This document shows positions 1 through 64,000 of a stretch of DNA of 64,000 nucleotides, in pieces. The notes under the pieces are model-generated. The model was not told where the DNA came from. It made no database searches and saw only the letters and a list, made by a program, of their open reading frames with translations. Position numbers and translations under genes: made by a program. This DNA comes from Cordilura impudica (lineage: Eukaryota > Arthropoda > Insecta > Diptera > Scathophagidae). Position 1 is the stretch's first letter. Every line of letters begins with the position of its first letter. Location: contig OY821520.1 of NCBI GenBank assembly GCA_963682025.1, positions 179,308,626 to 179,372,625 on the forward strand, in the 5' to 3' direction.

Positions 1-356
1 AGTCTTAAAAAGCAAACTAGAAGTGATAGAAAGCGGCCCCCCAGTAGCGTGCAGCAAAAAGGACGGCATTACGTGCCAGCCAGCTATCCAAAGGAAAGAG
101 AACAAAACAGCAGGATGCAGCTAATATTATTGTAAGTTAAGATATTGTAATAGCTATAAATTTGATAAATAAATCTAAAGATACAACAATTTCTTATAGA
201 ACATAGTTTCATAAATTGTTATAATAACACGAGATACATAAATAACGGAAATAATTGTAGTAGAAAAATATATATTCCTTTAATCAAAATAAAAATTCTC
301 AATTTATCGTGCTACTCTAATTAAAACCTACTAATCCTATATTTAAATAAATCAAT
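1..356 (+). other. E1 leader region upstream of gag
   Basis: No coding frame is supported here. The stretch is GC-richer up to about 120 and then AT-rich up to the gag ATG at 357. It does not match the E1 3' LTR (5612-6105), and no TGGCGCC-type primer binding site is visible. It is therefore read as 5' untranslated leader. Confidence 0.6.
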
Positions 357-2408
357 ATGTCAAACCCAGAAAACCTTATACGTCCTTCAGTATTAAACGC
401 AGCAAACACGGATCAGGTGCACAGAACACTAAATATTAATGATCTAAATAATATAATTACTGAAACAACCTCTAGGCTTTTACAGCAAGAATTGCCCGGA
501 TTAATTCAATCCGTATTACACCCAAATCCTAATATAGCTTCCGATCAAGAAATTGAGGAACAATATCGTGGTAACTTTGCAGATTTCGATAAGATACCTG
601 ATATTGTCAAAAGCTTGCGCGAATTTAGTGGTAATCAATCTGAGTTTAACTCATGGCGTAAGAGTGTAGAACGAATCTTACAAATTTATGAACCTTCTAA
701 AGGTACACCGAGATACTACGGTATTCTCAGTGTAATAAGAAACAAGATCGTGGGTAATGCTGATATTGCTCTCGAATCCTATAATACTCCTCTGGACTGG
801 AAATCCATTATTAAGTGTCTTTCTCTGCATTATTCTGATAAGAGGGACTTAGCTACTCTCGAGTACCAAATGATTTCATTAGTTCAAGGGAAATTGTCTA
901 TTCAAGGGTTTTATCAAGTGGTTTACAAACACTTATCAATAATTCTTAACAAACTTGGAAGCTTAGAAGCTTCTAACGAATCTTTAAATTTGCTAACGGA
1001 ATCATACCGCAATAAAGCTCTTGACACATTTATCAGAGGTTTAAACGGCGATTTACCGAAACTTCTTGGTATGAGAGAACCAGCGGATCTACCTCAGGCT
1101 CTCCACCTTTGTCTTACATTGGAAAATCAAAGTTTCCGAGCAAACTATTCTCATAGTTTCAATTATAAAAAAGTTACTCCTCCACTTCCACCTCGCAACT
1201 ACTCCCGTAACTATCAATCGCAACCTATTAACCTAACACCTCGTTTCAACCAACATAATTTCCACCCACAATTAGCTCATATACCCCACGCACAACAAAA
1301 ACCTTTTATGTTCCCGAACCCCGATAATCGCATATCACTAAACAACTATCCTACACAGCCACAAACTAATACAAATAATTACTACCAATTTGATCCTCCA
1401 AGACCTATCCCTCCTAAACCTCAGAATTTACCACAACCTATGGATATAGATAGTAGTTTGCATTCGAAACGTATTAATTATATGAACAGACCACAGCAAC
1501 AGAACATTAACAAAAGACCACCGCCATCAATTGGGAACTCCAATTATAGACCTAAAATACAAAGAAATTTTCACATTGACAACACTTTAGAAACCTATAA
1601 TGATGTTGTCGAAGGTTCTTTCAGCACTGAACAACTCAGCGAAATGTCGTATAGTGAAGACAATATTAACGAGCTCAGCGATATCCATTTTTTTAGAATG
1701 ACGAGCTCTTCGCAACCTTATTTTGAATGTAGAGCAAAGAGCGGCAAAATACTAAAATTTCTAGTTGATACTGGCTCGAGTAGGAATTATATTCAGCCAT
1801 ACATTGTAAAAAAAACCATACCAAATAAAGAAATATTTTTTGCAAAATCAATAGCAGGTAACATTGAAATAAAAGAACATACGTTTGTAAGACTTTTCAA
1901 TATGGAAAAGGAAATAAAATTTTACATTCTCCCAACATTAAAATCTTTCGACGGCATTCTTGGAAACGATTCATTAAAGGAACTCAATGCAATAATTTAT
2001 ACGCGTAACAGTTTTATGCAAATAGGAAATAATATAAAAATAAGACTTAGGCAACATTTTACCCAGGGAATAAATACAATAGCGATTCGTGACAATCATA
2101 TGTCCTTACAACAAAAAGAGGAAATGAAGAGGATAGTTAGCGAATACCTTGAATTGTTTATTGAGCCTAACCAAAAACTGACATGTACAACCAGAGTAGT
2201 TGGCGAAATTCGCACTTCCACAGAAACTCCAGTTTATTCAAAACAATATCCTTATCCAATTGCATTAAGATCCGAAGTTGAAAAACAGATAAAAAAAACT
2301 TACTTGATGATGGTATCATCCAACCTTCACGTTCACCATACAATTCACCAGTTTGGGTTGTGGGAAAAAAAGCAGACTCACTTGGCAACAAACAATACAG
2401 GCTTGTAA
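357..2408 (+). pseudogene. gag-pol: E1 gag-protease with start of reverse transcriptase
   Basis: The open frame has 683 codons. Residues 1 to about 430 are Gag: a helical capsid-like half (conserved REFSGN, RYYGIL and LESYNTPL blocks shared with E2) followed by a Pro/Gln/Asn-rich tail with a PMDID motif and no zinc knuckle. Aspartic protease follows, with the active-site triad DTGS near residue 470 and LGND near 530. The frame then enters the RT linker and leaves it at an A-run near 2290, so the last 40 or so residues are out-of-frame. Gag and protease share one frame here, unlike in E2, because of an extra T in the run at 1688-1694. The ATG at 357 is chosen because it aligns with the E2 Gag start (M-x-N-x-x-NLIRP). 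Confidence 0.85.
1688..1695 (+). other. T-run at the gag/protease junction of E1
   Basis: Seven T are followed by AGA. At the matching place E2 has six T, giving a -1 slippery heptamer. The seventh T here puts Gag and protease in one continuous frame. Confidence 0.7.
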
Positions 2409-3970
2409 TAGACTATAGGAAACTAAATTCATTAACAATTACCGACAGATATCCAATACCTGAAATAAATGATGTTCTTTCACAGCTAGGAGACAGCAAA
2501 TACTTTACGGTCCTAGATTTAAAAAGTGGTTTCCACCAAATCCCCTTAAAAAAATCTGATTTTGAAAAAACTGCATTTTCCATCGCGAATGGCAAATACG
2601 AATTTGTACGCCTTCCCTTTGGTTTAAAAAATGCTCCGGCTATATTTCAACGATACTTAGATGATGTTTTGCATGATCATATTGAAACACAGTTAAATAC
2701 GCTTTCAGTAGCAACACATAGCGACGATAGTTCAGGACAGAACCTCATATTGACTGTCGATACACCAATAAACTGCTTTAAAAATCAAATCATTCTGTAC
2801 ACACATCCTACATTCCAATATAAATTCGAAATTATTTTTCCCCATTACCACCGTCACCATATATTTGAACCGGAATTTACACAAAGCAAACTTATAAATA
2901 TTCTAAAGAAATATCTTTACCCCTCAATTATTAACGCCATCAAAACTTCGGAAAGAAATATCGGAAAAATACAGGAAATTTATCCACAACAATTTAATAA
3001 GCATCGTATTCGATTCACTAGATTCCAAGTAGACGATGTACGAAACGAAGAAGAGCAAAACAAAATAATTATAGATACACACAACAGAGCACACCGAAAT
3101 AGCAAGGAAAACAGACAACAAATTTTGGAAAAATATTACTTTCCAGCCATGTCCAGGAAAATAAAGAAAATAGTAAAACAATGCATTACATGTAAAGAAA
3201 ATAAATATGACAGACATCCCATGAAACCAGCATTAAAAGAAACACCTATCCCAAAATATACTGGCGAAATTATTCATATAGACATTTATAATACGGAAAA
3301 AAATTTAGTATTAACAGCAATTGACAAATTTTCCAAATAAGCACAAGTAAAAATAATAAAATCTAAAGCAACAGAAGATATCAGGCAACCACTTCGTGAG
3401 CTAATATTTATATTCGGAGTACCTAAGTCTATAGTTATGGACAATGAAAAATCTTTTAATTCTTCAACCATTACTTTCATGCTAAAAAACCAATTAAATA
3501 TGGAAATATTTACTGTACCACCTTATTCAAGCAACGTTAACGGACAAATAGAAAGATTTCATTCTACGTTATCCGAAATCATGCGATGTACAAAAATTTA
3601 AAACATTTATAATAATTTTAAAGAATTACTCGAAATTTCTGTATATAAATACAATTGCTCAATACATAGTACAACAGGAAAAAAACCAATTGAATTATTT
3701 TTCGGTAGAAGAGTTAGCACAGACCCTTCGCAGCTTGAAAACGATAGAGTAATAAACATAGAAAAGTTGAAACGAAAACAGGAAATTGACATGCGATACC
3801 ATAACAAAAATAAACAGGAAATAAAAACGTACGAACCAGGCGAAATAATTTTTTCCAAAATAAACACAAGATTAGGAACTAAACTAACCCCAAAATACAG
3901 AAAATAAATAATTAGGGAAGATAAAGGAACATATGTTACTACTGAATCTAATAAAACCATACACAAAAAT
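2298..3970 (+). pseudogene. pol: E1 reverse transcriptase fragment fused to integrase
   Basis: After the frameshift near 2290 the RT fingers and palm are readable: VIDYRKLN at about 2405, then the LDLKSGFHQI block. The frame jumps near 2690, just before where the YxDD box should be, to sequence that in E2 lies after RNase H. The polymerase active site and RNase H are thus deleted. Integrase follows: an HHCC zinc domain (HNRAHR then CITC), the D-D-E core (HIDIY near 3280, VMDNEKSF near 3435, NGQIERFH near 3545) and a C-terminal domain to about 3970. In-frame stops at 3338-3340, 3599-3601 and 3905-3907 cut it. An open frame is intact for 2360-3340. It cannot make active enzyme. Confidence 0.85.
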
Positions 3971-4000
3971 AACATTAAAAGTTAAATTTAATAAATCAAT

Positions 4001-4010
4001 ACATTTTCAG
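4001..4010 (+). promoter_or_regulatory. Probable env splice acceptor, E1
   Basis: A pyrimidine-rich ACATTTTCAG lies immediately before the open env frame, which continues from 4011 with no need of a local ATG. Gypsy-type errantiviruses make env from a spliced RNA, and E2 and E3 have an acceptor at the same relative place. The matching donor was not located. Confidence 0.6.
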
Positions 4011-5586
4011 ATTCCTCCTCCTAAACTACACAAATATCCTATCCCCCTCCAATGCCAAACTTCAAATTCTTAATTACACACTTTCCCACATCGTAACCTT
4101 AACGGAAGGAGAAGCAAAAATACAAGACGGTACATTTAAAATTGTACATATTATAAAGTTAAACGAGTACCAAAGCTTTTTTGGTGAGATATACTCATTT
4201 ATTAACAATAACGATCGCACCGAAAGTATGTTTATACCATCCTTAAAACATGAATTAAAACAAGCTACAGAAATGTTAGAATCATTACAATTAACCGAGG
4301 AAATAAGAAAGAAAAGATCAATAAACTTAATCGGCACTGCATGGAAATATATCGCTGGTTCACCCGACCATGACGATTTCGAATTGCTCAAAGGCAACAT
4401 TAATGAACTTAATTCCAATAATAATAAACAAGTAATAATAAATGAAGGTTTTAGTAAAAGAATAAACGAACTAACAGAATACACAAATAAGATTAATAAA
4501 GTAATAAGAGACCAAAATTCAATTAGCAATGCTGTCATTATAAATATGCAAACTAGATTAAGATTAGTTAAGGAAGAACTACAAAATATTAAATACGCCA
4601 TACAATGGGCGAAAAATAATATAATTAACTCCGTTATACTAAACAAAAAAGAAATAAATATTGTAATTGAAACACTACATAAGGAAAAATTTCCATTTGT
4701 ATCAACAGAAGAAGCACTAGAATTTTCTAATGTAAAAGTTTTATATAAAGATTCAATTGTATTATATGTCATACAGATTCCACTCACTTCTGAAGAAATT
4801 TATGAAAAAATTCTAGTAAAACCAATAAAAAAAGACAATAAAATTATAAACATAGATTTTAAGGAAATTTTAAAACACAAAGAAAAAGTGTTAGCTATTA
4901 AGAGAAATTGTACTATTATTAATACTGTCACAATTTGTAAGAGAGATGATTTAGAAGACATTGTTAACTCTACCTGTATCCCACTTTTTCTAAATGGATC
5001 TCGTCCACACTGCGACATTTCCGATGCTTTCCATACCTCAGCAGTAGAAGAATTAAAACCAGGTACAATAATATTAAATGATTTCCATGGAACAGTAAAT
5101 AACGAATCAATAAATGGAACATATCTAGTAAACTTCTATAATGAATCCATCACTATTAACAATAAAATCTTTCGCAATATGGAAGCTCCAATTATATCAG
5201 CTTCACCACAAATAGTGCAACAATCCCCATTAGAAAAACAATATATCGAAATGCTTTCCCTAGAGAAACTAAACCAATTGCATTTAAATAATATAAGTAA
5301 AATTAAATTTTTAGAGACCGAAGCAATTATTAATAAATCATTAGCCGCTATCATCCTTATTATATTATTATTAACCATAATTTTATCCAGACTGATTTGT
5401 AAAACAAAGGAAAAAATAATATTTCATAATAACTCAACTAGTAAACATACGGGTGAAAATAATGTTGAAAATATCAGATCTACACCAAAATTAGAATATG
5501 TACCAAAAGTTATTTCAGATAATGAACCAATTATCATAATTTCGGGTCCAATTAAACCCCCAAGATTGTCTATTTCCGATGTTTGA
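4011..5586 (+). CDS. env: E1 envelope glycoprotein
   Basis: The frame is open from the splice acceptor at 4011 to the stop at 5584-5586. The first ATG in frame is at 4228 (452 codons), but homology to E2 env starts upstream, so translation probably begins on a joined 5' exon. Visible parts are a dibasic R-K-K-R cleavage-like site followed by a hydrophobic stretch and the SPDHDDFELL block, a coiled-coil-like segment, several Cys and N-glycosylation motifs, and one C-terminal membrane segment (about 5340-5398, Ile/Leu rich) with a charged tail. The overall plan is that of insect errantivirus Env, a class related to baculovirus F proteins. No break is seen in the env frame, although pol is destroyed. 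Confidence 0.85.
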
Positions 5587-5600
5587 GGACAAACATTTTT

Positions 5601-5611
5601 AAGAGGGGAAG
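5601..5611 (+). other. E1 polypurine tract
   Basis: An AAGAGGGGAAG purine run sits directly before the LTR start AGTTG. It serves as the plus-strand DNA primer in LTR element replication. Confidence 0.75.
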
Positions 5612-6105
5612 AGTTGTTAATTAAAATAACTTAAATACGGAAACGTACTAAATAAATAACCTACTTATGAAAATACCTTTTTTCTTTTTCTTAACCAACT
5701 TTTGTATTAAAATAACTTAAATACGGAAACGTACTAAATAAATAACCTACTTATGAAAATACCTTTATTCTTTTTCTTAACCAACTTTTGTATTAAAATA
5801 ACCTAAATACGAAAATGCACTTGTAAAAGAAATATAAATAAAACTTAAAAGTTGCAATATTAACATTATTCGATAATACCAAAACGAGGAAGTAGAAAAT
5901 ATAATTTAACAATTGTGTAAGCAAAATTTTGTAAACAAACTTATAACTTTGCCAATATAAATAAACGTTTAATTTAAGTTATGAATCAGTCAATAATCAC
6001 TTGTCATAAAATATTAATATTAATATTAAACAAATAAACTAAATTTTTGGTATAATAAAAAAATTGGTGTTGTGTTTTTATTTTTTATTAAAACGACACT
6101 TAACT
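5612..6105 (+). repeat. E1 3' LTR (about 494 bp)
   Basis: It starts AGTTG right after the polypurine tract and ends TTAACT, the AGT...ACT ends usual for errantivirus LTRs. The end is inferred from these short inverted ends, because no 5' LTR is available for comparison. It contains AATAAA signals. Confidence 0.65.
5620..5800 (+). repeat. 86-bp tandem repeat inside the E1 LTR
   Basis: The motif ATTAAAATAAC recurs at 5620, 5706 and 5792, giving two nearly identical 86-bp units and the start of a third. It lies in the LTR upstream (U3) part, where tandem regulatory repeats are common. Confidence 0.85.
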
Positions 6106-6114
6106 TATACTAGC

Positions 6115-6840
6115 TGTTTTTACCCGGTCTTGCCCGGGATCCAAAGACCTTTGACTGAAAAGTGGTTCAACTCGAATCACTTTCTGAGTCGATTTAGCGA
6201 TTTCCGTCCGTCCGTCTGTGTGTCCATGTAAACCTTGTAATGAATCTATAGGTCGCAAATATGAATATATTTTGATGAAATTTGGTATATAAGCTTTTAT
6301 CGGCTAAAGGATGATGTGTTGATGTTCAGACCTAGTCCCCATACAAATGACCCCTATGAGAGCCACTTAAATTGCCACAAGATCTAAATTATCATACAGA
6401 TTTTTGTCAAATTGAGTTTGTTTGCGTTTACTACATCTATTTATAATTTTTCCAAAAATAAACCGAATATGGCAATTCCCCATATGGCAACACAGCCCCC
6501 ATATAAAGCTGCTTCCCGATTTTCACTTAAATCTATCAAAAAACAAAAATATTGCACAGATGTTTCTCAAATTTGGTTTGTATATATTTTTTCAAAATAT
6601 ATGTGACTTTACCAAATATGGTCAGGATCGGTCCATTCTTCGACCTAGTCCCCATATAAATATAGCATCCGATATGAACTTTTTCATATCTACAGCCAAA
6701 ACAATTAATAACAATGCCATTCAAATTTGGTTAATGCTTATTTGCTATATCTAATTAGTTGGACCGAAGAGATAGGGTCTCAAAACCATGGTATAGGGTA
6801 TCGTATAGTTAGTCTAGACCGACTATAATTTTCTCACTTG
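6115..6840. repeat. Dispersed intergenic repeat ('acccggtcttgcccggg' to 'tagaccgactataat')
   Basis: The region opens with a hairpin-like CCCGGTCTTGCCCGGG and has a CCGTCCGTCCGTCTGTGTGTCCATG stretch. It has two 'cctagtcccca' blocks (about 6332 and 6643). A second partial copy at 34500-34640 shares 'atcggtccatt...cctagtccccata...gaactttttc' and 'gtctagaccga'. It is noncoding, and the short frames inside are not supported. Confidence 0.6.
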
Positions 6841-7086
6841 TTTTTTTATGAAGTTTATTTATTTTGTAAACATCAAGTCATTTGCAAATTAAAGGAATCA
6901 GAACTTTTAAAAATTGAATTACTTCATTCAATAAGTGATCATCATTGAGCAGAGACGTCAATGGAAAATGAATGCGATGTTCAAAATTGTGCCGCAAGGT
7001 TGCTTTAAGCAACTGATTATTTTATATGTATGTATAGTAGTTATTTCACATACGTAGATAAAATTTATCATAAGACTTTTCACTGA

Positions 7087-7325
7087 GCTGTGTTCCGCGA
7101 GCGAGTCGCGTCCGCGTCCGCGCGTTTGGCAGCTACACTCGTGCAGCCGCACAGTTGTCGTCAACTTATTTTAATCACCGAAATATATTTTTCAGATCAT
7201 TGTAATATTTTAGCTGCGCTGTGTTCCGAAAGCGCGTCGTGTAGGCGCGCCGCTTCCGCGCGTTTGGCAGCCACGCTAGTGCTGTCGCGCAATTGTTAAC
7301 TTATTTTAATTGCGCGCCGCTTCCG
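7087..7325. repeat. GC-rich tandem duplication in AT-rich surroundings
   Basis: Two units of about 120 bp start 'gctgtgttccg(c/a)gagcg' (about 7087 and 7215) and carry 'ccgcgcgtttggcagc'. Part of a third ('gcgcgccgcttccgcgc') ends near 7328. The base content is unlike the neighbourhood. No protein is supported. Confidence 0.6.
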
Positions 7326-7617
7326 CGCACCGAAATGATGGTATTGGAAAGAATACAGATTTTAAATACGTTTATTGCAGCACAGATATTGAGAGCAGTA
7401 TGGGGAATGTGTCCCCTTCTTTTTGGGACCTTTTTTAAAAAATTTGGGGAATTTGTTCATCGTAAAGTTATTTCCCAGTTTGTTGGGGAATAAGTGCATT
7501 TTTTTTTGGGGAATTTGTTCTTTGGGGACTAAGTACTCAGCGCCTGCTTACCATTACAACTACCTATGTTTATGCATGGATTATTTTGAGTGTACGATGT
7601 CTAAGAGTTAAGAATTT

Positions 7618-8340
7618 TAGTTATTCTTGAGCTTTGGGATAAATAGCATTTCTGGTTTTTCCTTCTGGTGCATATACGAAAAGATTGTGGTGGCTCCCAA
7701 CTCTGGAGCAGGCGACATTTAATTGTCTATGAGAAAAACAGGTCCAAGTTGATACCTGCCACCGTAACAGATTGTCTTTTTATATACGTTATGTTAGGAA
7801 AAACTTTTTGTACCATCCCTTGCAATGAAGGAACCAACTGACAAAAGTTTTCTGGTAGGGATATTAATCGTTTCAGGAGCTTCACATTCTCTGGAGCCAG
7901 CTTGTCTTATCCGTTGGGCCTCAAGACGTTGTTGTCTCGTTTCAGGAGTTTCAGATTCCCTGGAGTCAGCTTGTCTTATCTGTTGGGCCTCAAGATATTG
8001 CTGAGTCGTTTCAGGAGTTTCAGATTCCCTGGACTCAGCTTGTTTTATCCTATGCGCCTGAAGACGTTGTTGATCGTTTCAGGAGTTTCACATTCCCTCG
8101 GCTCAGCTTGTCTTATCTGCTGCATTTGTTGACGCACTTGAGTAGATTCAGGCTTTACCGCTTCTCTTAACAAAGCTTGGTTGATCTTTGGGCTTCAAGA
8201 TGTTATTGGGTTTGCGAAGGTGTTTCAGTATTTCTCGACTAATATTGTCTAACTCGTTCAGACTCGATACGAGTTTGGGTCTGATCGGGTTCTCTAGAGT
8301 TCTGTTTAATCTAAGCCTTTTTGCATTTGAGGTAGTACGG
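7618..8340 (-). pseudogene. Helitron Rep/helicase remnant
   Basis: Reading the minus strand, 7618-7800 encodes the C-terminal end of a Pif1-type Helitron helicase: a VTVAGINLD block, then NVACSRVGSHHNLFVYAPEG with the LSRV-like helicase motif, and a short tail. A frameshift lies between the two. Upstream (about 7868-8130) are four copies of a 63-71 bp unit encoding a basic Arg/Glu/Gln-rich repeat of the type EAQRIRQADSRESETPE. Such repeats occur in the N-terminal part of insect Helitron proteins. The Rep nuclease and most of the helicase between these parts are gone. Confidence 0.65.
7868..8130 (-). repeat. Four-copy 63-71 bp coding repeat
   Basis: The unit 'gtttcaggagtttcagattccctgg...cagcttgtcttatctgttgggcctcaaga' recurs at about 7872, 7940, 8008 and 8076. 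On the minus strand it keeps one reading frame of about 22 residues per unit for most copies. Confidence 0.7.
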
Positions 8341-8399
8341 CCTATATGCTATGCTTTCATGTGCAAGTTACAATTGCAAATAGCTCTTTTTCCACCTGC

Positions 8400-9190
8400 A
8401 CAACTCATTTATATAGTGAAAAAGATGAAATGGAAATATTTGTAATAAGTTGCTTTCCAATGTAGCCAAAAGGCGAGATGGAAATATTTGTATGAATTAA
8501 CCTCATCGGAGTAATCCTATAGCGGTAGTCAACCTGTATCTTGTCACCCATGAAATAAATCTGCACTAATTTTGGGGTGTTACAACTCATATAGTAAAAG
8601 TGGCAAGACGGGAATATTTGTAATAGGTTGATTCACAATATTTATTTCATAATGGTGTAAACTCAAGAGTAGTAAGTAAAGAGATTTATGCACAAAATTT
8701 TAGGGCAATGCATTGAAAAATTAAAATATGTTAACAAACACTAAAAGCGTATATAGAATATTAAAAAAAGTGGGCATGACCGATAAAAATATATGACGAC
8801 CTTGCCTGGGATATGAGAATAATGTGCAGTAAATCCGAGCGAAACCCGTAAAAAAAATTAAAAAAAGTGGGCGTAAAAGTAGGCGTGGCCGATAAGAAGC
8901 ATATGGTGACCTTACCTGGAGTACAGAGATCGTGCGTACCAAATTTCAGAAAAATCCGTTAACAAATAAAACGTTGTATAGCGAACAAATATACCAAAAA
9001 CAGAAAATGAATTGTACATAAAAAGTGGGCGTAAGAGTAGGCGTGGCTAATAAAAAGTATATGGCGACATTTCCTGGGGTATAGAGATCATGTGTACCAA
9101 ATTTCAGAGAAATCCGTTGAAAAATAAAAATTTGTATAGTGGTCAAACAAACAAACAGAATATGAATTTTATACCTATACATATATAGAT
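8400..9190. repeat. Dispersed 'aaaagtgggcgtggccgat' repeats
   Basis: Three diverged copies begin with gtgggc(gta..tagg)c(g/a)tgg/acc near 8770, 8868 and 9024. Each is followed by 'atatggcgacctt.cctggggta.agagatc.tgtgtaccaaatttcagaaaaatccgtt'. A smaller 'gatggaaatatttgtaataag' motif repeats at 8426, 8479 and 8607. No coding content is seen. Confidence 0.6.
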
Positions 9191-9272
9191 TATTTATTAT
9201 TAACACTTAAAATTAAAAATATCAGGTTATTACATAGATACATAGATCATAAAAATCGATGAACGCATAAAT

Positions 9273-10954
9273 TTATTTTCGTTTGTTTGCTCCCTTTAAT
9301 TTCTTGCGTGGTGGTTCGCCTACTTGTTCAGAGTCTGTATCGGATGAGGATCTGTCTTCATCTGGAAAAAAATCAACTGTTTTTAATCAGTCAAATAACT
9401 TCAATTTTGTGACTTACCCTCGGAGGAAACTTCCATTGCATATTTTTTTTTTCATCTTCATTGTCGAGATCGTACGTCTTTTGCGACCACCAACAAATTT
9501 CAGCCACCAGCGAGTCGAGCCTTTTGCCTTTATATTGCGTTTCCATGGGCATGGCGACTTGATGGAAGCGCTCGCCATGCTCATCCGACTCTGAGGCTAG
9601 CTGATTGCTGATGTAATCGAGATGGTGATGCAAGAAGTGAATTTTGAGAGACATCTTCACTCCAATTTCCTGAAAGTATTCCAACTCTTGGTCACAAGAG
9701 CGCGGTAATTGTGTGCTCGCCTACTTCCCAAAAAAAATCGTATCACTTTCTTCACTGCCCTCCACGCAAGGTAATCATTACTAACTAAAGCGTCTTTAAA
9801 TTTTTTTGATTTCATGAGCTTCCGTATATCGGGCCCATTCAGAAGACCTTCCTTTAATTTTGCTTCGCTGATTCGTGGGAAAATATTTTTCAAACAATCA
9901 AGAATTTTCGGTTGCTTCATGGAGAGGGGGCATGAGGACGTTATCCATTGACACGAGTAGATCATTTACGCAGTTGTGTCCTTTATCCGTTGGATCTCGA
10001 GCAAGCCAGTCATGCGTTTCGTATTGGTTTCCTTTAAATCGGGTATCCCACAGACACAGGAAACACATGTGTTTCTTGGCATCGCCACGACTTTCAGATC
10101 AAAACTGATCCGCCACATGTGATCAGTGTAGCAAACTTTATCCAAAATCATTTTCAGTTAATCGTATGTTTCACTCATATCTGTGCTGTAGCCAATGAAA
10201 AGGCGGCGACACCCGCGGCGTAATTAATGGCCATCGCATCCATCAGTCCCTTTATATCGTGGCAGTAAAAAATGTGTTCCCTTCGTTGAGTGTGAAGTAC
10301 CGTTGGAATGGCAATTTTCGTCTTCGATATCCGGTGACTTTGATATTAGGCTCAAAATTGTTGCCTTCTTTCAAAAGCAGGGCAAGTTTCCTGCTTCACG
10401 TTGAGACAAGTTTAATTCTGCAACAATCTTGTCCATTATTGCTTGTGGTATTGGAATTATTTTGTTCGATGGGCCGGCTTCTGGTATTGGTTCATAGGTG
10501 GAATCGGATTGATCCGTTGTTGCAATAGAAAAATAAGTTTCTCTGTCAGGACTTGGAAGCGGTGGAATTGTTATGTCATCCGAATGCGGAAGAGGTGTTT
10601 GTGCACTTTTAACAGAGATGTAAACTCTTTGTTGAAGGGCTTTACGATTTACTCAATGTATTTTGTCTGCATAAGCATAACAATTGTCGGAATTGTGCTC
10701 TCCTGGATTAGTCCAAATCATTGGTACACCAAAAGAAAGTGAACTGCTTTTTCCTTGGATCTACATGTTAAGAGCATTGTAGTACGTTTTACAAATTTTG
10801 TCTGGGGCCCACGAAATATTTCGGAATCAAAATAAAGTTTAAAAGCACGCTCCACCTGCTCAGTGAGTAATGCAGTATTTGTTGAAAAAGCTCCTTTGCC
10901 ACAAACGTAACAAAATAAATTGAGATTTTCTGGACAATTTGCACTCATTTCCAT
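9273..10954 (-). pseudogene. Decayed copy of a multicopy arthropod protein family (YVCG ... DEHGERFHQ)
   Basis: Minus-strand segments in shifting frames line up, in order, with a large insect family I know only as uncharacterised, repeat-like proteins. They are an N-terminal zinc-type start (FCYVCGKGAF, 10954-10720), an FGVPMIWTNPGEH block (about 10715), CVSCVCG (about 10050), SEAKLKEGLLNGPDIRKLMK (about 9850), FLGSRRAHNY (about 9710), HHHLDY...SDEHGERFHQ (about 9600) and a basic, nuclear-signal-like C-terminus ending at 9273. At least five frame changes or stops separate them. A C2-type zinc N-terminus and high copy number suggest a transposon origin. The molecular role is not known to me. 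Confidence 0.6.
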
Positions 10955-11175
10955 TTTATACTTGTATTACTTTTCGTCACTTTTAAAAAACCGTATTTTT
11001 CGCGTTCGTAGACACTTGTTGAATGACATAAAACGACAATGAACACATATATATACTACGTATTTTTCCATATTTAACCGACAGGTACTCATACAACCAG
11101 GGCTCATACAAATTCGTTTCAAATTTTTTATAACTTTGACTATGACCGTTTTTTCGTTTGTTACCGCAATCATAA

Positions 11176-11825
11176 AAATTAAATAATCTTTTGTTTATTC
11201 TTTTTTTTTTTAAATCTGAGAATCATAAAAAAGTCATCAACGTTTTTTCCAATGAGAAGCCTTTACTTCAAAATGAGATAGATACCTTCACTTAATTGTG
11301 AATAAAAGCGAAACGCGTCCATCGATTTTCATGATCCATGTCTCATTCTGTGGACAGCTTATGTGTCTTTACGCCAAAGTAATAAGACTTGACACTTTTT
11401 CCCGTTTTGGATTTTGCTTGATTTTTAAAAATACAAAATTTTAATTTTTAGGCAAAAAATTGTGTTTTTTCTTCATAAATTTAGTAATAAAAATGATATA
11501 GATTAAAGTTATTGTAATTCTTAATTTTTCTAAATTTGTTTCAACAAAATCGGACTAGTGGTTCTCGAGTTATGTCAAAAAATTCCCTTATACGATACTT
11601 ACTAACCCAGCGAAACGCCGGGACACGTATAACCTTTTTTGACCGATATAACTTTCCTCGGTGGTTTCATCCCATCCCGATTTTGGCTGTCGCACAGTGT
11701 AATGTAAGCAATAGATGTTTAAAACTACTTGCTAAAAAAGGTATTCAATTTCGTACTGATATAATAAATTCCTGCTTCAAATTATGCTATTTTCTGATAT
11801 CTGGAAAAAAAATGGAAAACTATAC
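11176..11825. other. No gene recognised
   Basis: AT-rich sequence with poly-T tracts. An open frame at 11536-11832 has no recognisable motif. The stretch 'acccagcgaaacgccgggacacgtataacc' (about 11606) looks like dispersed-repeat material. Confidence 0.5.
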
Positions 11826-11829
11826 CAAT

Positions 11830-12480
11830 TAAAAAACCTTATAAGCCGCCCGATTTCCCATCTCAATGAGTAAAATACTCGCAAACGACATAAAGGATAA
11901 ACTCACAGAGTTTGTCGAGTCCAAAAATATTTTACCATCCCAACAATTCGGATTTCGAAAAGAGCATAATACGATCAAACCGCTGGTAAGAATCAGAAAT
12001 ATAGTTAAATCAACCTTTAAAGCACAAGTTTCGACTGGAATGCGTCTCTTAGATATTAAAGCAGCCTTCGACTCGGTTTGGCATAATGGGCTTATTCACA
12101 GAATGGTTAGATTGAACTTTCCGATACAACTGATAATAACTATGCAAAGTTTTCTTTCTGATCGAGTATTCAGTGTTTCTGAGCTCGACTTTCTCTCGTG
12201 ATTGCAACATAACAGCTGGCTGTCCACAAGGTTCTTTCGTTTCTCGTCTTCTCTACAATATCTACACATCAGATTTCCGAAGTTTAAACGGATTTAAACA
12301 TCTATTTTTGCTGATGACACGGCCATCTTAAGTAGTGGTCAGTCATTTTCAAACCCATTATGTTCTATGAAGCTCCAGTATGGGCTAACTGTCAAAATGT
12401 CATCTTGCTAAACTACAAATATCAGAAAACAAATTGCTGTAACTTATCTTAAAGGTACCGTGGCACTTTCCAACTAACAG
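11830..12480 (+). pseudogene. Non-LTR retrotransposon RT fragment
   Basis: The open frame 11866-12201 reads as RT fingers and palm: QQFGFRKEHNT, then LLDIKAAFDSVWHNGL (RT motif with catalytic Asp) and a thumb-like FLSDRVFSV. In other frames follow a CPQGSF block (about 12222) and FADDTAI-like sequence (about 12310) carrying the second catalytic Asp pair. The order and motifs are those of jockey-group LINE ORF2. The fragment lacks endonuclease and 3' end. Confidence 0.75.
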
Positions 12481-12569
12481 ACTACACTCAATAACAAACA
12501 TAGAAATGATTGAACACAAATTAAATCAAATTGTTCTGTCCTATAATTCTAGATGCTTAAATTCAGGAA

Positions 12570-13503
12570 TAAATTATATAGCTGAGCTGGCCTCATCATC
12601 TTTTTAACCTTTAATTTTTTTTTTTAACTTTTTTATATAAACCTTTTCTTTTTTTTTCTAATTATTCAATAAGGTTTTTTGTAAATTTTCCTTAACGTAC
12701 AAAAAATAATTTTTAAAACATTTATATATTATTTTGTATAAACTAAACTCTTAAAAATTTGTAAATTTTAAAACTTGTCTGTAAATTAATGATATTATTG
12801 AAATGTTTCTGTATATTTATAAAAAACATATGCTCATCTAAAGGAGCGTTATTCGCTATTAAATAAAAATTCTAAGCAATGTTTTTAGTTGCTTGTTTGA
12901 TTTAACAATCCTTGCTTTATTTAATTTTCTTCTGCTTATAAAGCTTACAAGAGATTCTTAAAAATAGTCTAGTATTGAGTGACATTTATTTCACTCAGCA
13001 ATTATTTGATTATTTAACAATTTTCTATTTTTCTTTTAGCTCTATCTTAAATAAGTATATGTACGAGTATATGTATCAATACCCCATGAATTTCAGCAAG
13101 CAGCTTACATTAATCAAGATATAGGGAATTGAATAGCTTTCTTAATTATTGAATGTTACTCAACACTTCTAAAATTATTTCTATTGCAACGCTCTGCTTT
13201 TGGTTTTGAAAGTGAAATTCAAAACCTTTACTCCAATTTAAATGCATAGCGCGATGGATTGTTTCAATTAAAATATTTGTTTATTAATTTTGTAGCTGAC
13301 CTGAGATATTCATACATGTTTAGTCACTTATTTTATGACTTCTTGTTATAATTATTTCAATGTTTATGATCTACCACAATGCAAAGTGGGTATCTATGCA
13401 TGGCACACTTCTTATTGTTTATATTTAAATTGTATGTGACGTCATGCATACACTACATTATTAAATAAATAAAAATAAAAATAAAAAACAAATAAAAATA
13501 TAT
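12570..13503. other. No gene recognised
   Basis: AT-rich intergenic sequence with simple AT tracts, for example 'aaataaataaaaataaaaata' just left of the transposon at 13512. Confidence 0.5.
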
Positions 13504-13511
13504 GTATATAT

Positions 13512-13996
13512 TAGGGCGGGTCGATTTAAAAATCGCCCATTGCTCAGTGAAAATCGTATTCTAGGGATCAAAATAAGAAACTTTGCCGAAGGAACCATAC
13601 CTCTAAAACGAATTCTGATGTCCCAACTTTTGACCTGTCTGTCTGTCTGTCTCACTTTGACCCATTTAGAGTGCCCCAATCGAGTCCAAATGTATGATTG
13701 ACCCCCCTAACTTTGGAGGGCCGACTCACTCATACCAGTGTCACACCCCCTGGAACTCCCCTGTGGGGTTCCCCATATAAACATTTAAAAAAAATCACCA
13801 TTTTTGGCACTTTACATGAAAAAATCAGCGAAATTCCTATGTTTTTTTTCTCTTTATTTTTATTTATTTATTTATAATAATATTTATTATTTATTTATAA
13901 TAATATCTATTTTTTCTCTTAAGAAATTTATTTAGTCAGAACAAATGTAAATGAAAAAATTAATGAAGTTTAGTTATAGAAAAGAAACTAAAAAAA
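13512..13996 (+). repeat. Left terminal inverted repeat of TE-A
   Basis: It matches the reverse complement of about 27385-27797 through the landmarks 'gctcagtgaaaatcgta', 'gaaggaaccatacctctaaa', 'gtctgtctgtctgtctcac', 'tgattgaccccccta' and 'aaatttatttagtcagaaca'. An extra AT-rich stretch near 13800-13915 is absent from the right arm. The repeat runs right up to the transposase stop codon. Confidence 0.85.
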
Positions 13997-13997
13997 A

Positions 13998-15738
13998 TTA
14001 TTGTTTGAAGTCTTTTTTACTTTCAAGTCTGGGCAATTTCGCACGGCTCTCTAATGTCGTCGCCATAACAGCCTCTACATTTTCCGGTATAACCCGTTTG
14101 GAAACGCTAGCTAGCAATTGAACATGTCGTTCCGTTCCTTGTATGTGTGATGGAATTTTTGGATCATTAAACGGTGGATCATCTTGATTTAAATATTCTT
14201 TCAATGTATCGTACGGAATGCTTCGCGTGAATGGTGGTTCAAATACGTTATTTATGTCATTCATATTGATCATTTCCGTGTAACTTGTGCAATTAAAGTT
14301 TATATCTGGTTTTTTATAAGCTCTAATTTGCGTTGGGTCGTCAGCATCGGTTCGATAGCGTAGAATTTTCTTGATAGCACAGTCGCGCTTTTCTTTGCTA
14401 TCATCAGACAACATTGATAACAAGATATTTTCCGAATGCGCATAATATGAATTATCTTTAATTACTTGATTGACAATTTTCCGTAAACGAGGTTCTAGAA
14501 ATCGTGACCAACCAATGAACTTGAAAAATAATGCACTGCCGTACACGACAGAGCTGTAATACTTGATATTCAAGTACATTGGCACATAACATTTAATTAT
14601 GAATTCAACCAGAATTCTTAAATTTACATCTGGATTTTCCGTTGTCACATATAATCGTAATAATCTAGCGGCCTTGGTGAGCCACCGAGAATGTACAATT
14701 TTCCCTGGTTTGATGTTAGCCAGATCCACCGAAACCACGCCGCTAGAAATTGCATGGGCCTTGTCGTATAAGTACTTCGAATCGGTGGAAAATTCAATTT
14801 TATCTGGAGCAAGGGGCATATTTTGCAACTCAATTTTCTGGAAGCCGTCCACCACCTGAAAATATATAATAATAAAATAATTAATAATGGTTGACAATTA
14901 TAATAAATGAGTGATAGCAATAACTTACCGGAATAGTTTCACAAGTTTCGATTTGACGGCTCAGTTTTCCGGTTGCCGATCTCGGTCCAGTGCTGGTTGA
15001 TTTATCCAAAGCTTCAAACAAATGCCGAAACGGAAGTTCGTTGAAGTGTAGAAGGCAAACGAACCAATGCAATGGTATTTTTAACAGCAATTCGAATCGT
15101 CGTATAATTCTACCGTGTGGGCCAGTGTTTGTTGGCTCACCGTCAGTGCATATTCCAATTAATGCATCCAGTGATATATTTTTATCGTTGAAAAAATCAT
15201 TTAATTTGGTTGTTTTGTAATCAGCGGTTTCATGTTCCAGTCTTACGTAACCAATCAATTCAGAATTGGGTTCTCTCAAAATAACAAGATGAGGTTCATT
15301 TACCATCCTAGTATGATACTTCTCATCAATTTTATCTATCGTTAAAGTATCATCTTTTCTGCCATCGAATGAAAACGCTAACAAATTGGTATCATCTAAC
15401 CGTTTGCGAAGCACTTCTTGTCTGCATTTCTCTTTTTCTCTGCGAAATTTCGATTTATCCATGATGAGAGGTTTCCCATGCTTATCCTTAATTTTAAAAT
15501 CTTGAAAAAGAGCGGTTCCCAATGCTGATGCTACTCTATCAGGCACACCAAATCTGTCACATACCAAGGCAAAGTTAAAACAATCGTATCTCTCTGTGTA
15601 TTGTGAACTTGTGTTTCTGTCCATATCTTCTTGAACCGGTGGCGGTGCGTATGTTGAATCATCGGGATGTTGGTATGTCGGCATTGATGACATACACGTT
15701 GCTCCTTGCTCTTCAATTTCCATCACAAATGCATCCAT
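13998..15738 (-). CDS. Transposase-like protein of TE-A, two main exons
   Basis: Exon 15738-14929 (270 codons) and exon 14855-13998 (285 codons plus stop) join in phase 0 across a 73-bp intron (CCG|GTAAGT ... TTTTCAG|GTG), giving 555 residues. I recognise a multicopy arthropod family, usually left uncharacterised. The blocks are CDRFGVPDRVASALG, a basic KFRREKEKCR, SFDGRKDDTLT, GICTDGEPTNTGPHG, LHWFVCLLHFNELPFRHL, HSRWLTKAARLLRLYV, and a YYAHSENILLSML tail domain. Acidic residues in DGRKD and CTDGE followed by C..H.NELP.RH recall RNase-H-fold transposases of hAT type (inference). No stop or frameshift is seen in these exons. A further N-terminal exon lies at 18328-18660. Position next to the left inverted repeat supports a transposase role. 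Confidence 0.75.
14856..14928 (-). other. Intron of the TE-A gene
   Basis: A 73-bp intron with donor GTAAGT and an acceptor preceded by an AT-rich, T-rich tract ending TTTTCAG. Removing it joins two long frames of one protein family in phase 0. Confidence 0.85.
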
Positions 15739-15739
15739 T

Positions 15740-16290
15740 GTTAGTCTTCTCTTATTATGTTGATCGTGCTGCTTTCAAATCGCATTTACATGTTCCAATT
15801 GTAACAACGCAAATAACACTTGCATTGTACATAACAGGCATCACCAAAACCAACCAACCACCCAACAACCATACAATAAAGAAATCCACCGTACTACATG
15901 TAATAAACAACATTTACCTACATCAACATACACGCACAACCACACATCATTTCAAAATAGTAAACATCTACGTCACAGCTGTAAAAATATACGTTCAACC
16001 AAACATGAACAAAACCAAGCTCCCATACAAACAACATATGATACATATACACAACATGCGAATAATAAGAAACTTCAGCCTGCTAAAAATAGACATCGAG
16101 TGGTTAAAACAAATTGTATGTTACAATTCTCACTAAGTTAATAAATTAATTTAGATAAGAAGATAAGGTTGGCCTGAGTAAGGAATTGATTTTTCGGCGC
16201 TAAAGCTGAACGGTATATCTTACTAAAAGATATTTCCAACCTTTTAAAGACGATCGGTACCGGTTGTCATCCATATTAATCCATATTAAT
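15740..16290. other. TE-A internal noncoding stretch
   Basis: It contains the upstream edge of the main exon (a possible acceptor ...GAAAGCAG near 15765 on the minus strand), AC-rich sequence and a short inverted motif 'tatcttactaaaagata' at about 16213. A plus-strand frame at 15603-16136 overlaps the real exon and is not supported. Confidence 0.5.
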
Positions 16291-16905
16291 CTTAACGGCT
16301 GACTGCTCCCGATAATCCAGCGGCTTAACGGCTGACTGCTCCCGATAATCCAGCGGCTTCACGGCTGACTGCTCCCGATAATCCAGCGGCTTAACGGCTG
16401 ACTGCTCCCGATAATCCAGCGGCTTAACGGCTGACTGCTCCCGATAATCCTGCGGCTTCACGGCTGACTGCTCCCGATAATCCAGCGGCTTCACGGCTGA
16501 CTGCTCCCGATAATCCAGCGGCTTAACGGCTGACTGCTCCCGATAATCCAGCGGCTGACTGCTCCCGATAATCCAGCGGCTTCACGGCTGACTGCTCCCG
16601 ATAATCCAGCGGCTTCACGGCTGACTGCTCCCGATAATCCAGCGGCTTCACGGCTGACTGCTCCCGATAATCCAGCGGCTTAACGGCTGACTGCTCCCGA
16701 TAATCCAGCGGCTTAACGGCTGACTGCTCCCGATAATCCAGCGGCTTCACGGCTGACTGCTTCCGATAATCCAGCGGCTTCACGGCTGACTGCTCCCGAT
16801 AATCCAGCGGCTTAACGGCTGACTGCTCCCGATAATCCAGCGGCTTAACGACTGACTGCTCCCGATAATCCAGCGGCTTAACGGCTGACTGCTCTCAAAT
16901 CCAGC
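16291..16905 (-). repeat. 33-bp minisatellite, about 18-19 copies
   Basis: The unit is 'cttaacggctgactgctcccgataatccagcgg', alternating between 'cttaacgg' and 'cttcacgg' variants. One unit near 16553 is shortened. On the minus strand it stays open and would encode KPLDYREQSAV repeats, but it lacks a plausible start, lies in the presumed intron of the TE-A gene and is better read as a tandem DNA repeat. Confidence 0.9.
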
Positions 16906-18130
16906 GGCCTGTGCTGACTGCTCCCGACTAACGCCGCTCTTATCATCACAGGTGGCCAAGACACAGCACAGCTCACGACAGCAACTCTAGTCGCACTACC
17001 GCCTTCTGCCGGCTGCTGACGCTCTCCCGACCGGTCGCGCCATCGACTACCTGTATGCCCGAGCCACGCCACCTACTGTGCCGCCACCTGTCTGCCAGTG
17101 TCAACACAACACCGAAATCATCAAGCGGCGCATCTAAGCCATCTACTGTGCCGCCATCTGCCTGCTAGCATAGTCGTGCCAGGCCACCTACTGTGCCGCC
17201 ATCTGTCGACCAGTATCACCGCACTCCTGATATCATCAGCCGGCACATCCACGCCACCCACGGTGCTGCCATCTGCCTGCCTGTGTCATCGCACTGCCAA
17301 TACCATCAGCCGGCGCACCAAAGCCACCTACTGTGCCGCCATCTGTCTGCCAGTAGCAACGCAACGCCGAAATCATCAATCGGCGCATCTAAGCCATCTA
17401 CTGTGCTGCCATCTGCCTGCTAGCATAGTCGTGCCCGGCCATCTACTGTGCCGCCATCTGCCTGCTAGCATAGTCGTGCCAGGACACCTACTGTGCCGCC
17501 ATCTGTCGACCAGTATCACCGCACTCCTGATATCATCAGCCGGCACATCCACGCCACCTACGGTGCCGCCATCTGCCTGCCAGTGTCGCCGCACTACCAA
17601 CACCATCAGCCGGCGCACCAAAGCACCTACTGTGCCGTCATCTGTCGGCCAGTAGCAACGCAACGCCGAAATCATCAAGTGGCGCATCTAAGCCATCCGC
17701 TGTGCCGCCATCTGCCTGCTAGCATAGTCGTGCCAGGCCACCTACTGTGTCGCCATCTGTCGACCAGTATCACCGCACTCCTGCTACCATCAGCCGGCAC
17801 ATCCACGCCACCCACGGTGCCGCCATCTGTCTGCCAGTAACAACGCAGCGCCGAAATCAGCAATCGGCGCATCCAAGCCATCATACGACCGATCACGCCG
17901 CCACCTGTTGGCCAGTAGTCGCACCGCCCGTCGACCGACGCACTCCAGCATACCACTACGCTGCCATCCGTCAGCCAGTAGACGTAACGCCTGTCGCTCG
18001 ACGAACCCGAGTCAACCACTACGCCATCACCTGCCGGCCAGTAATCGCGCCACCTGTCAACCACTGCGCCGCCATCTGTCGACCAGTATACTCGAGTCAC
18101 AAGCTACCGGCTAGCATAGCCGACCTCCCG
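16906..18130. repeat. GC-rich higher-order tandem repeat
   Basis: Diverged units of about 60-65 bp ('tgtgccgccatctg(t/c)c(g/t)(a/g)ccagta...atcatcagccggc(a/g)ca') are ordered in larger blocks. The phrase 'aagccatc(t/c)(a/g)ctgtg' recurs near 17134, 17391 and 17689. Long frames on both strands follow from the repeat and its GC content. I do not count them as genes. Confidence 0.8.
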
Positions 18131-18327
18131 ATAATACGAAAGCAGAACTGTTGTCAGTCGCGTCTTCAAACGTATATAGATACATATAATCATATATACA
18201 CAATTAGCACTTAAATAAACTACTTTGTAACTAAAAGGTTTATAGTGTTTTATTGCATAAGGTTTGAGGGTCCTTAGGCTGACCCTGGAGACGACTGAAC
18301 TACCTCAGCCGTCGATCAAAATCCTTG

Positions 18328-18660
18328 TTATACAATGTAAAAAATTGTTTCCAGAGATTTTACATACTCTGTAAATTTTTGGGTTTTGTTTCGTCTCTTG
18401 ATTTGGTCTTGATATTTGTCAAGCAATCTATTCAATTTATTACATACACTTTTTTCAGCATTATTTACATACCAAGTTTTTCCCAAATTCCAATCAACTT
18501 ATCTTGTACTTGAATAGTGAATGATTTATAGGAAAACTTTTTTTGTTCTGTTTTAGCACGTTCGCTTAAGTAAAAATAATATCTGAAGATATCCAGATGG
18601 GTTGGTAAATTAAGATCAATCAAATCAGTAGACACACCAAAAACAGTAACATCATGCTTG
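18328..18660 (-). pseudogene. Probable N-terminal exon of the TE-A transposase, cut by E2
   Basis: The minus strand encodes KHDVTVFGVSTDLIDLNLPT, a YYFYLSERAK...FSYKSFTIQVQDKLIGIWEKL helical stretch, and then, after a one-base frame change near 18475, SVCNKLNRLLDKYQDQIKRR...SLETIFYI. From memory the N-terminus of the same arthropod family has such a helical, DNA-binding-like region ending in a comparable LF.I motif, so I join it to the 13998-15738 gene (inference). E2 is inserted at 18665, a few codons into this segment. The nearest frame on the other side of E2, read through one ggta copy, continues for some codons. Confidence 0.5.
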
Positions 18661-18664
18661 GGTA

Positions 18665-19255
18665 AGTTATTTCTTTTTATAATTAAAATAAAAACAATGT
18701 TTTTCTGTTGAGTGTTCAATATCAACTGAACTTTATTTTTCATTTCTTTTCTATTTAAAACTAAAAACTAGTGTTTACAATATTGCTGCCCATTTCAAAT
18801 TTGGGTCTTTCTTAATTTTAATACTTAAAATTAAATAGTATTGCCCACTTGACAATTTTTGGGTCTTTTCTGTTAAAATAACAAAATAAATAATTTATTG
18901 CCCACTTGACAATTTTTGGGTCTTTTCCGTTAAAATAGCAAAATCAATAATTTGTTCTTTTTATGGACAACCTAATTTCAAGCGAAAGAACAAAGTACTG
19001 TTGCGACACATAGTGTAATATGAGACGCAACAATTATAGTTTACATTATTCCCTCGCTTACAAATCATATTATCGATTGGTTTCTGATAAAAATATTTTA
19101 CTGTTGCGACACACAATGCAATTTAGCCACAAATCAATTTATTGAACCCAAACAAATTGATAAGCAAAGCGAACACAGCAAACAGAAGAAAATAAAAAAA
19201 GAAATGGGAGGGAGTATTCAGAATTAACTAAACAAAAATGTTTTGTTTGTTAACT
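18665..19255 (-). repeat. E2 3' LTR
   Basis: 591 bp, pairing with 26584-27173. It contains duplicated 'attgcccacttgacaatttttgggtctttt' blocks (about 18840 and 18899) and repeated 'ctgttgcgacaca' motifs. Confidence 0.95.
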
Positions 19256-19265
19256 CTTCCCCACT
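19256..19265 (-). other. E2 polypurine tract
   Basis: On the minus strand AGTGGGGAAG directly precedes the 3' LTR start AGTTAAC. It is the same arrangement as in E1 and E3. Confidence 0.8.
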
Positions 19266-19285
19266 AAAATTTTGATTGTCCTCAA

Positions 19286-20796
19286 TCAAAAGAAAGGTAT
19301 TTGAGAGATCCTCGACACAGGGTATTCTCTCGGCTCGTTTTCATTCAAGGTAATATTCTGCGGTGGTAGTGGAGTATTGATATTAATAATTTCCGACCGC
19401 TTAAATTCATTTCTATTACACAGTTTTTTCAAACAGACGGACAGTATTATGCCGGTTATGAGAACCGCTAAAATGTAGGTAATGGCATCACCTATTTTGC
19501 TTTCCATATTTAGAAGCTCTATTGCCTCTGTATTGTTTGTATGCATCTCCTTAATTAGTTCCAGCGTGAGAATTTCTTCCACGTGTGGATTGCCTATGAT
19601 TGGTTGTACCACTGCTGGGAGAACGTTAGAAAAATTAATTTCAGAATATGAAAAAGTTTTATCACCGATTGATACGGTTTCATTGTGGAATTTAATGATG
19701 AAAGTGCCATTTAAATCATATGGTTCTTGGCTTATCAGAATCGTCCCACTAAATTGATTCAGTAAAAGCGTACCAGGAAATATTTCCTGTATTGTGGGTA
19801 TATGGAAGTTACTTGCCAATGTACAATTAGAGGGTTTACTGTGTATTAAATTGGGGAGGCATTCAGATTCGCTGATATCCTCGATATCTTCGTCTTTGCA
19901 TATGGTCAACTTGTTGTAGTTCTTACAATTGTTTTTTAATCCAAACACCTTCTTATCACAAACCAATATTTCGTCAAACCCAATCTTAGTTACAACCCTA
20001 TTAATCTTTATAGGCCTTATAAGTAATTTGGTACATGAAACATTGTGGGTTGTGGGTACACTAACAATATAGATCAGGGAATTGTCGCTAGAAGCAATTT
20101 TTACCTCACTAAACTCTAATATTTCTTCCATATTAAGGTATGGAATTTTATTATTTTCATATAGTTTCTTTACGGTTTCTATTTCATCATGAGACAGAAT
20201 AAACGAGTTAATAACACCCACTTTTGCCCAGTGGATGGCGTATTGTAAATTTATTATCTCTTCTTTTACTATTTCTAATTTGTATTTTAATTCGGTAACG
20301 TCCAAATTTCGAAAGGTCTGTACATCCTCTTGCACAACCTTTATTACATGATTCATCTTGGATGTTAACTCGTTGATTTTGTCTAGATAGTTTATTGATT
20401 ATTACCTGTTTATTGTTGTTTTTTAATACCTTATTTGTCTTCTGTGTTAGTATTTCGAAGTCGTCATGGTCAGGGCTTCCTGCTATCCATTTCCATGCCG
20501 AACCTATGAAGTTGAGAGATCTTTTTGATCTAGGTTTCAGCTGATCTAGTTTGTTTTGCAATTGGGATAACTCATGATCGAGGAAAGGATGTAAAGGATG
20601 GGATGTACTTATCTTCGCAGTTACTGTCGCTTTTGTGTCGTCGATAAACCTCTGGTAATTGTCCAATTCTATCTCATGTATCAATTTTACGGACCCCATT
20701 TGGAGTTTTGCTATACCTGTGTCAATCGCCACAATTCGTGAACTAGTGTGGTCTAAAATCTTTACCTCGTTCTGGACAAAGGGCAACAAGATTGCA
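19286..20796 (-). pseudogene. env: E2 envelope glycoprotein (one frameshift)
   Basis: The env exon begins at the acceptor near 20797. An upstream part (to about 20390) has a hydrophobic signal-like start, an R-S-K-R furin-type cleavage site followed by a hydrophobic FIGSAWKWIAG stretch and the SPDHDDFEIL block. A second open frame (19286-20356) continues with a coiled-coil-like region, Cys-rich ectodomain, N-glycosylation motifs, a membrane segment near 19440-19500 and a polar tail. A frameshift near 20385 separates the two, so no full-length Env can be made. The layout is the same as E1 env, in which this point is intact. Confidence 0.85.
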
Positions 20797-20812
20797 CTAA
20801 AAAAAAAATAAA
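20797..20812 (-). promoter_or_regulatory. Probable env splice acceptor, E2
   Basis: A long T-tract ending TTTTTTTTAG immediately precedes the env exon on the minus strand. The ATG at 20855 lies upstream of this AG, so it may belong to intron sequence rather than start Env. Confidence 0.6.
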
Positions 20813-20851
20813 AAAAGAAAAAACAAAAGTGAAAGCAAGGTAGAAATTCTT

Positions 20852-22153
20852 TCATTTACGGATGTTGTTTTTGTGAACCACTCTTCCGGTATTTGTCAGA
20901 ACAGTGGTGTGTCTGTTTTCCTTAACTATCTCCTGCTTATAATTCTTGCTCAGTTTAGTCCCTAACCTCTTATTTTGTTTGACGAAAATCACTTCCCCTT
21001 CCTTGTAACTCTTCGGTTCTTCCCTACGGTGATTATGATACTTCAGATCGGATAATTGTCGATTCTTGAAGTCCTCTATCATTTTAATCATATCTTTTTC
21101 CCGTTCGAGAGGATCGCTCGATGACCTTTTACAAAAAAATGCATCATATGGTTTTCTTCCCAAGGTTGAATGAACAGTGTTGTTATATTCGTAAGTAGAT
21201 TTATCCAAGAGTTCGGATAAGTTACCATGAGCTCCCTTTGATTTGATGCATCTCATAATCTCGGAAAGAGTGGAGTGGAACCTTTCTATTTGTCCGTTAA
21301 CCGTGCTGGCATATGGTGGGATTCGGAAAACCTTCACGTTAAATTGATTTTCCAGCAAAAATGTAACAGCTTTAGAAGCAAAGGATTTCTCGTTATCCAT
21401 CACAACCATTTCTGGCATACCGAAGTTTAAAAGTGTTTCTCTTAGTGGTTGTTTAATATCTTCCGTCGCTCTTGATTTAAGTATCCTCGTCTGGGCGTAT
21501 TTTGTCAACTTATCGATTGCCGTCAGGATAGAAGTACCTTCCGTGATATAGATATCGATGTGTATTATTTGGCCAGGATACTGTGGGATAGGGGTCTCCT
21601 GTAGATAAATATTATTGGGGTGTCTCTCGTATTTATTCTCTTTACAGACCTTACATGATGCCACTATTTTCTTTATTTTCGCGGACATTTGTGGGAAATA
21701 GCATCTGTCAAGAAGTTGAGCTTTATTTTCACTGGCATCTCTATGAGCTCTATTGTGTTCATTTATGATTTCTATCTATTGATCCGACTCACTAAGGATG
21801 TCGGTTACCATGTTTCTTGTGTAGAGGAATTTATATTTGTGAAAGTTAGAAGAATATATTTCCTGAGCTTTTCCCAATATTTCGTTGGTTGTTTTCACGC
21901 AGTTTGTTACCGAAGGATTCAAATATTTAGTAAAGATTTCCTTCAATCTTTTCTCGGAAAGATTTGGTTCCAATATGACATGTTTATGATACGTTGGAAA
22001 TACAATTTGGAATTCATATGACTGGGTTTCGCTCGGTTCTATGATGAGTTGGTTTTTGAATGCGTTTATTGGGGCAATTGTATGTTGGATGAGATTTCGA
22101 GGTAAACTCTGGTTACTGTGCTGTGTAGCGTTTGTTGAGGTAATCTCGAATAT
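20852..22153 (-). pseudogene. pol: E2 integrase
   Basis: This is in the same frame as the 22154-23962 polymerase, separated from it by an in-frame stop at about 22154-22156 and interrupted by another at about 21776-21778. It shows an HHCC zinc domain (HNRAHRD, then CKVCKENK), the catalytic core (HIDIY near 21555, VMDNEKSF near 21395, NGQIERFHS near 21285) and a C-terminal basic domain that ends at 20852 just before env. From 21688 to 20852 the frame is open for 278 codons. The stops are point changes, so the copy died recently. Confidence 0.88.
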
Positions 22154-23980
22154 TTACTGTGGAGGTCTAGAGAGTGCGTCTGCTACAGCATTGGTGTTGC
22201 CAGGTTTGTATAATAATTCGTAATTATACTCCTCTAATATTGCTTTCCATCGCCTGAGTTTGCTGTTAGTATTTCCATTGCTCAGAGCATGCGTTAGTGG
22301 TTGATGATCCGTAAAAATCTTTATTTTCGTCGCTCCATAGAGGTAGTTTCTTAAGCTTTTAAGGGCCCAAACAATTGCTAACATTTCCTTTTCGTTTGTA
22401 GCGTAGTGTTCCTCGGTTTTACTGAGAGTTCTTGAGATAAATGTCACGGGTCTACCATCCTGTTCCAACACAGCTCCGATCGCATAATTGGATGCGTCTG
22501 TTGTCAGTCGGAATTCTTTTTCAAAGTTAGGGTAAGATAACATAACATCCGCTGATGTTAATGTTCTCTTGATTTTATTCAGTGCTTCTATGGCGTTGTC
22601 ATCTAGTGTAATGTTAATTTTTTTTGAAACATTCTTGGACATTCGTCCCTCTTCCCCTCTCAAAAGAGCCGTTAAAGGTTTTGCCAGTTTGGCATAATCC
22701 TTAATAAAACGGCGATAGAAGCCTGCCATACCAAGGAAGGACCTAAGATCTTTAAGCGTTCTCGGTATCGGGAAATTGTTGATTGCTTCTACTTTTTTTG
22801 GGTTAGCCTGTATTCCCGTTGTGGATATCACGAACCCTAGGAATTCGACTTCCGACTTTAGAAACTCGCATTTGTCGAGCTGGACCTTCATGTTAGCCAT
22901 CTCCAAGGTGTGGAATACTTGTTCGATATTTTCTAGGTGGGATTTCTCGTCCTTGCCGAAAATAATTATATCGTCTATATAAATATAGCAGATTTTTCCG
23001 ATGTGCTCACGCAATATGTCGTCGAGGGCTCTTTGAAATATCGATGGTGCATTTCTCAATCCGAACGGAAGTCTAGTAAATTCGTATTTGCCGTTGTTGA
23101 TCGAGAGCGCGGTTTTTTCTATGTCCCTTTCATTCAAGGAAATTTCGTGAAATCCACTCTTCAAATCCAAAACGGGGAAATATTTATTTTCACCCAACTG
23201 AGAGAGCACCTCATTAATTTCCGGGATGGGGTATCGGTCGGCGATTGTGACCGCGTTTAATTTTCTATAGTCGATAACTATTCGGTATTTCTTTTTACCT
23301 GAAGCGTCTAGTTTTTTTGGGACCACCCATACCGGCGAATTATAAGGTGATTTTGAGGGCCTTATAATACCCTGGTCCAACAATTCTTTAATTTGGATTT
23401 CCACTTCGTCCTTCAGATGCATAGGGTATGGGTAACATCTAGAATATACGGGGTTGTCGGTGGTGGTTCTAATTTCGCCTTTTACTGAAGTTGTGTAGGT
23501 CAGGCTCTCATTTGGTTCTGAGAATAGGTTGGGATATTTTCCTATAATTTCTTCAATTTTGTTTTCTTGTTCGGCTGTCATGTGTTCTGTTCTAATATTT
23601 ATAGAATTGACTGATTGAGAAACCTTCTGTTTTAAATTTATTTTGATATGACCTTTAATAATCATATAACTTCCTGCTGCGTGAATAATAGCTGCTAATT
23701 CTTTGAGGCTATCGTTACCTAATATTGCATGGTATGATTTTAATGAAGGCAGTGAGAAAAATGTAATGTCCGATCCAAAAAGTTTAACAAATGTGTGGTG
23801 TGCTACCGGGGTTTTGCCTCCTATGGAGTTAGCATAGAAGTTGATGTCATTGGGTATTGATTTTTTTATCAAAGATGTTTGTACGTAATTTTTGTTCGAC
23901 CCAGTGTCGACAAGTATTTTGAGTATTTCGCCGGAGCTCGTCTTAGCCTCGAAATACGGCAATGACGAATTCGCTAATCT
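22154..23980 (-). pseudogene. pol: E2 protease, reverse transcriptase and RNase H
   Basis: The 602-codon open frame (22154-23962) is entered from gag by a presumed -1 shift at 23980. Protease: LVDTGSNKNY near residue 20 and LGNDSLKE near 80. RT: VIDYRKLN, LDLKSGFHEI, LPFGLRNAPS and the catalytic YIDDIIIF near residue 328. RNase H: LTTDASNYAIGAVL, NEKEMLAIVWAL, TDHQPLTH and ADALS, all residues expected in Ty3/gypsy RNase H. Up to the stop after ADALSRPPQ this polymerase looks complete. Integrase follows in the same frame beyond that stop. Confidence 0.92.
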
Positions 23981-25447
23981 AAAAAATGAATGTCAGCGAA
24001 TTGTTGATCTTCATTAAGGATTTCGTCGACATGTTCTCCGCCTTGACCGTCAAGGTAGTCTTGCATGTCCTGGAGGTCTTCGTCTGTGCCACTAGCCAGT
24101 AAATGGTTGTTATAGGCTTCGAAGTGGTCTTCGTTGCAAGAGTTATTACCTTGATTGTCTGTTTCCCAGTCACCAGCATTTATATGGAAGTTTCTTTGGA
24201 ATTTTTGAGGTTGTTGGTATGTATTATCAGGGGGCCTTTTCCCTGAGAAATCGGTATTTGGTCGTAGTCTATTCATGTAGTTGACTGCTCTGGATTGCAT
24301 TGAGCGGTCTACGTCCATGGGTTCTGGTCTCGGTAGTGGTTTGGGGCCAAACGGTCTTTGTGGTGGATTATTTGGACGAAAATTTCCAGGTTGATTATAA
24401 GAATTTGATGGTGTGAATTGTTGTGGTTGTCTGCTGAAGTTTTGATGAGGGTTATGTTGTTGTTGTGGTTGTCTGCTGAAGTTTTGATGAGGGTTATATT
24501 GCTGTTGTGATTGTCTGTAGAAATTTTGGGCTGTTGAAGGCATGTGTGTTGAGGTGTGGATGGAATTGAGGTCTTGTAAATGTTGATTGTGGGAATTGTG
24601 GTTTCAAGTTTTTCGGAGGTAAATGTGGTTGGACCCTAGTTACCCTATGGGTATAGGCATGTTGAGCCCTATAGTTTTGATTTTCTAATTTGAGACATAA
24701 GTGTAATGCTTGTGGAAGATCTGCCGGTTCTCGAATTCCTAACAAACGCGGTAGGTCTCCTATGAGTCCACGAACGAAGGTGTCTAATGCTTTGTCGCGG
24801 TATGTCTGTGTCAAAAGGTCCATAGCCGCTCTGCCATTGTCCATACAGGCGAGTTTGTTCATTATGAGTGAAAGGTGAGAATAAACCTGTTGGTAAAATT
24901 CCTGGATTGAGGCACTTGCTTGGATCAAAGTTGTCATTTGGTATTCTAATGTTCCGAGATCCCGTTTATCCGCGTAGTGTAGAGTAAGGCATTTTGATAT
25001 GCAGGTCCAATTAAGGGGAGTATTGTATGACTCTAAAGCGGCGTCTGCTGGGCCTATGATTTTATTTCTTACTACGTTGAGAATTCTGTAGTATTTTGGT
25101 GTTCCTCTGGTTGATTCATACAATTTAAGTACACGTTCTACACTTTTTTTCCAAGAGCTAAATTCGGAAGGATTGCCCGAAAATTCCCTTAAACATCGTA
25201 CTACATCTGGTACCTTGTCTAGGTCAGTTAAATTCTCCAAATATCTATCTTCGATTTCTTGGTCTATACCTGCTATGGATGCGCCAGGATTTAGAATCTC
25301 CCTAACTAGGTTGTTACATTGTTCCCTACATAGTCTTGTTACTACGTCTGTCACAGTGGCCTCCAATTGAGGATTCATATTGGGGGGATCGATTTGGGGA
25401 TTGTGAACTAAGATTGGGGGTCTAATCAGATTATTTTGGTTGGCCAT
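23974..25447 (-). pseudogene. gag: E2 gag (one frameshift)
   Basis: The first frame (25447-24494) carries the capsid-like part with REFSGNPSEF, PKYYRIL and ESYNTPLNW blocks matching E1 Gag. The second (24543-23974) carries a Gln/Pro/Asn-rich tail with two copies of a PHQNFSRQPQQ repeat, a PMDVD motif and an acidic end. The frames overlap and change near 24540, a single indel. Gag ends at TAG 23974-23976, six bases past a slippery heptamer. There is no zinc knuckle, as in E1. Confidence 0.88.
23980..23986 (-). promoter_or_regulatory. Candidate -1 gag-pol frameshift heptamer T TTT TTA
   Basis: On the minus strand the gag frame reads CAT TTT TTA GAT TAG. A simultaneous -1 slip on T TTT TTA puts the next codon at 23980, exactly in the pol frame that is open into protease. 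I did not model downstream RNA structure. Confidence 0.6.
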
Positions 25448-25449
25448 AA

Positions 25450-26572
25450 ATTTATAGTATGTCCTTCTCTTTAGAAGTAAGTGTTAAGTTTCCTCTTTTA
25501 TTTGAAAAAAAAAAAAAAAATATTTTAAATTCAAAAATTTCCTTTAAAAAACATAACGTTGTTTTTCCTTTCCAAAGAAAAGGTTTGAAAAAGAATTATT
25601 TCGTAAGATTTTATTATTAGGTTTAAATGTGTAACATATTATTTTTACTTTCTTGTTTGGTTAATTTAAAAGTTTTAATATCCTATTAGTTAAAAATATC
25701 TCTTCTTATTCTTTAAGATTAATAAAAATTTTCTTTTAAAAGTGTACCATAAATTTTTTCTTGTCAATAAAGTAATTACAATTTTTTTTATTTCTTATTT
25801 TATGACTTACATTAAAATAATTGGTATATATTTCATCTTAAGTTGAGTTTGGTCCGGTTTGATGTTGAATTTTATGTTGATGTACTTAATTTGGTGTCGG
25901 TGTTTTTAAATTGATGTTGGTGCTTCTTTGCTGCCCAGGCAAAATCGTTGCCTGGTGACTGTGTTGTTTTCTTTCTCCTTTTAAGTTGAGTTTACAATTT
26001 TTGTCTCTTAGGTTAATGTTTTTATTAGGGTTTTTTTTTTGTTTTTTGTTTTATTAGATTTAAATTTTAAAAATATTTCTTGTTTTTAAGTTGTAGGGCT
26101 ATTAAATGCAATAAAAAAAATTTATCAGAGTTCCTCTTATAGTTTTATTCAATAATTTTTGTATTTTGTATATTTTATTTAAAAATTTCTTGGGTTAAAT
26201 GTTATTATTTATTATTAGAGTTCTTTTAGCATTAGAATTTTTTAATTTTAAAAAAGTTTTTTCCTTTTTTTCTTTTTTAGAAAATATTTATGGGAGTTTT
26301 TATTTTGGAGTCTTAATGCACTTCTTTAGGGCTTTTTAAAACTAACTGCACTTTTTAGCTTTTAGATTTGAACTATTAAATGCACTTTTTTAGTTTTGCA
26401 CTACTTTAGGGCTTAGTTTTGCACTACTTTAGGGCTTTTTTCAGTTTTGCACTACTTTAGGGCTTTTTTTTATATTAAATGCACTTTTTAATTTTAATTT
26501 TGCACTTATTTTAACTTTTACCACTATAATCCTTTGCACTACTTTAGGGCTTCTAAGGATATGTGGGTTTTT
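25450..26572 (-). other. E2 leader between primer binding site and gag
   Basis: Long AT-rich 5' untranslated region with short repeats of 'ttttgcactactttagggctt' (four or more copies, about 26390-26550). No coding frame is seen. Confidence 0.7.
26390..26552. repeat. Short tandem-like repeats in the E2 leader
   Basis: 'ttgcactactttagggct' recurs near 26396, 26417, 26446 and 26535 with variable spacing, next to the 5' LTR. Confidence 0.7.
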
Positions 26573-26584
26573 TGTTGGGCGCCA
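26573..26584 (-). other. E2 primer binding site (tRNA-Lys type)
   Basis: On the minus strand the LTR end T is followed by GGCGCCCAACA. TGGCGCCCAAC is complementary to the 3' end of insect tRNA-Lys, the primer known for gypsy. Confidence 0.75.
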
Positions 26585-27173
26585 GTTATTTCTTTTTATA
26601 ATTAAAATAAAAACAACGTTTTTCTGTTGAGTGTTCAATATCAACTGAACTTTATTTTTCATTTCTTTTCTATTTAAAACTAAAAACTAGTGTTTACAAT
26701 ATTGCTGCCCATTTCAAATTTGGGTCTTTCTTAATTTTAATACTTAAAATTAAATAGTATTGCCCACTTGACAATTTTTGGGTCTTTTCTGTTAAAATAA
26801 CAAAATAAATAATTTATTGCCCACTTGACAATTTTTGGGTCTTTTCCGTTAAAATAGCAAAATCAATAATTTGTTCTTTTTATGGACAACCTAATTTCAA
26901 GCGAAAGAACAAAGTACTGTTGCGACACATAGTGTAATATGAGACGCAACAATTATAGTTTACATTATTCCCTCGCTTACAAATCATATTATCGATTGGT
27001 TTCTGATAAAAATATTTTACTGTTGCGACACACAATGCAATTTAGCCACAAATCAATTTATTGAACCCAAACAAATTGATAAGCAAAGCGAACACAGCAA
27101 ACAGAAGTAAATAAAAAAGAAATGGGAGGGAGTATCCAGAATTAAATAAACAAAAATGTTTTGTTTGTTAACT
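26584..27173 (-). repeat. E2 5' LTR
   Basis: 590 bp. It is the direct-repeat partner of 18665-19255 and holds the promoter side of E2, which is transcribed toward lower coordinates. Confidence 0.95.
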
Positions 27174-27189
27174 GGTATATGACTCATTG

Positions 27190-27385
27190 GGTTTTCGATA
27201 GTTGTTGATGTTGTTGTGGCTTAAAAACCCACACAAGCAATTTTACGACCTGCAATTGTGTCACAGTGATACGTTCATTTTTTAAAAGGGTTGAATAAAA
27301 AACCCACACAACTAAGTTTACGACATGCAAATGCATCACAGTGATGCCTTGGTTTTAAAAGGGTTATAAAAAACGCAAATTTCTA
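27190..27385. repeat. Two 85-bp subterminal repeats of TE-A
   Basis: 'aaaaacccacacaa.(c/t)aa.tttacgac(c/a)tgcaa.tg..tcacagtgat.c' occurs near 27222 and 27308, each followed by 'ttttaaaagggtt'. They lie just inside the right inverted repeat, where transposase binding repeats often sit. That function is inference. Confidence 0.55.
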
Positions 27386-27797
27386 ATAAATTTTTTTAAT
27401 TTCTTTTCTATTACTAAGTTAAATTCATTTTATCATTTACATATGTTCTGACTAAATAAATTTCTAAAGAGAAAAATAAACTCCAAAAAGAAAAAACATA
27501 GGCATTTCGCTGATTTTTTATATGGGAACCCCACAAGGCAGTTCCAAAGGGTGTGACACTGGCATGGGTAAGTCGGCCCTCCAAAGTTAGGGGGGTCAAT
27601 CATACATTTGGACTCGATTGGGGAACTCTAAATGGGTCAAAGTGAGACAGACAGACAGACAGGTCAAAAGTTGGGACATCAGAATTCGTTTTAGAGGTAT
27701 GGTTCCTTCGGCAAAGTTTCTTATTTTGGTCCCTAGAGTACGATTTTCACTGAGCAATTGGCGATTTTTTTGCCTCCACACAAATCGACCCGGCCTA
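27385..27797 (-). repeat. Right terminal inverted repeat of TE-A
   Basis: Reverse complement of the left arm at 13512-13996, with the same landmarks in the same order. It ends ...AAATCGACCCGGCCTA at 27797. Confidence 0.85.
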
Positions 27798-27802
27798 GTA
27801 TA

Positions 27803-29428
27803 TATACTGTATCTCACAGAAATAAGTTTCCATGGCATCATTATATCAATAACGCACTGTAATATTTAAAATATTTGAAAACTTACATTGGCATGTGTTT
27901 TATTTTCAAGAACCGTTATCTAGCCGACTAATGGCGCCGGCAGAGCAGCGGCAGCTCAGGGTTTGTTTATATATTCCACGTTTTTTGCTATCAGTTGAGT
28001 TTTTGGCGTTACAGAAGTAAGTTTCCAGAGCAAAAAAATCATTAGTTCTCGTTCAGTGGCCATAAAAATATAACAATTTGCTTTCTAAATTGTGTAATAT
28101 CACGTTTTAAAATAAAACATAAAAAATAAAACCAAACAATCATCAAATTTGTAAGATTTTTAATAAATTAAATTCTAACCTGGAATAATTAGTTTTTATA
28201 ATTTTTTAGGCACTTCAATGGGAAAATTTAATTTGGCAGAGCGTAAGGCTATAATTGAAATGCATAAAAGTGGCGATTCTCACAGAAAAATTGCTAACAT
28301 TTTCAAAAAATCACATACAACTATCGGAAATGTTATTCGCGTATTCCAACAACATTTGCGGGTATGCCCTATAAAATGTGCAGGTAGACAAATAATTACA
28401 TCGAAAAGGGTTGTGGATAGAATCATCACTATTTCCAATACAAATCCATTAATTTCGGTGCCAAAAATTCGTGCCAAATTACAAAGTGAAGGCTTCGAAG
28501 TACCATCAGCGCAAACTATACGAAGAAGATTGCATGAAGCTGGCAAGCATGGACGTGTTGCAAGAAAAATTCCTTATGTTAGCAAAGCAAATTTGAAAAA
28601 ACGAATGGAGTTTTATCAAAATCATGCCTTAAAAACTGATGAATTTTGGAAAACTGTACTTTGGACAGATGAGTCCATGATTCGCTTGAAGTACTCTCAT
28701 GGCAGAATTCATGTATGGAGAAAGAAAGGAGAGTCATTGTCGTATAAGTGCACTAAGCCTACGTTTAAGGGATCAGAAAGAGGATTAATGGTATGGGGTT
28801 GTTTATGCACAAATGGAGGAGGGAAATTAATCACTCTAGAAGGTAAAGTGAATGCCGACATTTATTTAAATATTATAAAGGCAGTGGCAATACCGGAAGG
28901 AAGGAGACTAATAGGAAATGCATTTATACTACAAGATAACGCTCCTATCCACACCGCCAAAAAAGTAACAAAATACCTAGAAGATGAAAATATTAATATT
29001 TTAAAATGGCCATCGCAAAGCCGATTGAGAACGTTTGGGCAACTTTGAAACTACGGATTTCGCAGGAAGCGCCACAAAATATTACACAATTAAAAAATTG
29101 TGTCAAGGAAACTTGGAAAAAAATTACACCAGAGGAATGCAAGAAACTTGTTACAACCATGGATGACCGTTTGTCAAAAATGTCGACCAGAAATGGTGGA
29201 CATTGTGGATACTAAATTACATGGAAACTTTCTTATGTAACGTAATTTAAGTTGTTTTTTATTTTATTACTTAATATCAGCGAAACGGCTGAATTTATTC
29301 TTACCTTTTGTCAAATATTGGATATGTACTTTAATTTAGTGATTTAGCAATTAAACAATTTAAATAATAAATAAAAGTTATGTTAATTTGAAATTTATTT
29401 TATCGTGTGGAAACTTATATTGTATATA
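27803..29428 (+). mobile_element. Tc1-like transposon, inactive
   Basis: A Tc1-family transposase gene sits between imperfect inverted ends. On the left is TATATAC...ATAAGTTTCCA (27803 on), and on the right, read on the minus strand from about 29428, TATATACAATATAAGTTTCCA. Length is about 1.6 kb, usual for Tc1 elements. Its left end abuts the TE-A target duplication. Confidence 0.65.
28218..29214 (+). pseudogene. Tc1-like transposase with an internal deletion
   Basis: The first frame (28218-29048) has the paired helix-turn-helix N-terminus (LAERKAIIEMHKSGDSHRKI and an RRRLHEAG second domain). The catalytic core follows, with first Asp in LWTDES and second in LQDNAPIHTA. Near 29015 about 11 bases are missing, so the conserved PDLNP motif before the catalytic Glu is lost and the frame changes. 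The rest (PIENVWATLK with the Glu, to HCGY at 29214) is in another frame. Together they would be about 330-335 residues, normal for Tc1 (DD34E). Apart from this break the gene looks recent. Confidence 0.9.
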
Positions 29429-29429
29429 T

Positions 29430-29870
29430 GGGGGTTTCATGTCACGTGACCCAACTTTTGGAAGTGTTTTCATATAAAACTCCAGAAAGATGTGCTGATT
29501 TGGGCTAACATCAGTTGACTCGAACAGTATGTCAATAGGAGACAGGTATGAGCAACCTGACCAATTTGTATTCTTTTCCGATTCGTGCGAGGTTGACGAC
29601 ATATTTGAAAAATTAAATAACATTAGCCTTTTCGTAAATGTTTGCGAACCGTTTATACATTCTTATTTATACATTTTCTTAATACTTTTCTCTCACAGAC
29701 TTCCAATTTCTTTGCCATTGTCGGACTTTGGAGAGATAAATCTTCGTTTTTTAGGGAAGATAATTGTTATTGATTAAGCCGGAAAACATGCCAGATATGC
29801 GATTAGCCTTTGAAAGGAGAGGTCTGCCATGATTATTGAAATTCATCATTTTGTCAAAGTTGATCTGGGG
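29430..29870. other. No gene recognised
   Basis: An open frame at 29529-29777 (82 codons) has no recognisable domain. The rest is AT-rich. Confidence 0.4.
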
Positions 29871-29872
29871 GA

Positions 29873-30600
29873 CTAAAACATTTGCCAGAAGCATTTCTTA
29901 GCACCAAGGTGAAAGGCAGTATTTCTTAGCGCCTGTATAGGAGATTCATCGTGCGAATAAATTATACAATCATCAGCATATAAGTACATATATTGGTTTC
30001 CCCATGAACTAAAATGTTCATCAAATGAGTAAATTTGACGTGGAACAGCAACAACACATGATAAAATATACAAGACTCCAGATTTTCAATGGGTCTTTCA
30101 CTAATTTAACCGCTCTTTAAAATGTTCGGAAATCTCCGAATCATTAGATTTGGTAATTTTGTCTACCAAGAGATGTTTACAAAACGGAGACTTTCCTCTC
30201 CCCAATATTTGATATATTTCTTTAATGGAGGAAGGACAATAATGACATTCTTGGGTAAAAGCTATGTCAATTTTGTTGTAAAATAAGGTGTTGAACAGAT
30301 CGATTTGACGACTAGTGTTGATTAGGGGATGACGTTGAAGGATAGAGAATTAATACATATAAGGCCCGTAAATATTTTTAACTTTGTTAAGTAGGCGCAA
30401 AAATTCGGGTTTAGCCTCTGACGTTTTTATAATCAATTATAAATGTATTTATTTCTCGTTCTAGTGACAGCTCTTCTGGTTCAAAGAAGTATTTTGAGAG
30501 GTTTATAAATTCATCGATGATTGAGGATTTTTCCTGCCCAGGAACGTGTATTTTGATTTATTTGTGAGTTAAATAAACTCGCAGTATGACATACCTGGAA
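29873..30600 (-). pseudogene. LINE ORF2 remnant (endonuclease-like piece and RT box)
   Basis: The segment 30073-29873 encodes YLYADDCIIYSHDE, the YADD box of a non-LTR RT, with flanking sequence. Upstream on the same strand (about 30360-30110) a frame reads RQIDLFNTLFYNKIDIAFTQE, like the start of an apurinic-type endonuclease (DIAL.QE block). The region between is deleted or scrambled. The YADD call is firm and the endonuclease call tentative. Confidence 0.55.
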
Positions 30601-30869
30601 GTGCTGTGGATGAGTTAATTACTTTGCCAACGTTGTGTTGTACCATAGCCTTTGCAACACGAGAATTATTCACACACACTCTTTTACTGTTCAACTATTT
30701 ATTTAAGCAGCCCCTCTAATTCGCTAGATTCGCCACAGTTCATGCGAATTGATATTCTGGGATATATGGTCCCAATGCTGACACCTATTGCACTGGATTT
30801 CATGCTCTCATTTGGGCTTTTTCCCACACAATTGGCTGGTTAGGTTAGGTTAGAAGTGGTTGCTAATCC

Positions 30870-31573
30870 AAAGGAAAAGCACACTTAGACTCTGGGGTCC
30901 ATTGCGATACCACGAGACGAATAGGTGTTCTCCTCAGTCCCCACCGTAGAGCTCCTGATGAAGCTCCTGATATGTGAAATTTCCACATTTGAGAGATCGT
31001 GAAGAAAATGCGATCCCAATGTTCGAAGTCTCGTTCTGGAGAGCGCCGGGCAATGGCAAAGGAAGTGTTCTATACTCTCCACCTCCTTCACATCCATGCA
31101 GCTACGACAGAAGTCATTTGACGAAACCCTGCCCAGTGATAACAGCAACTACCGTTGAAATCTCCATACGGGGGAGTGATAGTAGCGCACTAGTGTGCTT
31201 ATGATTCAGAGCCGGACAGATTTGTCTCGCGATCCTACACGTTGATCCATTAGCCCATCTGTTATCCAGCGGTCTGAAGCCGAAGTTCCAGCTTGCACGA
31301 TTCCAGGGGAGTACCAACACATTCCAAGTCCGCTGGAACCCGTAAGGTAGTGCCCTGTCGTGCCAGCTCATCAGCTTTACAGTTTCCCGGTATATTCCTG
31401 TGCCCTGGGACCCATATGAGTCTGATATCAAACTGCTTGGCCATCTCATTTAAAGACGTGCGGCAGTTAAGGGTGCTTCTTGTTTTCGGGAACATTGATT
31501 CCAAGGATTTTACCGCGGCCTGACTATCAGAGTAGATGTTGACTGCGGTTGTAGACAGAATATTCCGCCCCAA
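30870..31573 (-). pseudogene. LOA/I-type LINE RNase H and C-terminus
   Basis: The segment 31573-31265 encodes an RNase H half: VNIYSDSQAAVKSL (catalytic Asp) and WVPGHRNIPGNCKADELARQG (His and Asp). The segment 31148-30888, in another frame, encodes the C-terminal zinc-like block FCRSCMDVKEVESIEHFLCHCPAL. RNase H followed by C-x2-C...H...C is typical of LOA- and I-group LINEs. A frameshift around 31200-31260 separates them. The RT lies outside or is lost. Confidence 0.8.
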
Positions 31574-31599
31574 CCAGTCAGCAACTTTCTTTATTTAGG

Positions 31600-32760
31600 A
31601 ACTAACTGAAAGGCACTTGAATATTCAGAGTTAATAAAAAGGATGAAATATCTAAAATATTAAAGAAAAACAACTATAGGAACGAACTGAAAGACACCTG
31701 TGTATAATAAATTAAACTAAAAATTAAAAATTTTAAAACATAAATTAAAAACTAAAAACTTGAATTAAAAATTGAAAACCTGAAATCTGAAAATTTAAAT
31801 TAAAAAAATTGAAAAGCAATTATAAAAAAAATTTTTTGAAAATCGTTATTTGAAAAAAAAAAAATAAAGATTTGATCGTTAATATTTGAAAAAAAAAATT
31901 GGTCTGATGTAATAACAAATTTAGTAAATAAATATTAAAGTCTGAAAAGTGGTATTAAAATTAGTTATAATTAAACTTAATAAGAAGCAAAAAAAAATAT
32001 ATTAGAATATAATAGATATAAACATATAGACTTGAATAAACGAATATTTTCTCAAATATATCTAAAAAAAAAATGGGTAAAAAACTATCAAACTGTATAA
32101 AAACTACATTTAGGTTTCTGAACATGAATAATAACTATATTTAGTGAGTGATTCAAACACAATCAAACTGTATAAATACTGATTCGAACAGAAAAAAAAA
32201 AATTTAACTAAGAATATATAGATGGCACTTATTTTGTAATCTTTCCTTATCTGGTAACTTTATTTAAATAAAAAAATGTATAGTATCGTTTTAGGCTTAA
32301 ATAAATGATAATATAAATTTAAATGATGCCACCTTATAAAATATATTAATAAATAATGAAAAAGTCGGTAAACCTGTTAAACATAACGCTAAAATAACGG
32401 GAAAGGAGTTACGAATCTGCTAAATAATGGGTAAAAGGTCAGGAATATGCTAAATAATGAAAAAAAAGGTTGATGAATCTGTTAAAATAATGCTAAATAA
32501 CGGGAAAATTCAAACTTAACGGAATAAGAAAATGGTGGTAAGTTAAAAGTGTAGGTAAAACTGCATTTAGGTTTGTGATTTTGCTGAAAAATAGTGTTGC
32601 CAACCTAAAATGGTATGATGCATCCAAATGTACTAGAAAAGTGATCCAGAAGGTACACAAATATACTACTAGCTATACTAATAAGTATATTTGTTTGTTT
32701 CATTTACTATATTGCTTCTTCTGTTTATGTATTTATATGTGCAGATAACAAGAAAGTGCA
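31600..32760. other. AT-rich stretch without genes
   Basis: Poly-A rich, with runs such as 'aattaaaaactaaaaact'. Loosely repeated phrases ('aaataatgaaaaag', 'aaactgtataaa', 'ctaaataatgggtaaaaggt') occur near 32080-32540. No coding motif is seen. Confidence 0.6.
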
Positions 32761-32839
32761 ACTAATTGAGTTCTTATTATTTATTTCCACTTGAATTCAG
32801 TAAAGTTTTTGTTTTTAATAGAGAACAACAATTACGTAC

Positions 32840-33640
32840 AATTTCGTCCGCACGCAGAGATATCTTTGTTAGAGAGATCTTTGTCAGATTTGATATAGTT
32901 AAAACGAATGTATTGGCTAGATCATTTGTATGGAGGCCTAACCTAAACAGTGAAATTGAAAAATTGATTAAGACTTGCATGTCATGTCAAAAACTCATAG
33001 CTAGTCCTGAAAAAAAAAGTTCACTAATACCGTGGAGACCTACAAGCTCTGTGCAGGTCCAATCAGAAATTATTATTTTTTTGAGTTATAGATTCGTAAT
33101 TTGTATGGATAAAAATTTTTAAGACAAAGGAAATTACTTCCAGTTTTGTAATTACGATATTAAAATTCCTATGATATTAAAAATTTAATTTCTAAAAATA
33201 ACGTAAAACAGCTCCTGTACATCCAACTACTAATGGCCAAGCTGAAAACTTTAAAGAAATCTATAAGTATATGCAAATTTAAACTCTGAGAAAAACGAAA
33301 GTATTGACTTAATTTTGAATAGATTTTTAATGGATTATCGTAATACCAAACATAATTCAACTGAAGAAAGCCCAGCGAAAATTTTTATTGGAAGTTTGAT
33401 CAGAACACGATTTAGTTTTAATAAACCTCCTCTTATTAAAGCAACAAATAAAAAGCATGTCAAATTATAAAGGTAAAAGATCTGTAACTTTTTAAAGAAT
33501 CAAAATGTTTTTATTAGAGACTACATAAATTTATAAAAGATTAAAAGATTAAACTGGTCCACGTTCATATCAGTATGCTCTTTCGACTGGTAGAATTACA
33601 AAAAGACATACTGATCAGATTAGAGCAGGAATATCTGAAA
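32840..33640 (+). pseudogene. Gypsy-type integrase remnant
   Basis: The frame 32766-33122 contains the integrase zinc region (ARSFVWRPNLNSEIEKLIKTCMSCQ). Further on, in broken frames, come a TTNGQAENFK block (about 33225, catalytic Glu side), NTKHNSTEESPAKIF (about 33350) and a C-terminal GPRSYQYALSTGRITKRHTDQIRAG (about 33555). The order fits one Ty3/gypsy integrase. It differs from the E1-E3 integrases (CQ, TKRHTDQIR end), so it is another family. Many stops are present. Confidence 0.7.
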
Positions 33641-33699
33641 GCCAAAACGTTAATAATGATCTCCAGAATAACCATCATATTAGGAGGAAACAGTTGAAA

Positions 33700-34000
33700 A
33701 GTCACATGATAATAATATTTTTTTAGAAGCGAATAACAAAAATGTACATGAATAAAATTCTAAAATATAAAATGGAAATATAAACTTAAATAAATAATAA
33801 TGAAAACTTTTCAAATTAAAGAAAAGAAAAAGAAAAAAATTTACGAGGGCATTAAGACCCAGAACAAATAAAAAAATATATAGGTATATATAAATATGTA
33901 TATATTAGTATATATACTATATAAACCTATATAGTTTTTTTTATTAAAAATATAACTAAAGAAATTTTACAGAATTATATATATATAATATATTTATATA
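33700..34000. other. AT-rich, no gene
   Basis: Poly-A and (TA)n tracts, ending in the TA-rich left flank of the repeat at 34004. Confidence 0.5.
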
Positions 34001-34003
34001 TAT

Positions 34004-34395
34004 TAGGATGGGTCAAATTGTAGAGGGCCGAAAAATCTCCATGGGTTCATCGCGATTCTGGTACTATGGGCCATAACAAGTATATTTGCCCCACGAACCA
34101 TACCTCTAAAATAATTTCGAGCCTACTAAAATTTCGATGAAGATATTTTCATGATATTTTCCATAATACTCTTCATATGTAAAAAATTATTGAAAATGTG
34201 TATAATGGGGGGTTTTTGGGTCGGAAAATCCATTTTTCACATTTATTTTTATCAGCCGCATTTTTGTGGATTTTTTTAACCTTTTTGGGGAAAATTGACG
34301 AAATTATTGCACAAATTGACGAATCTGTGACTTTCCCATATTTAAAATAGACCACAATATTCAGCGCTGAAAATTATGTGGGGTACCCATATACA
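34004..34395 (+). repeat. TAGGATGGGTC repeat related to the TE-A inverted repeat
   Basis: It starts TAGGATGGGTC in a TA-rich flank and has 'gaaccatacctctaaaa' about 100 bp in, the same phrase at about the same distance as in the TE-A arms. It also has 'ggggtacccatata' near 34380, resembling 'ggggttccccatata' of TE-A. The rest differs. It is probably one arm or a short nonautonomous relative. No opposite arm was found. Confidence 0.45.
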
Positions 34396-34499
34396 ACCTA
34401 TATCGATTTCATTCAATTTAAGTCAAAAAATTCTTTTTTTTTATTTACTCTTTGAATGAACAAATATAAAATACGAATTGTTGGACTTAAAAGTTAGTT

Positions 34500-34645
34500 G
34501 TTAATCATGATCGGTCCATTTATTGACCTAGTCCCCATAATTTATATAACATTAGATATAAACTTTTTCGTATTTACACGCCACAAACTGATAACAATAG
34601 CAAGACACTCTGTCGAAATGCATGGTAGTTATAGTCTGTCTAGAC
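34500..34645 (+). repeat. Second copy of the 'cctagtccccata' dispersed repeat
   Basis: It shares 'gatcggtccattt.ttgacctagtccccat', 'gatataaactttttcgtat' and 'gtctagaccga' with 6615-6830. Confidence 0.6.
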
Positions 34646-34664
34646 CGATGAGCTCATTATTTTA

Positions 34665-34850
34665 TTTATTTATTTATATTAATTACAATGCAAAGTAAAT
34701 TTGTATTCTAATTTGGGTCCAGGGATAAGCCGGGTGACAAAGACCATTTGGCTGATTTTTGCAGCGACAGACCAAAGCCTCTGGTGGGAATCGAACCCAC
34801 GACCCCCGCATGATAGGCGAGCACGCTACCTACTCACCTACCGGGGCGCT
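34665..34850 (-). mobile_element. tRNA-derived SINE
   Basis: The minus strand from 34850 reads a tRNA-like head of about 75 bp with an A-box-like TAGGTGAGTAGG and a clear B-box GGTTCGATTCC (34787-34797). The tRNA-unrelated body is about 80 bp, and the AT-rich tail is ATAAATAAATAAATAAA. The acceptor and anticodon stems pair poorly and an ATC would sit in the anticodon position, so it is not a working tRNA gene. Confidence 0.7.
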
Positions 34851-34859
34851 TAATTATTC

Positions 34860-36490
34860 ATGTTTTTTATTTTTTATTATTATTATTTTTTAAGTAGTTT
34901 GACTATTTAGACCATATATCGAGTTAAGACCAATCAATCTGGTTACTATACATTTTTTTACTTCAAGGCATGTGGATCATTCCGACCCGATTGTGACACT
35001 GCCACTAATACATCAGTTCTACAAATTTGAGCCTAATCGGACTATGCTTTCGAGACTCGCATCGAAGTCAAAGTTTGGGATTACAATGGGATAACATGAC
35101 TTGTTATCGCAAGCCACAATACATGAAAAATATATTGCCACTTACATTGCACTTTGCTTGTTGCCTAGTGTTATTAACTAAAATATTTTTTTTAATTTAT
35201 TGCCGTAGAAGTTATTTGTAATATGCATACTTTTTTTTTGTTCAAACCAAATGTAAAGACAGTTGTATGATATATTTATAATTGTTATTAGTTTTATCTT
35301 ATTTAATTTTATTTTCTTCGAGATCAGCCATTTTTTGTTTCAACAAGTAAATTTATTGATAACACGCAAGGCTTCATTTTTTCAAAGCTTCCCAAAATCA
35401 AAACCATATATGTTAAAAGTCGGGCTGAGGCTGATTTCGAATTTGTGGGATTTACTATGCCAATAAAAATACTAACATTTTCCAGCTTTATTCAATACTT
35501 TAAATTTCGGAATATTAAAAGTGATATTTTGTGGAAAAAAAAACAAATCTAAGAAAATTATTTGTACTGGTCGTCATAGTAAAACTGTATAAAAATTTTC
35601 ATATCTTTACGTACCTGTGTAGTTGAACCCCTATGGTCTGGTTGTATATTTGTATCAGCTGCATAACTAATTGAGAGTGTTCTGGACCTAGACCAGGAAC
35701 GCTGCAATTAAAAATATGAATTATAATAAATATATGTAATTACTTTTTTTTTGTCGTATTTCCGATTTATTTATATAATTTATTACGAATGCCTGCTGTT
35801 ATTTTCAATGCATATTGTGGTCATTTGTATGAAAACATGAAATTACCAACATGGAAATTTGTTGTCGTATGACGGCCGGAAATAACGAGAAGCAATATCT
35901 TTATATCAGTGAATATAACATAGTGAAAATCAAGCATAACGAATATAGTATGTCTTTGATTTTTCTAATTTTCTCCTAAAATATAGATATGAGTTGCAGA
36001 TCTTTATACATATGTACTTTTTTATGCAGTGTTTGTATTTTTTGAATATGTAGTTAAACAGGTAATTTGTTGAGTCAGGTCTTAAAAAACTATAAAGTTT
36101 TATTTATACATCACGTGATCATAGTTTAACCGACCTTGAGAGAGGTAAAATTTTAGCCGAATGTTGTGAAAATGTTTTAAAATCCACTATGTGGCGAGTT
36201 ATATATGTATGTTGGTTGATGAAAAATTAGTGTATTCAAAAATAAATCAAGTTATGTGCTTATTATCCACCACACTGTCGCATTGAGTCTTTCTCTGACA
36301 GTGATAAATTGCAATCATAAATTGTGTTCAAATTCTATTATTTTGCTCAAAAATTACAACCAATAACCTTTGTTATTGTACTAAAAGCTTTATTTTAACA
36401 TACTTGTGTGTTAAATACAATAACAACTTTTTATTTTGTTTTAAAAAATGTAAAAACAAAGGGATTAGTGATTTACTTTACTAATCCATT
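34860..36490. other. Long AT-rich stretch without supported genes
   Basis: The open frames here (61-67 codons) are short, lack motifs and overlap simple repeats. Nothing recognisable is seen on either strand. Confidence 0.5.
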
Positions 36491-36504
36491 TCTGCTAAAG
36501 GAAA

Positions 36505-37495
36505 ATGGTTAATGACGATTCTGCTGATGATGACGATGCTGTTTGGCAAACAGTAACTAAACTTATAACAAAACGTTGGCTATGAACGTCACCAGTTATT
36601 TTTAAACATATAAGCAAAGCTGTGAAAAATAATCATTTTCCAAGCACAAACACGTTTTAAAAAATTTCAGCAACAATGACCATACAAGACAACTACAAGT
36701 AATAACAGATTTGCCACTCTTCAAACAGATAATATTAAGCAAAACCGCCGCCAAAATATTCATTCCAAATATCTCAGCTATTAAAGCAATGATTAATAAT
36801 TTATCAAACTAATAAAATCAGAAAATTATTCATACAATTCTATGAGATATGGCCAGGTACGACTAATGATCAAAGACATTCAGTCATATAGAGTGATAGT
36901 GAAATACCTTGATGACAAAAATATTAACTTTCACACTTACCAATCTATGAAATAAAAGATGAAATTCAAAGCCTAGGACACACAGTTCGAAATGTTATGA
37001 ACATAAAAAGTAGAATAACGAAACAGCCTATGTCAATGTTCTTTGTTGATCTAGAACCGATGGTAAACAACAAGAGCATTTATGATTTAAGAAATCTTTT
37101 GAACGCAATTGTCAAAATAGAGCCAACATTAAAAACACATGAAATTATACAATGTTATAGAAGTTTGGTCACTCAAAAACATATTGTAGGAAAATGTTTA
37201 ATTGTGTTAAATGTGGACTGATACATCTGATACTTATCCTAAATCAGAAGAAACATCTCCAAGGTGTGTTAATTGCCTGTAATATCATACCGCAAATTAT
37301 AAGGGATGTCAAGTATATAGAAATATCTTAAAAAGAAAACATGAACATCGCAGAAATAATTTAAATATTCCTCAAGCTAATTATAGTCTTAACGCAGAAT
37401 ATTTCCCATCATTTAATAATAACAATAATCCTAACAATCGATCTGTAAATAATCAATTTTCGTATGCGCAAATTACACAACAATCAACAAGATAA
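36505..37495 (+). pseudogene. Jockey-like ORF1 (gag-like)
   Basis: The order is QVRLMIKDIQSYRVIVKYL (about 36850), NFHTYQ, then an RRM-like part with IKDEIQSLGHTVRNVMNIKS and PMSMFFVDLEP (36997-37221 open). Degenerate zinc knuckles (RCVNC...HTANYKGC near 37265-37310) and an Asn/Gln-rich tail ending FSYAQITQQ follow. This is the usual jockey ORF1 plan for an RNA-binding nucleocapsid-like protein. It is broken in several frames. Confidence 0.75.
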
Positions 37496-37599
37496 CAATC
37501 AACAAGAACAAAACATATTAAAATCCTTAGAAATATTTATGAAACAACAAAATGAATTAACAAATAAGCTAATAAGTATGATGCAGTAAATCATTACAA

Positions 37600-40110
37600 A
37601 ACTATGCGTTTAAACTTACGTATAGCACTATGGAATGCAAATGCAATCACACAAGAGGAATAGAAATTTTCCTTCAACTAACTTCATAGATATTCTATTA
37701 GTCTCCAGCCGAAGACACATTAAAATTAATGGTTACCACCTCTAACACACCAATCATCCCGATGACAAAGCTCATGCTGGCTCTGAAATTTTGATAAAAT
37801 CTACAATAAAACATGAAAACTTGAATAGTTTTCAGCAAAACTATCTTCAGGCAACTTCTATTAAACTAAAATGTAATGACGATGACTTAGTTGTGTCCTC
37901 AATTTACTTTCGTCCCCAACATACCGTATATTTTAAAAATTATGAGGATTTTTTTAAATACACTTGGTATCCGTTTCATTGTTGGAGGAGACTTTAACGC
38001 CAAACACCCTTGGTGAGAATCAAGACTGGTAAACCCTAAAGGAACTGAACTTTACAAATGCTTGATGAACAAAAGCCTATCAGCCCTTTCAACTGGAACA
38101 TCGACACACGAAAAAATCCAAATTTACTAGATTTCATCGTTTACGAAGGAATCCAAAATCATAAACTAGAAACAAGAAGTAGCAATGAACTTAGTTCAGA
38201 TCATACTCCAGTTCTTGTAAATTATAATGTTTCAGTGCAATAAAAACTTAGTTCTGATCATACTCCAGTTCTTGTAAATTATGTTTCAGTTCACTTAAAT
38301 ACTCCTAGGTTTCACGTATTATCATCAAACACAAACATACCATTATTTCAACAATATTTGGATGATAATGTTAATCTAAATATAAATATTAAATCTGAAA
38401 ACGAATTAGATGATAACGCAGCGAATATTTCAACACCAATATTATATTCATTATCTCAACAACATTTCTCAAACTTTGACGTGTCACCGAAATTCGACAA
38501 CTTCATTCGATAAACGATTGCTTAACAAATTTAGGAAGGATCTTAAAATATTGCTTTATAAGCACAAAACGCATCTCAATTCCTTGAAGGAATAAATAAT
38601 TTAAGATATGATGACCTACTTTCGAAGGTTTAGAACTGACAAAGATACTGCTGAGACAATTGCTACTTATTTAAAAAATACCTTTGTACCAATTTCTTTT
38701 AATACAACAACTCAACAAGACAAAATATCGGGTTTGTTAAACTGTCCTTTAAAAATGGACTTTCCAATAAAATTTTTCACACTACAAGAAGTAAAAAATG
38801 AGATCAGAATGCTGAGTAAAAAGAAAAGTCGAGGATATGACTTAATTGATGGAAAAACTATTAGCAATATAACACATAAATGTGTTGTATTTCTAACTTT
38901 AATATTTAACTCAATAATAAGGCTTTATCATTTTCCCTTCACAACAAGCCAGGAAATTCGGTAACATCGTTCAGACCAATAAGTCTACTTTCAATTTTCT
39001 CCAAGTTGTTAGAAAAAATTTTTCTGCGAAGACAATCTCCAGTTTTGGAAACATGGTACACTCGAACAGATTAATAGAATTTTCAACATAACTGATACTT
39101 TAGAGAATAAGAGATAGTGTTGTGCAGTCTTTCCAGACATTCAGCAAGCTTTCGACAGAGTTTGGCATGTGGGGTTATTATACAAGATCAAAAAATTCAT
39201 GTCTGCACCTTTTTATCTATTTTTCAAAAGTTTTTTATCTGAAAGACATTTTTATTTAAAAATCAACGAGGAAACTTCGGATTTATATGAATTATATGCT
39301 GGAATACCTCAAGGTAGTGTATTGGGTCCTATACTGTATACCACAATACAGCAAATATGCCTCTACTCGACAATGTCATGGTGGCTACATACGCTGATGA
39401 TATAGCTGTTATGGCAACCGGTGATTACCTAGATGAAGCTTCTTCTTTTCTACAAAATGAAATAAATGAACTTACACTCTATAATACATAGAACTTGACC
39501 AATGGTTGAAAAATGGAATGTTAAAGTTAACTGTGAAAAATCGCAAACATACAACTTTTACGCTCAGAAGAAAATATTGCCCTTCAATTAATTTAAATAG
39601 TTATACAATTCCGAAGAGTGATACTGCAAAATACTTGGGTATGGCTCTCGACAGGCGACTTACTTGGAAAAATCACATAAAAAACGAGAACAACTCAAAA
39701 TCAAAACTAAAAAACTTTACTGGCTTCTAGGGTTCAAAATCTCAGCTAAATGTAACCAACCAGCTGAGAATATATATAGTCAGACTCAAATCAGTGTGGA
39801 CTTATGGTATCCGGTTATGGGGTACAGCTAGTAATTCAAACATCGTTATACTTGAAAGATACCAATCAAAAACTCTAAGGCAAATCACTAACGCGCCATG
39901 GCACGTTACTAACAAATCCATTAGAAATTATCTAAATATAACATTAGTTCGAAATAAAATTAAAACCGCAAATGAAAGGTACCTGCAAAGGCTAAGCAAC
40001 CATACTAATCCCTTAGTGATACCGTTACTCCATAGCACCAACGAAATAAGATGACTAAAACGAAACCATTTTTTAGATCTCCCATTCCGAAAATAACCGC
40101 AATGGAAATT
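37600..40110 (+). pseudogene. Jockey-like ORF2 (endonuclease and reverse transcriptase)
   Basis: Endonuclease: ALWNANAI start (about 37630), VVSSIYFRP (37890), a GGDFNAKHPWW-like block (37985), and SSDHTPVLVNY (38200). RT: SFRPISLLS (38975), a disturbed FDRVWH region (39150), YAGIPQGSVLGP (39300), ATYADDIAV with the catalytic YADD (39390), then NGMLKL and a KYLGMALDRRLTWKNHI thumb block (39630). A C-terminal part follows: WTYGIRLWGTASNSN, and APWHVTN at about 39890. These are standard jockey-clade motifs in order. It is inactive through stops and frameshifts. Confidence 0.85.
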
Positions 40111-40331
40111 TGTAAATGACCCTTAAAATTATATTTAAATAAACTTTGTAAATAATTATTATTATAATCTGGCAACATATAGTGTGTCCTAGTAGTGTTT
40201 TAAGTGTCTTGTGAAATTTTATAAAATTTTCTGTGTTTCATTCGCTATTTAAATTTGATAAAAAGCATTATTGTGAAGTGTTCACTTTATTTGTTTGTGC
40301 GTTTTTACAAGTGATTTATAAATAATAAATT

Positions 40332-40622
40332 TTGGTGCACTTAACCAACAACAACTACAGAACATTTATATATACAGATGGATCTAGATCAAACGACGCA
40401 GTATCCTTTGCGGTCACCCTAGAAGACAAAATAATTTCAAACTCGCTTCACCTAACTTTAGCCCTTTTTTCTGCTGAAATAATAGCAATATATAAAGCAA
40501 TTGAACTCTGTCAGAGACCTGGTAAATTTGCTATATGCACAGTTTCACTATCTGCGTGGACTGCATCACCAACTTTAATAACAACAATGTTTATGCAATC
40601 AATATTAGAAACGCACCCCATA
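40332..40622 (+). pseudogene. LINE RNase H fragment, left half
   Basis: It reads IYTDGSRSNDAVSFAV (first Asp), FSAEIIAIYKAIELC (Glu) and an ICTVSLSA block. The domain continues at about 42015 (IPDHSLITVNEHDDYAAK), so a 1.37-kb element has split it. It belongs to an I-type LINE different from the jockey element on its left. Confidence 0.7.
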
Positions 40623-41994
40623 ATTCATAATGAAAAGTTAGCAGCTGCTTACATGTCGCGCTCAACGAAGTTCTTACTAGTCAACCGATTAGTCTTAGTT
40701 TTTAGTTAGCACATAGTTTATTCATAATCAATTTTTTGCTGTCATCTAATAACTTTAAAAGCAACTCTGAAATTTGTAATGCCACCATATTTTTTGCATT
40801 AATGCCACCTGATATAGTGGAAATCAACTCTGTTTACATTTCAATTTGTGTGATTTCACTCCTTAACTTTTAATTTATATTTAAAAGTGTTAACAAACAG
40901 TTTACGAAAAAATAATTTTAATTTGCGACAAAATTATGGAAAAAAAAAAATGATTTAAAATATCCGCAAATTGGGATCAGGATGAAAAGGTAAGTTATAA
41001 TACATACATATAGCTTTCCAAATGGATTTTTTCTAACAAAATGTGTTTGTAGGATCTGCTTTCAACCCTAATGCTGGACAAATTAGAAATAATTGAATAT
41101 ACAAAAATTAACACCAATACAAATAAAAAGAAAAAGGAGGCATGGACCACCATCCACGAATTATTTAATAAAGTGTCGAAAACAAATAGAAGTGTAGATC
41201 AAATTCAAACTCAGTGGCGCAAAACAAAATCGGTTGCAAAATCACCGGAGCCTTTAACTGATGTTGAAGAGCAGTTAGTTTCCAGACTGCCTTCCCATTT
41301 TGAAATTGATTTTAACATTTTCGACAGCAATACTCAAAATATCATATCGCCTTCACAGAAAATGGAAACCAGCACAGTGAATGAACTTACCCCATCAGAA
41401 AAAGGAAACAATTCAATCAGTGAAGTGTTAATAAATATAAATGAAAGCTCAATAGAATTCGAATCAGAAACTCCGAAGCTAAAAGTCTCAAAAAGAAAAA
41501 AGGACGAGAAGTGTGAAGAGAATTTGAAAAGGATAAAGTTACTTGATATAAGTATAAATCAAAAGAAGTTAGAAATGGAATATACAAAAAAGAAATTTAA
41601 TGAAAAAAAGAAACTTCGAACTACAAACATTACAAATGCCAGAAGAACATATACTTAAAATAGAAAAGATAAAAATTGAAATAGAAAATCTTAAAAAAAT
41701 CTTAGTTTATTTATATTTTATTTTTGTTTTGATACATGCAATAAAAATTTACGTTAAATAATATGAATGATATGAATTCGCAAGCGTTTCCATTATTTTT
41801 ATGTAAAAAATATTATCTTGCACTTAAAAATTATTTATTTATATATTTTGTGTTGTTTAATTTGACACACATCAGCTGTTTTAACATACTTAGTCAGTGT
41901 TTGAAAGATTGTTGATCTGAGTTTAGCAAACGCAGCAGCAAGTGCATTATAAATAATATTCATGCTAGATACTGCATAACTTTTCATTATGAAT
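40623..41994 (+). mobile_element. Inverted-repeat element carrying a Myb/SANT-like gene only
   Basis: The left end ATTCATAATGAAAAGTTAGCAG (40623) and the right end, read on the minus strand from 41994, ATTCATAATGAAAAGTTATGCAG are near-identical inverted repeats. The 1372-bp element sits in the RNase H coding part of a LINE. It encodes a Myb/SANT-like protein but no DDE transposase. PIF/Harbinger elements normally encode both, so this looks like a derived relative (inference). A 3-bp target duplication was not clear (TAA against TAC). Confidence 0.65.
40936..41658 (+). pseudogene. Myb/SANT-like DNA-binding protein, spliced, early stop
   Basis: Exon 1 (from ATG 40936) ends ...NWDQDEK at a GTAAGT donor (40990). 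The acceptor TGTTTGTAG (about 41053) resumes in phase with DLLSTLMLDKLEIIEYTKIN. The joined domain has the tryptophans of a Myb-DNA-bind-5 type fold: NWD, AWTTIHELFN and QTQWRKTK. A Ser/Glu-rich linker and a coiled-coil Lys/Glu tail end at 41658. Codon six of exon 1 is TGA, next to a run of eleven A, so a small indel there has probably disabled the start. The 41071-41658 frame is otherwise clean. Confidence 0.65.
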
Positions 41995-41999
41995 ACGGC

Positions 42000-42530
42000 C
42001 GTCAGTGATTAAACTTTTCTCTAAACTTATCATAGTTTAGATACCCGATCACTCTCTGATCACAGTGAACGAACACGATGATTATGCTGCCAAATTAGCC
42101 CACAAATCACCTTTAACTGTGACCATTAATATAAATTTCTTGACATAAGGAAAACTGGCAAGGAACAAAAACACAATAGGAATCTCAACATCTGAAATTA
42201 TACAAATACTTGGTATAAATCAGTTAACCCTAATAAAAATAACATTTACTCTTGATTGCCCGACAACAATACTATCAATCGTAAAGATGTAATAATATTT
42301 GTAAGATTACGATTAGGTCGTACCAAACTCAAAGTCACATTATATCAGGTAGTGGTCCCCGTATTTGTGATTGTGACAACAATAACCCTCTAAATATAGA
42401 ACACTTTCTTTGTGTTTGCCCCAAATTTATAAACAATAGAAATCAAATATTCTCAGGAACAAATCCGCTCACCCTATTATCCTATCCCTCAACTACTATA
42501 TGCTTAACTTAAGGCCTAGCTGCTATAGCT
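42000..42530 (+). pseudogene. LINE RNase H right half and C-terminal zinc block
   Basis: It continues the RNase H split at 40622 with PDHSLITVNEHDDYAAK (last catalytic Asp), and ends with RICDCDNNNPLNIEHFLCVCPKF (about 42355), the C-x-C...H...C block of I-group LINEs. Stops lie between. Confidence 0.65.
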
Positions 42531-42544
42531 AATTAAAAAAAATT

Positions 42545-44490
42545 ATGTTTAGTATGAACATTTACATATGTCTTACCACCATGGACTTTCTTTTGGTAAA
42601 ATTTTATGATATTTTGAACGATTGGTTTTCTAAATGCATTCCTCTTTCCCATCAGAACTTTGAGCATACTGGTCCTCCGTTGAATTCAAAGGAATTGTCG
42701 AGGCTAAAAAACAGAAAATCTCGCCATTTAAAAAGATACGCAAAATCCTGTTTAACTTTAGATTATGCTAAATATTCTACCGCTCGCGCTGATTATAATT
42801 TACTGAATAATAATTGTTATACGAGGTATTTGAATAATTTAAAATCAAACTTTGCTAATAACCCAAAGTCCCTTGACTTTGTACATGTTAAACGCAATGG
42901 TAATTCATATTTTGATTATCTTGATATTGCGAATATATTTGTTGAATTTTTCCAGTCCAGTATAGCAATTCTAAGGCGAATGTACTTAACTATGGAGAAA
43001 CTTGTTACTGATTATGTGTCTTATCAATTAAAGTCGACTATGTCTCCAATTCAACATGGCTTTTTAAAATCTAGATCAACAGTTATTAATCTTCTAGAAT
43101 TTTCGACTCATTTTTTCAAAGGTTTCATCCGTGGCGAGCACACAGATGTGATATACACTGATTTTAGTAAAGCTTTTGATAGGGTGGATCATAATATTTT
43201 ACTTCTCAAACTAACACTCATTGGCATACATGAATCTATTATTTTGTGGATTGAATCGTATCTCACGTTTAGATCTCAGAGGGTCATGTTTCGCAATAGT
43301 GAATCTAAAATTATAAGAGGTACTTCTGGCGTTCCCCAAGGCAGTCATTTGGGCCCGTTATTGTTTTTACTATTCGTAAATGATCTTCCGACTGTAATTT
43401 CGAATTGCAACGTCCTTATGTATGCAGATGATGTTAAGGTTTTTCACAGTTTCAATGACATAAATGGTCATATTACTCTTCAGCGTGATTTATTAGTTGA
43501 ATGGTGTAATGTGAACTTGATGGAACTGAATCTTAAGAAATGTAAGCATCTGGGAATGGGGATAATTTCTGACGAGTATTGCATTAATAGAATGGTATTT
43601 GATACCGTTCAAACATTTCTGGATCTTGGTGTATTTACGGATAGGAAACTTTTCATATTAGTATGATTCTTATCAAGGCAAGATCTTCTGTTGGTTTCAT
43701 TAAAAGATGGGCTAAGGAGTTTTAAGATCTATATGTTACTAAACAGCATTATACAGCACTTGTAAAACCAATATGCATCAATAATATGGAATCCATATAA
43801 TCAGGTAAACGCCAATGCAATTGAGTGCAGAAAAAGTTTTGCTATTCTGTCTACTTGGTTTAGGTTGGAGTTATGATGACTTACCATCATGTACTAATAG
43901 ACTAAAATTTATCAGACTTAAAACTCTTGAGATTAGGGGATCATGTTGGGTGTCACCTTTGTTTTCAAAGGAGTTTCTTTTATAAAATTAAAATTTTAAG
44001 ATACCTTGACATTTTAATCTTATTCTTTCCGCAGAATTTGTCATGATTATAATGTGTTACACAATTTCTTTGGTTTTAATTATAATATATTCAAAGTAAA
44101 ACGCGATATAATTGAACACCTCAATTAACTATTTTTTGTTCTTTATGTTGTTTCAGTTTGTCTATTACTAATATCAGCTGATGACATAGTCTGTAGATGA
44201 TTTACGACCACATAATTTAAATGCCAGCTCTTATTTGGAATCCGCCAGGGTCCATGATGTGTACGTGGTCCCTTCTGTCGGGTGGGGTGGGTAAGTGTGA
44301 GGCGGGGTTCAGTCGTAAACAAAAAAAAAATAACAATTTAAATTTAATTTGTAAATATGTAATACATTTATTATTTTTTAGTGTTATGTATCTCATTGGA
44401 GTTACATAGCCTCTGTGATGTATCCTAAATTTGACAAATTTGCTTATTATCCTCGGGTAGATTGTTAATAAAGAATTAATTTTAAAAAAA
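42545..44490 (+). pseudogene. CR1-like LINE, reverse transcriptase with internal deletion
   Basis: The open frame 42545-43666 (373 codons) reads the linker upstream of RT (SRLKNRKSRHLKRYAKS). It skips part of RT near 42965 (deletion or frameshift), then shows SPIQHGFLKSRST, the VIYTDFSKAFDRVDHNILL catalytic Asp, GVPQGSHLGPLLFLLFVNDLP and VLMYADDVKVF. Past 43666, in other frames, come LYVTKQHYTALVKPI (43730) and NPYNQVNANAIECRKSF (43790), typical C-terminal blocks. A 3' untranslated part with AATAAAG and a short A-tail ends near 44490. Confidence 0.75.
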
Positions 44491-44599
44491 TATATATTGT
44501 CGCATTATTCCAATATAGACGTAAAAATATGAGAAACAAATTTAAATTTTTAAATAATTGAATTTGGATGGCAAGCAAAGAAACTAATTGAAATTTTGG

Positions 44600-44705
44600 T
44601 GATACTCCATGATGGTGTGGGATGCCATTTTCACTAATGGCTTGCTAGAAATACAGCTTGTATCATGCAGAATGAACAGTATGGAATACTTGTTAACGGA
44701 ATTAC
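44600..44705 (+). pseudogene. Tc1/mariner transposase scrap
   Basis: From 44609 the frame reads MMVWDAIFTNGLLEIQLVSC RMNSMEYL, matching the VMVWG...G...L.F..G.MN...Y block between the two catalytic Asp residues of Tc1-like transposases. It covers only about 30 residues. Confidence 0.5.
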
Positions 44706-44904
44706 ATCCAATGGAGCATCTCGGGGGAATATTATACTAATAGCTGGCAGTATTGTGACGTTTCCCTTCAAAAAGCGCCCACATGTACCTAGTAGCAGCG
44801 CTGTGGAGTCGAAGTCGGTATTTATTTTTGCTTGTTGGGATAAAAACTAAATTATCCCCCAGATGAGGTCGAAACCAAATCGTCCCCCAACTAATCCTAA
44901 TTAA

Positions 44905-45000
44905 AAACAAGTAGGAGTGTAAAATTCGGCTATGCCGAATCTTTGATACCCTCCACCTAGGTTTTCTTGCACTATTTGTAACAAATTTAGATAAAATATT
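44905..45000 (+). repeat. End of a dispersed fly repeat ('caagtaggagtgtaaaattcggc')
   Basis: The stretch 'aaaaacaagtaggag...ttcggctatgccgaat...gataccctccacc' is a widespread fly intergenic repeat end, with a small hairpin (TTCGGCTATGCCGAA). Its likely other end is at 50140-50313. Confidence 0.5.
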
Positions 45001-45460
45001 TGAAAATGTAAACAATTTGATCAATTTAGTAATTTATTACAACAAATACTCTGAATTTTCAGCATTTACGTTTAACAATTTTAAAGTCAATAGAAGATAT
45101 TAAGCAAAATATATTTTTAAATTTCGGATCTTTTTCGGAATACTTGACCATGTCTTATATTTTAAAAGCACTAGCGTTAATCAGTTTTATTTTTTCGATC
45201 TTATTATGACATTCCATTTGTAACGCATCGATAAATGGATTTGCGTCTATGTGTTTAATGCAAAAGATTTCTTACTTTTGTCGAATTGTAGGGATTTTTT
45301 GAAATTTTTTTTTAACAACTTAATATTATATACGTTTCAATTTTAAACTTTAAAATTAAAAATATCTATCTTTTTTAAATCTGGTAATAACTCTATAATA
45401 TGGAGAAAGTAAATACGTGGCTTCTTTAATAAGAATGACAAGTAAAAAACACTTTTGTGC
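45000..45460. other. AT-rich, no gene
   Basis: No coding motif or clear repeat. Probably the body of the repeat that starts at 44905. Confidence 0.5.
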
Positions 45461-45463
45461 AGT

Positions 45464-45958
45464 TTAAGGTGTGTTTACACTATGTGTATTTTCCATATGT
45501 AAATTCAGTTTTACGATCCATACGTAATTCCGTGTGTGTCAAAATTGGCGTTTTACATACGACTCATAATTTTTGCGTTCAAACGTACATATGTATTTCC
45601 GTATGACATAACCTCTAAATGTAAACAGCAGCTGATTTAATTTGTGAATTTACAAAAATTTATTGTTAAAAATAAAGTTATATATTTTTTAATTGTTAAA
45701 TAATATTAAACAATTTATTTTTCTTTCAATATTAATCTTTATAATTTACTCTGTTTTTCTTTCGCCACAAGCAGTGTTGTATTTTCATATGTTTGTCTTG
45801 CCAAAATAGAACCTGCTCTAATTGAAAAATTTACATATGTCTTGCAAAATTTGTTGTACATAAACAATGTTTGAAAGGGTTCACACTATGTGTACAAATT
45901 ACACGTGTTAAAAACTAAGAAAAACACAAGCAAAACACGTAGTGTGAACGCAGCTTTA
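45464..45958 (+). mobile_element. Harbinger-type MITE, copy 1
   Basis: 489 bp (45467-45955), starting AGGTGTGTTTACACTATGTG and ending with the inverted CACGTAGTGTGAACGCAGCT, flanked by TTA on both sides (45464-45466, 45956-45958). A 3-bp TTA/TAA duplication is the mark of PIF/Harbinger elements. It is noncoding. It is nearly identical to copy 3. Confidence 0.85.
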
Positions 45959-46025
45959 CTTGTTTTGTGCATTTTTTTTAATACATACATAAGTACGCCA
46001 TCTTTGTAGATCTCTTCGATTATAT

Positions 46026-46518
46026 TAAAGGTGCTATTACATGATGTTTTTTTTTACATATGTACTGTCAAATTTTCCCACAACAAAAGTTGTACACATC
46101 GTGTGATACATATGAAACATTGTTTATGTACAATACATGAAGAATGTCACATGTACATTTTTCAATTAGAACAGGCTCTATTTTTGCATGACAAACATGA
46201 AAATACAACACTGCTTGTGGCGAAAGAAAAACAGAGTAAATTTTAAAGATTAATATTGAAAGAAAAATAAATTGTTTAATATTAACAATTAAAAAATATA
46301 TAACCTTTTTTTTAACAATATATTTTTGTAAATTCACAAATTAAATCAGCTGTTGTTTACACTTAGAGGTTATGTCATACGGAAATACATATGCACGTGT
46401 GATAGCAAAAATTATGAATCGTATGTAAAAGACAATTTTGACAGACATGAGGAATTTCATATGGATAAAAAAAGTGACAGTACATATGTAAAAAACACTT
46501 CGTGTAATAGCACCTTAA
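46026..46518 (-). mobile_element. Harbinger-type MITE, copy 2 (inverted, diverged)
   Basis: 487 bp (46029-46515) in opposite orientation to copies 1 and 3, with TAA on both sides (46026-46028, 46516-46518). The interior matches them ('cttgtggcgaaagaaaaacagagtaaa', 'aattaaatcagctg.tgtttacattagaggttatgtcatacggaaatacatatg'). The ends have drifted (AGGTGCTATTACA). Confidence 0.8.
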
Positions 46519-46569
46519 GTAAGTTTGTAAATAAAAAGAATATTAAAATATTATAAATGTAAACATAAT

Positions 46570-46836
46570 TGATTTTAGAAAAATGTCCGATTCGTTTTTC
46601 GATGATGCTGAAAACACATCAAAGAAATACAGAAAACAAAGGTTTTACTCAACTTAGTTGAGAGACGAGAAGCTAATGGGATAGAACAGGTCAAAGATGA
46701 CGACTTTAAATACAAATGCAAGGCTTGTAAAAAAATATTAAATTGCGATAAATCAGATCTAAGTATACATGCTAATAACCAATGTCTTAAAAAAATTTCT
46801 TTAAAACCAACAACCAAAATTCTGTTTACGTTATAA
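46570..46836 (+). pseudogene. hAT-type transposase N-terminus (BED-like zinc finger)
   Basis: The plus strand encodes DFKYKCKACKKILNCDKSDLSIHANNQC, a C-x2-C...H-x4-C finger like the BED-type finger at the start of hAT transposases. The first codons (MSDSFFDD, 46583) are in another frame. The catalytic domain is absent here. A hAT C-terminus lies at 50752-51046. Confidence 0.5.
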
Positions 46837-46839
46837 AAT

Positions 46840-47300
46840 CCCATTTGCAAGCCATTTTAATTAATTGTGTAAATTTTAAATGCACATCTAGCCATATAAA
46901 AGATGAATTATACAGAATAGTAAAAATATTTTTTTTATAATATCTGTTGATTTTTTATATTGTTTTTATGTAATTCTAATGATATTCTTATCTTATTTTT
47001 TATGATATTTTTTTTTCGTTTTTATGTTATTTTTGCATTATTGAAATTGAAAATTAACAAATTAAAAATAATTTTTTTTTTTCGAAAAATTGAAAAAAGT
47101 AGTGTAGGGAAAAATGTAGAGAGAAAAAAGTAGGTGTAGGGAAAAAAAGGGATTTTTTTTCATTAGCGTAGAGATTTCTGTAAAAATCTCCTGGCATCAC
47201 TGGTATCTATTAAAAAACAATGTAAGATTTCACAAAACAATGCGACGTACATCTGCTTTGTTCAAAAGCTTTCATAAGACTAAATGAAATTGTTACTTAT
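46840..47300. other. AT-rich, no gene
   Basis: Poly-T and poly-A tracts with 'gtagggaaaaa' repeats near 47100. Nothing coding. Confidence 0.5.
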
Positions 47301-47301
47301 G

Positions 47302-47881
47302 CATGAAACACATAGACGACAGAGGCTACACAAACACTCGGATACAAATGCTACTGGCTACAATTATAGTCGTGTAGTCAACTACTTAATTTTTTTTTAA
47401 ATGACAGCAACATATAACAACAATATAAACAGCTGTTTTTATACAAAATCATTTTTATTTCAGTAGTGCCAATTATATTTTTTTTTTTTACTTTATTAAA
47501 ATAGAAAAACATGTATGATTCTATATAAAATTGTCTTAAATATATTACTTATTTATAATGCATTATTATAACGTAAAAATAAATAAATAAATTTACTTAT
47601 TAATAGAATTATTACAGCATTTCATTTTGCGATTAATTTTTTCAACAAAATAAAATATTTCATAGCACTAATATCTTTTACATATTTTGTTATATTGTCA
47701 ACACTATTTTTATTTTGTAGCCAACAAAAACAGAAATTAGCCTAAGTTGACTACAGCAGCAAAAGTGGTCATGTAGTCGTGTAGCTGTGTTGGTGTCAAA
47801 ATAATCGTTTTCATATAAACGTGTGTATTTTATTTTTGACAGGCTGTAGTCGCGTAGCCGCTGTCGTCTATGTGTTTCATG
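47302..47881. mobile_element. 580-bp inverted-repeat element (MITE-like)
   Basis: The left end CATGAAACACATAGACGACAG (47302) pairs perfectly with the right end CTGTCGTCTATGTGTTTCATG (to 47881). Pairing continues imperfectly ('ggctaca', 'tagtcgtgtag', 'agttgactac'). AT-rich core, noncoding. No clear direct target duplication. It ends 15 bp before MITE copy 3. Confidence 0.7.
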
Positions 47882-47893
47882 AGAGAGTTCGGC

Positions 47894-48399
47894 TAAAGGT
47901 GTGTTTACACTATGTGTATTTTCCATATGTAAATTCAGTTTTACGATCCATACGTAATTCCGTGTGTGTGTCAAAATTAGCGTTTTACATACGATTCATA
48001 ATTTTTGCGTTCAAACGTACATATGTATTTCCGTATGACATAACCTCTAAATGTAAACAACAGCTGATTTAATTTGTGAATTTAGAAAAATTTATTGTTA
48101 AAAATAAAGTTATATGTTTTATATATTTTTTAATTGTTAATTAATATTAAACAATTTATTTTTCTTTCAATATTAATCTTTATAATTTACTCTTTTTTCT
48201 TTCGCCACAAGCAGTGTTGTATTTTCATATGTTTGTCTTGCCAAAATAGAACCTGCTCTAATTGAAAAATTTACATATGTCTTGCAAAATGTGTTGTACA
48301 TAAACAATGTTTGAAAGGGTTCACACTATGTGTACAAATTACACGTGCTAAAAAACTAAGAAAAACACAAGCAAAACACGTAGTGTGAACGCAGCTTAA
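47894..48399 (+). mobile_element. Harbinger-type MITE, copy 3
   Basis: 500 bp (47897-48396), same orientation as copy 1 and nearly identical to it, flanked by TAA on both sides (47894-47896, 48397-48399). The length differs by small insertions such as 'gttttatata'. Confidence 0.85.
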
Positions 48400-48444
48400 C
48401 TGGTGCCATTATGTATATGTGTGTGTAAACAAAAATATACGATA

Positions 48445-48812
48445 TCCCAGTAATCATTTCGAAGATTGTTTTAACAAAAATCATCTTACTGTGTCTTCTT
48501 CGAGCACTTTTGATGATTAAAAACTGATTAATCACATGCGGTATTAGAAAAAGATTAAGAAATGATTTTTGCTTACGCTTAAAAAGTGATTTATAGAAAA
48601 ATGACATTAAATATGACTCAAAAATAAGTCGAATTTAATCAGAAAATTGGATAAAAAGGTTCTCAAGATGAGTCGGGGGTAAGGTAATATTTCCTCCCCA
48701 CAAAAGAATATTTTGTGATCAGCAAAAGAGCGCATTTATGACTTTTTTAATAGCACAGAGGAGTCAAAAAAGACTCCACATGATCACTTATTGCATAAAT
48801 TGTTTACTGGGA
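48445..48812. mobile_element. 368-bp inverted-repeat element (MITE-like), TCCCAGTAA ends
   Basis: It starts TCCCAGTAA and ends TTACTGGGA. Weak internal complementarity ('gatcactt', 'aatcattt'). Noncoding. No certain target duplication. Confidence 0.5.
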
Positions 48813-49035
48813 TTTTATTCACTATCTGTAGAAACAGTTTTTTAAGTAAAACAAATCTGCACACAATTTCAATTCTATTTCGTGTACAATGATACGATCA
48901 CTTTGTTTACTAGCTAGTAGTAAAATAAGAAAATAGTATTATAATACAGCGTAATGATGAATTGTACTTCTCAATTAGTTTATTTTTAATGTGCCATAAG
49001 AAGTTCGGTTTGTGCTAAGAAATTAATGAATATAT

Positions 49036-49295
49036 GCTTCCCAGGGCGAAGCTTAATCATTGCACTTTGATTGAGTTGAGCCCGCGACTATTTCTGATGT
49101 AGATAGCTCATGCCTACAATTTTTGGTAGTTGTGAATGGCGTTTGTGCAAAGGGAAGCATGAACACTTGTTTCCCAGAGCGAGGCTTAATCATTGCATAT
49201 TGATTGAGCTGAGCTCCGCGATTATTCCTAATGCGGAATAAATCCTGCATTAAATTCTCGGTAGTCCGGGAATGGCGTTTGCTTGCGCCAAACAT
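49036..49295 (-). repeat. 130-bp tandem duplication with coding character
   Basis: Two diverged units begin 'ttcccag(g/a)gcga(a/g)gcttaatcattgca' (49038, 49170) and run into 'tgaatggcgtttg'. On the minus strand both read as one peptide type, AQLNQ...IKPRSGK and the related second copy, open over 80 codons. The protein is not recognised. It may be a scrap of a duplicated exon. Confidence 0.55.
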
Positions 49296-49299
49296 TAAA

Positions 49300-50345
49300 T
49301 AATAAATTTTAAAAATGTATTATAATTAAATATTATTGACATTATATTATTATCATCTGAGAAAAAAAATTTTTTTTAAACACCAATTTTTAACAGGGTA
49401 GAATTTTATGGTTTTAATACTACTTTTGAATGCAAGTATGTACTAAAAGTAGAACCCTTAAAATCATACTATTTTTTGCAACCCTAAAAATTGCAATATT
49501 TTGTATAAATAAAATAATTTATATTTTATTATTTTTAATATGCGCTTATTATCGAAATACATATACAGAATATATGAATGTTATTTATAGTATTTTGATA
49601 TTTGCAACAGTAGTCTGTATGTATCAATTTGTAATATTTTGTGATCTTATAAAAATCGCAGAATATTGATATTGATTTTATATAGTTTCTTTTATTAATT
49701 AATTAACTTAAATATTACACCATAAAATGTTGATATTGGTGAATTTTTATATTACTACCACAACGACCATAAAAACAACAAGTACAGCTGTGACAAAATA
49801 CAAAATTTAGAATAACAATATAGGAAAACATCATATTTTTTTTACCTTTTCAGTGATTTCTCGGCACCTATGAAACCTATTGTCACGATTTAAAAAACAG
49901 AAACCTTCTCGTGATGTTGGTGTATCATTCTCACTAACAACAAGCGCCCTAGCTGTCCTATTGAGAACGTTATCGTGACAAGAACAACATAGTCAAATCA
50001 TATTTTTTCAAGACTTTTTTTACTCCATCGTTCAATTCTCGGGACCAGATAAACCGATTTGGACGATTTTAAATAGCAAACTTTTCAGGATGTTACTGAA
50101 TCATTTTTTATACCAACGATCAACCTAGTTGCCCGATTGAAGCCGTCATCGTGATTTCCACAGACGGACAGACGGACATCGCTATATCAACTCCGCTTGT
50201 TATTAGAATCACAAATATATATATTTTATGGGGTCCAGATTTTTTTTCTAATTATTACAAACGGAATGACAAACTTATATATACCCTCTGCACACTGGAG
50301 TGGAGGGTATAATAAAACCAAGAACATTATTTTAATAATACAAAC
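49300..50345. other. AT-rich repeat body and repeat end (50140-50313)
   Basis: No gene. It includes two diverged copies of 'tttctcgg(c/g)(a/g)cc...(a/t)aaacc.attt(g)(t/g)(c/a)' (49856, 50035). The end 'cagacggacagacggacatcgctatatcaactccgcttgtt' is followed by a hairpin ATACCCTC...GAGGGTAT (50281-50310), the usual end of a fly dispersed repeat, matched with 44905. Confidence 0.5.
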
Positions 50346-50348
50346 GAT

Positions 50349-50654
50349 TTAAATCAAATATTTTAAATTTGCAAGATAATTTTTAAGTAATTCTGCCTTT
50401 ATTCCATTCATTTTTTTTAATGGGAATTGTTGTTTCTCCAATAGAAATCTCTCACCTGGGGTCACAGGGTCTGCAAAATATAACGGATGATTAACAGTAG
50501 TGTGCTGCGCTATTATTGGATCGATGTTTAGATAACATCGCCACAAATCAGAATGCACGCCGAACCCGTTTAAAACGACATTGTATATTATTGGCAACAA
50601 AGTCATTGCATTCCTATCCGTTACAACAAACATAGAACCTTTATATATAATCAA
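50349..50654 (-). pseudogene. Merlin (IS1016/ISXO2-like) transposase fragment
   Basis: The minus-strand frame of about 100 codons reads VVTDRNAMTLLPIIYNVV...GVHSDLWRCY and HTTVNHPLYFADPVT, ending KKMNGIKAELLKNYLANL. The spacing of D(R/..)..TLLP, the second Asp in SD.WR.Y and the TVNH..YF.DP block is that of ISXO2-like DDE domains used by Merlin elements. The third acidic residue region (HTQ.IE) is replaced by unrelated residues. The N-terminal half is missing. Confidence 0.65.
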
Positions 50655-50751
50655 AGCAAAAAAAAATTTTTTGAAGTCGCAATTTGCATGAAAAAGTTAG
50701 AGGTACCTGAAATTCATAAATGAGAGGCAGTTGTAATTGATATTTTGAACA

Positions 50752-51046
50752 GATCCGAATCATCGTCCTCAAATGATGACTTAAATTTCGAAGCTTATTT
50801 AGATAGATTGGAACGATTAGAAGCAACATGAAACAATTAAAAGATATGGAAACATATTATCGTTCATCAAAATTGAATGGGAAAGAAGCAATCACTGGTT
50901 ATCCAGAAATTATTCGCGATGCCGCTAGAATTATAACTGCATTTCGTCCGACACAAATAAGCGTTGAAAGATTATTTTTAGCTTTGAAAATTATTAAATC
51001 AGACTAAAGAGCATCGATAAAATAGGATTTGGCTGAAGAAGTTTAA
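50752..51046 (+). pseudogene. hAT transposase C-terminal dimerisation region
   Basis: A first frame reads SNDDLNFEAYLDRLERLEA. A second frame (from ATG 50830) reads GYPEIIRDAARIITAFRPTQISVERLFLALKIIKSD. The 'P..S.ERLFS' block with following helix is the hAT dimerisation domain. Stops follow at 51005, 51023 and 51044. Confidence 0.65.
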
Positions 51047-51049
51047 ATT

Positions 51050-51595
51050 TATTAACCTTGCTTTTTTATCTTTTTATTTATTTAAAAATAAATAATATTT
51101 GAATTTAAATTATAGTTTAATTTATTCACATCACTTGTATTTATATATACTAGTATATCCCAGCACTCGAAATTCGACTTCAAATTCTAGGAAATATTAT
51201 TTTTGCATTAAATTTTTTTCTTTCAATGCTTTTTTAATCTATATATATAAAAAATTTATGAATATTTAAGTGAGCCTAAAGATATGCTAATCAATTTTAG
51301 CAATTCGCAATTCAACACAGAGCGTGTGCGTGTACAATTTAATCATTCGAATTATTAGAAATATTTTATTTTATTTAATTTAATATATTTTCAAGCCAGA
51401 TTAAACATAAATGTTATCATTCTCAGCTTCTCCTCCATATGAACTATAATTATGCCAATTTTCACACACCTCCGTGCCCGCATATTGCTTCCAAACGGAA
51501 CTAAAAATTTTCCTTCGCGTATTAACATATAGATAATATTCATAAATATATATATACAATATACCTACAACTACTAGTCAAACTATAAAATATAT
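51050..51595. other. AT-rich, no gene
   Basis: (TA)n and poly-A tracts, with no coding motif. Confidence 0.5.
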
Positions 51596-54500
51596 TGTGC
51601 AAAACCTGTTATACACTGACCATCAGCCACTTACGTTCGCGGTTTCAGATCGAAACTTAAACGCGAAAAAAACGATAGAAGGCATTTATAGACGAACATA
51701 ACGCACAGATTTTCTATAAGCCTGGAAGAGAAAACTTCGTCGCGTATGCTCTATCGCGACAAAACATTCATGCTCTTGAAAAGGCTGCACAGAGTGACCG
51801 TTAGGGTGGCCCTTCGTCATATGGAGGGAAAAAAAAAAGTTTTCAAACTGTCGGTCTCACCCCCTAGAAATATGCGAATAGAAAAAAAATTAGAAATACA
51901 AAGTTTTGGGCCAATCAAAAAACGTTTAGTCGTGGCGTAAAGCTATTGAAAGTTTCAAGTGTGTTTATATGGGGAAAATTTGACTTTTTTTCAGATTTTA
52001 CGAAAATTTCGTTCTATAGTTTAATTTTTCCGACAAGCTGTTATATAATTCAGGATCAGTATTAAATTATCCCTTCAAAAGGCTATAAAACTTCAAAAAC
52101 AAATAAAACTTCGCTAAGAAATAGAAAATGCCCCAGACCACTTTTGTGCCAAAAAAAAACTAGGTCATGAAATTTGATGGCATTTTTTCAACTTTGAGAA
52201 ATTGATTAAAGCCATCATTCTTTTTTGGTCTCTATACTTATAAGTAGTCAGATATGAAGTATTGTTTTATTACCACGTTGTTAACCTATTGCGCATTGAA
52301 ACCGAAAATTGGAAATTTTTTGATAAAATTTTTAAAACTCCTTTTTCAAGTTTGAAAAAATTTTCTTAAACAAAATTTAAAAAACTAAATCTATCACTTT
52401 AAGGTTTTATTAAATATATGTTGCAGATTAACTGTGTGAATTTTTAAGTAAATCCCTCTACCACAATTTTTTTGACAAGGATTTTATTTTTGCGGATTTC
52501 GAGAAAAATTGGATTTTTGTGAAATATTCTGTAAATGTACTCTTTCTAAATACTTTGTATCAAAAATTCATCACTTTTCTACTTTTAAATGTTATATTTT
52601 ATCATAATAGCCTAGGGTTTTGGAAAAAAAATAATATGACTCCATTAACCCTTTTGGAATTCGGGTCACATATGACCCCAAGCTAATAAAAGACAATTTA
52701 TTCAAAAAATTCAAATATTTTGTAAGTACTGTCCAATTTTTACATGCGACACTTAAAATATAATAACCAAATGTGCAGAAGTTTCGTTCCAAAAATTTGG
52801 GATAAATCTGAGAACGTTAACCCATTATTTGCCAAGGCAAGCTTTGGATTTTAAGATATTTTTAAATCATAATGACCTAAAACGAGTTTTTCAATTAAAC
52901 TCGTTGATACCACTATTTAGAATTTAAGAAAAATAATTCGGTTAATTTTTATTTATTTAACCATTCAGTGCTCCTGGGATCAAAATAATCCATTGTGATA
53001 CATCTTTGGTGCAATTATCTGCTTATTGCTCGCGAATATAAATTAAAACAACTTTTAACCAATTTTGTTATAAAATTACTTTATGTAATAAAGTAATAGT
53101 TGAATTTCTTGCTGTCTCACCCACCAATTTGGTGGATATTGATAAAAACGCAAAAAAAAATTTGTCAGGTCAATCGGTGAAGATGCCATTACTTATAATG
53201 GTTGACATTTTTTGATTTTTTATAATCGGTCGCTTTATATTATCTTCAATGTCACCTACATGTTTTGAAACTTCTACCATTTTATTTCCCAGTTTTAAAT
53301 AGTATATTAAATAAAAGTAAATTTCAAATATAATAATATATATAAAAGGTAATATTAAGTTAATACTACTCTTAATTGAATAAATTACAAAATTAAATCA
53401 AAGTGAATTTCAAAAACGTCCTATTTTTTAGTCATATGACCTAAGTTGTTTTAATTTATATTCGCGAGCAATAAGCAGATAATTGCACCAGAGATATATC
53501 ACAATGGATAATTTTGATCTCAGGAGCACTGAAGGGTTAAATAAATAAAAATTAACCGAATTATTTTTCTTAAATTCTAAATAGTGGTATCAACGAGTTT
53601 AATAGAAAAACTCGTTTTAGGTCATTTTTATTTTAAAATATCTTAAAATCCAAAGCTGGCCTTGGCAAATAATGGGTTAGCGTTCTCGGATTTATCCCAA
53701 ATTTTTGGAACGAAACTTCTACACATTTGGTTATTATATTTTAAGTATCGCATCTAAAAATTGGACAGCACTTACAAAATCTTTAGAATTTTTTGAATAA
53801 ATTGCCTTTTATTACCTCTGGGTCATATGTGACCCCAATTCCAAAAGGGTTAATGGAGTCATATTATTTTTTTCCGAAACCCTAGGCTATTAAGATAAAA
53901 TATAACATTTAAACGTAGAAAAAGTGATGAATTTTTGATACAAAGTATTTAGAAAGAGTACATTTACAGAATATTTCACAAAAATCCAATTTTTCTCGAA
54001 ATCCGCAAAAATAAAATCCTTGTCAAAAAAATTGTGGCAGAGGGATTTACTTAAAAATTCACACAGTTAATCTGCAATATGTATTTAATACAACCTTAAA
54101 GTGATAGATTCAGTTTTTTAAATTTTGTTTAAGAAAATTTTTTCAAACTTGAAAAAGGAGTTTTAAAAATTTTATCAAAAAATTTCCAATTTTCGGTCTC
54201 AACAACGTGGTAATAAAACAATACTTCATATCTGACTACTTATAAGTATAGAGACCAAAAAAGAATGATGGCTTTAATCAATTTCTCAAAGTTGAAAAAA
54301 ATGCCATCAAATTTCATGACCTAGTTTTTCTTGGCACAAAAGTGGTCTGGGGCATTTGCTATTTCTTGGCGAGGTTTTATTCGATTTTGAAATTTTATAG
54401 CCTTTTGAAGGGATAATTTAATACTGATCCTAAATTATATAACAGCTTGTCGGAAAAATTAAAGTATAGAACGAAATTTTCGTAAAATCTGAAAAAAAAG

Positions 54501-54825
54501 TCATATTTTCCCCATATAAACACACTTGAAATTTTCAATCGCTGTGCGCCACGACTAAACGTTTTTTGATTGACCCAAAAGTTTTTATTTCTCAGTTTTT
54601 TTGCTATTCGCATATTTCAAGGGGGTGAGACCGACAGTTTGAACACTTTTTTTATTAAGGGCCACCCTAGTGACCGTGCAACAATGCACAGTGAACAATC
54701 CCTGACCTACACGATTGAATCAACTCGAAAGCCTGTAAATTGTTTTCGAAACCAGATAATAATAGAACAGAGCGAAGTTCCCTCGACACGTACGCTAATT
54801 GTGTTGTGTAAAACCTGTTATATTG
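51596..54825 (+). mobile_element. Errantivirus scrap (RNase H end to integrase spacer) split by a foldback element
   Basis: 51616-51793 and 54678-54805 together match 59138-59437 of E3, the TDHQPLTFAVSD part of RNase H and its downstream spacer. Inserted between them is the foldback at 51802-54669. The scrap is flanked by a direct repeat 'ttgtg(c/t)aaaacctgttata' (51596-51614, 54805-54823), which looks like a target duplication of about 17 bp. It has no start or coding capacity of its own. Confidence 0.7.
51794..54677. mobile_element. 2.87-kb foldback element with 8-bp target duplication
   Basis: The element 51802-54669 starts TAGGGTGGCCC and ends GGGCCACCCTA. It is flanked by gtgaccgt (51794-51801, 54670-54677). 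The arms of about 1.25 kb (51802-53055 and 53448-54669) are inverted copies at high identity, for example 'ggttaatttttatttatttaacc', 'attcgcgagcaataagcagataattgca' and 'gggtcacatatgacccca'. They surround a loop of about 390 bp without a gene. The ends and duplication length fit a hAT-type nonautonomous foldback. A P-type origin also gives 8-bp duplications. Confidence 0.9.
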
Positions 54826-54829
54826 AAGA

Positions 54830-56380
54830 GTCGGAGTAGGTAAGAGTCGGCATCGCCATTAGAAAAATTGCAAGTGTCGGAGTCGGTAGCTTTGATCATC
54901 TACTCCGCAGCCCTGTCTAGTATGAATAGAAGAATATTTGATTTAATATAAAGTAGAGGACAACATTGAATTTATAATTAAAAAACACGCACTCGGCGGT
55001 TATGTTCAAAAACTCAGGGATGCAGTGCACTGTGTTGATATTAGAAAAATATGTTATGATTAGGAGGAAGGAGGGAGAAGTGTTTGTGGATATTTGACTT
55101 GAATTTATCTAATTGTAAGTGACAGGATAGAACTCAGCGGGAAATTTATTTCACATATGGCATGTGCGGCTAATAAACGCGTTTTTCTCGGTAATGCGTT
55201 GTGCAATCCATTGTACATACTCTGCAACTGTATGAGATCTACTAGATGAGCGAGTGGTGCGAAGAAAAATAAGTGCTCTAAGGATGAGTCCACTTTGCTC
55301 ATGGAACCCTTCCATCAATTTTAAAACTTTATGAAACCCCTAAAAATTTTTTTAAAAAATAGAAAGCCGGCCAAATGGTTTTTTTTCATCGAATTGTGTA
55401 GTTACTTCTTAAAATTTCAGTTACAATTTTTATTAACAAATTACATATATTTTAGTGTGACGAATGCACAATTCTCTTTTTTTGCAATTGAGTTTTCTCA
55501 GTAAATTGTGAAAAAAAATCAAAGGTTGTGCACCGATTATAATGAAATAAAGGTCATTTCATTCGAAATGTGTTTAACTAAATGCTTTAAGACCAAACTT
55601 GTGATCTATGTCGGATTTTTATTTTTACGAATTTTTAGTGAACAAAAAAAATTTTTTTTTTTAATTGTTCTTTTTTTTTCTCAAAACTTCCACGATATCT
55701 CCGAAACTGTTGGGCAAATGTAAAACCAATGTAAGCACCGCTTAAAGATAATATTGTTGACGAGTTTTTGATTTTTTTAAACTGAATATGATGACCGTTT
55801 TCAAGTTATTCCAATATTTGTAGTGGAATTGCCTTAATTTATGACATAACGGTATATCGCGAAAAGACGAGCTCCCAAATAACTTCAAAAACAACATTCA
55901 GTTCTTAATCAGCAAAAACTTTGTTCCCTTGTGTAATTATCCAACCTATAAAATAACTGTACAAAGTGGTACCTACACCTTCTAGATGCATACTTATGGG
56001 TTATCAAAGTTGAAATTTGTTAACGGCATGAAATAAATCATGTTTATGTTAACTAAAAAACTTAATTTTTAACAATTTTATATTTTTGTTTCTTTTTCTA
56101 GTTTTTTATATTTTAAAATTATTATCCATAAAAAAGAAATACAAAAAAAATTATTTTCCATCGAAGTTGAAAAATAGTGAAAAAAAATTGACAAGTGGTA
56201 AATAGCGATTTACCTGGAGAATCACAAAGCAAACTGAAACTGGATAAAATTCCCTAAAAATTGTGTGTTATTTTGAAAACTGAAAATCGGTCAACTTTGA
56301 AGGGTTATATCTTCTAACTAGAAAACTGATTTTATTAAAGGTAGCAAATTTGTAATCTTTGAACAATTTCCTATATGATG
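54830..56380. other. No supported gene
   Basis: AT-rich. It has a 'gagtcggagtaggtaagagtcgg...gtcggagtcggtagc' motif at 54828-54890, common in insect repeats and also seen near 44806. A minus-strand frame at 55105-55302 looks faintly like a LINE C-terminus but is too weak to call. Confidence 0.5.
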
Positions 56381-56382
56381 AG

Positions 56383-56661
56383 TTATTCAAAATATCGTAA
56401 GTCCACTTGAAATGTTTGATTTGTTCTAAGGGCGCCACTGTGCGACAAGGGAAGCTTCATCAATACGAAATTGGTTCTTGTCCCTTGCCTAAAAGATTGG
56501 GGAATCTTTTCAATTCGCTTTGTTTGTTGGGTTAGTCCATTAAAATAATTATTGCGTTCATATTTTATATATTCATAGAGATATTTTGTTGAAGTCTCCG
56601 TCGATGAACCAGAAGATGGCTTCGACGACTTCGACATGGACCCCCATGCACAAGTGCACAA
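56383..56661 (-). CDS. Small unrecognised open frame
   Basis: 92 codons: a Ser-rich start (SKSSKPSSGSSTETS), then a polar middle and a cleaner end, HSGALRTNQTFQVDLRYFE. I do not recognise it. The Ser-rich start and ordered end look more protein-like than nearby frames. No promoter, intron or neighbour supports it. It could be a chance frame. Confidence 0.2.
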   Translation of the reverse strand: MCTCAWGSMSKSSKPSSGSSTETSTKYLYEYIKYERNNYFNGLTQQTKRIEKIPQSFRQGTRTNFVLMKLPLSHSGALRTNQTFQVDLRYFE

Positions 56662-56664
56662 TTT

Positions 56665-57535
56665 ATTGTGTTTTTAAAAATATATTAACAAATATCTAGA
56701 GTAAAAAAAAAAATTGTGTTGTTCTATATAAATTTGAATAAAATATAATAAAGTGAAAGTGGTGTTGGAGTGCAATAATAACTTTAAAAATTTGTTACGG
56801 AAAATGTAGTTGTTCGTGTGTTTACATTGCCACCATTTTTTCACAAACGTGAATAACTTATTCACAATTTAGAAAAAAAAAGTTTTTTAATATATTTGAT
56901 GAATTATTTAATTTAAAATTCAATTCTGCTACGCGCGCGTTTATAGTACTGCTGCGGATATAGTACGTGAGTAAGTATTGCATGGAATTATTAGTGCAAT
57001 TGAAAACGAACAAAAATAACTGCTTTTGTGAAAACAAGTGATAGTTAAAGTAACTAAAAAGAGAAAAAGTGATATTTTTTCGTAACATCACAATTTACTT
57101 GTTTGCCTGAAAATAAAATTTTGTGAGAAAATTTAGTGTTTGTCAATTACTGCCCCATGGTAAACTCGACTAAATTAGGATTGATAACGAAATTCGTGCA
57201 CTCTCATTTTTAATTCATACTACGTATAATTAAAGTGAAATCTCACTATACCGTAGTGAGCCGAATTTTAAATAAAAAATTTTCAAGCATTGAAATTTTT
57301 TCATACATTGAAATTTTTTTTTCATAAATTATTTTGTGTCTGACTTTTCCTTTTTGGTTTACAAATTTTGTAAATACAGACAAATTCAAGCACTTCATTT
57401 CGTAGTGTACTTCAAATGAAATTTGAAATTTAAGAAAAATTAGATATTCTTGGCAACTACTGCTCCGTGGTAAACTGAACTGATATTTACAATTGATAAC
57501 AAGCTCATAAAGGTTCACTTTTAATTCCTACCACG
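56665..57535. repeat. AT-rich region with a 300-bp spaced duplication
   Basis: 'ctactg(c)ccatggtaaactcgact...gataac.a...tttttaattca.actacgta...gaaa(c/t)tcactataccgta' at 57150-57262 recurs at 57455-57560. The second copy leads straight into the E3 protease frame. It may be old leader or gag-side sequence of E3. Confidence 0.5.
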
Positions 57536-57538
57536 TAA

Positions 57539-57808
57539 GTGGAAACTCACTATACCGTAACTAAGGCGAATCTAAGTCATTCATTTGAATATCCAGACCT
57601 AGCAGAAATAGAGGCGACAGATATAGACAAGATTCCTTGCTACCGCATGTATGTAGAGAGAACGATAGCAGGGAAAAAAATTAGATTGCTAATTGACACG
57701 GGGGCCTCTAAAAATTATATAAAACCTTTAAAGGAATTAAACTTTGTATCAAACGTAAACAATACATTTATTGTAGTCTCTTCATGCGGCTTTTTAATGT
57801 TAACATAA
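57539..57808 (+). pseudogene. pol: E3 protease
   Basis: Frame of 89 codons. It reads LAEIEATDIDKIPCYRMYVE then the active-site block IRLLIDTGASKNYIKP. The second half of the protease is lost where foreign sequence starts near 57805. Confidence 0.8.
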
Positions 57809-57809
57809 A

Positions 57810-58097
57810 ATTTTTTTTGCTCCCCGAAAGAAGTTACTGAACCGCGCTACAGATTGACAAAACAAAGAAAAGCCATTTTTTTTTGCAATTTTTATTCTTT
57901 GCCGCTCAGAAAACAACTAAAATTAGAACAAGTTCTATTCCTGAGCGGCGCCGCTTAGACGCTCTGAAATGCCGCTCACATGCCGCTCATTGTGTGGCCA
58001 CTTCAGTAGTATTTCATATGTTTTATTTTTTTTCCGCTCATCGCTCTGCCGCTCGCCGATTTGCCGCTCATTGCGTGGCCTCGGCCTTAGTGTAAAT
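57810..58097 (+). repeat. Insert in E3 with 'gccgctca' microrepeats
   Basis: At least six scattered gccgct(c/t)(a/g) units (57901, 57949, 57971, 57981, 58050, 58063) sit in a 290-bp stretch that separates protease from RT. The base content differs from the flanks. No matching duplication was seen. Confidence 0.5.
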
Positions 58098-59217
58098 TTT
58101 TATAACACAGACGATATTGAGGTACCCCCGATATATTCTAAATTATACCCTTACCCGATGGGTGTATCGGACTTTATAAATTCCGAGATGCGAAGTATGC
58201 TTAAAGACGGCATAATTCGGCCATCCAGGTCACCGTACAATAACCCAGAATTGGGTGGTTGACAAGAAAGGTACGGACGAACAATGAAGCGTTTGGTAAT
58301 AGATTTTAGAAAGTTGAATTCAAAAACCATAGATGACAAATATCCGATACCAAATATTGCGGTTATTCTATCAAATCTCGGGAACGCTAAGTTTTTCACA
58401 ATCCTTGATTTGAAATCGGGATTCCACCAAATTTTGCTGGCTGAGAAAGATAGGTAAAAGACAGCATTTTCGGTAAACAATGGAAAGTATGAGTTTTGTA
58501 GGCTCCCCTTTGGGCTGAAGATCGCGCCTAGTATTTTTCAAAGAGCAATAGATGACGTGCTCCGAGATCAAATTGGGAAATCATGTTATGTTTATGTTGA
58601 TGATGTAATCATCTTCTCAGAAAGTATGGAATAGCATGTTGAGCATATAGCACGGGTGTTGGATAGGTTAAATGAGGCTAACATGAGAGTTTCACGCGAG
58701 AAGTCAAATTTTTTTATAAAACAGGTTGAGTATCTGGGATTTTTGGTATGCGAAAGGGGCATTAAAACGAGTCCTAGCAAAATAGAAACAATTAAAAACT
58801 ATGAGCAGCCCACCACACTGTTTAATGTTCGTTCCTTCTTGGGATTGGCAGAACTGCAATGTAAGCGTTAGCCGGTCAAAGAAAAGGGTTCTCGTATCTG
58901 AAGACTTCTTATTGCTCTATCCGGACTACAAGATGTCATTTGACCTGACAACGGATGCTTCATCTTTGGGTATTGGGGCGGTCCTGTCGCAAGATGGAAA
59001 ACCCATTACCATGATATCCAGAACCCTGAAAGATTCCGAATTAAATTTTTCAACCAACGAGCGAGAGTTGCTTGCTATAGTGTGGGCTATAAAATGTCTC
59101 AGAAACTATCTGTACGGTGTAAGAAATTTGAATATTTACACTGACCATCAGCCACTTACGTTCGCGGTTTCAGATCGAAACTCAAACGCGAAAATAAAAG
59201 ATAGAAGGCATTTATAG
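58098..59217 (+). pseudogene. pol: E3 reverse transcriptase and RNase H
   Basis: RT: MLKDGIIRPSRSPYNN (58195), VIDFRKLNSKTIDDKYPIP (58300), TILDLKSGFHQI (58400), LPFGLKIAPSIFQRAIDDVL (58505) and the catalytic YVYVDDVIIFSE (58585). Stops include 58456 and 58632. After SFLGLA (58840) a deletion joins to the RNase H side: FDLTTDASSLGIGAVLSQDG (58940), NERELLAIVWAIKCLRNYL (59055) and TDHQPLTFAVSD (59140). The frames 58656-58871 and 58801-59217 overlap. Inactive. Confidence 0.85.
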
Positions 59218-60400
59218 ACGAACATAAGGCACAGATTTTCTATAAGCCTAGAAGGGAAAACTTTGTCGCGGATGCTCTATCGCGACAAAACATTCATGCT
59301 CTTGAAGAGGCTGCACAGTCTGCACAGTGAACAATCCCTGACCTACACGATTGAATCAACTGAAAAGCCTGTAAATTGTTTTCAAAACCAGATAATAATA
59401 GAACAGAGCGAAGTTCCCTCGACACGTACGCTAATTATGTTTGGTGAGAAAACCAGACATCTCATAAACTTTTCCAATAAGGAAAACCTAATGCAGATAG
59501 TCTACGATGCAGTTTAAAAAAGATGTAGTAAATGCGATTCACTGCGAACTGCCAATACTGGCATTCATACAGAATAACCTAGTGAAAATTTTTCCAACAA
59601 CAACTTTTTGGCATGCAAGCCGAATGGTGATTGATATATTTAAATAAAGTGAACAAAAGGAAATAATAGTCACCGAACATAACAGGGCGAATAGAGCCGC
59701 TTCGTTTAGCTAACGAAATTGTCGCAAATTGCAAAATTTGCAGAAAAGCTAAATACGACCGAATACGGCGAAATATTACACATCGACATATATTCCACAG
59801 ATAAAAATTTTTTTCTAAACTGTATTGACAAGTTTTCAAAATTTGCGATAGTTCAACCCATTGACTCTAGAACAATAGTAGATATAGCTATATAATCTTA
59901 CAGTTAATGAATTTCTACCCCCACGTAAAAACGGCATATTGCGGTCTCTTTTATCAAATCACTTTGACGTGCAAATTGTAAATGCGCCACCGCACCACAG
60001 CACATCGAATGGGCAGGTGGAAAGATTTAATAGTACTCTTGTGGAAATTGCAAGATGTTTGAAAATCGAAAGAAATTTAAATGACACAGTCGAACTGATA
60101 CTTCAAGCGACAATAGAGTACAACAAGACTATCCACTCGGTGACGAAAAAAACGGCCCATTGACATAGTCCATGCATTCCCGCCGGAAATCGAGGCAGAG
60201 ATTAGGGAAAGGGTAAATAGGGCCCAGGACGTTCAAATGCAAAGACTGAATGAGACAAGACAGAATAGAACCTTCCAAAGGGGTGCCAAAGTACTTGTAA
60301 AAACAAACAGGAGATTGGGAAATAAACTAACACCCCTCTATTTAGAGGAGGAAATAGAAGCCGATCTGGGAACAACGGTTCTAATAAAAGGACAATTTAA
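59218..60400 (+). pseudogene. pol: E3 integrase
   Basis: A spacer with ADALSR-like sequence (59265) follows RNase H. The zinc part is poor (TEHNRANRA near 59675, CKICRKAKYDR near 59735). The core shows GEILHIDIYSTD (59770) and PPHHSTSNGQVERFNSTL (59980, the catalytic Glu), with several stops and a deletion between. The C-terminal basic part (NETRQNRTFQRGAKVLVKTNRRLGNKL, 60245-60330) runs into env. Confidence 0.8.
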
Positions 60401-60420
60401 GATTAGTTTCTCACTTTATG

Positions 60421-60433
60421 TTTTTTCATTTAG
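60421..60433 (+). promoter_or_regulatory. Probable env splice acceptor, E3
   Basis: TTTTTTCATTTAG immediately precedes a hydrophobic signal-like start (IWIALLLVA). It is at the same place as in E1 and E2. Confidence 0.6.
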
Positions 60434-61762
60434 GATTTGGATTGCGCTGCTTCTTGTCGCGACAACAACCACCAAGCTAACCGACTATTCAAATTCAGAC
60501 TACATACCTCTGACAGATGGTGACGTAATAATCTGGCAGGGATATGAATATTTGCGGCACTCATCAAACCTTACCATGTATTCCGAAATGGCAGAGGAAA
60601 CCAAGTTGTTGACGAACCAGTCACACATCAGAAAAATACTTGACGCTGACATAGGTCATATCAGTGCGCTTTTGGAAATGGTAAACATATACCACAGACA
60701 CGCCATTAAGCATAAACATCTTGGGAACTGCTCTAAAGCAGGTCGCCGGTACCCCTGACTTTGACGACTTTGAGCAGCTAAAATTTAAACAACAGCAACT
60801 TATTGAGTCCGCTAATAGACAAGTGGTTATAAATACTCAGGCACAAGAACATATTAATAAATTATCAGATACAGCCAACGCAATTATTAGAGATTCAAAA
60901 ACTAAACAGATTGATACTGGTCACCTTTATGAAACCCTACTCGCAAGAGATCGAATCCTAATTTCAGAGCTGCAAACATTAATGTTGTCCGTCACACTTG
61001 CAAAGATTGGAATAATAAACCCAGCAATTCTTGATTCCAATGATTTAAATAAAACAATCACTGAGCTTTCTACAGGTATAACCATAACGGACCTAATGGA
61101 AAAAGCAAACGTTAAGGTCCTATTGAATGATAAATTTTTGCATTTTCTTATTAAATATCCTAAACTACGTTTAGTATGTAAAAAAATAATCTTAAAATAA
61201 TACCATTCTTGATTTTGCTTATGAAAATAACATAGCCGACTGCGGTAATCAAATGGTGTCAATTGGAAATTGTACCGCCACGCTTACAACATTCTGCAGG
61301 AAGCTGTCTCATACAACATGCGTACAGCAACTTCATTCTGGCGGCATAGCACATTGCACAACTCGCCCAATCCATCTTGAACCTCTAACAGTCATTGACG
61401 ATGACGTTATCATTATCAATGATGAGCAGATTGTAACTGGAACGTTTCTTCTCACATTTGACGACGAGGTCAGGGTCAACGACTCCTTATATCGAAACCT
61501 GAAGAACTATGTAGAAAAGTCTCCAGGCCCAGCATCCTCAACGCTTCTCAACATAACAAGCCACCAAGATATACTGAGCCTGCCGTACTTAAAAAGGCTA
61601 AGTATGGAAAATTCACAGTACATTAATGAGATTGGAAGGGGACTGGTAAAATGGCCTGGGTTGGCCGCGATTACCTTTTTGGTCGTTTGCTACACCTCTT
61701 TCAAGCTTTACAAAAAAACATCAGAGGGCTGGACGCCAAAACAACATTCAAGATTTAATTGA
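60434..61762 (+). pseudogene. env: E3 envelope glycoprotein
   Basis: A hydrophobic signal-like start is followed by an N-terminal domain (to about 60700), a basic region at the expected cleavage site, then in another frame GTPDFDDFEQLK and a helical stretch (60721-61200). A stop at 61198 and a frame change lead to a Cys-containing ectodomain, a membrane segment (about 61655-61700, LAAITFLVVCYTSF) and a short tail ending at 61760. Two or more breaks prevent expression. It is more diverged from E1 and E2 than those are from each other. Confidence 0.8.
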
Positions 61763-61796
61763 TAGCCTCAAGAAGTCCGAGGACGTCCTTCACTTA

Positions 61797-61808
61797 AACG
61801 AGGGAGGA
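61797..61808 (+). other. E3 polypurine tract
   Basis: AACGAGGGAGG precedes the AGTTAACAC LTR start. Confidence 0.65.
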
Positions 61809-62128
61809 GTTAACACATTCACTCAGCAACAATTTGGTTGCCAAGTTAAACACGCATAGTAGGTCATGCCCATAGTGTACCATCAGCGGTTTTTGCGTAT
61901 GTTACATAACAACACAATGATCACTGCTTTGGCTGACAATGTTGTGGACGTTGCTTGCTCAATACATGGCCCCATACACAAGTGCAAGAGCAGCAGTTTG
62001 AAGACACGGGTATAGCTTTAGTTATAACTAATATTATTTTGCAGTTTTAGAGTTAGTTCTAATTTGAAATTCAATCAATAAAGATTTTTTATTAAAACTT
62101 CTACATAAATATTAAACAATAACCAGGA
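61809..62128 (+). repeat. E3 3' LTR (probable extent)
   Basis: It starts AGTTAACAC after the polypurine tract, has AATAAAG near 62080 and ends near AATAAC at about 62127. The end is uncertain because no 5' LTR is present. Confidence 0.5.
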
Positions 62129-62129
62129 C

Positions 62130-62515
62130 GTACAAAGAGATATTCTTTTGTTTCCCTCTACCCCCTCTTTGTCTTATTATCTATAAAGTGTGCATGAGCT
62201 TTAAAAATGCAGAGCCAGATGAGAGGAGACTCAGCGTCAGCGCAAAAATGCATTAACAGAATGCAATAACAATAGAAATTTACAAGACACAAACTACAAC
62301 AAACAATACGCAAGAGCACGATCAAGCTCTCCAGCCCTTCTAGAATATGAAAAAATAAGTGCGTCGAAAAAACGACAAATACTGAGTCTGAAACAACAAA
62401 TAAAAATACACACGATAATAACACACCAAATTTACTCTAACTCAAACAACAATAACACAACAACCATACACAGTCAACACCCAGACTTCTCTCTCTTTAC
62501 CAACATCAACACAAA
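62130..62515 (+). other. Probable 5' untranslated part of a LINE
   Basis: A/C-rich sequence with 'caacaacaacaataacaacaac'-like stretches leads into the ORF1 frame at 62516. No gene is seen on either strand. Confidence 0.45.
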
Positions 62516-63713
62516 GTGAAAAAAATAAAGAGTTCAATACATAATACGTACATTGATACATCGCAAGAAACTTTACGCAAAAGCCCTCAGCAAGCAACAC
62601 CTACTGATACTCAGCACAAGATAAGTACCCCGAAAGCATCTGTACAAATCGGATTGGACAGATACATCACCGTGATGAAAAGGCAACGCAGTCCCAAATC
62701 TGCTAAAATTGCCTCATCATCGAAGCAGCTAAAAGACGATGTTGCTATTGAATGCCAAAATCATTTTTCCCTTTTGGGCGAGGTAAGTGGTGATGATCCG
62801 ACAAAAGGTAAGCCCTCTAAACCACCCTCAATATACTTACGCGAACAGAATTCCAATAATTTAGTGAGAAACTTGATGGAATTAACTGGGAAAACTCATT
62901 TTACGTTATCCCCATAAAAAAAGGTATATATATGAGACAAAAATTCAGCTCCATCACGAGGATAATTTTCGTAAAATTGTATCCTCATTCGAAAAGCAGG
63001 GTAAAAATTTTTACACCTATCAATTGAAGAGACATAAGGGCCTTCAAGTCGTTATAAAGGGTATTGATTCGTGTGTCGACCCGCTCGAATTGTAAAGTGA
63101 AATCGAAAAAAAGGATTCAAGGTTAAAGTTGTAGTACATATCAGAAACCGCGAACACATCCCACAACCTCTTTTCCATGTAGAGTCAGAACCCGGGGATA
63201 TAATATTAAAGAAAAATGAAGTGCACCCAGTCTACAATTTGATATATATCCTGCATAGAAAAATTACCGTGGAACAGCCCCATAAACTGCCAGGAGTTCG
63301 GGCATACTAGGGCATACCGCAAGCTACCATCAGTATGTGTCGTTTGTGGTGAGTTGCATATTACGAGTCAGTGTGACAAACCAAAAACAGATGATAAGGT
63401 AAAAAAGTGTAGCAACTGTGGTAAAAACCACACCGCAAATGACAGGGGCTGTCCAGTTTACTGTGCGATATGTAAAAATATGAAAACAAAGAAACATGCT
63501 TCACCCATATCGAAAACAATTTACCCGCAGTCATCAAATATTAACACAGCTGCTCCTAGAAAATGTCCAATTAATACAGACCATCCGCAAAATATTCAAT
63601 CATATGCTAATGTTGTACTTTCACACCCCGCTGTAATAAATTTAGAATGCGATCCCCCGAATAAAAATCAAAGTAAACTTGAGTCGACCCTCGATACTCT
63701 TGTTAAACGGTAA
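62516..63713 (+). pseudogene. LINE ORF1 (gag-like, zinc knuckles)
   Basis: A basic, Ser/Thr-rich N-terminal part (62516-62917) ends in the RNA-binding-like region (HFTLSP near 62900). Further frames read NFYTYQLKRHKGLQVVIKGI (63010), then a degenerate VVHIRNREHIPQPLFHVES (63130). The C-terminal frame (63354-63713, extendable upstream in CVVCGELHITSQC) has CCHC-type knuckles: CVVCGELHITSQC and CSNCGKNHTANDRGC. The final part has SYANVV. The domain order matches jockey ORF1. Confidence 0.7.
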
Positions 63714-63798
63714 ATGCATTCACGAACGCTATGAACAATATGATGCAAGAGATGATGAGAATGCAATCCATCATATTGCAAGCTATGCTTTGCAAACC

Positions 63799-64000
63799 AT
63801 GAACTGTTTGAAAATATGTTTCTGGAACGTAAACGGCTTAAGCCAGCATAAATCAATCAAATTGATATTTTGCTTATCTCTGAAACCCACTTGACTCGTA
63901 GGAGTCTTCTTTCACTGCGCGGATTCACCTTGTATGATACTAGGGATCCAAGAGGTAGAGCATGTGGTCACTCAGCTATAGTAATTAAATCCAGATTAAA
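63799..64000 (+). pseudogene. LINE ORF2 start (endonuclease)
   Basis: It reads NCLKICFWNVNGLSQHKSIK, then, after a frame change near 63855, QIDILLISETHLTRRSLLSL RGFTLYDTRDPRGRACGHSAIVI. The N-x-N and SETH (catalytic Glu) blocks are those of LINE apurinic-type endonucleases. The window ends in this domain. Confidence 0.7.

Follow-up and report, generated by a model that had tools for sequence, protein, structure and literature searches.

Transposons of the hAT superfamily carry terminal inverted repeats of 10-25 bp (PMC3942097), those of Hermes being 17 bp long, and the target pattern of hAT elements is nTnnnnAn (PMC10368747). The recombination signals of the V(D)J system (RSS) consist of two conserved parts with a spacer of 12 or 23 between them (PMC7204232). 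The element analysed here lies in the window, that is, the whole 64,000-nucleotide stretch of Cordilura impudica DNA, and is with high probability a dead DDE cut-and-paste transposon of a deeply diverged hAT-related insect lineage, which would have worked through two unequal ends. This account draws on the arms, tips, boxes, unequal spacing and duplications observed in several families, on a predicted fold and on conserved residues. The literature covered gave no paper in which this family or a 63/75 spacing is named (most subscription papers and Repbase lay outside it, and a prior description is possible).

Organization of the element in the window

Analysis of the nucleotide sequence revealed two long arms in inverted orientation, which enclose a transposase-like gene and an env-bearing gypsy-type element, E2 (Table 1). 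Complementarity between the arms reaches 96% in an outer block of 246 nt and 88% in an inner one of 92 nt, and the outermost tips of the arms are TAGGGCGGGTC and GACCCGGCCTA, at 13512 and 27797, respectively. The alignment upheld the paired inverted repeats of 410-490 bp of the original prediction, and the outer 8-bp duplication that it had proposed is identical on both sides. Since the arm-gene-arm order recurs across the genome, a chance origin of this layout is excluded.

Table 1. Features of the composite element, in positions of the window
Feature	Positions	Strand
Left target duplication copy, gtatatat (8 bp)	13504..13511	.
Left long arm, 3' side of gene, short-spacer end	13512..14002	+
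Left tip TAGGGCGGGTCGATTT, resembles tips of other families	13512..13527	+
Left subterminal box, 63 bp from tip	13575..13605	+
Transposase remnant, exon 2	13998..14855	-
Intron, GTAAGT...TTTCAG	14856..14928	-
Exon 1 remnant, starts at internal Met; two putative catalytic Asp and CxxH	14929..15738	-
Third-layer insertion with both CAAT flanks; insert itself 15800-18332, 2,533 bp, minisatellites	15796..18336	.
N-terminal coding part split off from the transposase gene, corresponds to P0003 residues ~23-134	18334..18660	-
E2, gypsy-type LTR element including ggta flanks; interrupted frames for RT/RNase H, integrase and env	18661..27177	-
E2 LTRs	18665-19255 and 26584-27173	
Gene coding part past E2; reverse complement read as ENPMSHI, as in P0002	27174..27201	-
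Right long arm, 5' side of gene, long-spacer end	27385..27797	-
Right subterminal box, 75 bp from tip	27692..27722	-
Right tip TAGGCCGGGTCGATTT	27782..27797	-
Right target duplication copy, gtatatat	27798..27805	.

The two-exon frame of 555 residues that had been predicted next to one arm is present, but the gene is incomplete: its N-terminus is separated, E2 lies within the transposase coding sequence and ~47 nt are absent from the window copy. The 555-residue frame is an N-terminally truncated remnant and not the whole gene. A search that tolerated at most six substitutions, two insertions and two deletions identified a junction without E2, carrying a single ggta, in 28 of the 29 other gene copies (absent in L022; the 29-copy set, which also served for the arm counts below, includes L033 and L034), which bears out the predicted nesting of E2 with its own ggta duplication. 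The direct repeats of E2 are 99.15% identical over 591 bp and ggta is found on both sides. In 13 of 14 compared copies the sequence at 15769 runs on to that at 18333 within ~75 bp, while the fourteenth lacks the region around the 2,533-bp segment. This segment is a third insertion, which splits off the N-terminal part of the gene.

The window element is a dead transposon copy carrying two foreign inserts. Removal of E2 does leave ~5.8 kb, the element size originally given, but 2,533 bp of this is foreign and native elements measure ~3.1-3.7 kb; such an element would consist of two long inverted arms and, between them, one two-exon gene, probably encoding a transposase of ~700-750 residues. The 2.5-kb insertion and E2, whichever came first, broke the gene of the window copy, and the ~47 nt were lost.

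Association of the gene with arms and target duplications in the genome

Exon 1 has 143 matches in this genome. Both arms, at least partly, flank the gene in 23 of the 29 copies and one arm, at least partly, in all 29, while the best seven loci retrieved by the arm alone (window excluded) all contain the gene. Two outcomes named in advance as contrary to the original prediction, arms around unrelated content without a duplication and a gene family without arms, did not occur at these seven loci and among the 29 gene copies, respectively. The arm blocks aligned in other families extend over 110 to ~400 bp, in agreement with the prediction of unusually long inverted repeats as a trait of the lineage.

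Exact 8-bp duplications flank 17 of 22 elements, or 11 of 16 when six pure-AT-repeat elements are left out as uninformative; in the remaining five the two copies differ by 1, 2, 4, 5 and 7 mismatches. With L019 and L036 also set aside (one flank of each is a pure AT repeat, and both mismatch), the informative set of 14 elements gave 11 exact duplications against 5 of 182 mispaired flanks. The exact informative duplications have T at position 2 in 11/11 and A at position 7 in 9/11, which fits nTnnnnAn.

A sister family has open frames. Its copies are near-identical (99.6-99.7% over 3.1 kb) and therefore point to recent movement; four of them were read, and two have exact informative duplications, one is off by one base and one lies in an AT repeat.

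The protein family bears no functional name in the matches listed, as a host gene trapped between unrelated repeats might, but this explanation is practically untenable given the number of exon 1 matches in one genome, the arm sequence at every one of the 29 copies, the target duplications and the same plan shared by the sister families. Because the copies lie between the same arms, the 8-bp duplications recur and the models of two homologues match Hermes best, the gene most likely encodes the element's transposase, as had been proposed.

Conservation and predicted fold of the transposase

In the alignment of 96 proteins, residues D296, C401 and W499 do not vary, and D372, H404 and E683 are at least 90% conserved (P0003 numbering). 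These columns provide D, D and E together with CxxH and W, with presumptive roles in a DDE enzyme, and the distance from the second D to E is 311. The N-terminal region often contains a Cys cluster, CKC...CxC.

Structure comparison of the predicted models of two homologues placed the Hermes transposase as the top VIA match for both. With Foldseek, Hermes was the best or second-best molecule, ISCth4, which we take to belong to the IS256 group, headed the list obtained with the full-length model (E 4.3e-5), and the P-element transposase was also among the matches (E 3.8e-4 to 1.7e-3), the E-values of the three lying close together. The predicted fold has an RNase H core with a helical insertion as in Hermes.

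For the window protein Pfam returned no family at E<=1. Among the 96 homologues, for which the lists cover 25 of 37 families, the hAT-type matches were PF14372 in one (E 0.028) and DUF4371, presumably hAT-derived, in one (E 0.097), and no BED zinc finger was matched in the families listed. Searches of the sequences of solved structures with the protein and with the profile gave no match, a hAT-type C-terminal motif, looked for as the mark of a control protein, was absent from all six reading frames of the window and loci, and viral contigs contained no relative by tip pattern, 96-protein profile or box pattern. The silence of Pfam, the long arms atypical of hAT, the close Foldseek E-values and the 5/22 inexact duplications count against the hAT-related reading.

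The Foldseek matches to the P-element transposase would suit a diverged P-superfamily element akin to Galileo, which is likewise long-armed, and the spacers of P-element ends are 9 and 21 bp long, a difference of 12 bp too. Such an affiliation is very improbable, since no THAP domain is present in the Pfam families listed for the window protein and the 96 homologues, the P element is not among the best 50 VIA rows, led by Hermes (which is not proof of its exclusion), and the helical insertion fits Hermes better.

Unequal spacing of tip and box in the two arms

Comparison of the arms between families showed that mainly the tip (TAGGGYGGG...) and a 31-bp box are conserved. All 26 two-arm elements, which represent six families, combine an arm with a long tip-to-box distance (74-75) and an arm with a short one (62-66), and no long/long or short/short element occurs among them. 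The original prediction did not include this tip-plus-box layout or the ~12-bp inequality. For the count the tip was required to begin with TAG, whereas elements added later, namely L050, which failed the strict rule, and two completed elements, were scored without this requirement. L033 and L034 (tandem copies of L032), L046 and L047 (same places as L022 and L031), L016 (75/63 under a looser rule) and L057 (tip truncated where the locus ends) are outside the count.

We read the unequal spacing, from sequences within this genome, as a putative pairing rule of the 12/23 kind in a deeply diverged, hAT-related lineage, and the inequality of ~12 bp may be how the enzyme distinguishes the two ends. 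The transposase would bind the subterminal box in each arm, one short-spacer end (~63 bp) would pair with one long-spacer end (~75 bp), cleavage would occur at the TAGGG tips and the element would be joined to a staggered target of 8 bp resembling RTRTAYAT. In its full form this would be a 63/75 end rule: a hAT-fold transposase would recognise box and tip, and would synapse a short-spacer end solely with a long-spacer end, the two spacers differing by about one helical turn. Such a rule, retained across families despite the divergence of their arms, would amount to a free-living counterpart of the 12/23 rule; we advance it tentatively, at somewhat below an even chance.

The unequal spacing could also be an inherited accident without function, which we regard as quite possible, if on the improbable side. 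All families have a common ancestor, and therefore one ancient indel could account for it; an element whose interior is inverted relative to its arms still has a long and a short end, with no need for selection; some single arms deviate (48, 56, 60, 61 and 72) and the long-short difference is only 8-10 bp in the two F3 elements. Against an accident, the similarity of the spacer between families is barely over background and yet its length is kept, and the two arms are, apart from the spacing difference, 94-96% identical (F1 window copy, F2, F3 and F4; 83% in L014 and 88% in F5), yet none of the 26 elements has two ends of the same kind.

The hAT-related reading would give a function to a large insect protein family annotated as uncharacterised and would link a Pfam-silent transposase lineage with the hAT fold. 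Should the pairing of unequal ends prove real, the elements would offer a simple, testable system for the way in which a recombinase enforces the pairing of two different ends, a problem that also underlies the 12/23 rule in antibody-gene assembly, and the near-identical sister family with open frames is a natural starting point.

Comparison with known systems

The element resembles hAT transposons, Hermes of Musca domestica in particular, in its 8-bp duplications fitting nTnnnnAn, in the homologue models, which match Hermes best by VIA, and in the conserved CxxH and W. It differs from them in its aligned arms of 110-490 bp as against hAT ends of 10-25 bp, in having neither BED nor a canonical hAT family in the Pfam families listed, and in a shared subterminal box placed at unequal distances from the two tips.

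Galileo, of the P superfamily, has long arms as well, and an 8-bp duplication, which the element possesses, is typical of that superfamily. Unlike Galileo, the element is without THAP in the families listed and has one 31-bp box noted per arm in place of repeated sites, and Hermes, not the P element, leads the VIA matches of the homologue models.

Mutator-like elements (MULEs) share with the element arms of more than 100 bp, a duplication of 8 bp (8-10 bp in MULEs) and the CxxH (CH) motif with W, Muta1 being an example (PMC5225508). The first rank of ISCth4 in Foldseek agrees with a MULE, but its VIA match is weaker than that to Hermes, and the distance from the second D to E, 311 in this family, is 136 in Muta1; we consider assignment to the MULEs highly unlikely.

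The ends are like V(D)J signals in that a tip and a distal box are split by one of two spacer lengths about one helical turn apart. They are unlike them in spacer length (63/75 versus 12/23) and in sequence, and the pairing rule is putative here; the likeness is one of layout and no homology is claimed.

Structure of the window element and damage to its gene

The coordinates of the transposon and of the other features in the window are given in the table. The arms of the element measured 491 and 413 bp, and its spliced frame of 555 residues ended about 5 bp within the left arm. The closest protein match to this frame was from Rhagoletis zephyria, showing 93% identity across the entire query.

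Features of the Cordilura impudica window
Feature	Position	Strand	Remarks
Transposon	13512 to 27797		flanked on both sides by gtatatat
Extra insertion	15800-18332		2,533 bp; CAAT on either side; 33-bp and longer minisatellites inside
N-terminal coding part of the transposase gene	18334-18660 and beyond E2
Lone arm, diverged but of similar type	34004 onward	+	starts TAGGATGGGTCAAATTGT...
Gypsy-type element remnants	2282-5583 and 60144-61759		RT, integrase zinc-binding and Gypsy env domains
Tc1/mariner-type transposase frame	28179-29045	+	HTH_Tnp_Tc3_2 and DDE_3; a short way outside the composite

The window copy of the gene is broken. E2, the env-bearing gypsy-type LTR element nested in the transposon, interrupts the coding sequence, since the N-terminal coding part lies on both sides of it. 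The E2 LTRs (591 bp) are 99.15% identical, and its RT/RNase H, integrase and Gypsy env domains were found in separate, interrupted frames. The E2 site was uninterrupted in 28 of the 29 other gene copies when as many as 6 substitutions, 2 insertions and 2 deletions were allowed. Comparison with 14 copies revealed that the sequences corresponding to window positions 15769 and 18333 are joined within about 75 bp in 13 of them, the remaining one (L022) being without the region; the 2.5-kb insertion found here in the window has the termini TGTAACAACG...CCTTGTTATA. Near 15768, about 47 nt found in other copies were computed to be absent from the window copy.

Copies and target duplications

Searching the genome (1.486 Gb, 855 contigs) yielded at least 143 matches to exon 1 (142 of 2819 candidates scored). 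Among the 29 best-scoring gene loci besides the window (L010-L038), both arms were at least partly present in 23 and one arm in the remaining 6, and the 11 copies having both tips, the outermost TAGGG-type arm ends, measured 3.1-3.6 kb. All seven further loci from a search with the arm alone carried the gene; they were the best matches by identity, so shorter derivatives lacking the gene may exist as well. Three gene copies of equal score (L032-L034, C2:173297488 onward) lie at steps of about 4.02 kb and apparently form a tandem array.

The same 8 bp were present on both flanks in 17 of the 22 elements with both tips; 6 of these exact duplications are pure AT repeat and hence uninformative. 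The five elements without exact duplication showed 1, 2, 4, 5 and 7 mismatches. In the informative set, 11/14 were exact versus 5/182 mispaired flanks; allowing one mismatch at most gave 12/14 versus 31/182, near matches being common among mispaired flanks because the targets are AT-rich. The target profile approximates RTRTAYAT. An additional element, formed by L056 and its far arm L073, also had an exact duplication, and the flanks of L050 and of L068 with L076 lie in AT repeat.

Sister families

Additional families were recovered by a search with the protein P0024, in which one score, 324.4 bits, was common to 23 rows. Labels F1 (the window family) to F6 were assigned by arm and core, and core identity between families was 55-71%. 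The F5 copies L069-L072 are 99.6-99.7% identical across 3.1 kb, and both exons are open in three of the four F5 copies read. The F2 core (L052, L058, L065) showed 77-78% identity to a Contarinia gall-midge protein versus 64-68% to F1; F2 may have undergone horizontal transfer. F6 (L063, L067) showed 81% identity to a Bactrocera protein. Two homologues, P0014 and P0016, carry an OTU protease domain joined to the transposase, N-terminal in the alignment.

Conserved arm ends and unequal spacing

Seventeen arms were compared, 16 from F1-F6 together with the lone arm at 34004, treated as its own family. Over 238 ordered pairs, arms of different families resembled each other clearly more than shuffled partners did in two regions, the tip and the 24-base windows that begin at about 45-97; elsewhere in the arms the excess was slight. 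At the core of the second region lies a 31-bp box, searched for with AAGAAAATTTGCCGAAGGAACCATACCTCTA and two variants of it. Boxes reaching the required quality occurred in 39/3000 random stretches of the same sequences (arms included) versus 1/3000 shuffled ones. GTATGGA or a similar string directly follows the tip in the long arm. Alignment placed the box of the lone arm about 74 bp in, and self-comparison of 28000-42000 found no partner for this arm.

Under strict rules, 73 arms from 60 loci gave tip-to-box spacings of 75 bp (n=30), 74 (n=4), 63 (n=28) and 62 (n=4), with 48, 56, 60, 61, 64, 66 and 72 found once each. Every two-arm element under these rules (23/23) combined a long end (74-75) with a short one (62-66). 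With L050, L056 plus L073 and L068 plus L076, which brought F4 into the count, the pairing held in 26/26 elements of six families (10, 5, 2, 3, 4 and 2); since elements of the same family are not independent, the weight of this count rests on the six families, which share a common ancestor. When the two arms of an element were aligned, the starting offset was exactly 12 in F1, F2, F4 and F5, and 8 and 10 in the two F3 elements, where the T run is variable; the F6 spacings were 63 and 75. The side of the gene bearing the long or the short end varies, even inside F2 and F4. In the F4 copies L056 plus L073 and L068 plus L076, the gene points in opposite directions with respect to the long and short ends, which is what inversion between long inverted arms would be expected to produce.

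Comparison with known systems

The plain part of our reading takes the window element for a cut-and-paste transposon whose enzyme resembles that of Hermes. Its predicted fold, target and conserved residues suggest that it would work like a hAT element; we do not place it among the hAT elements, since neither short inverted repeats nor recognition by hAT profiles was found. The bolder, putative part is that the enzyme would require one end of each kind and that this requirement would have preserved the unequal spacing. P-element ends, with spacers of 9 and 21 bp, are one precedent for unequal spacing. V(D)J recombination, with bipartite signals carrying 12- or 23-bp spacers, is another, as described in PMC7204232.
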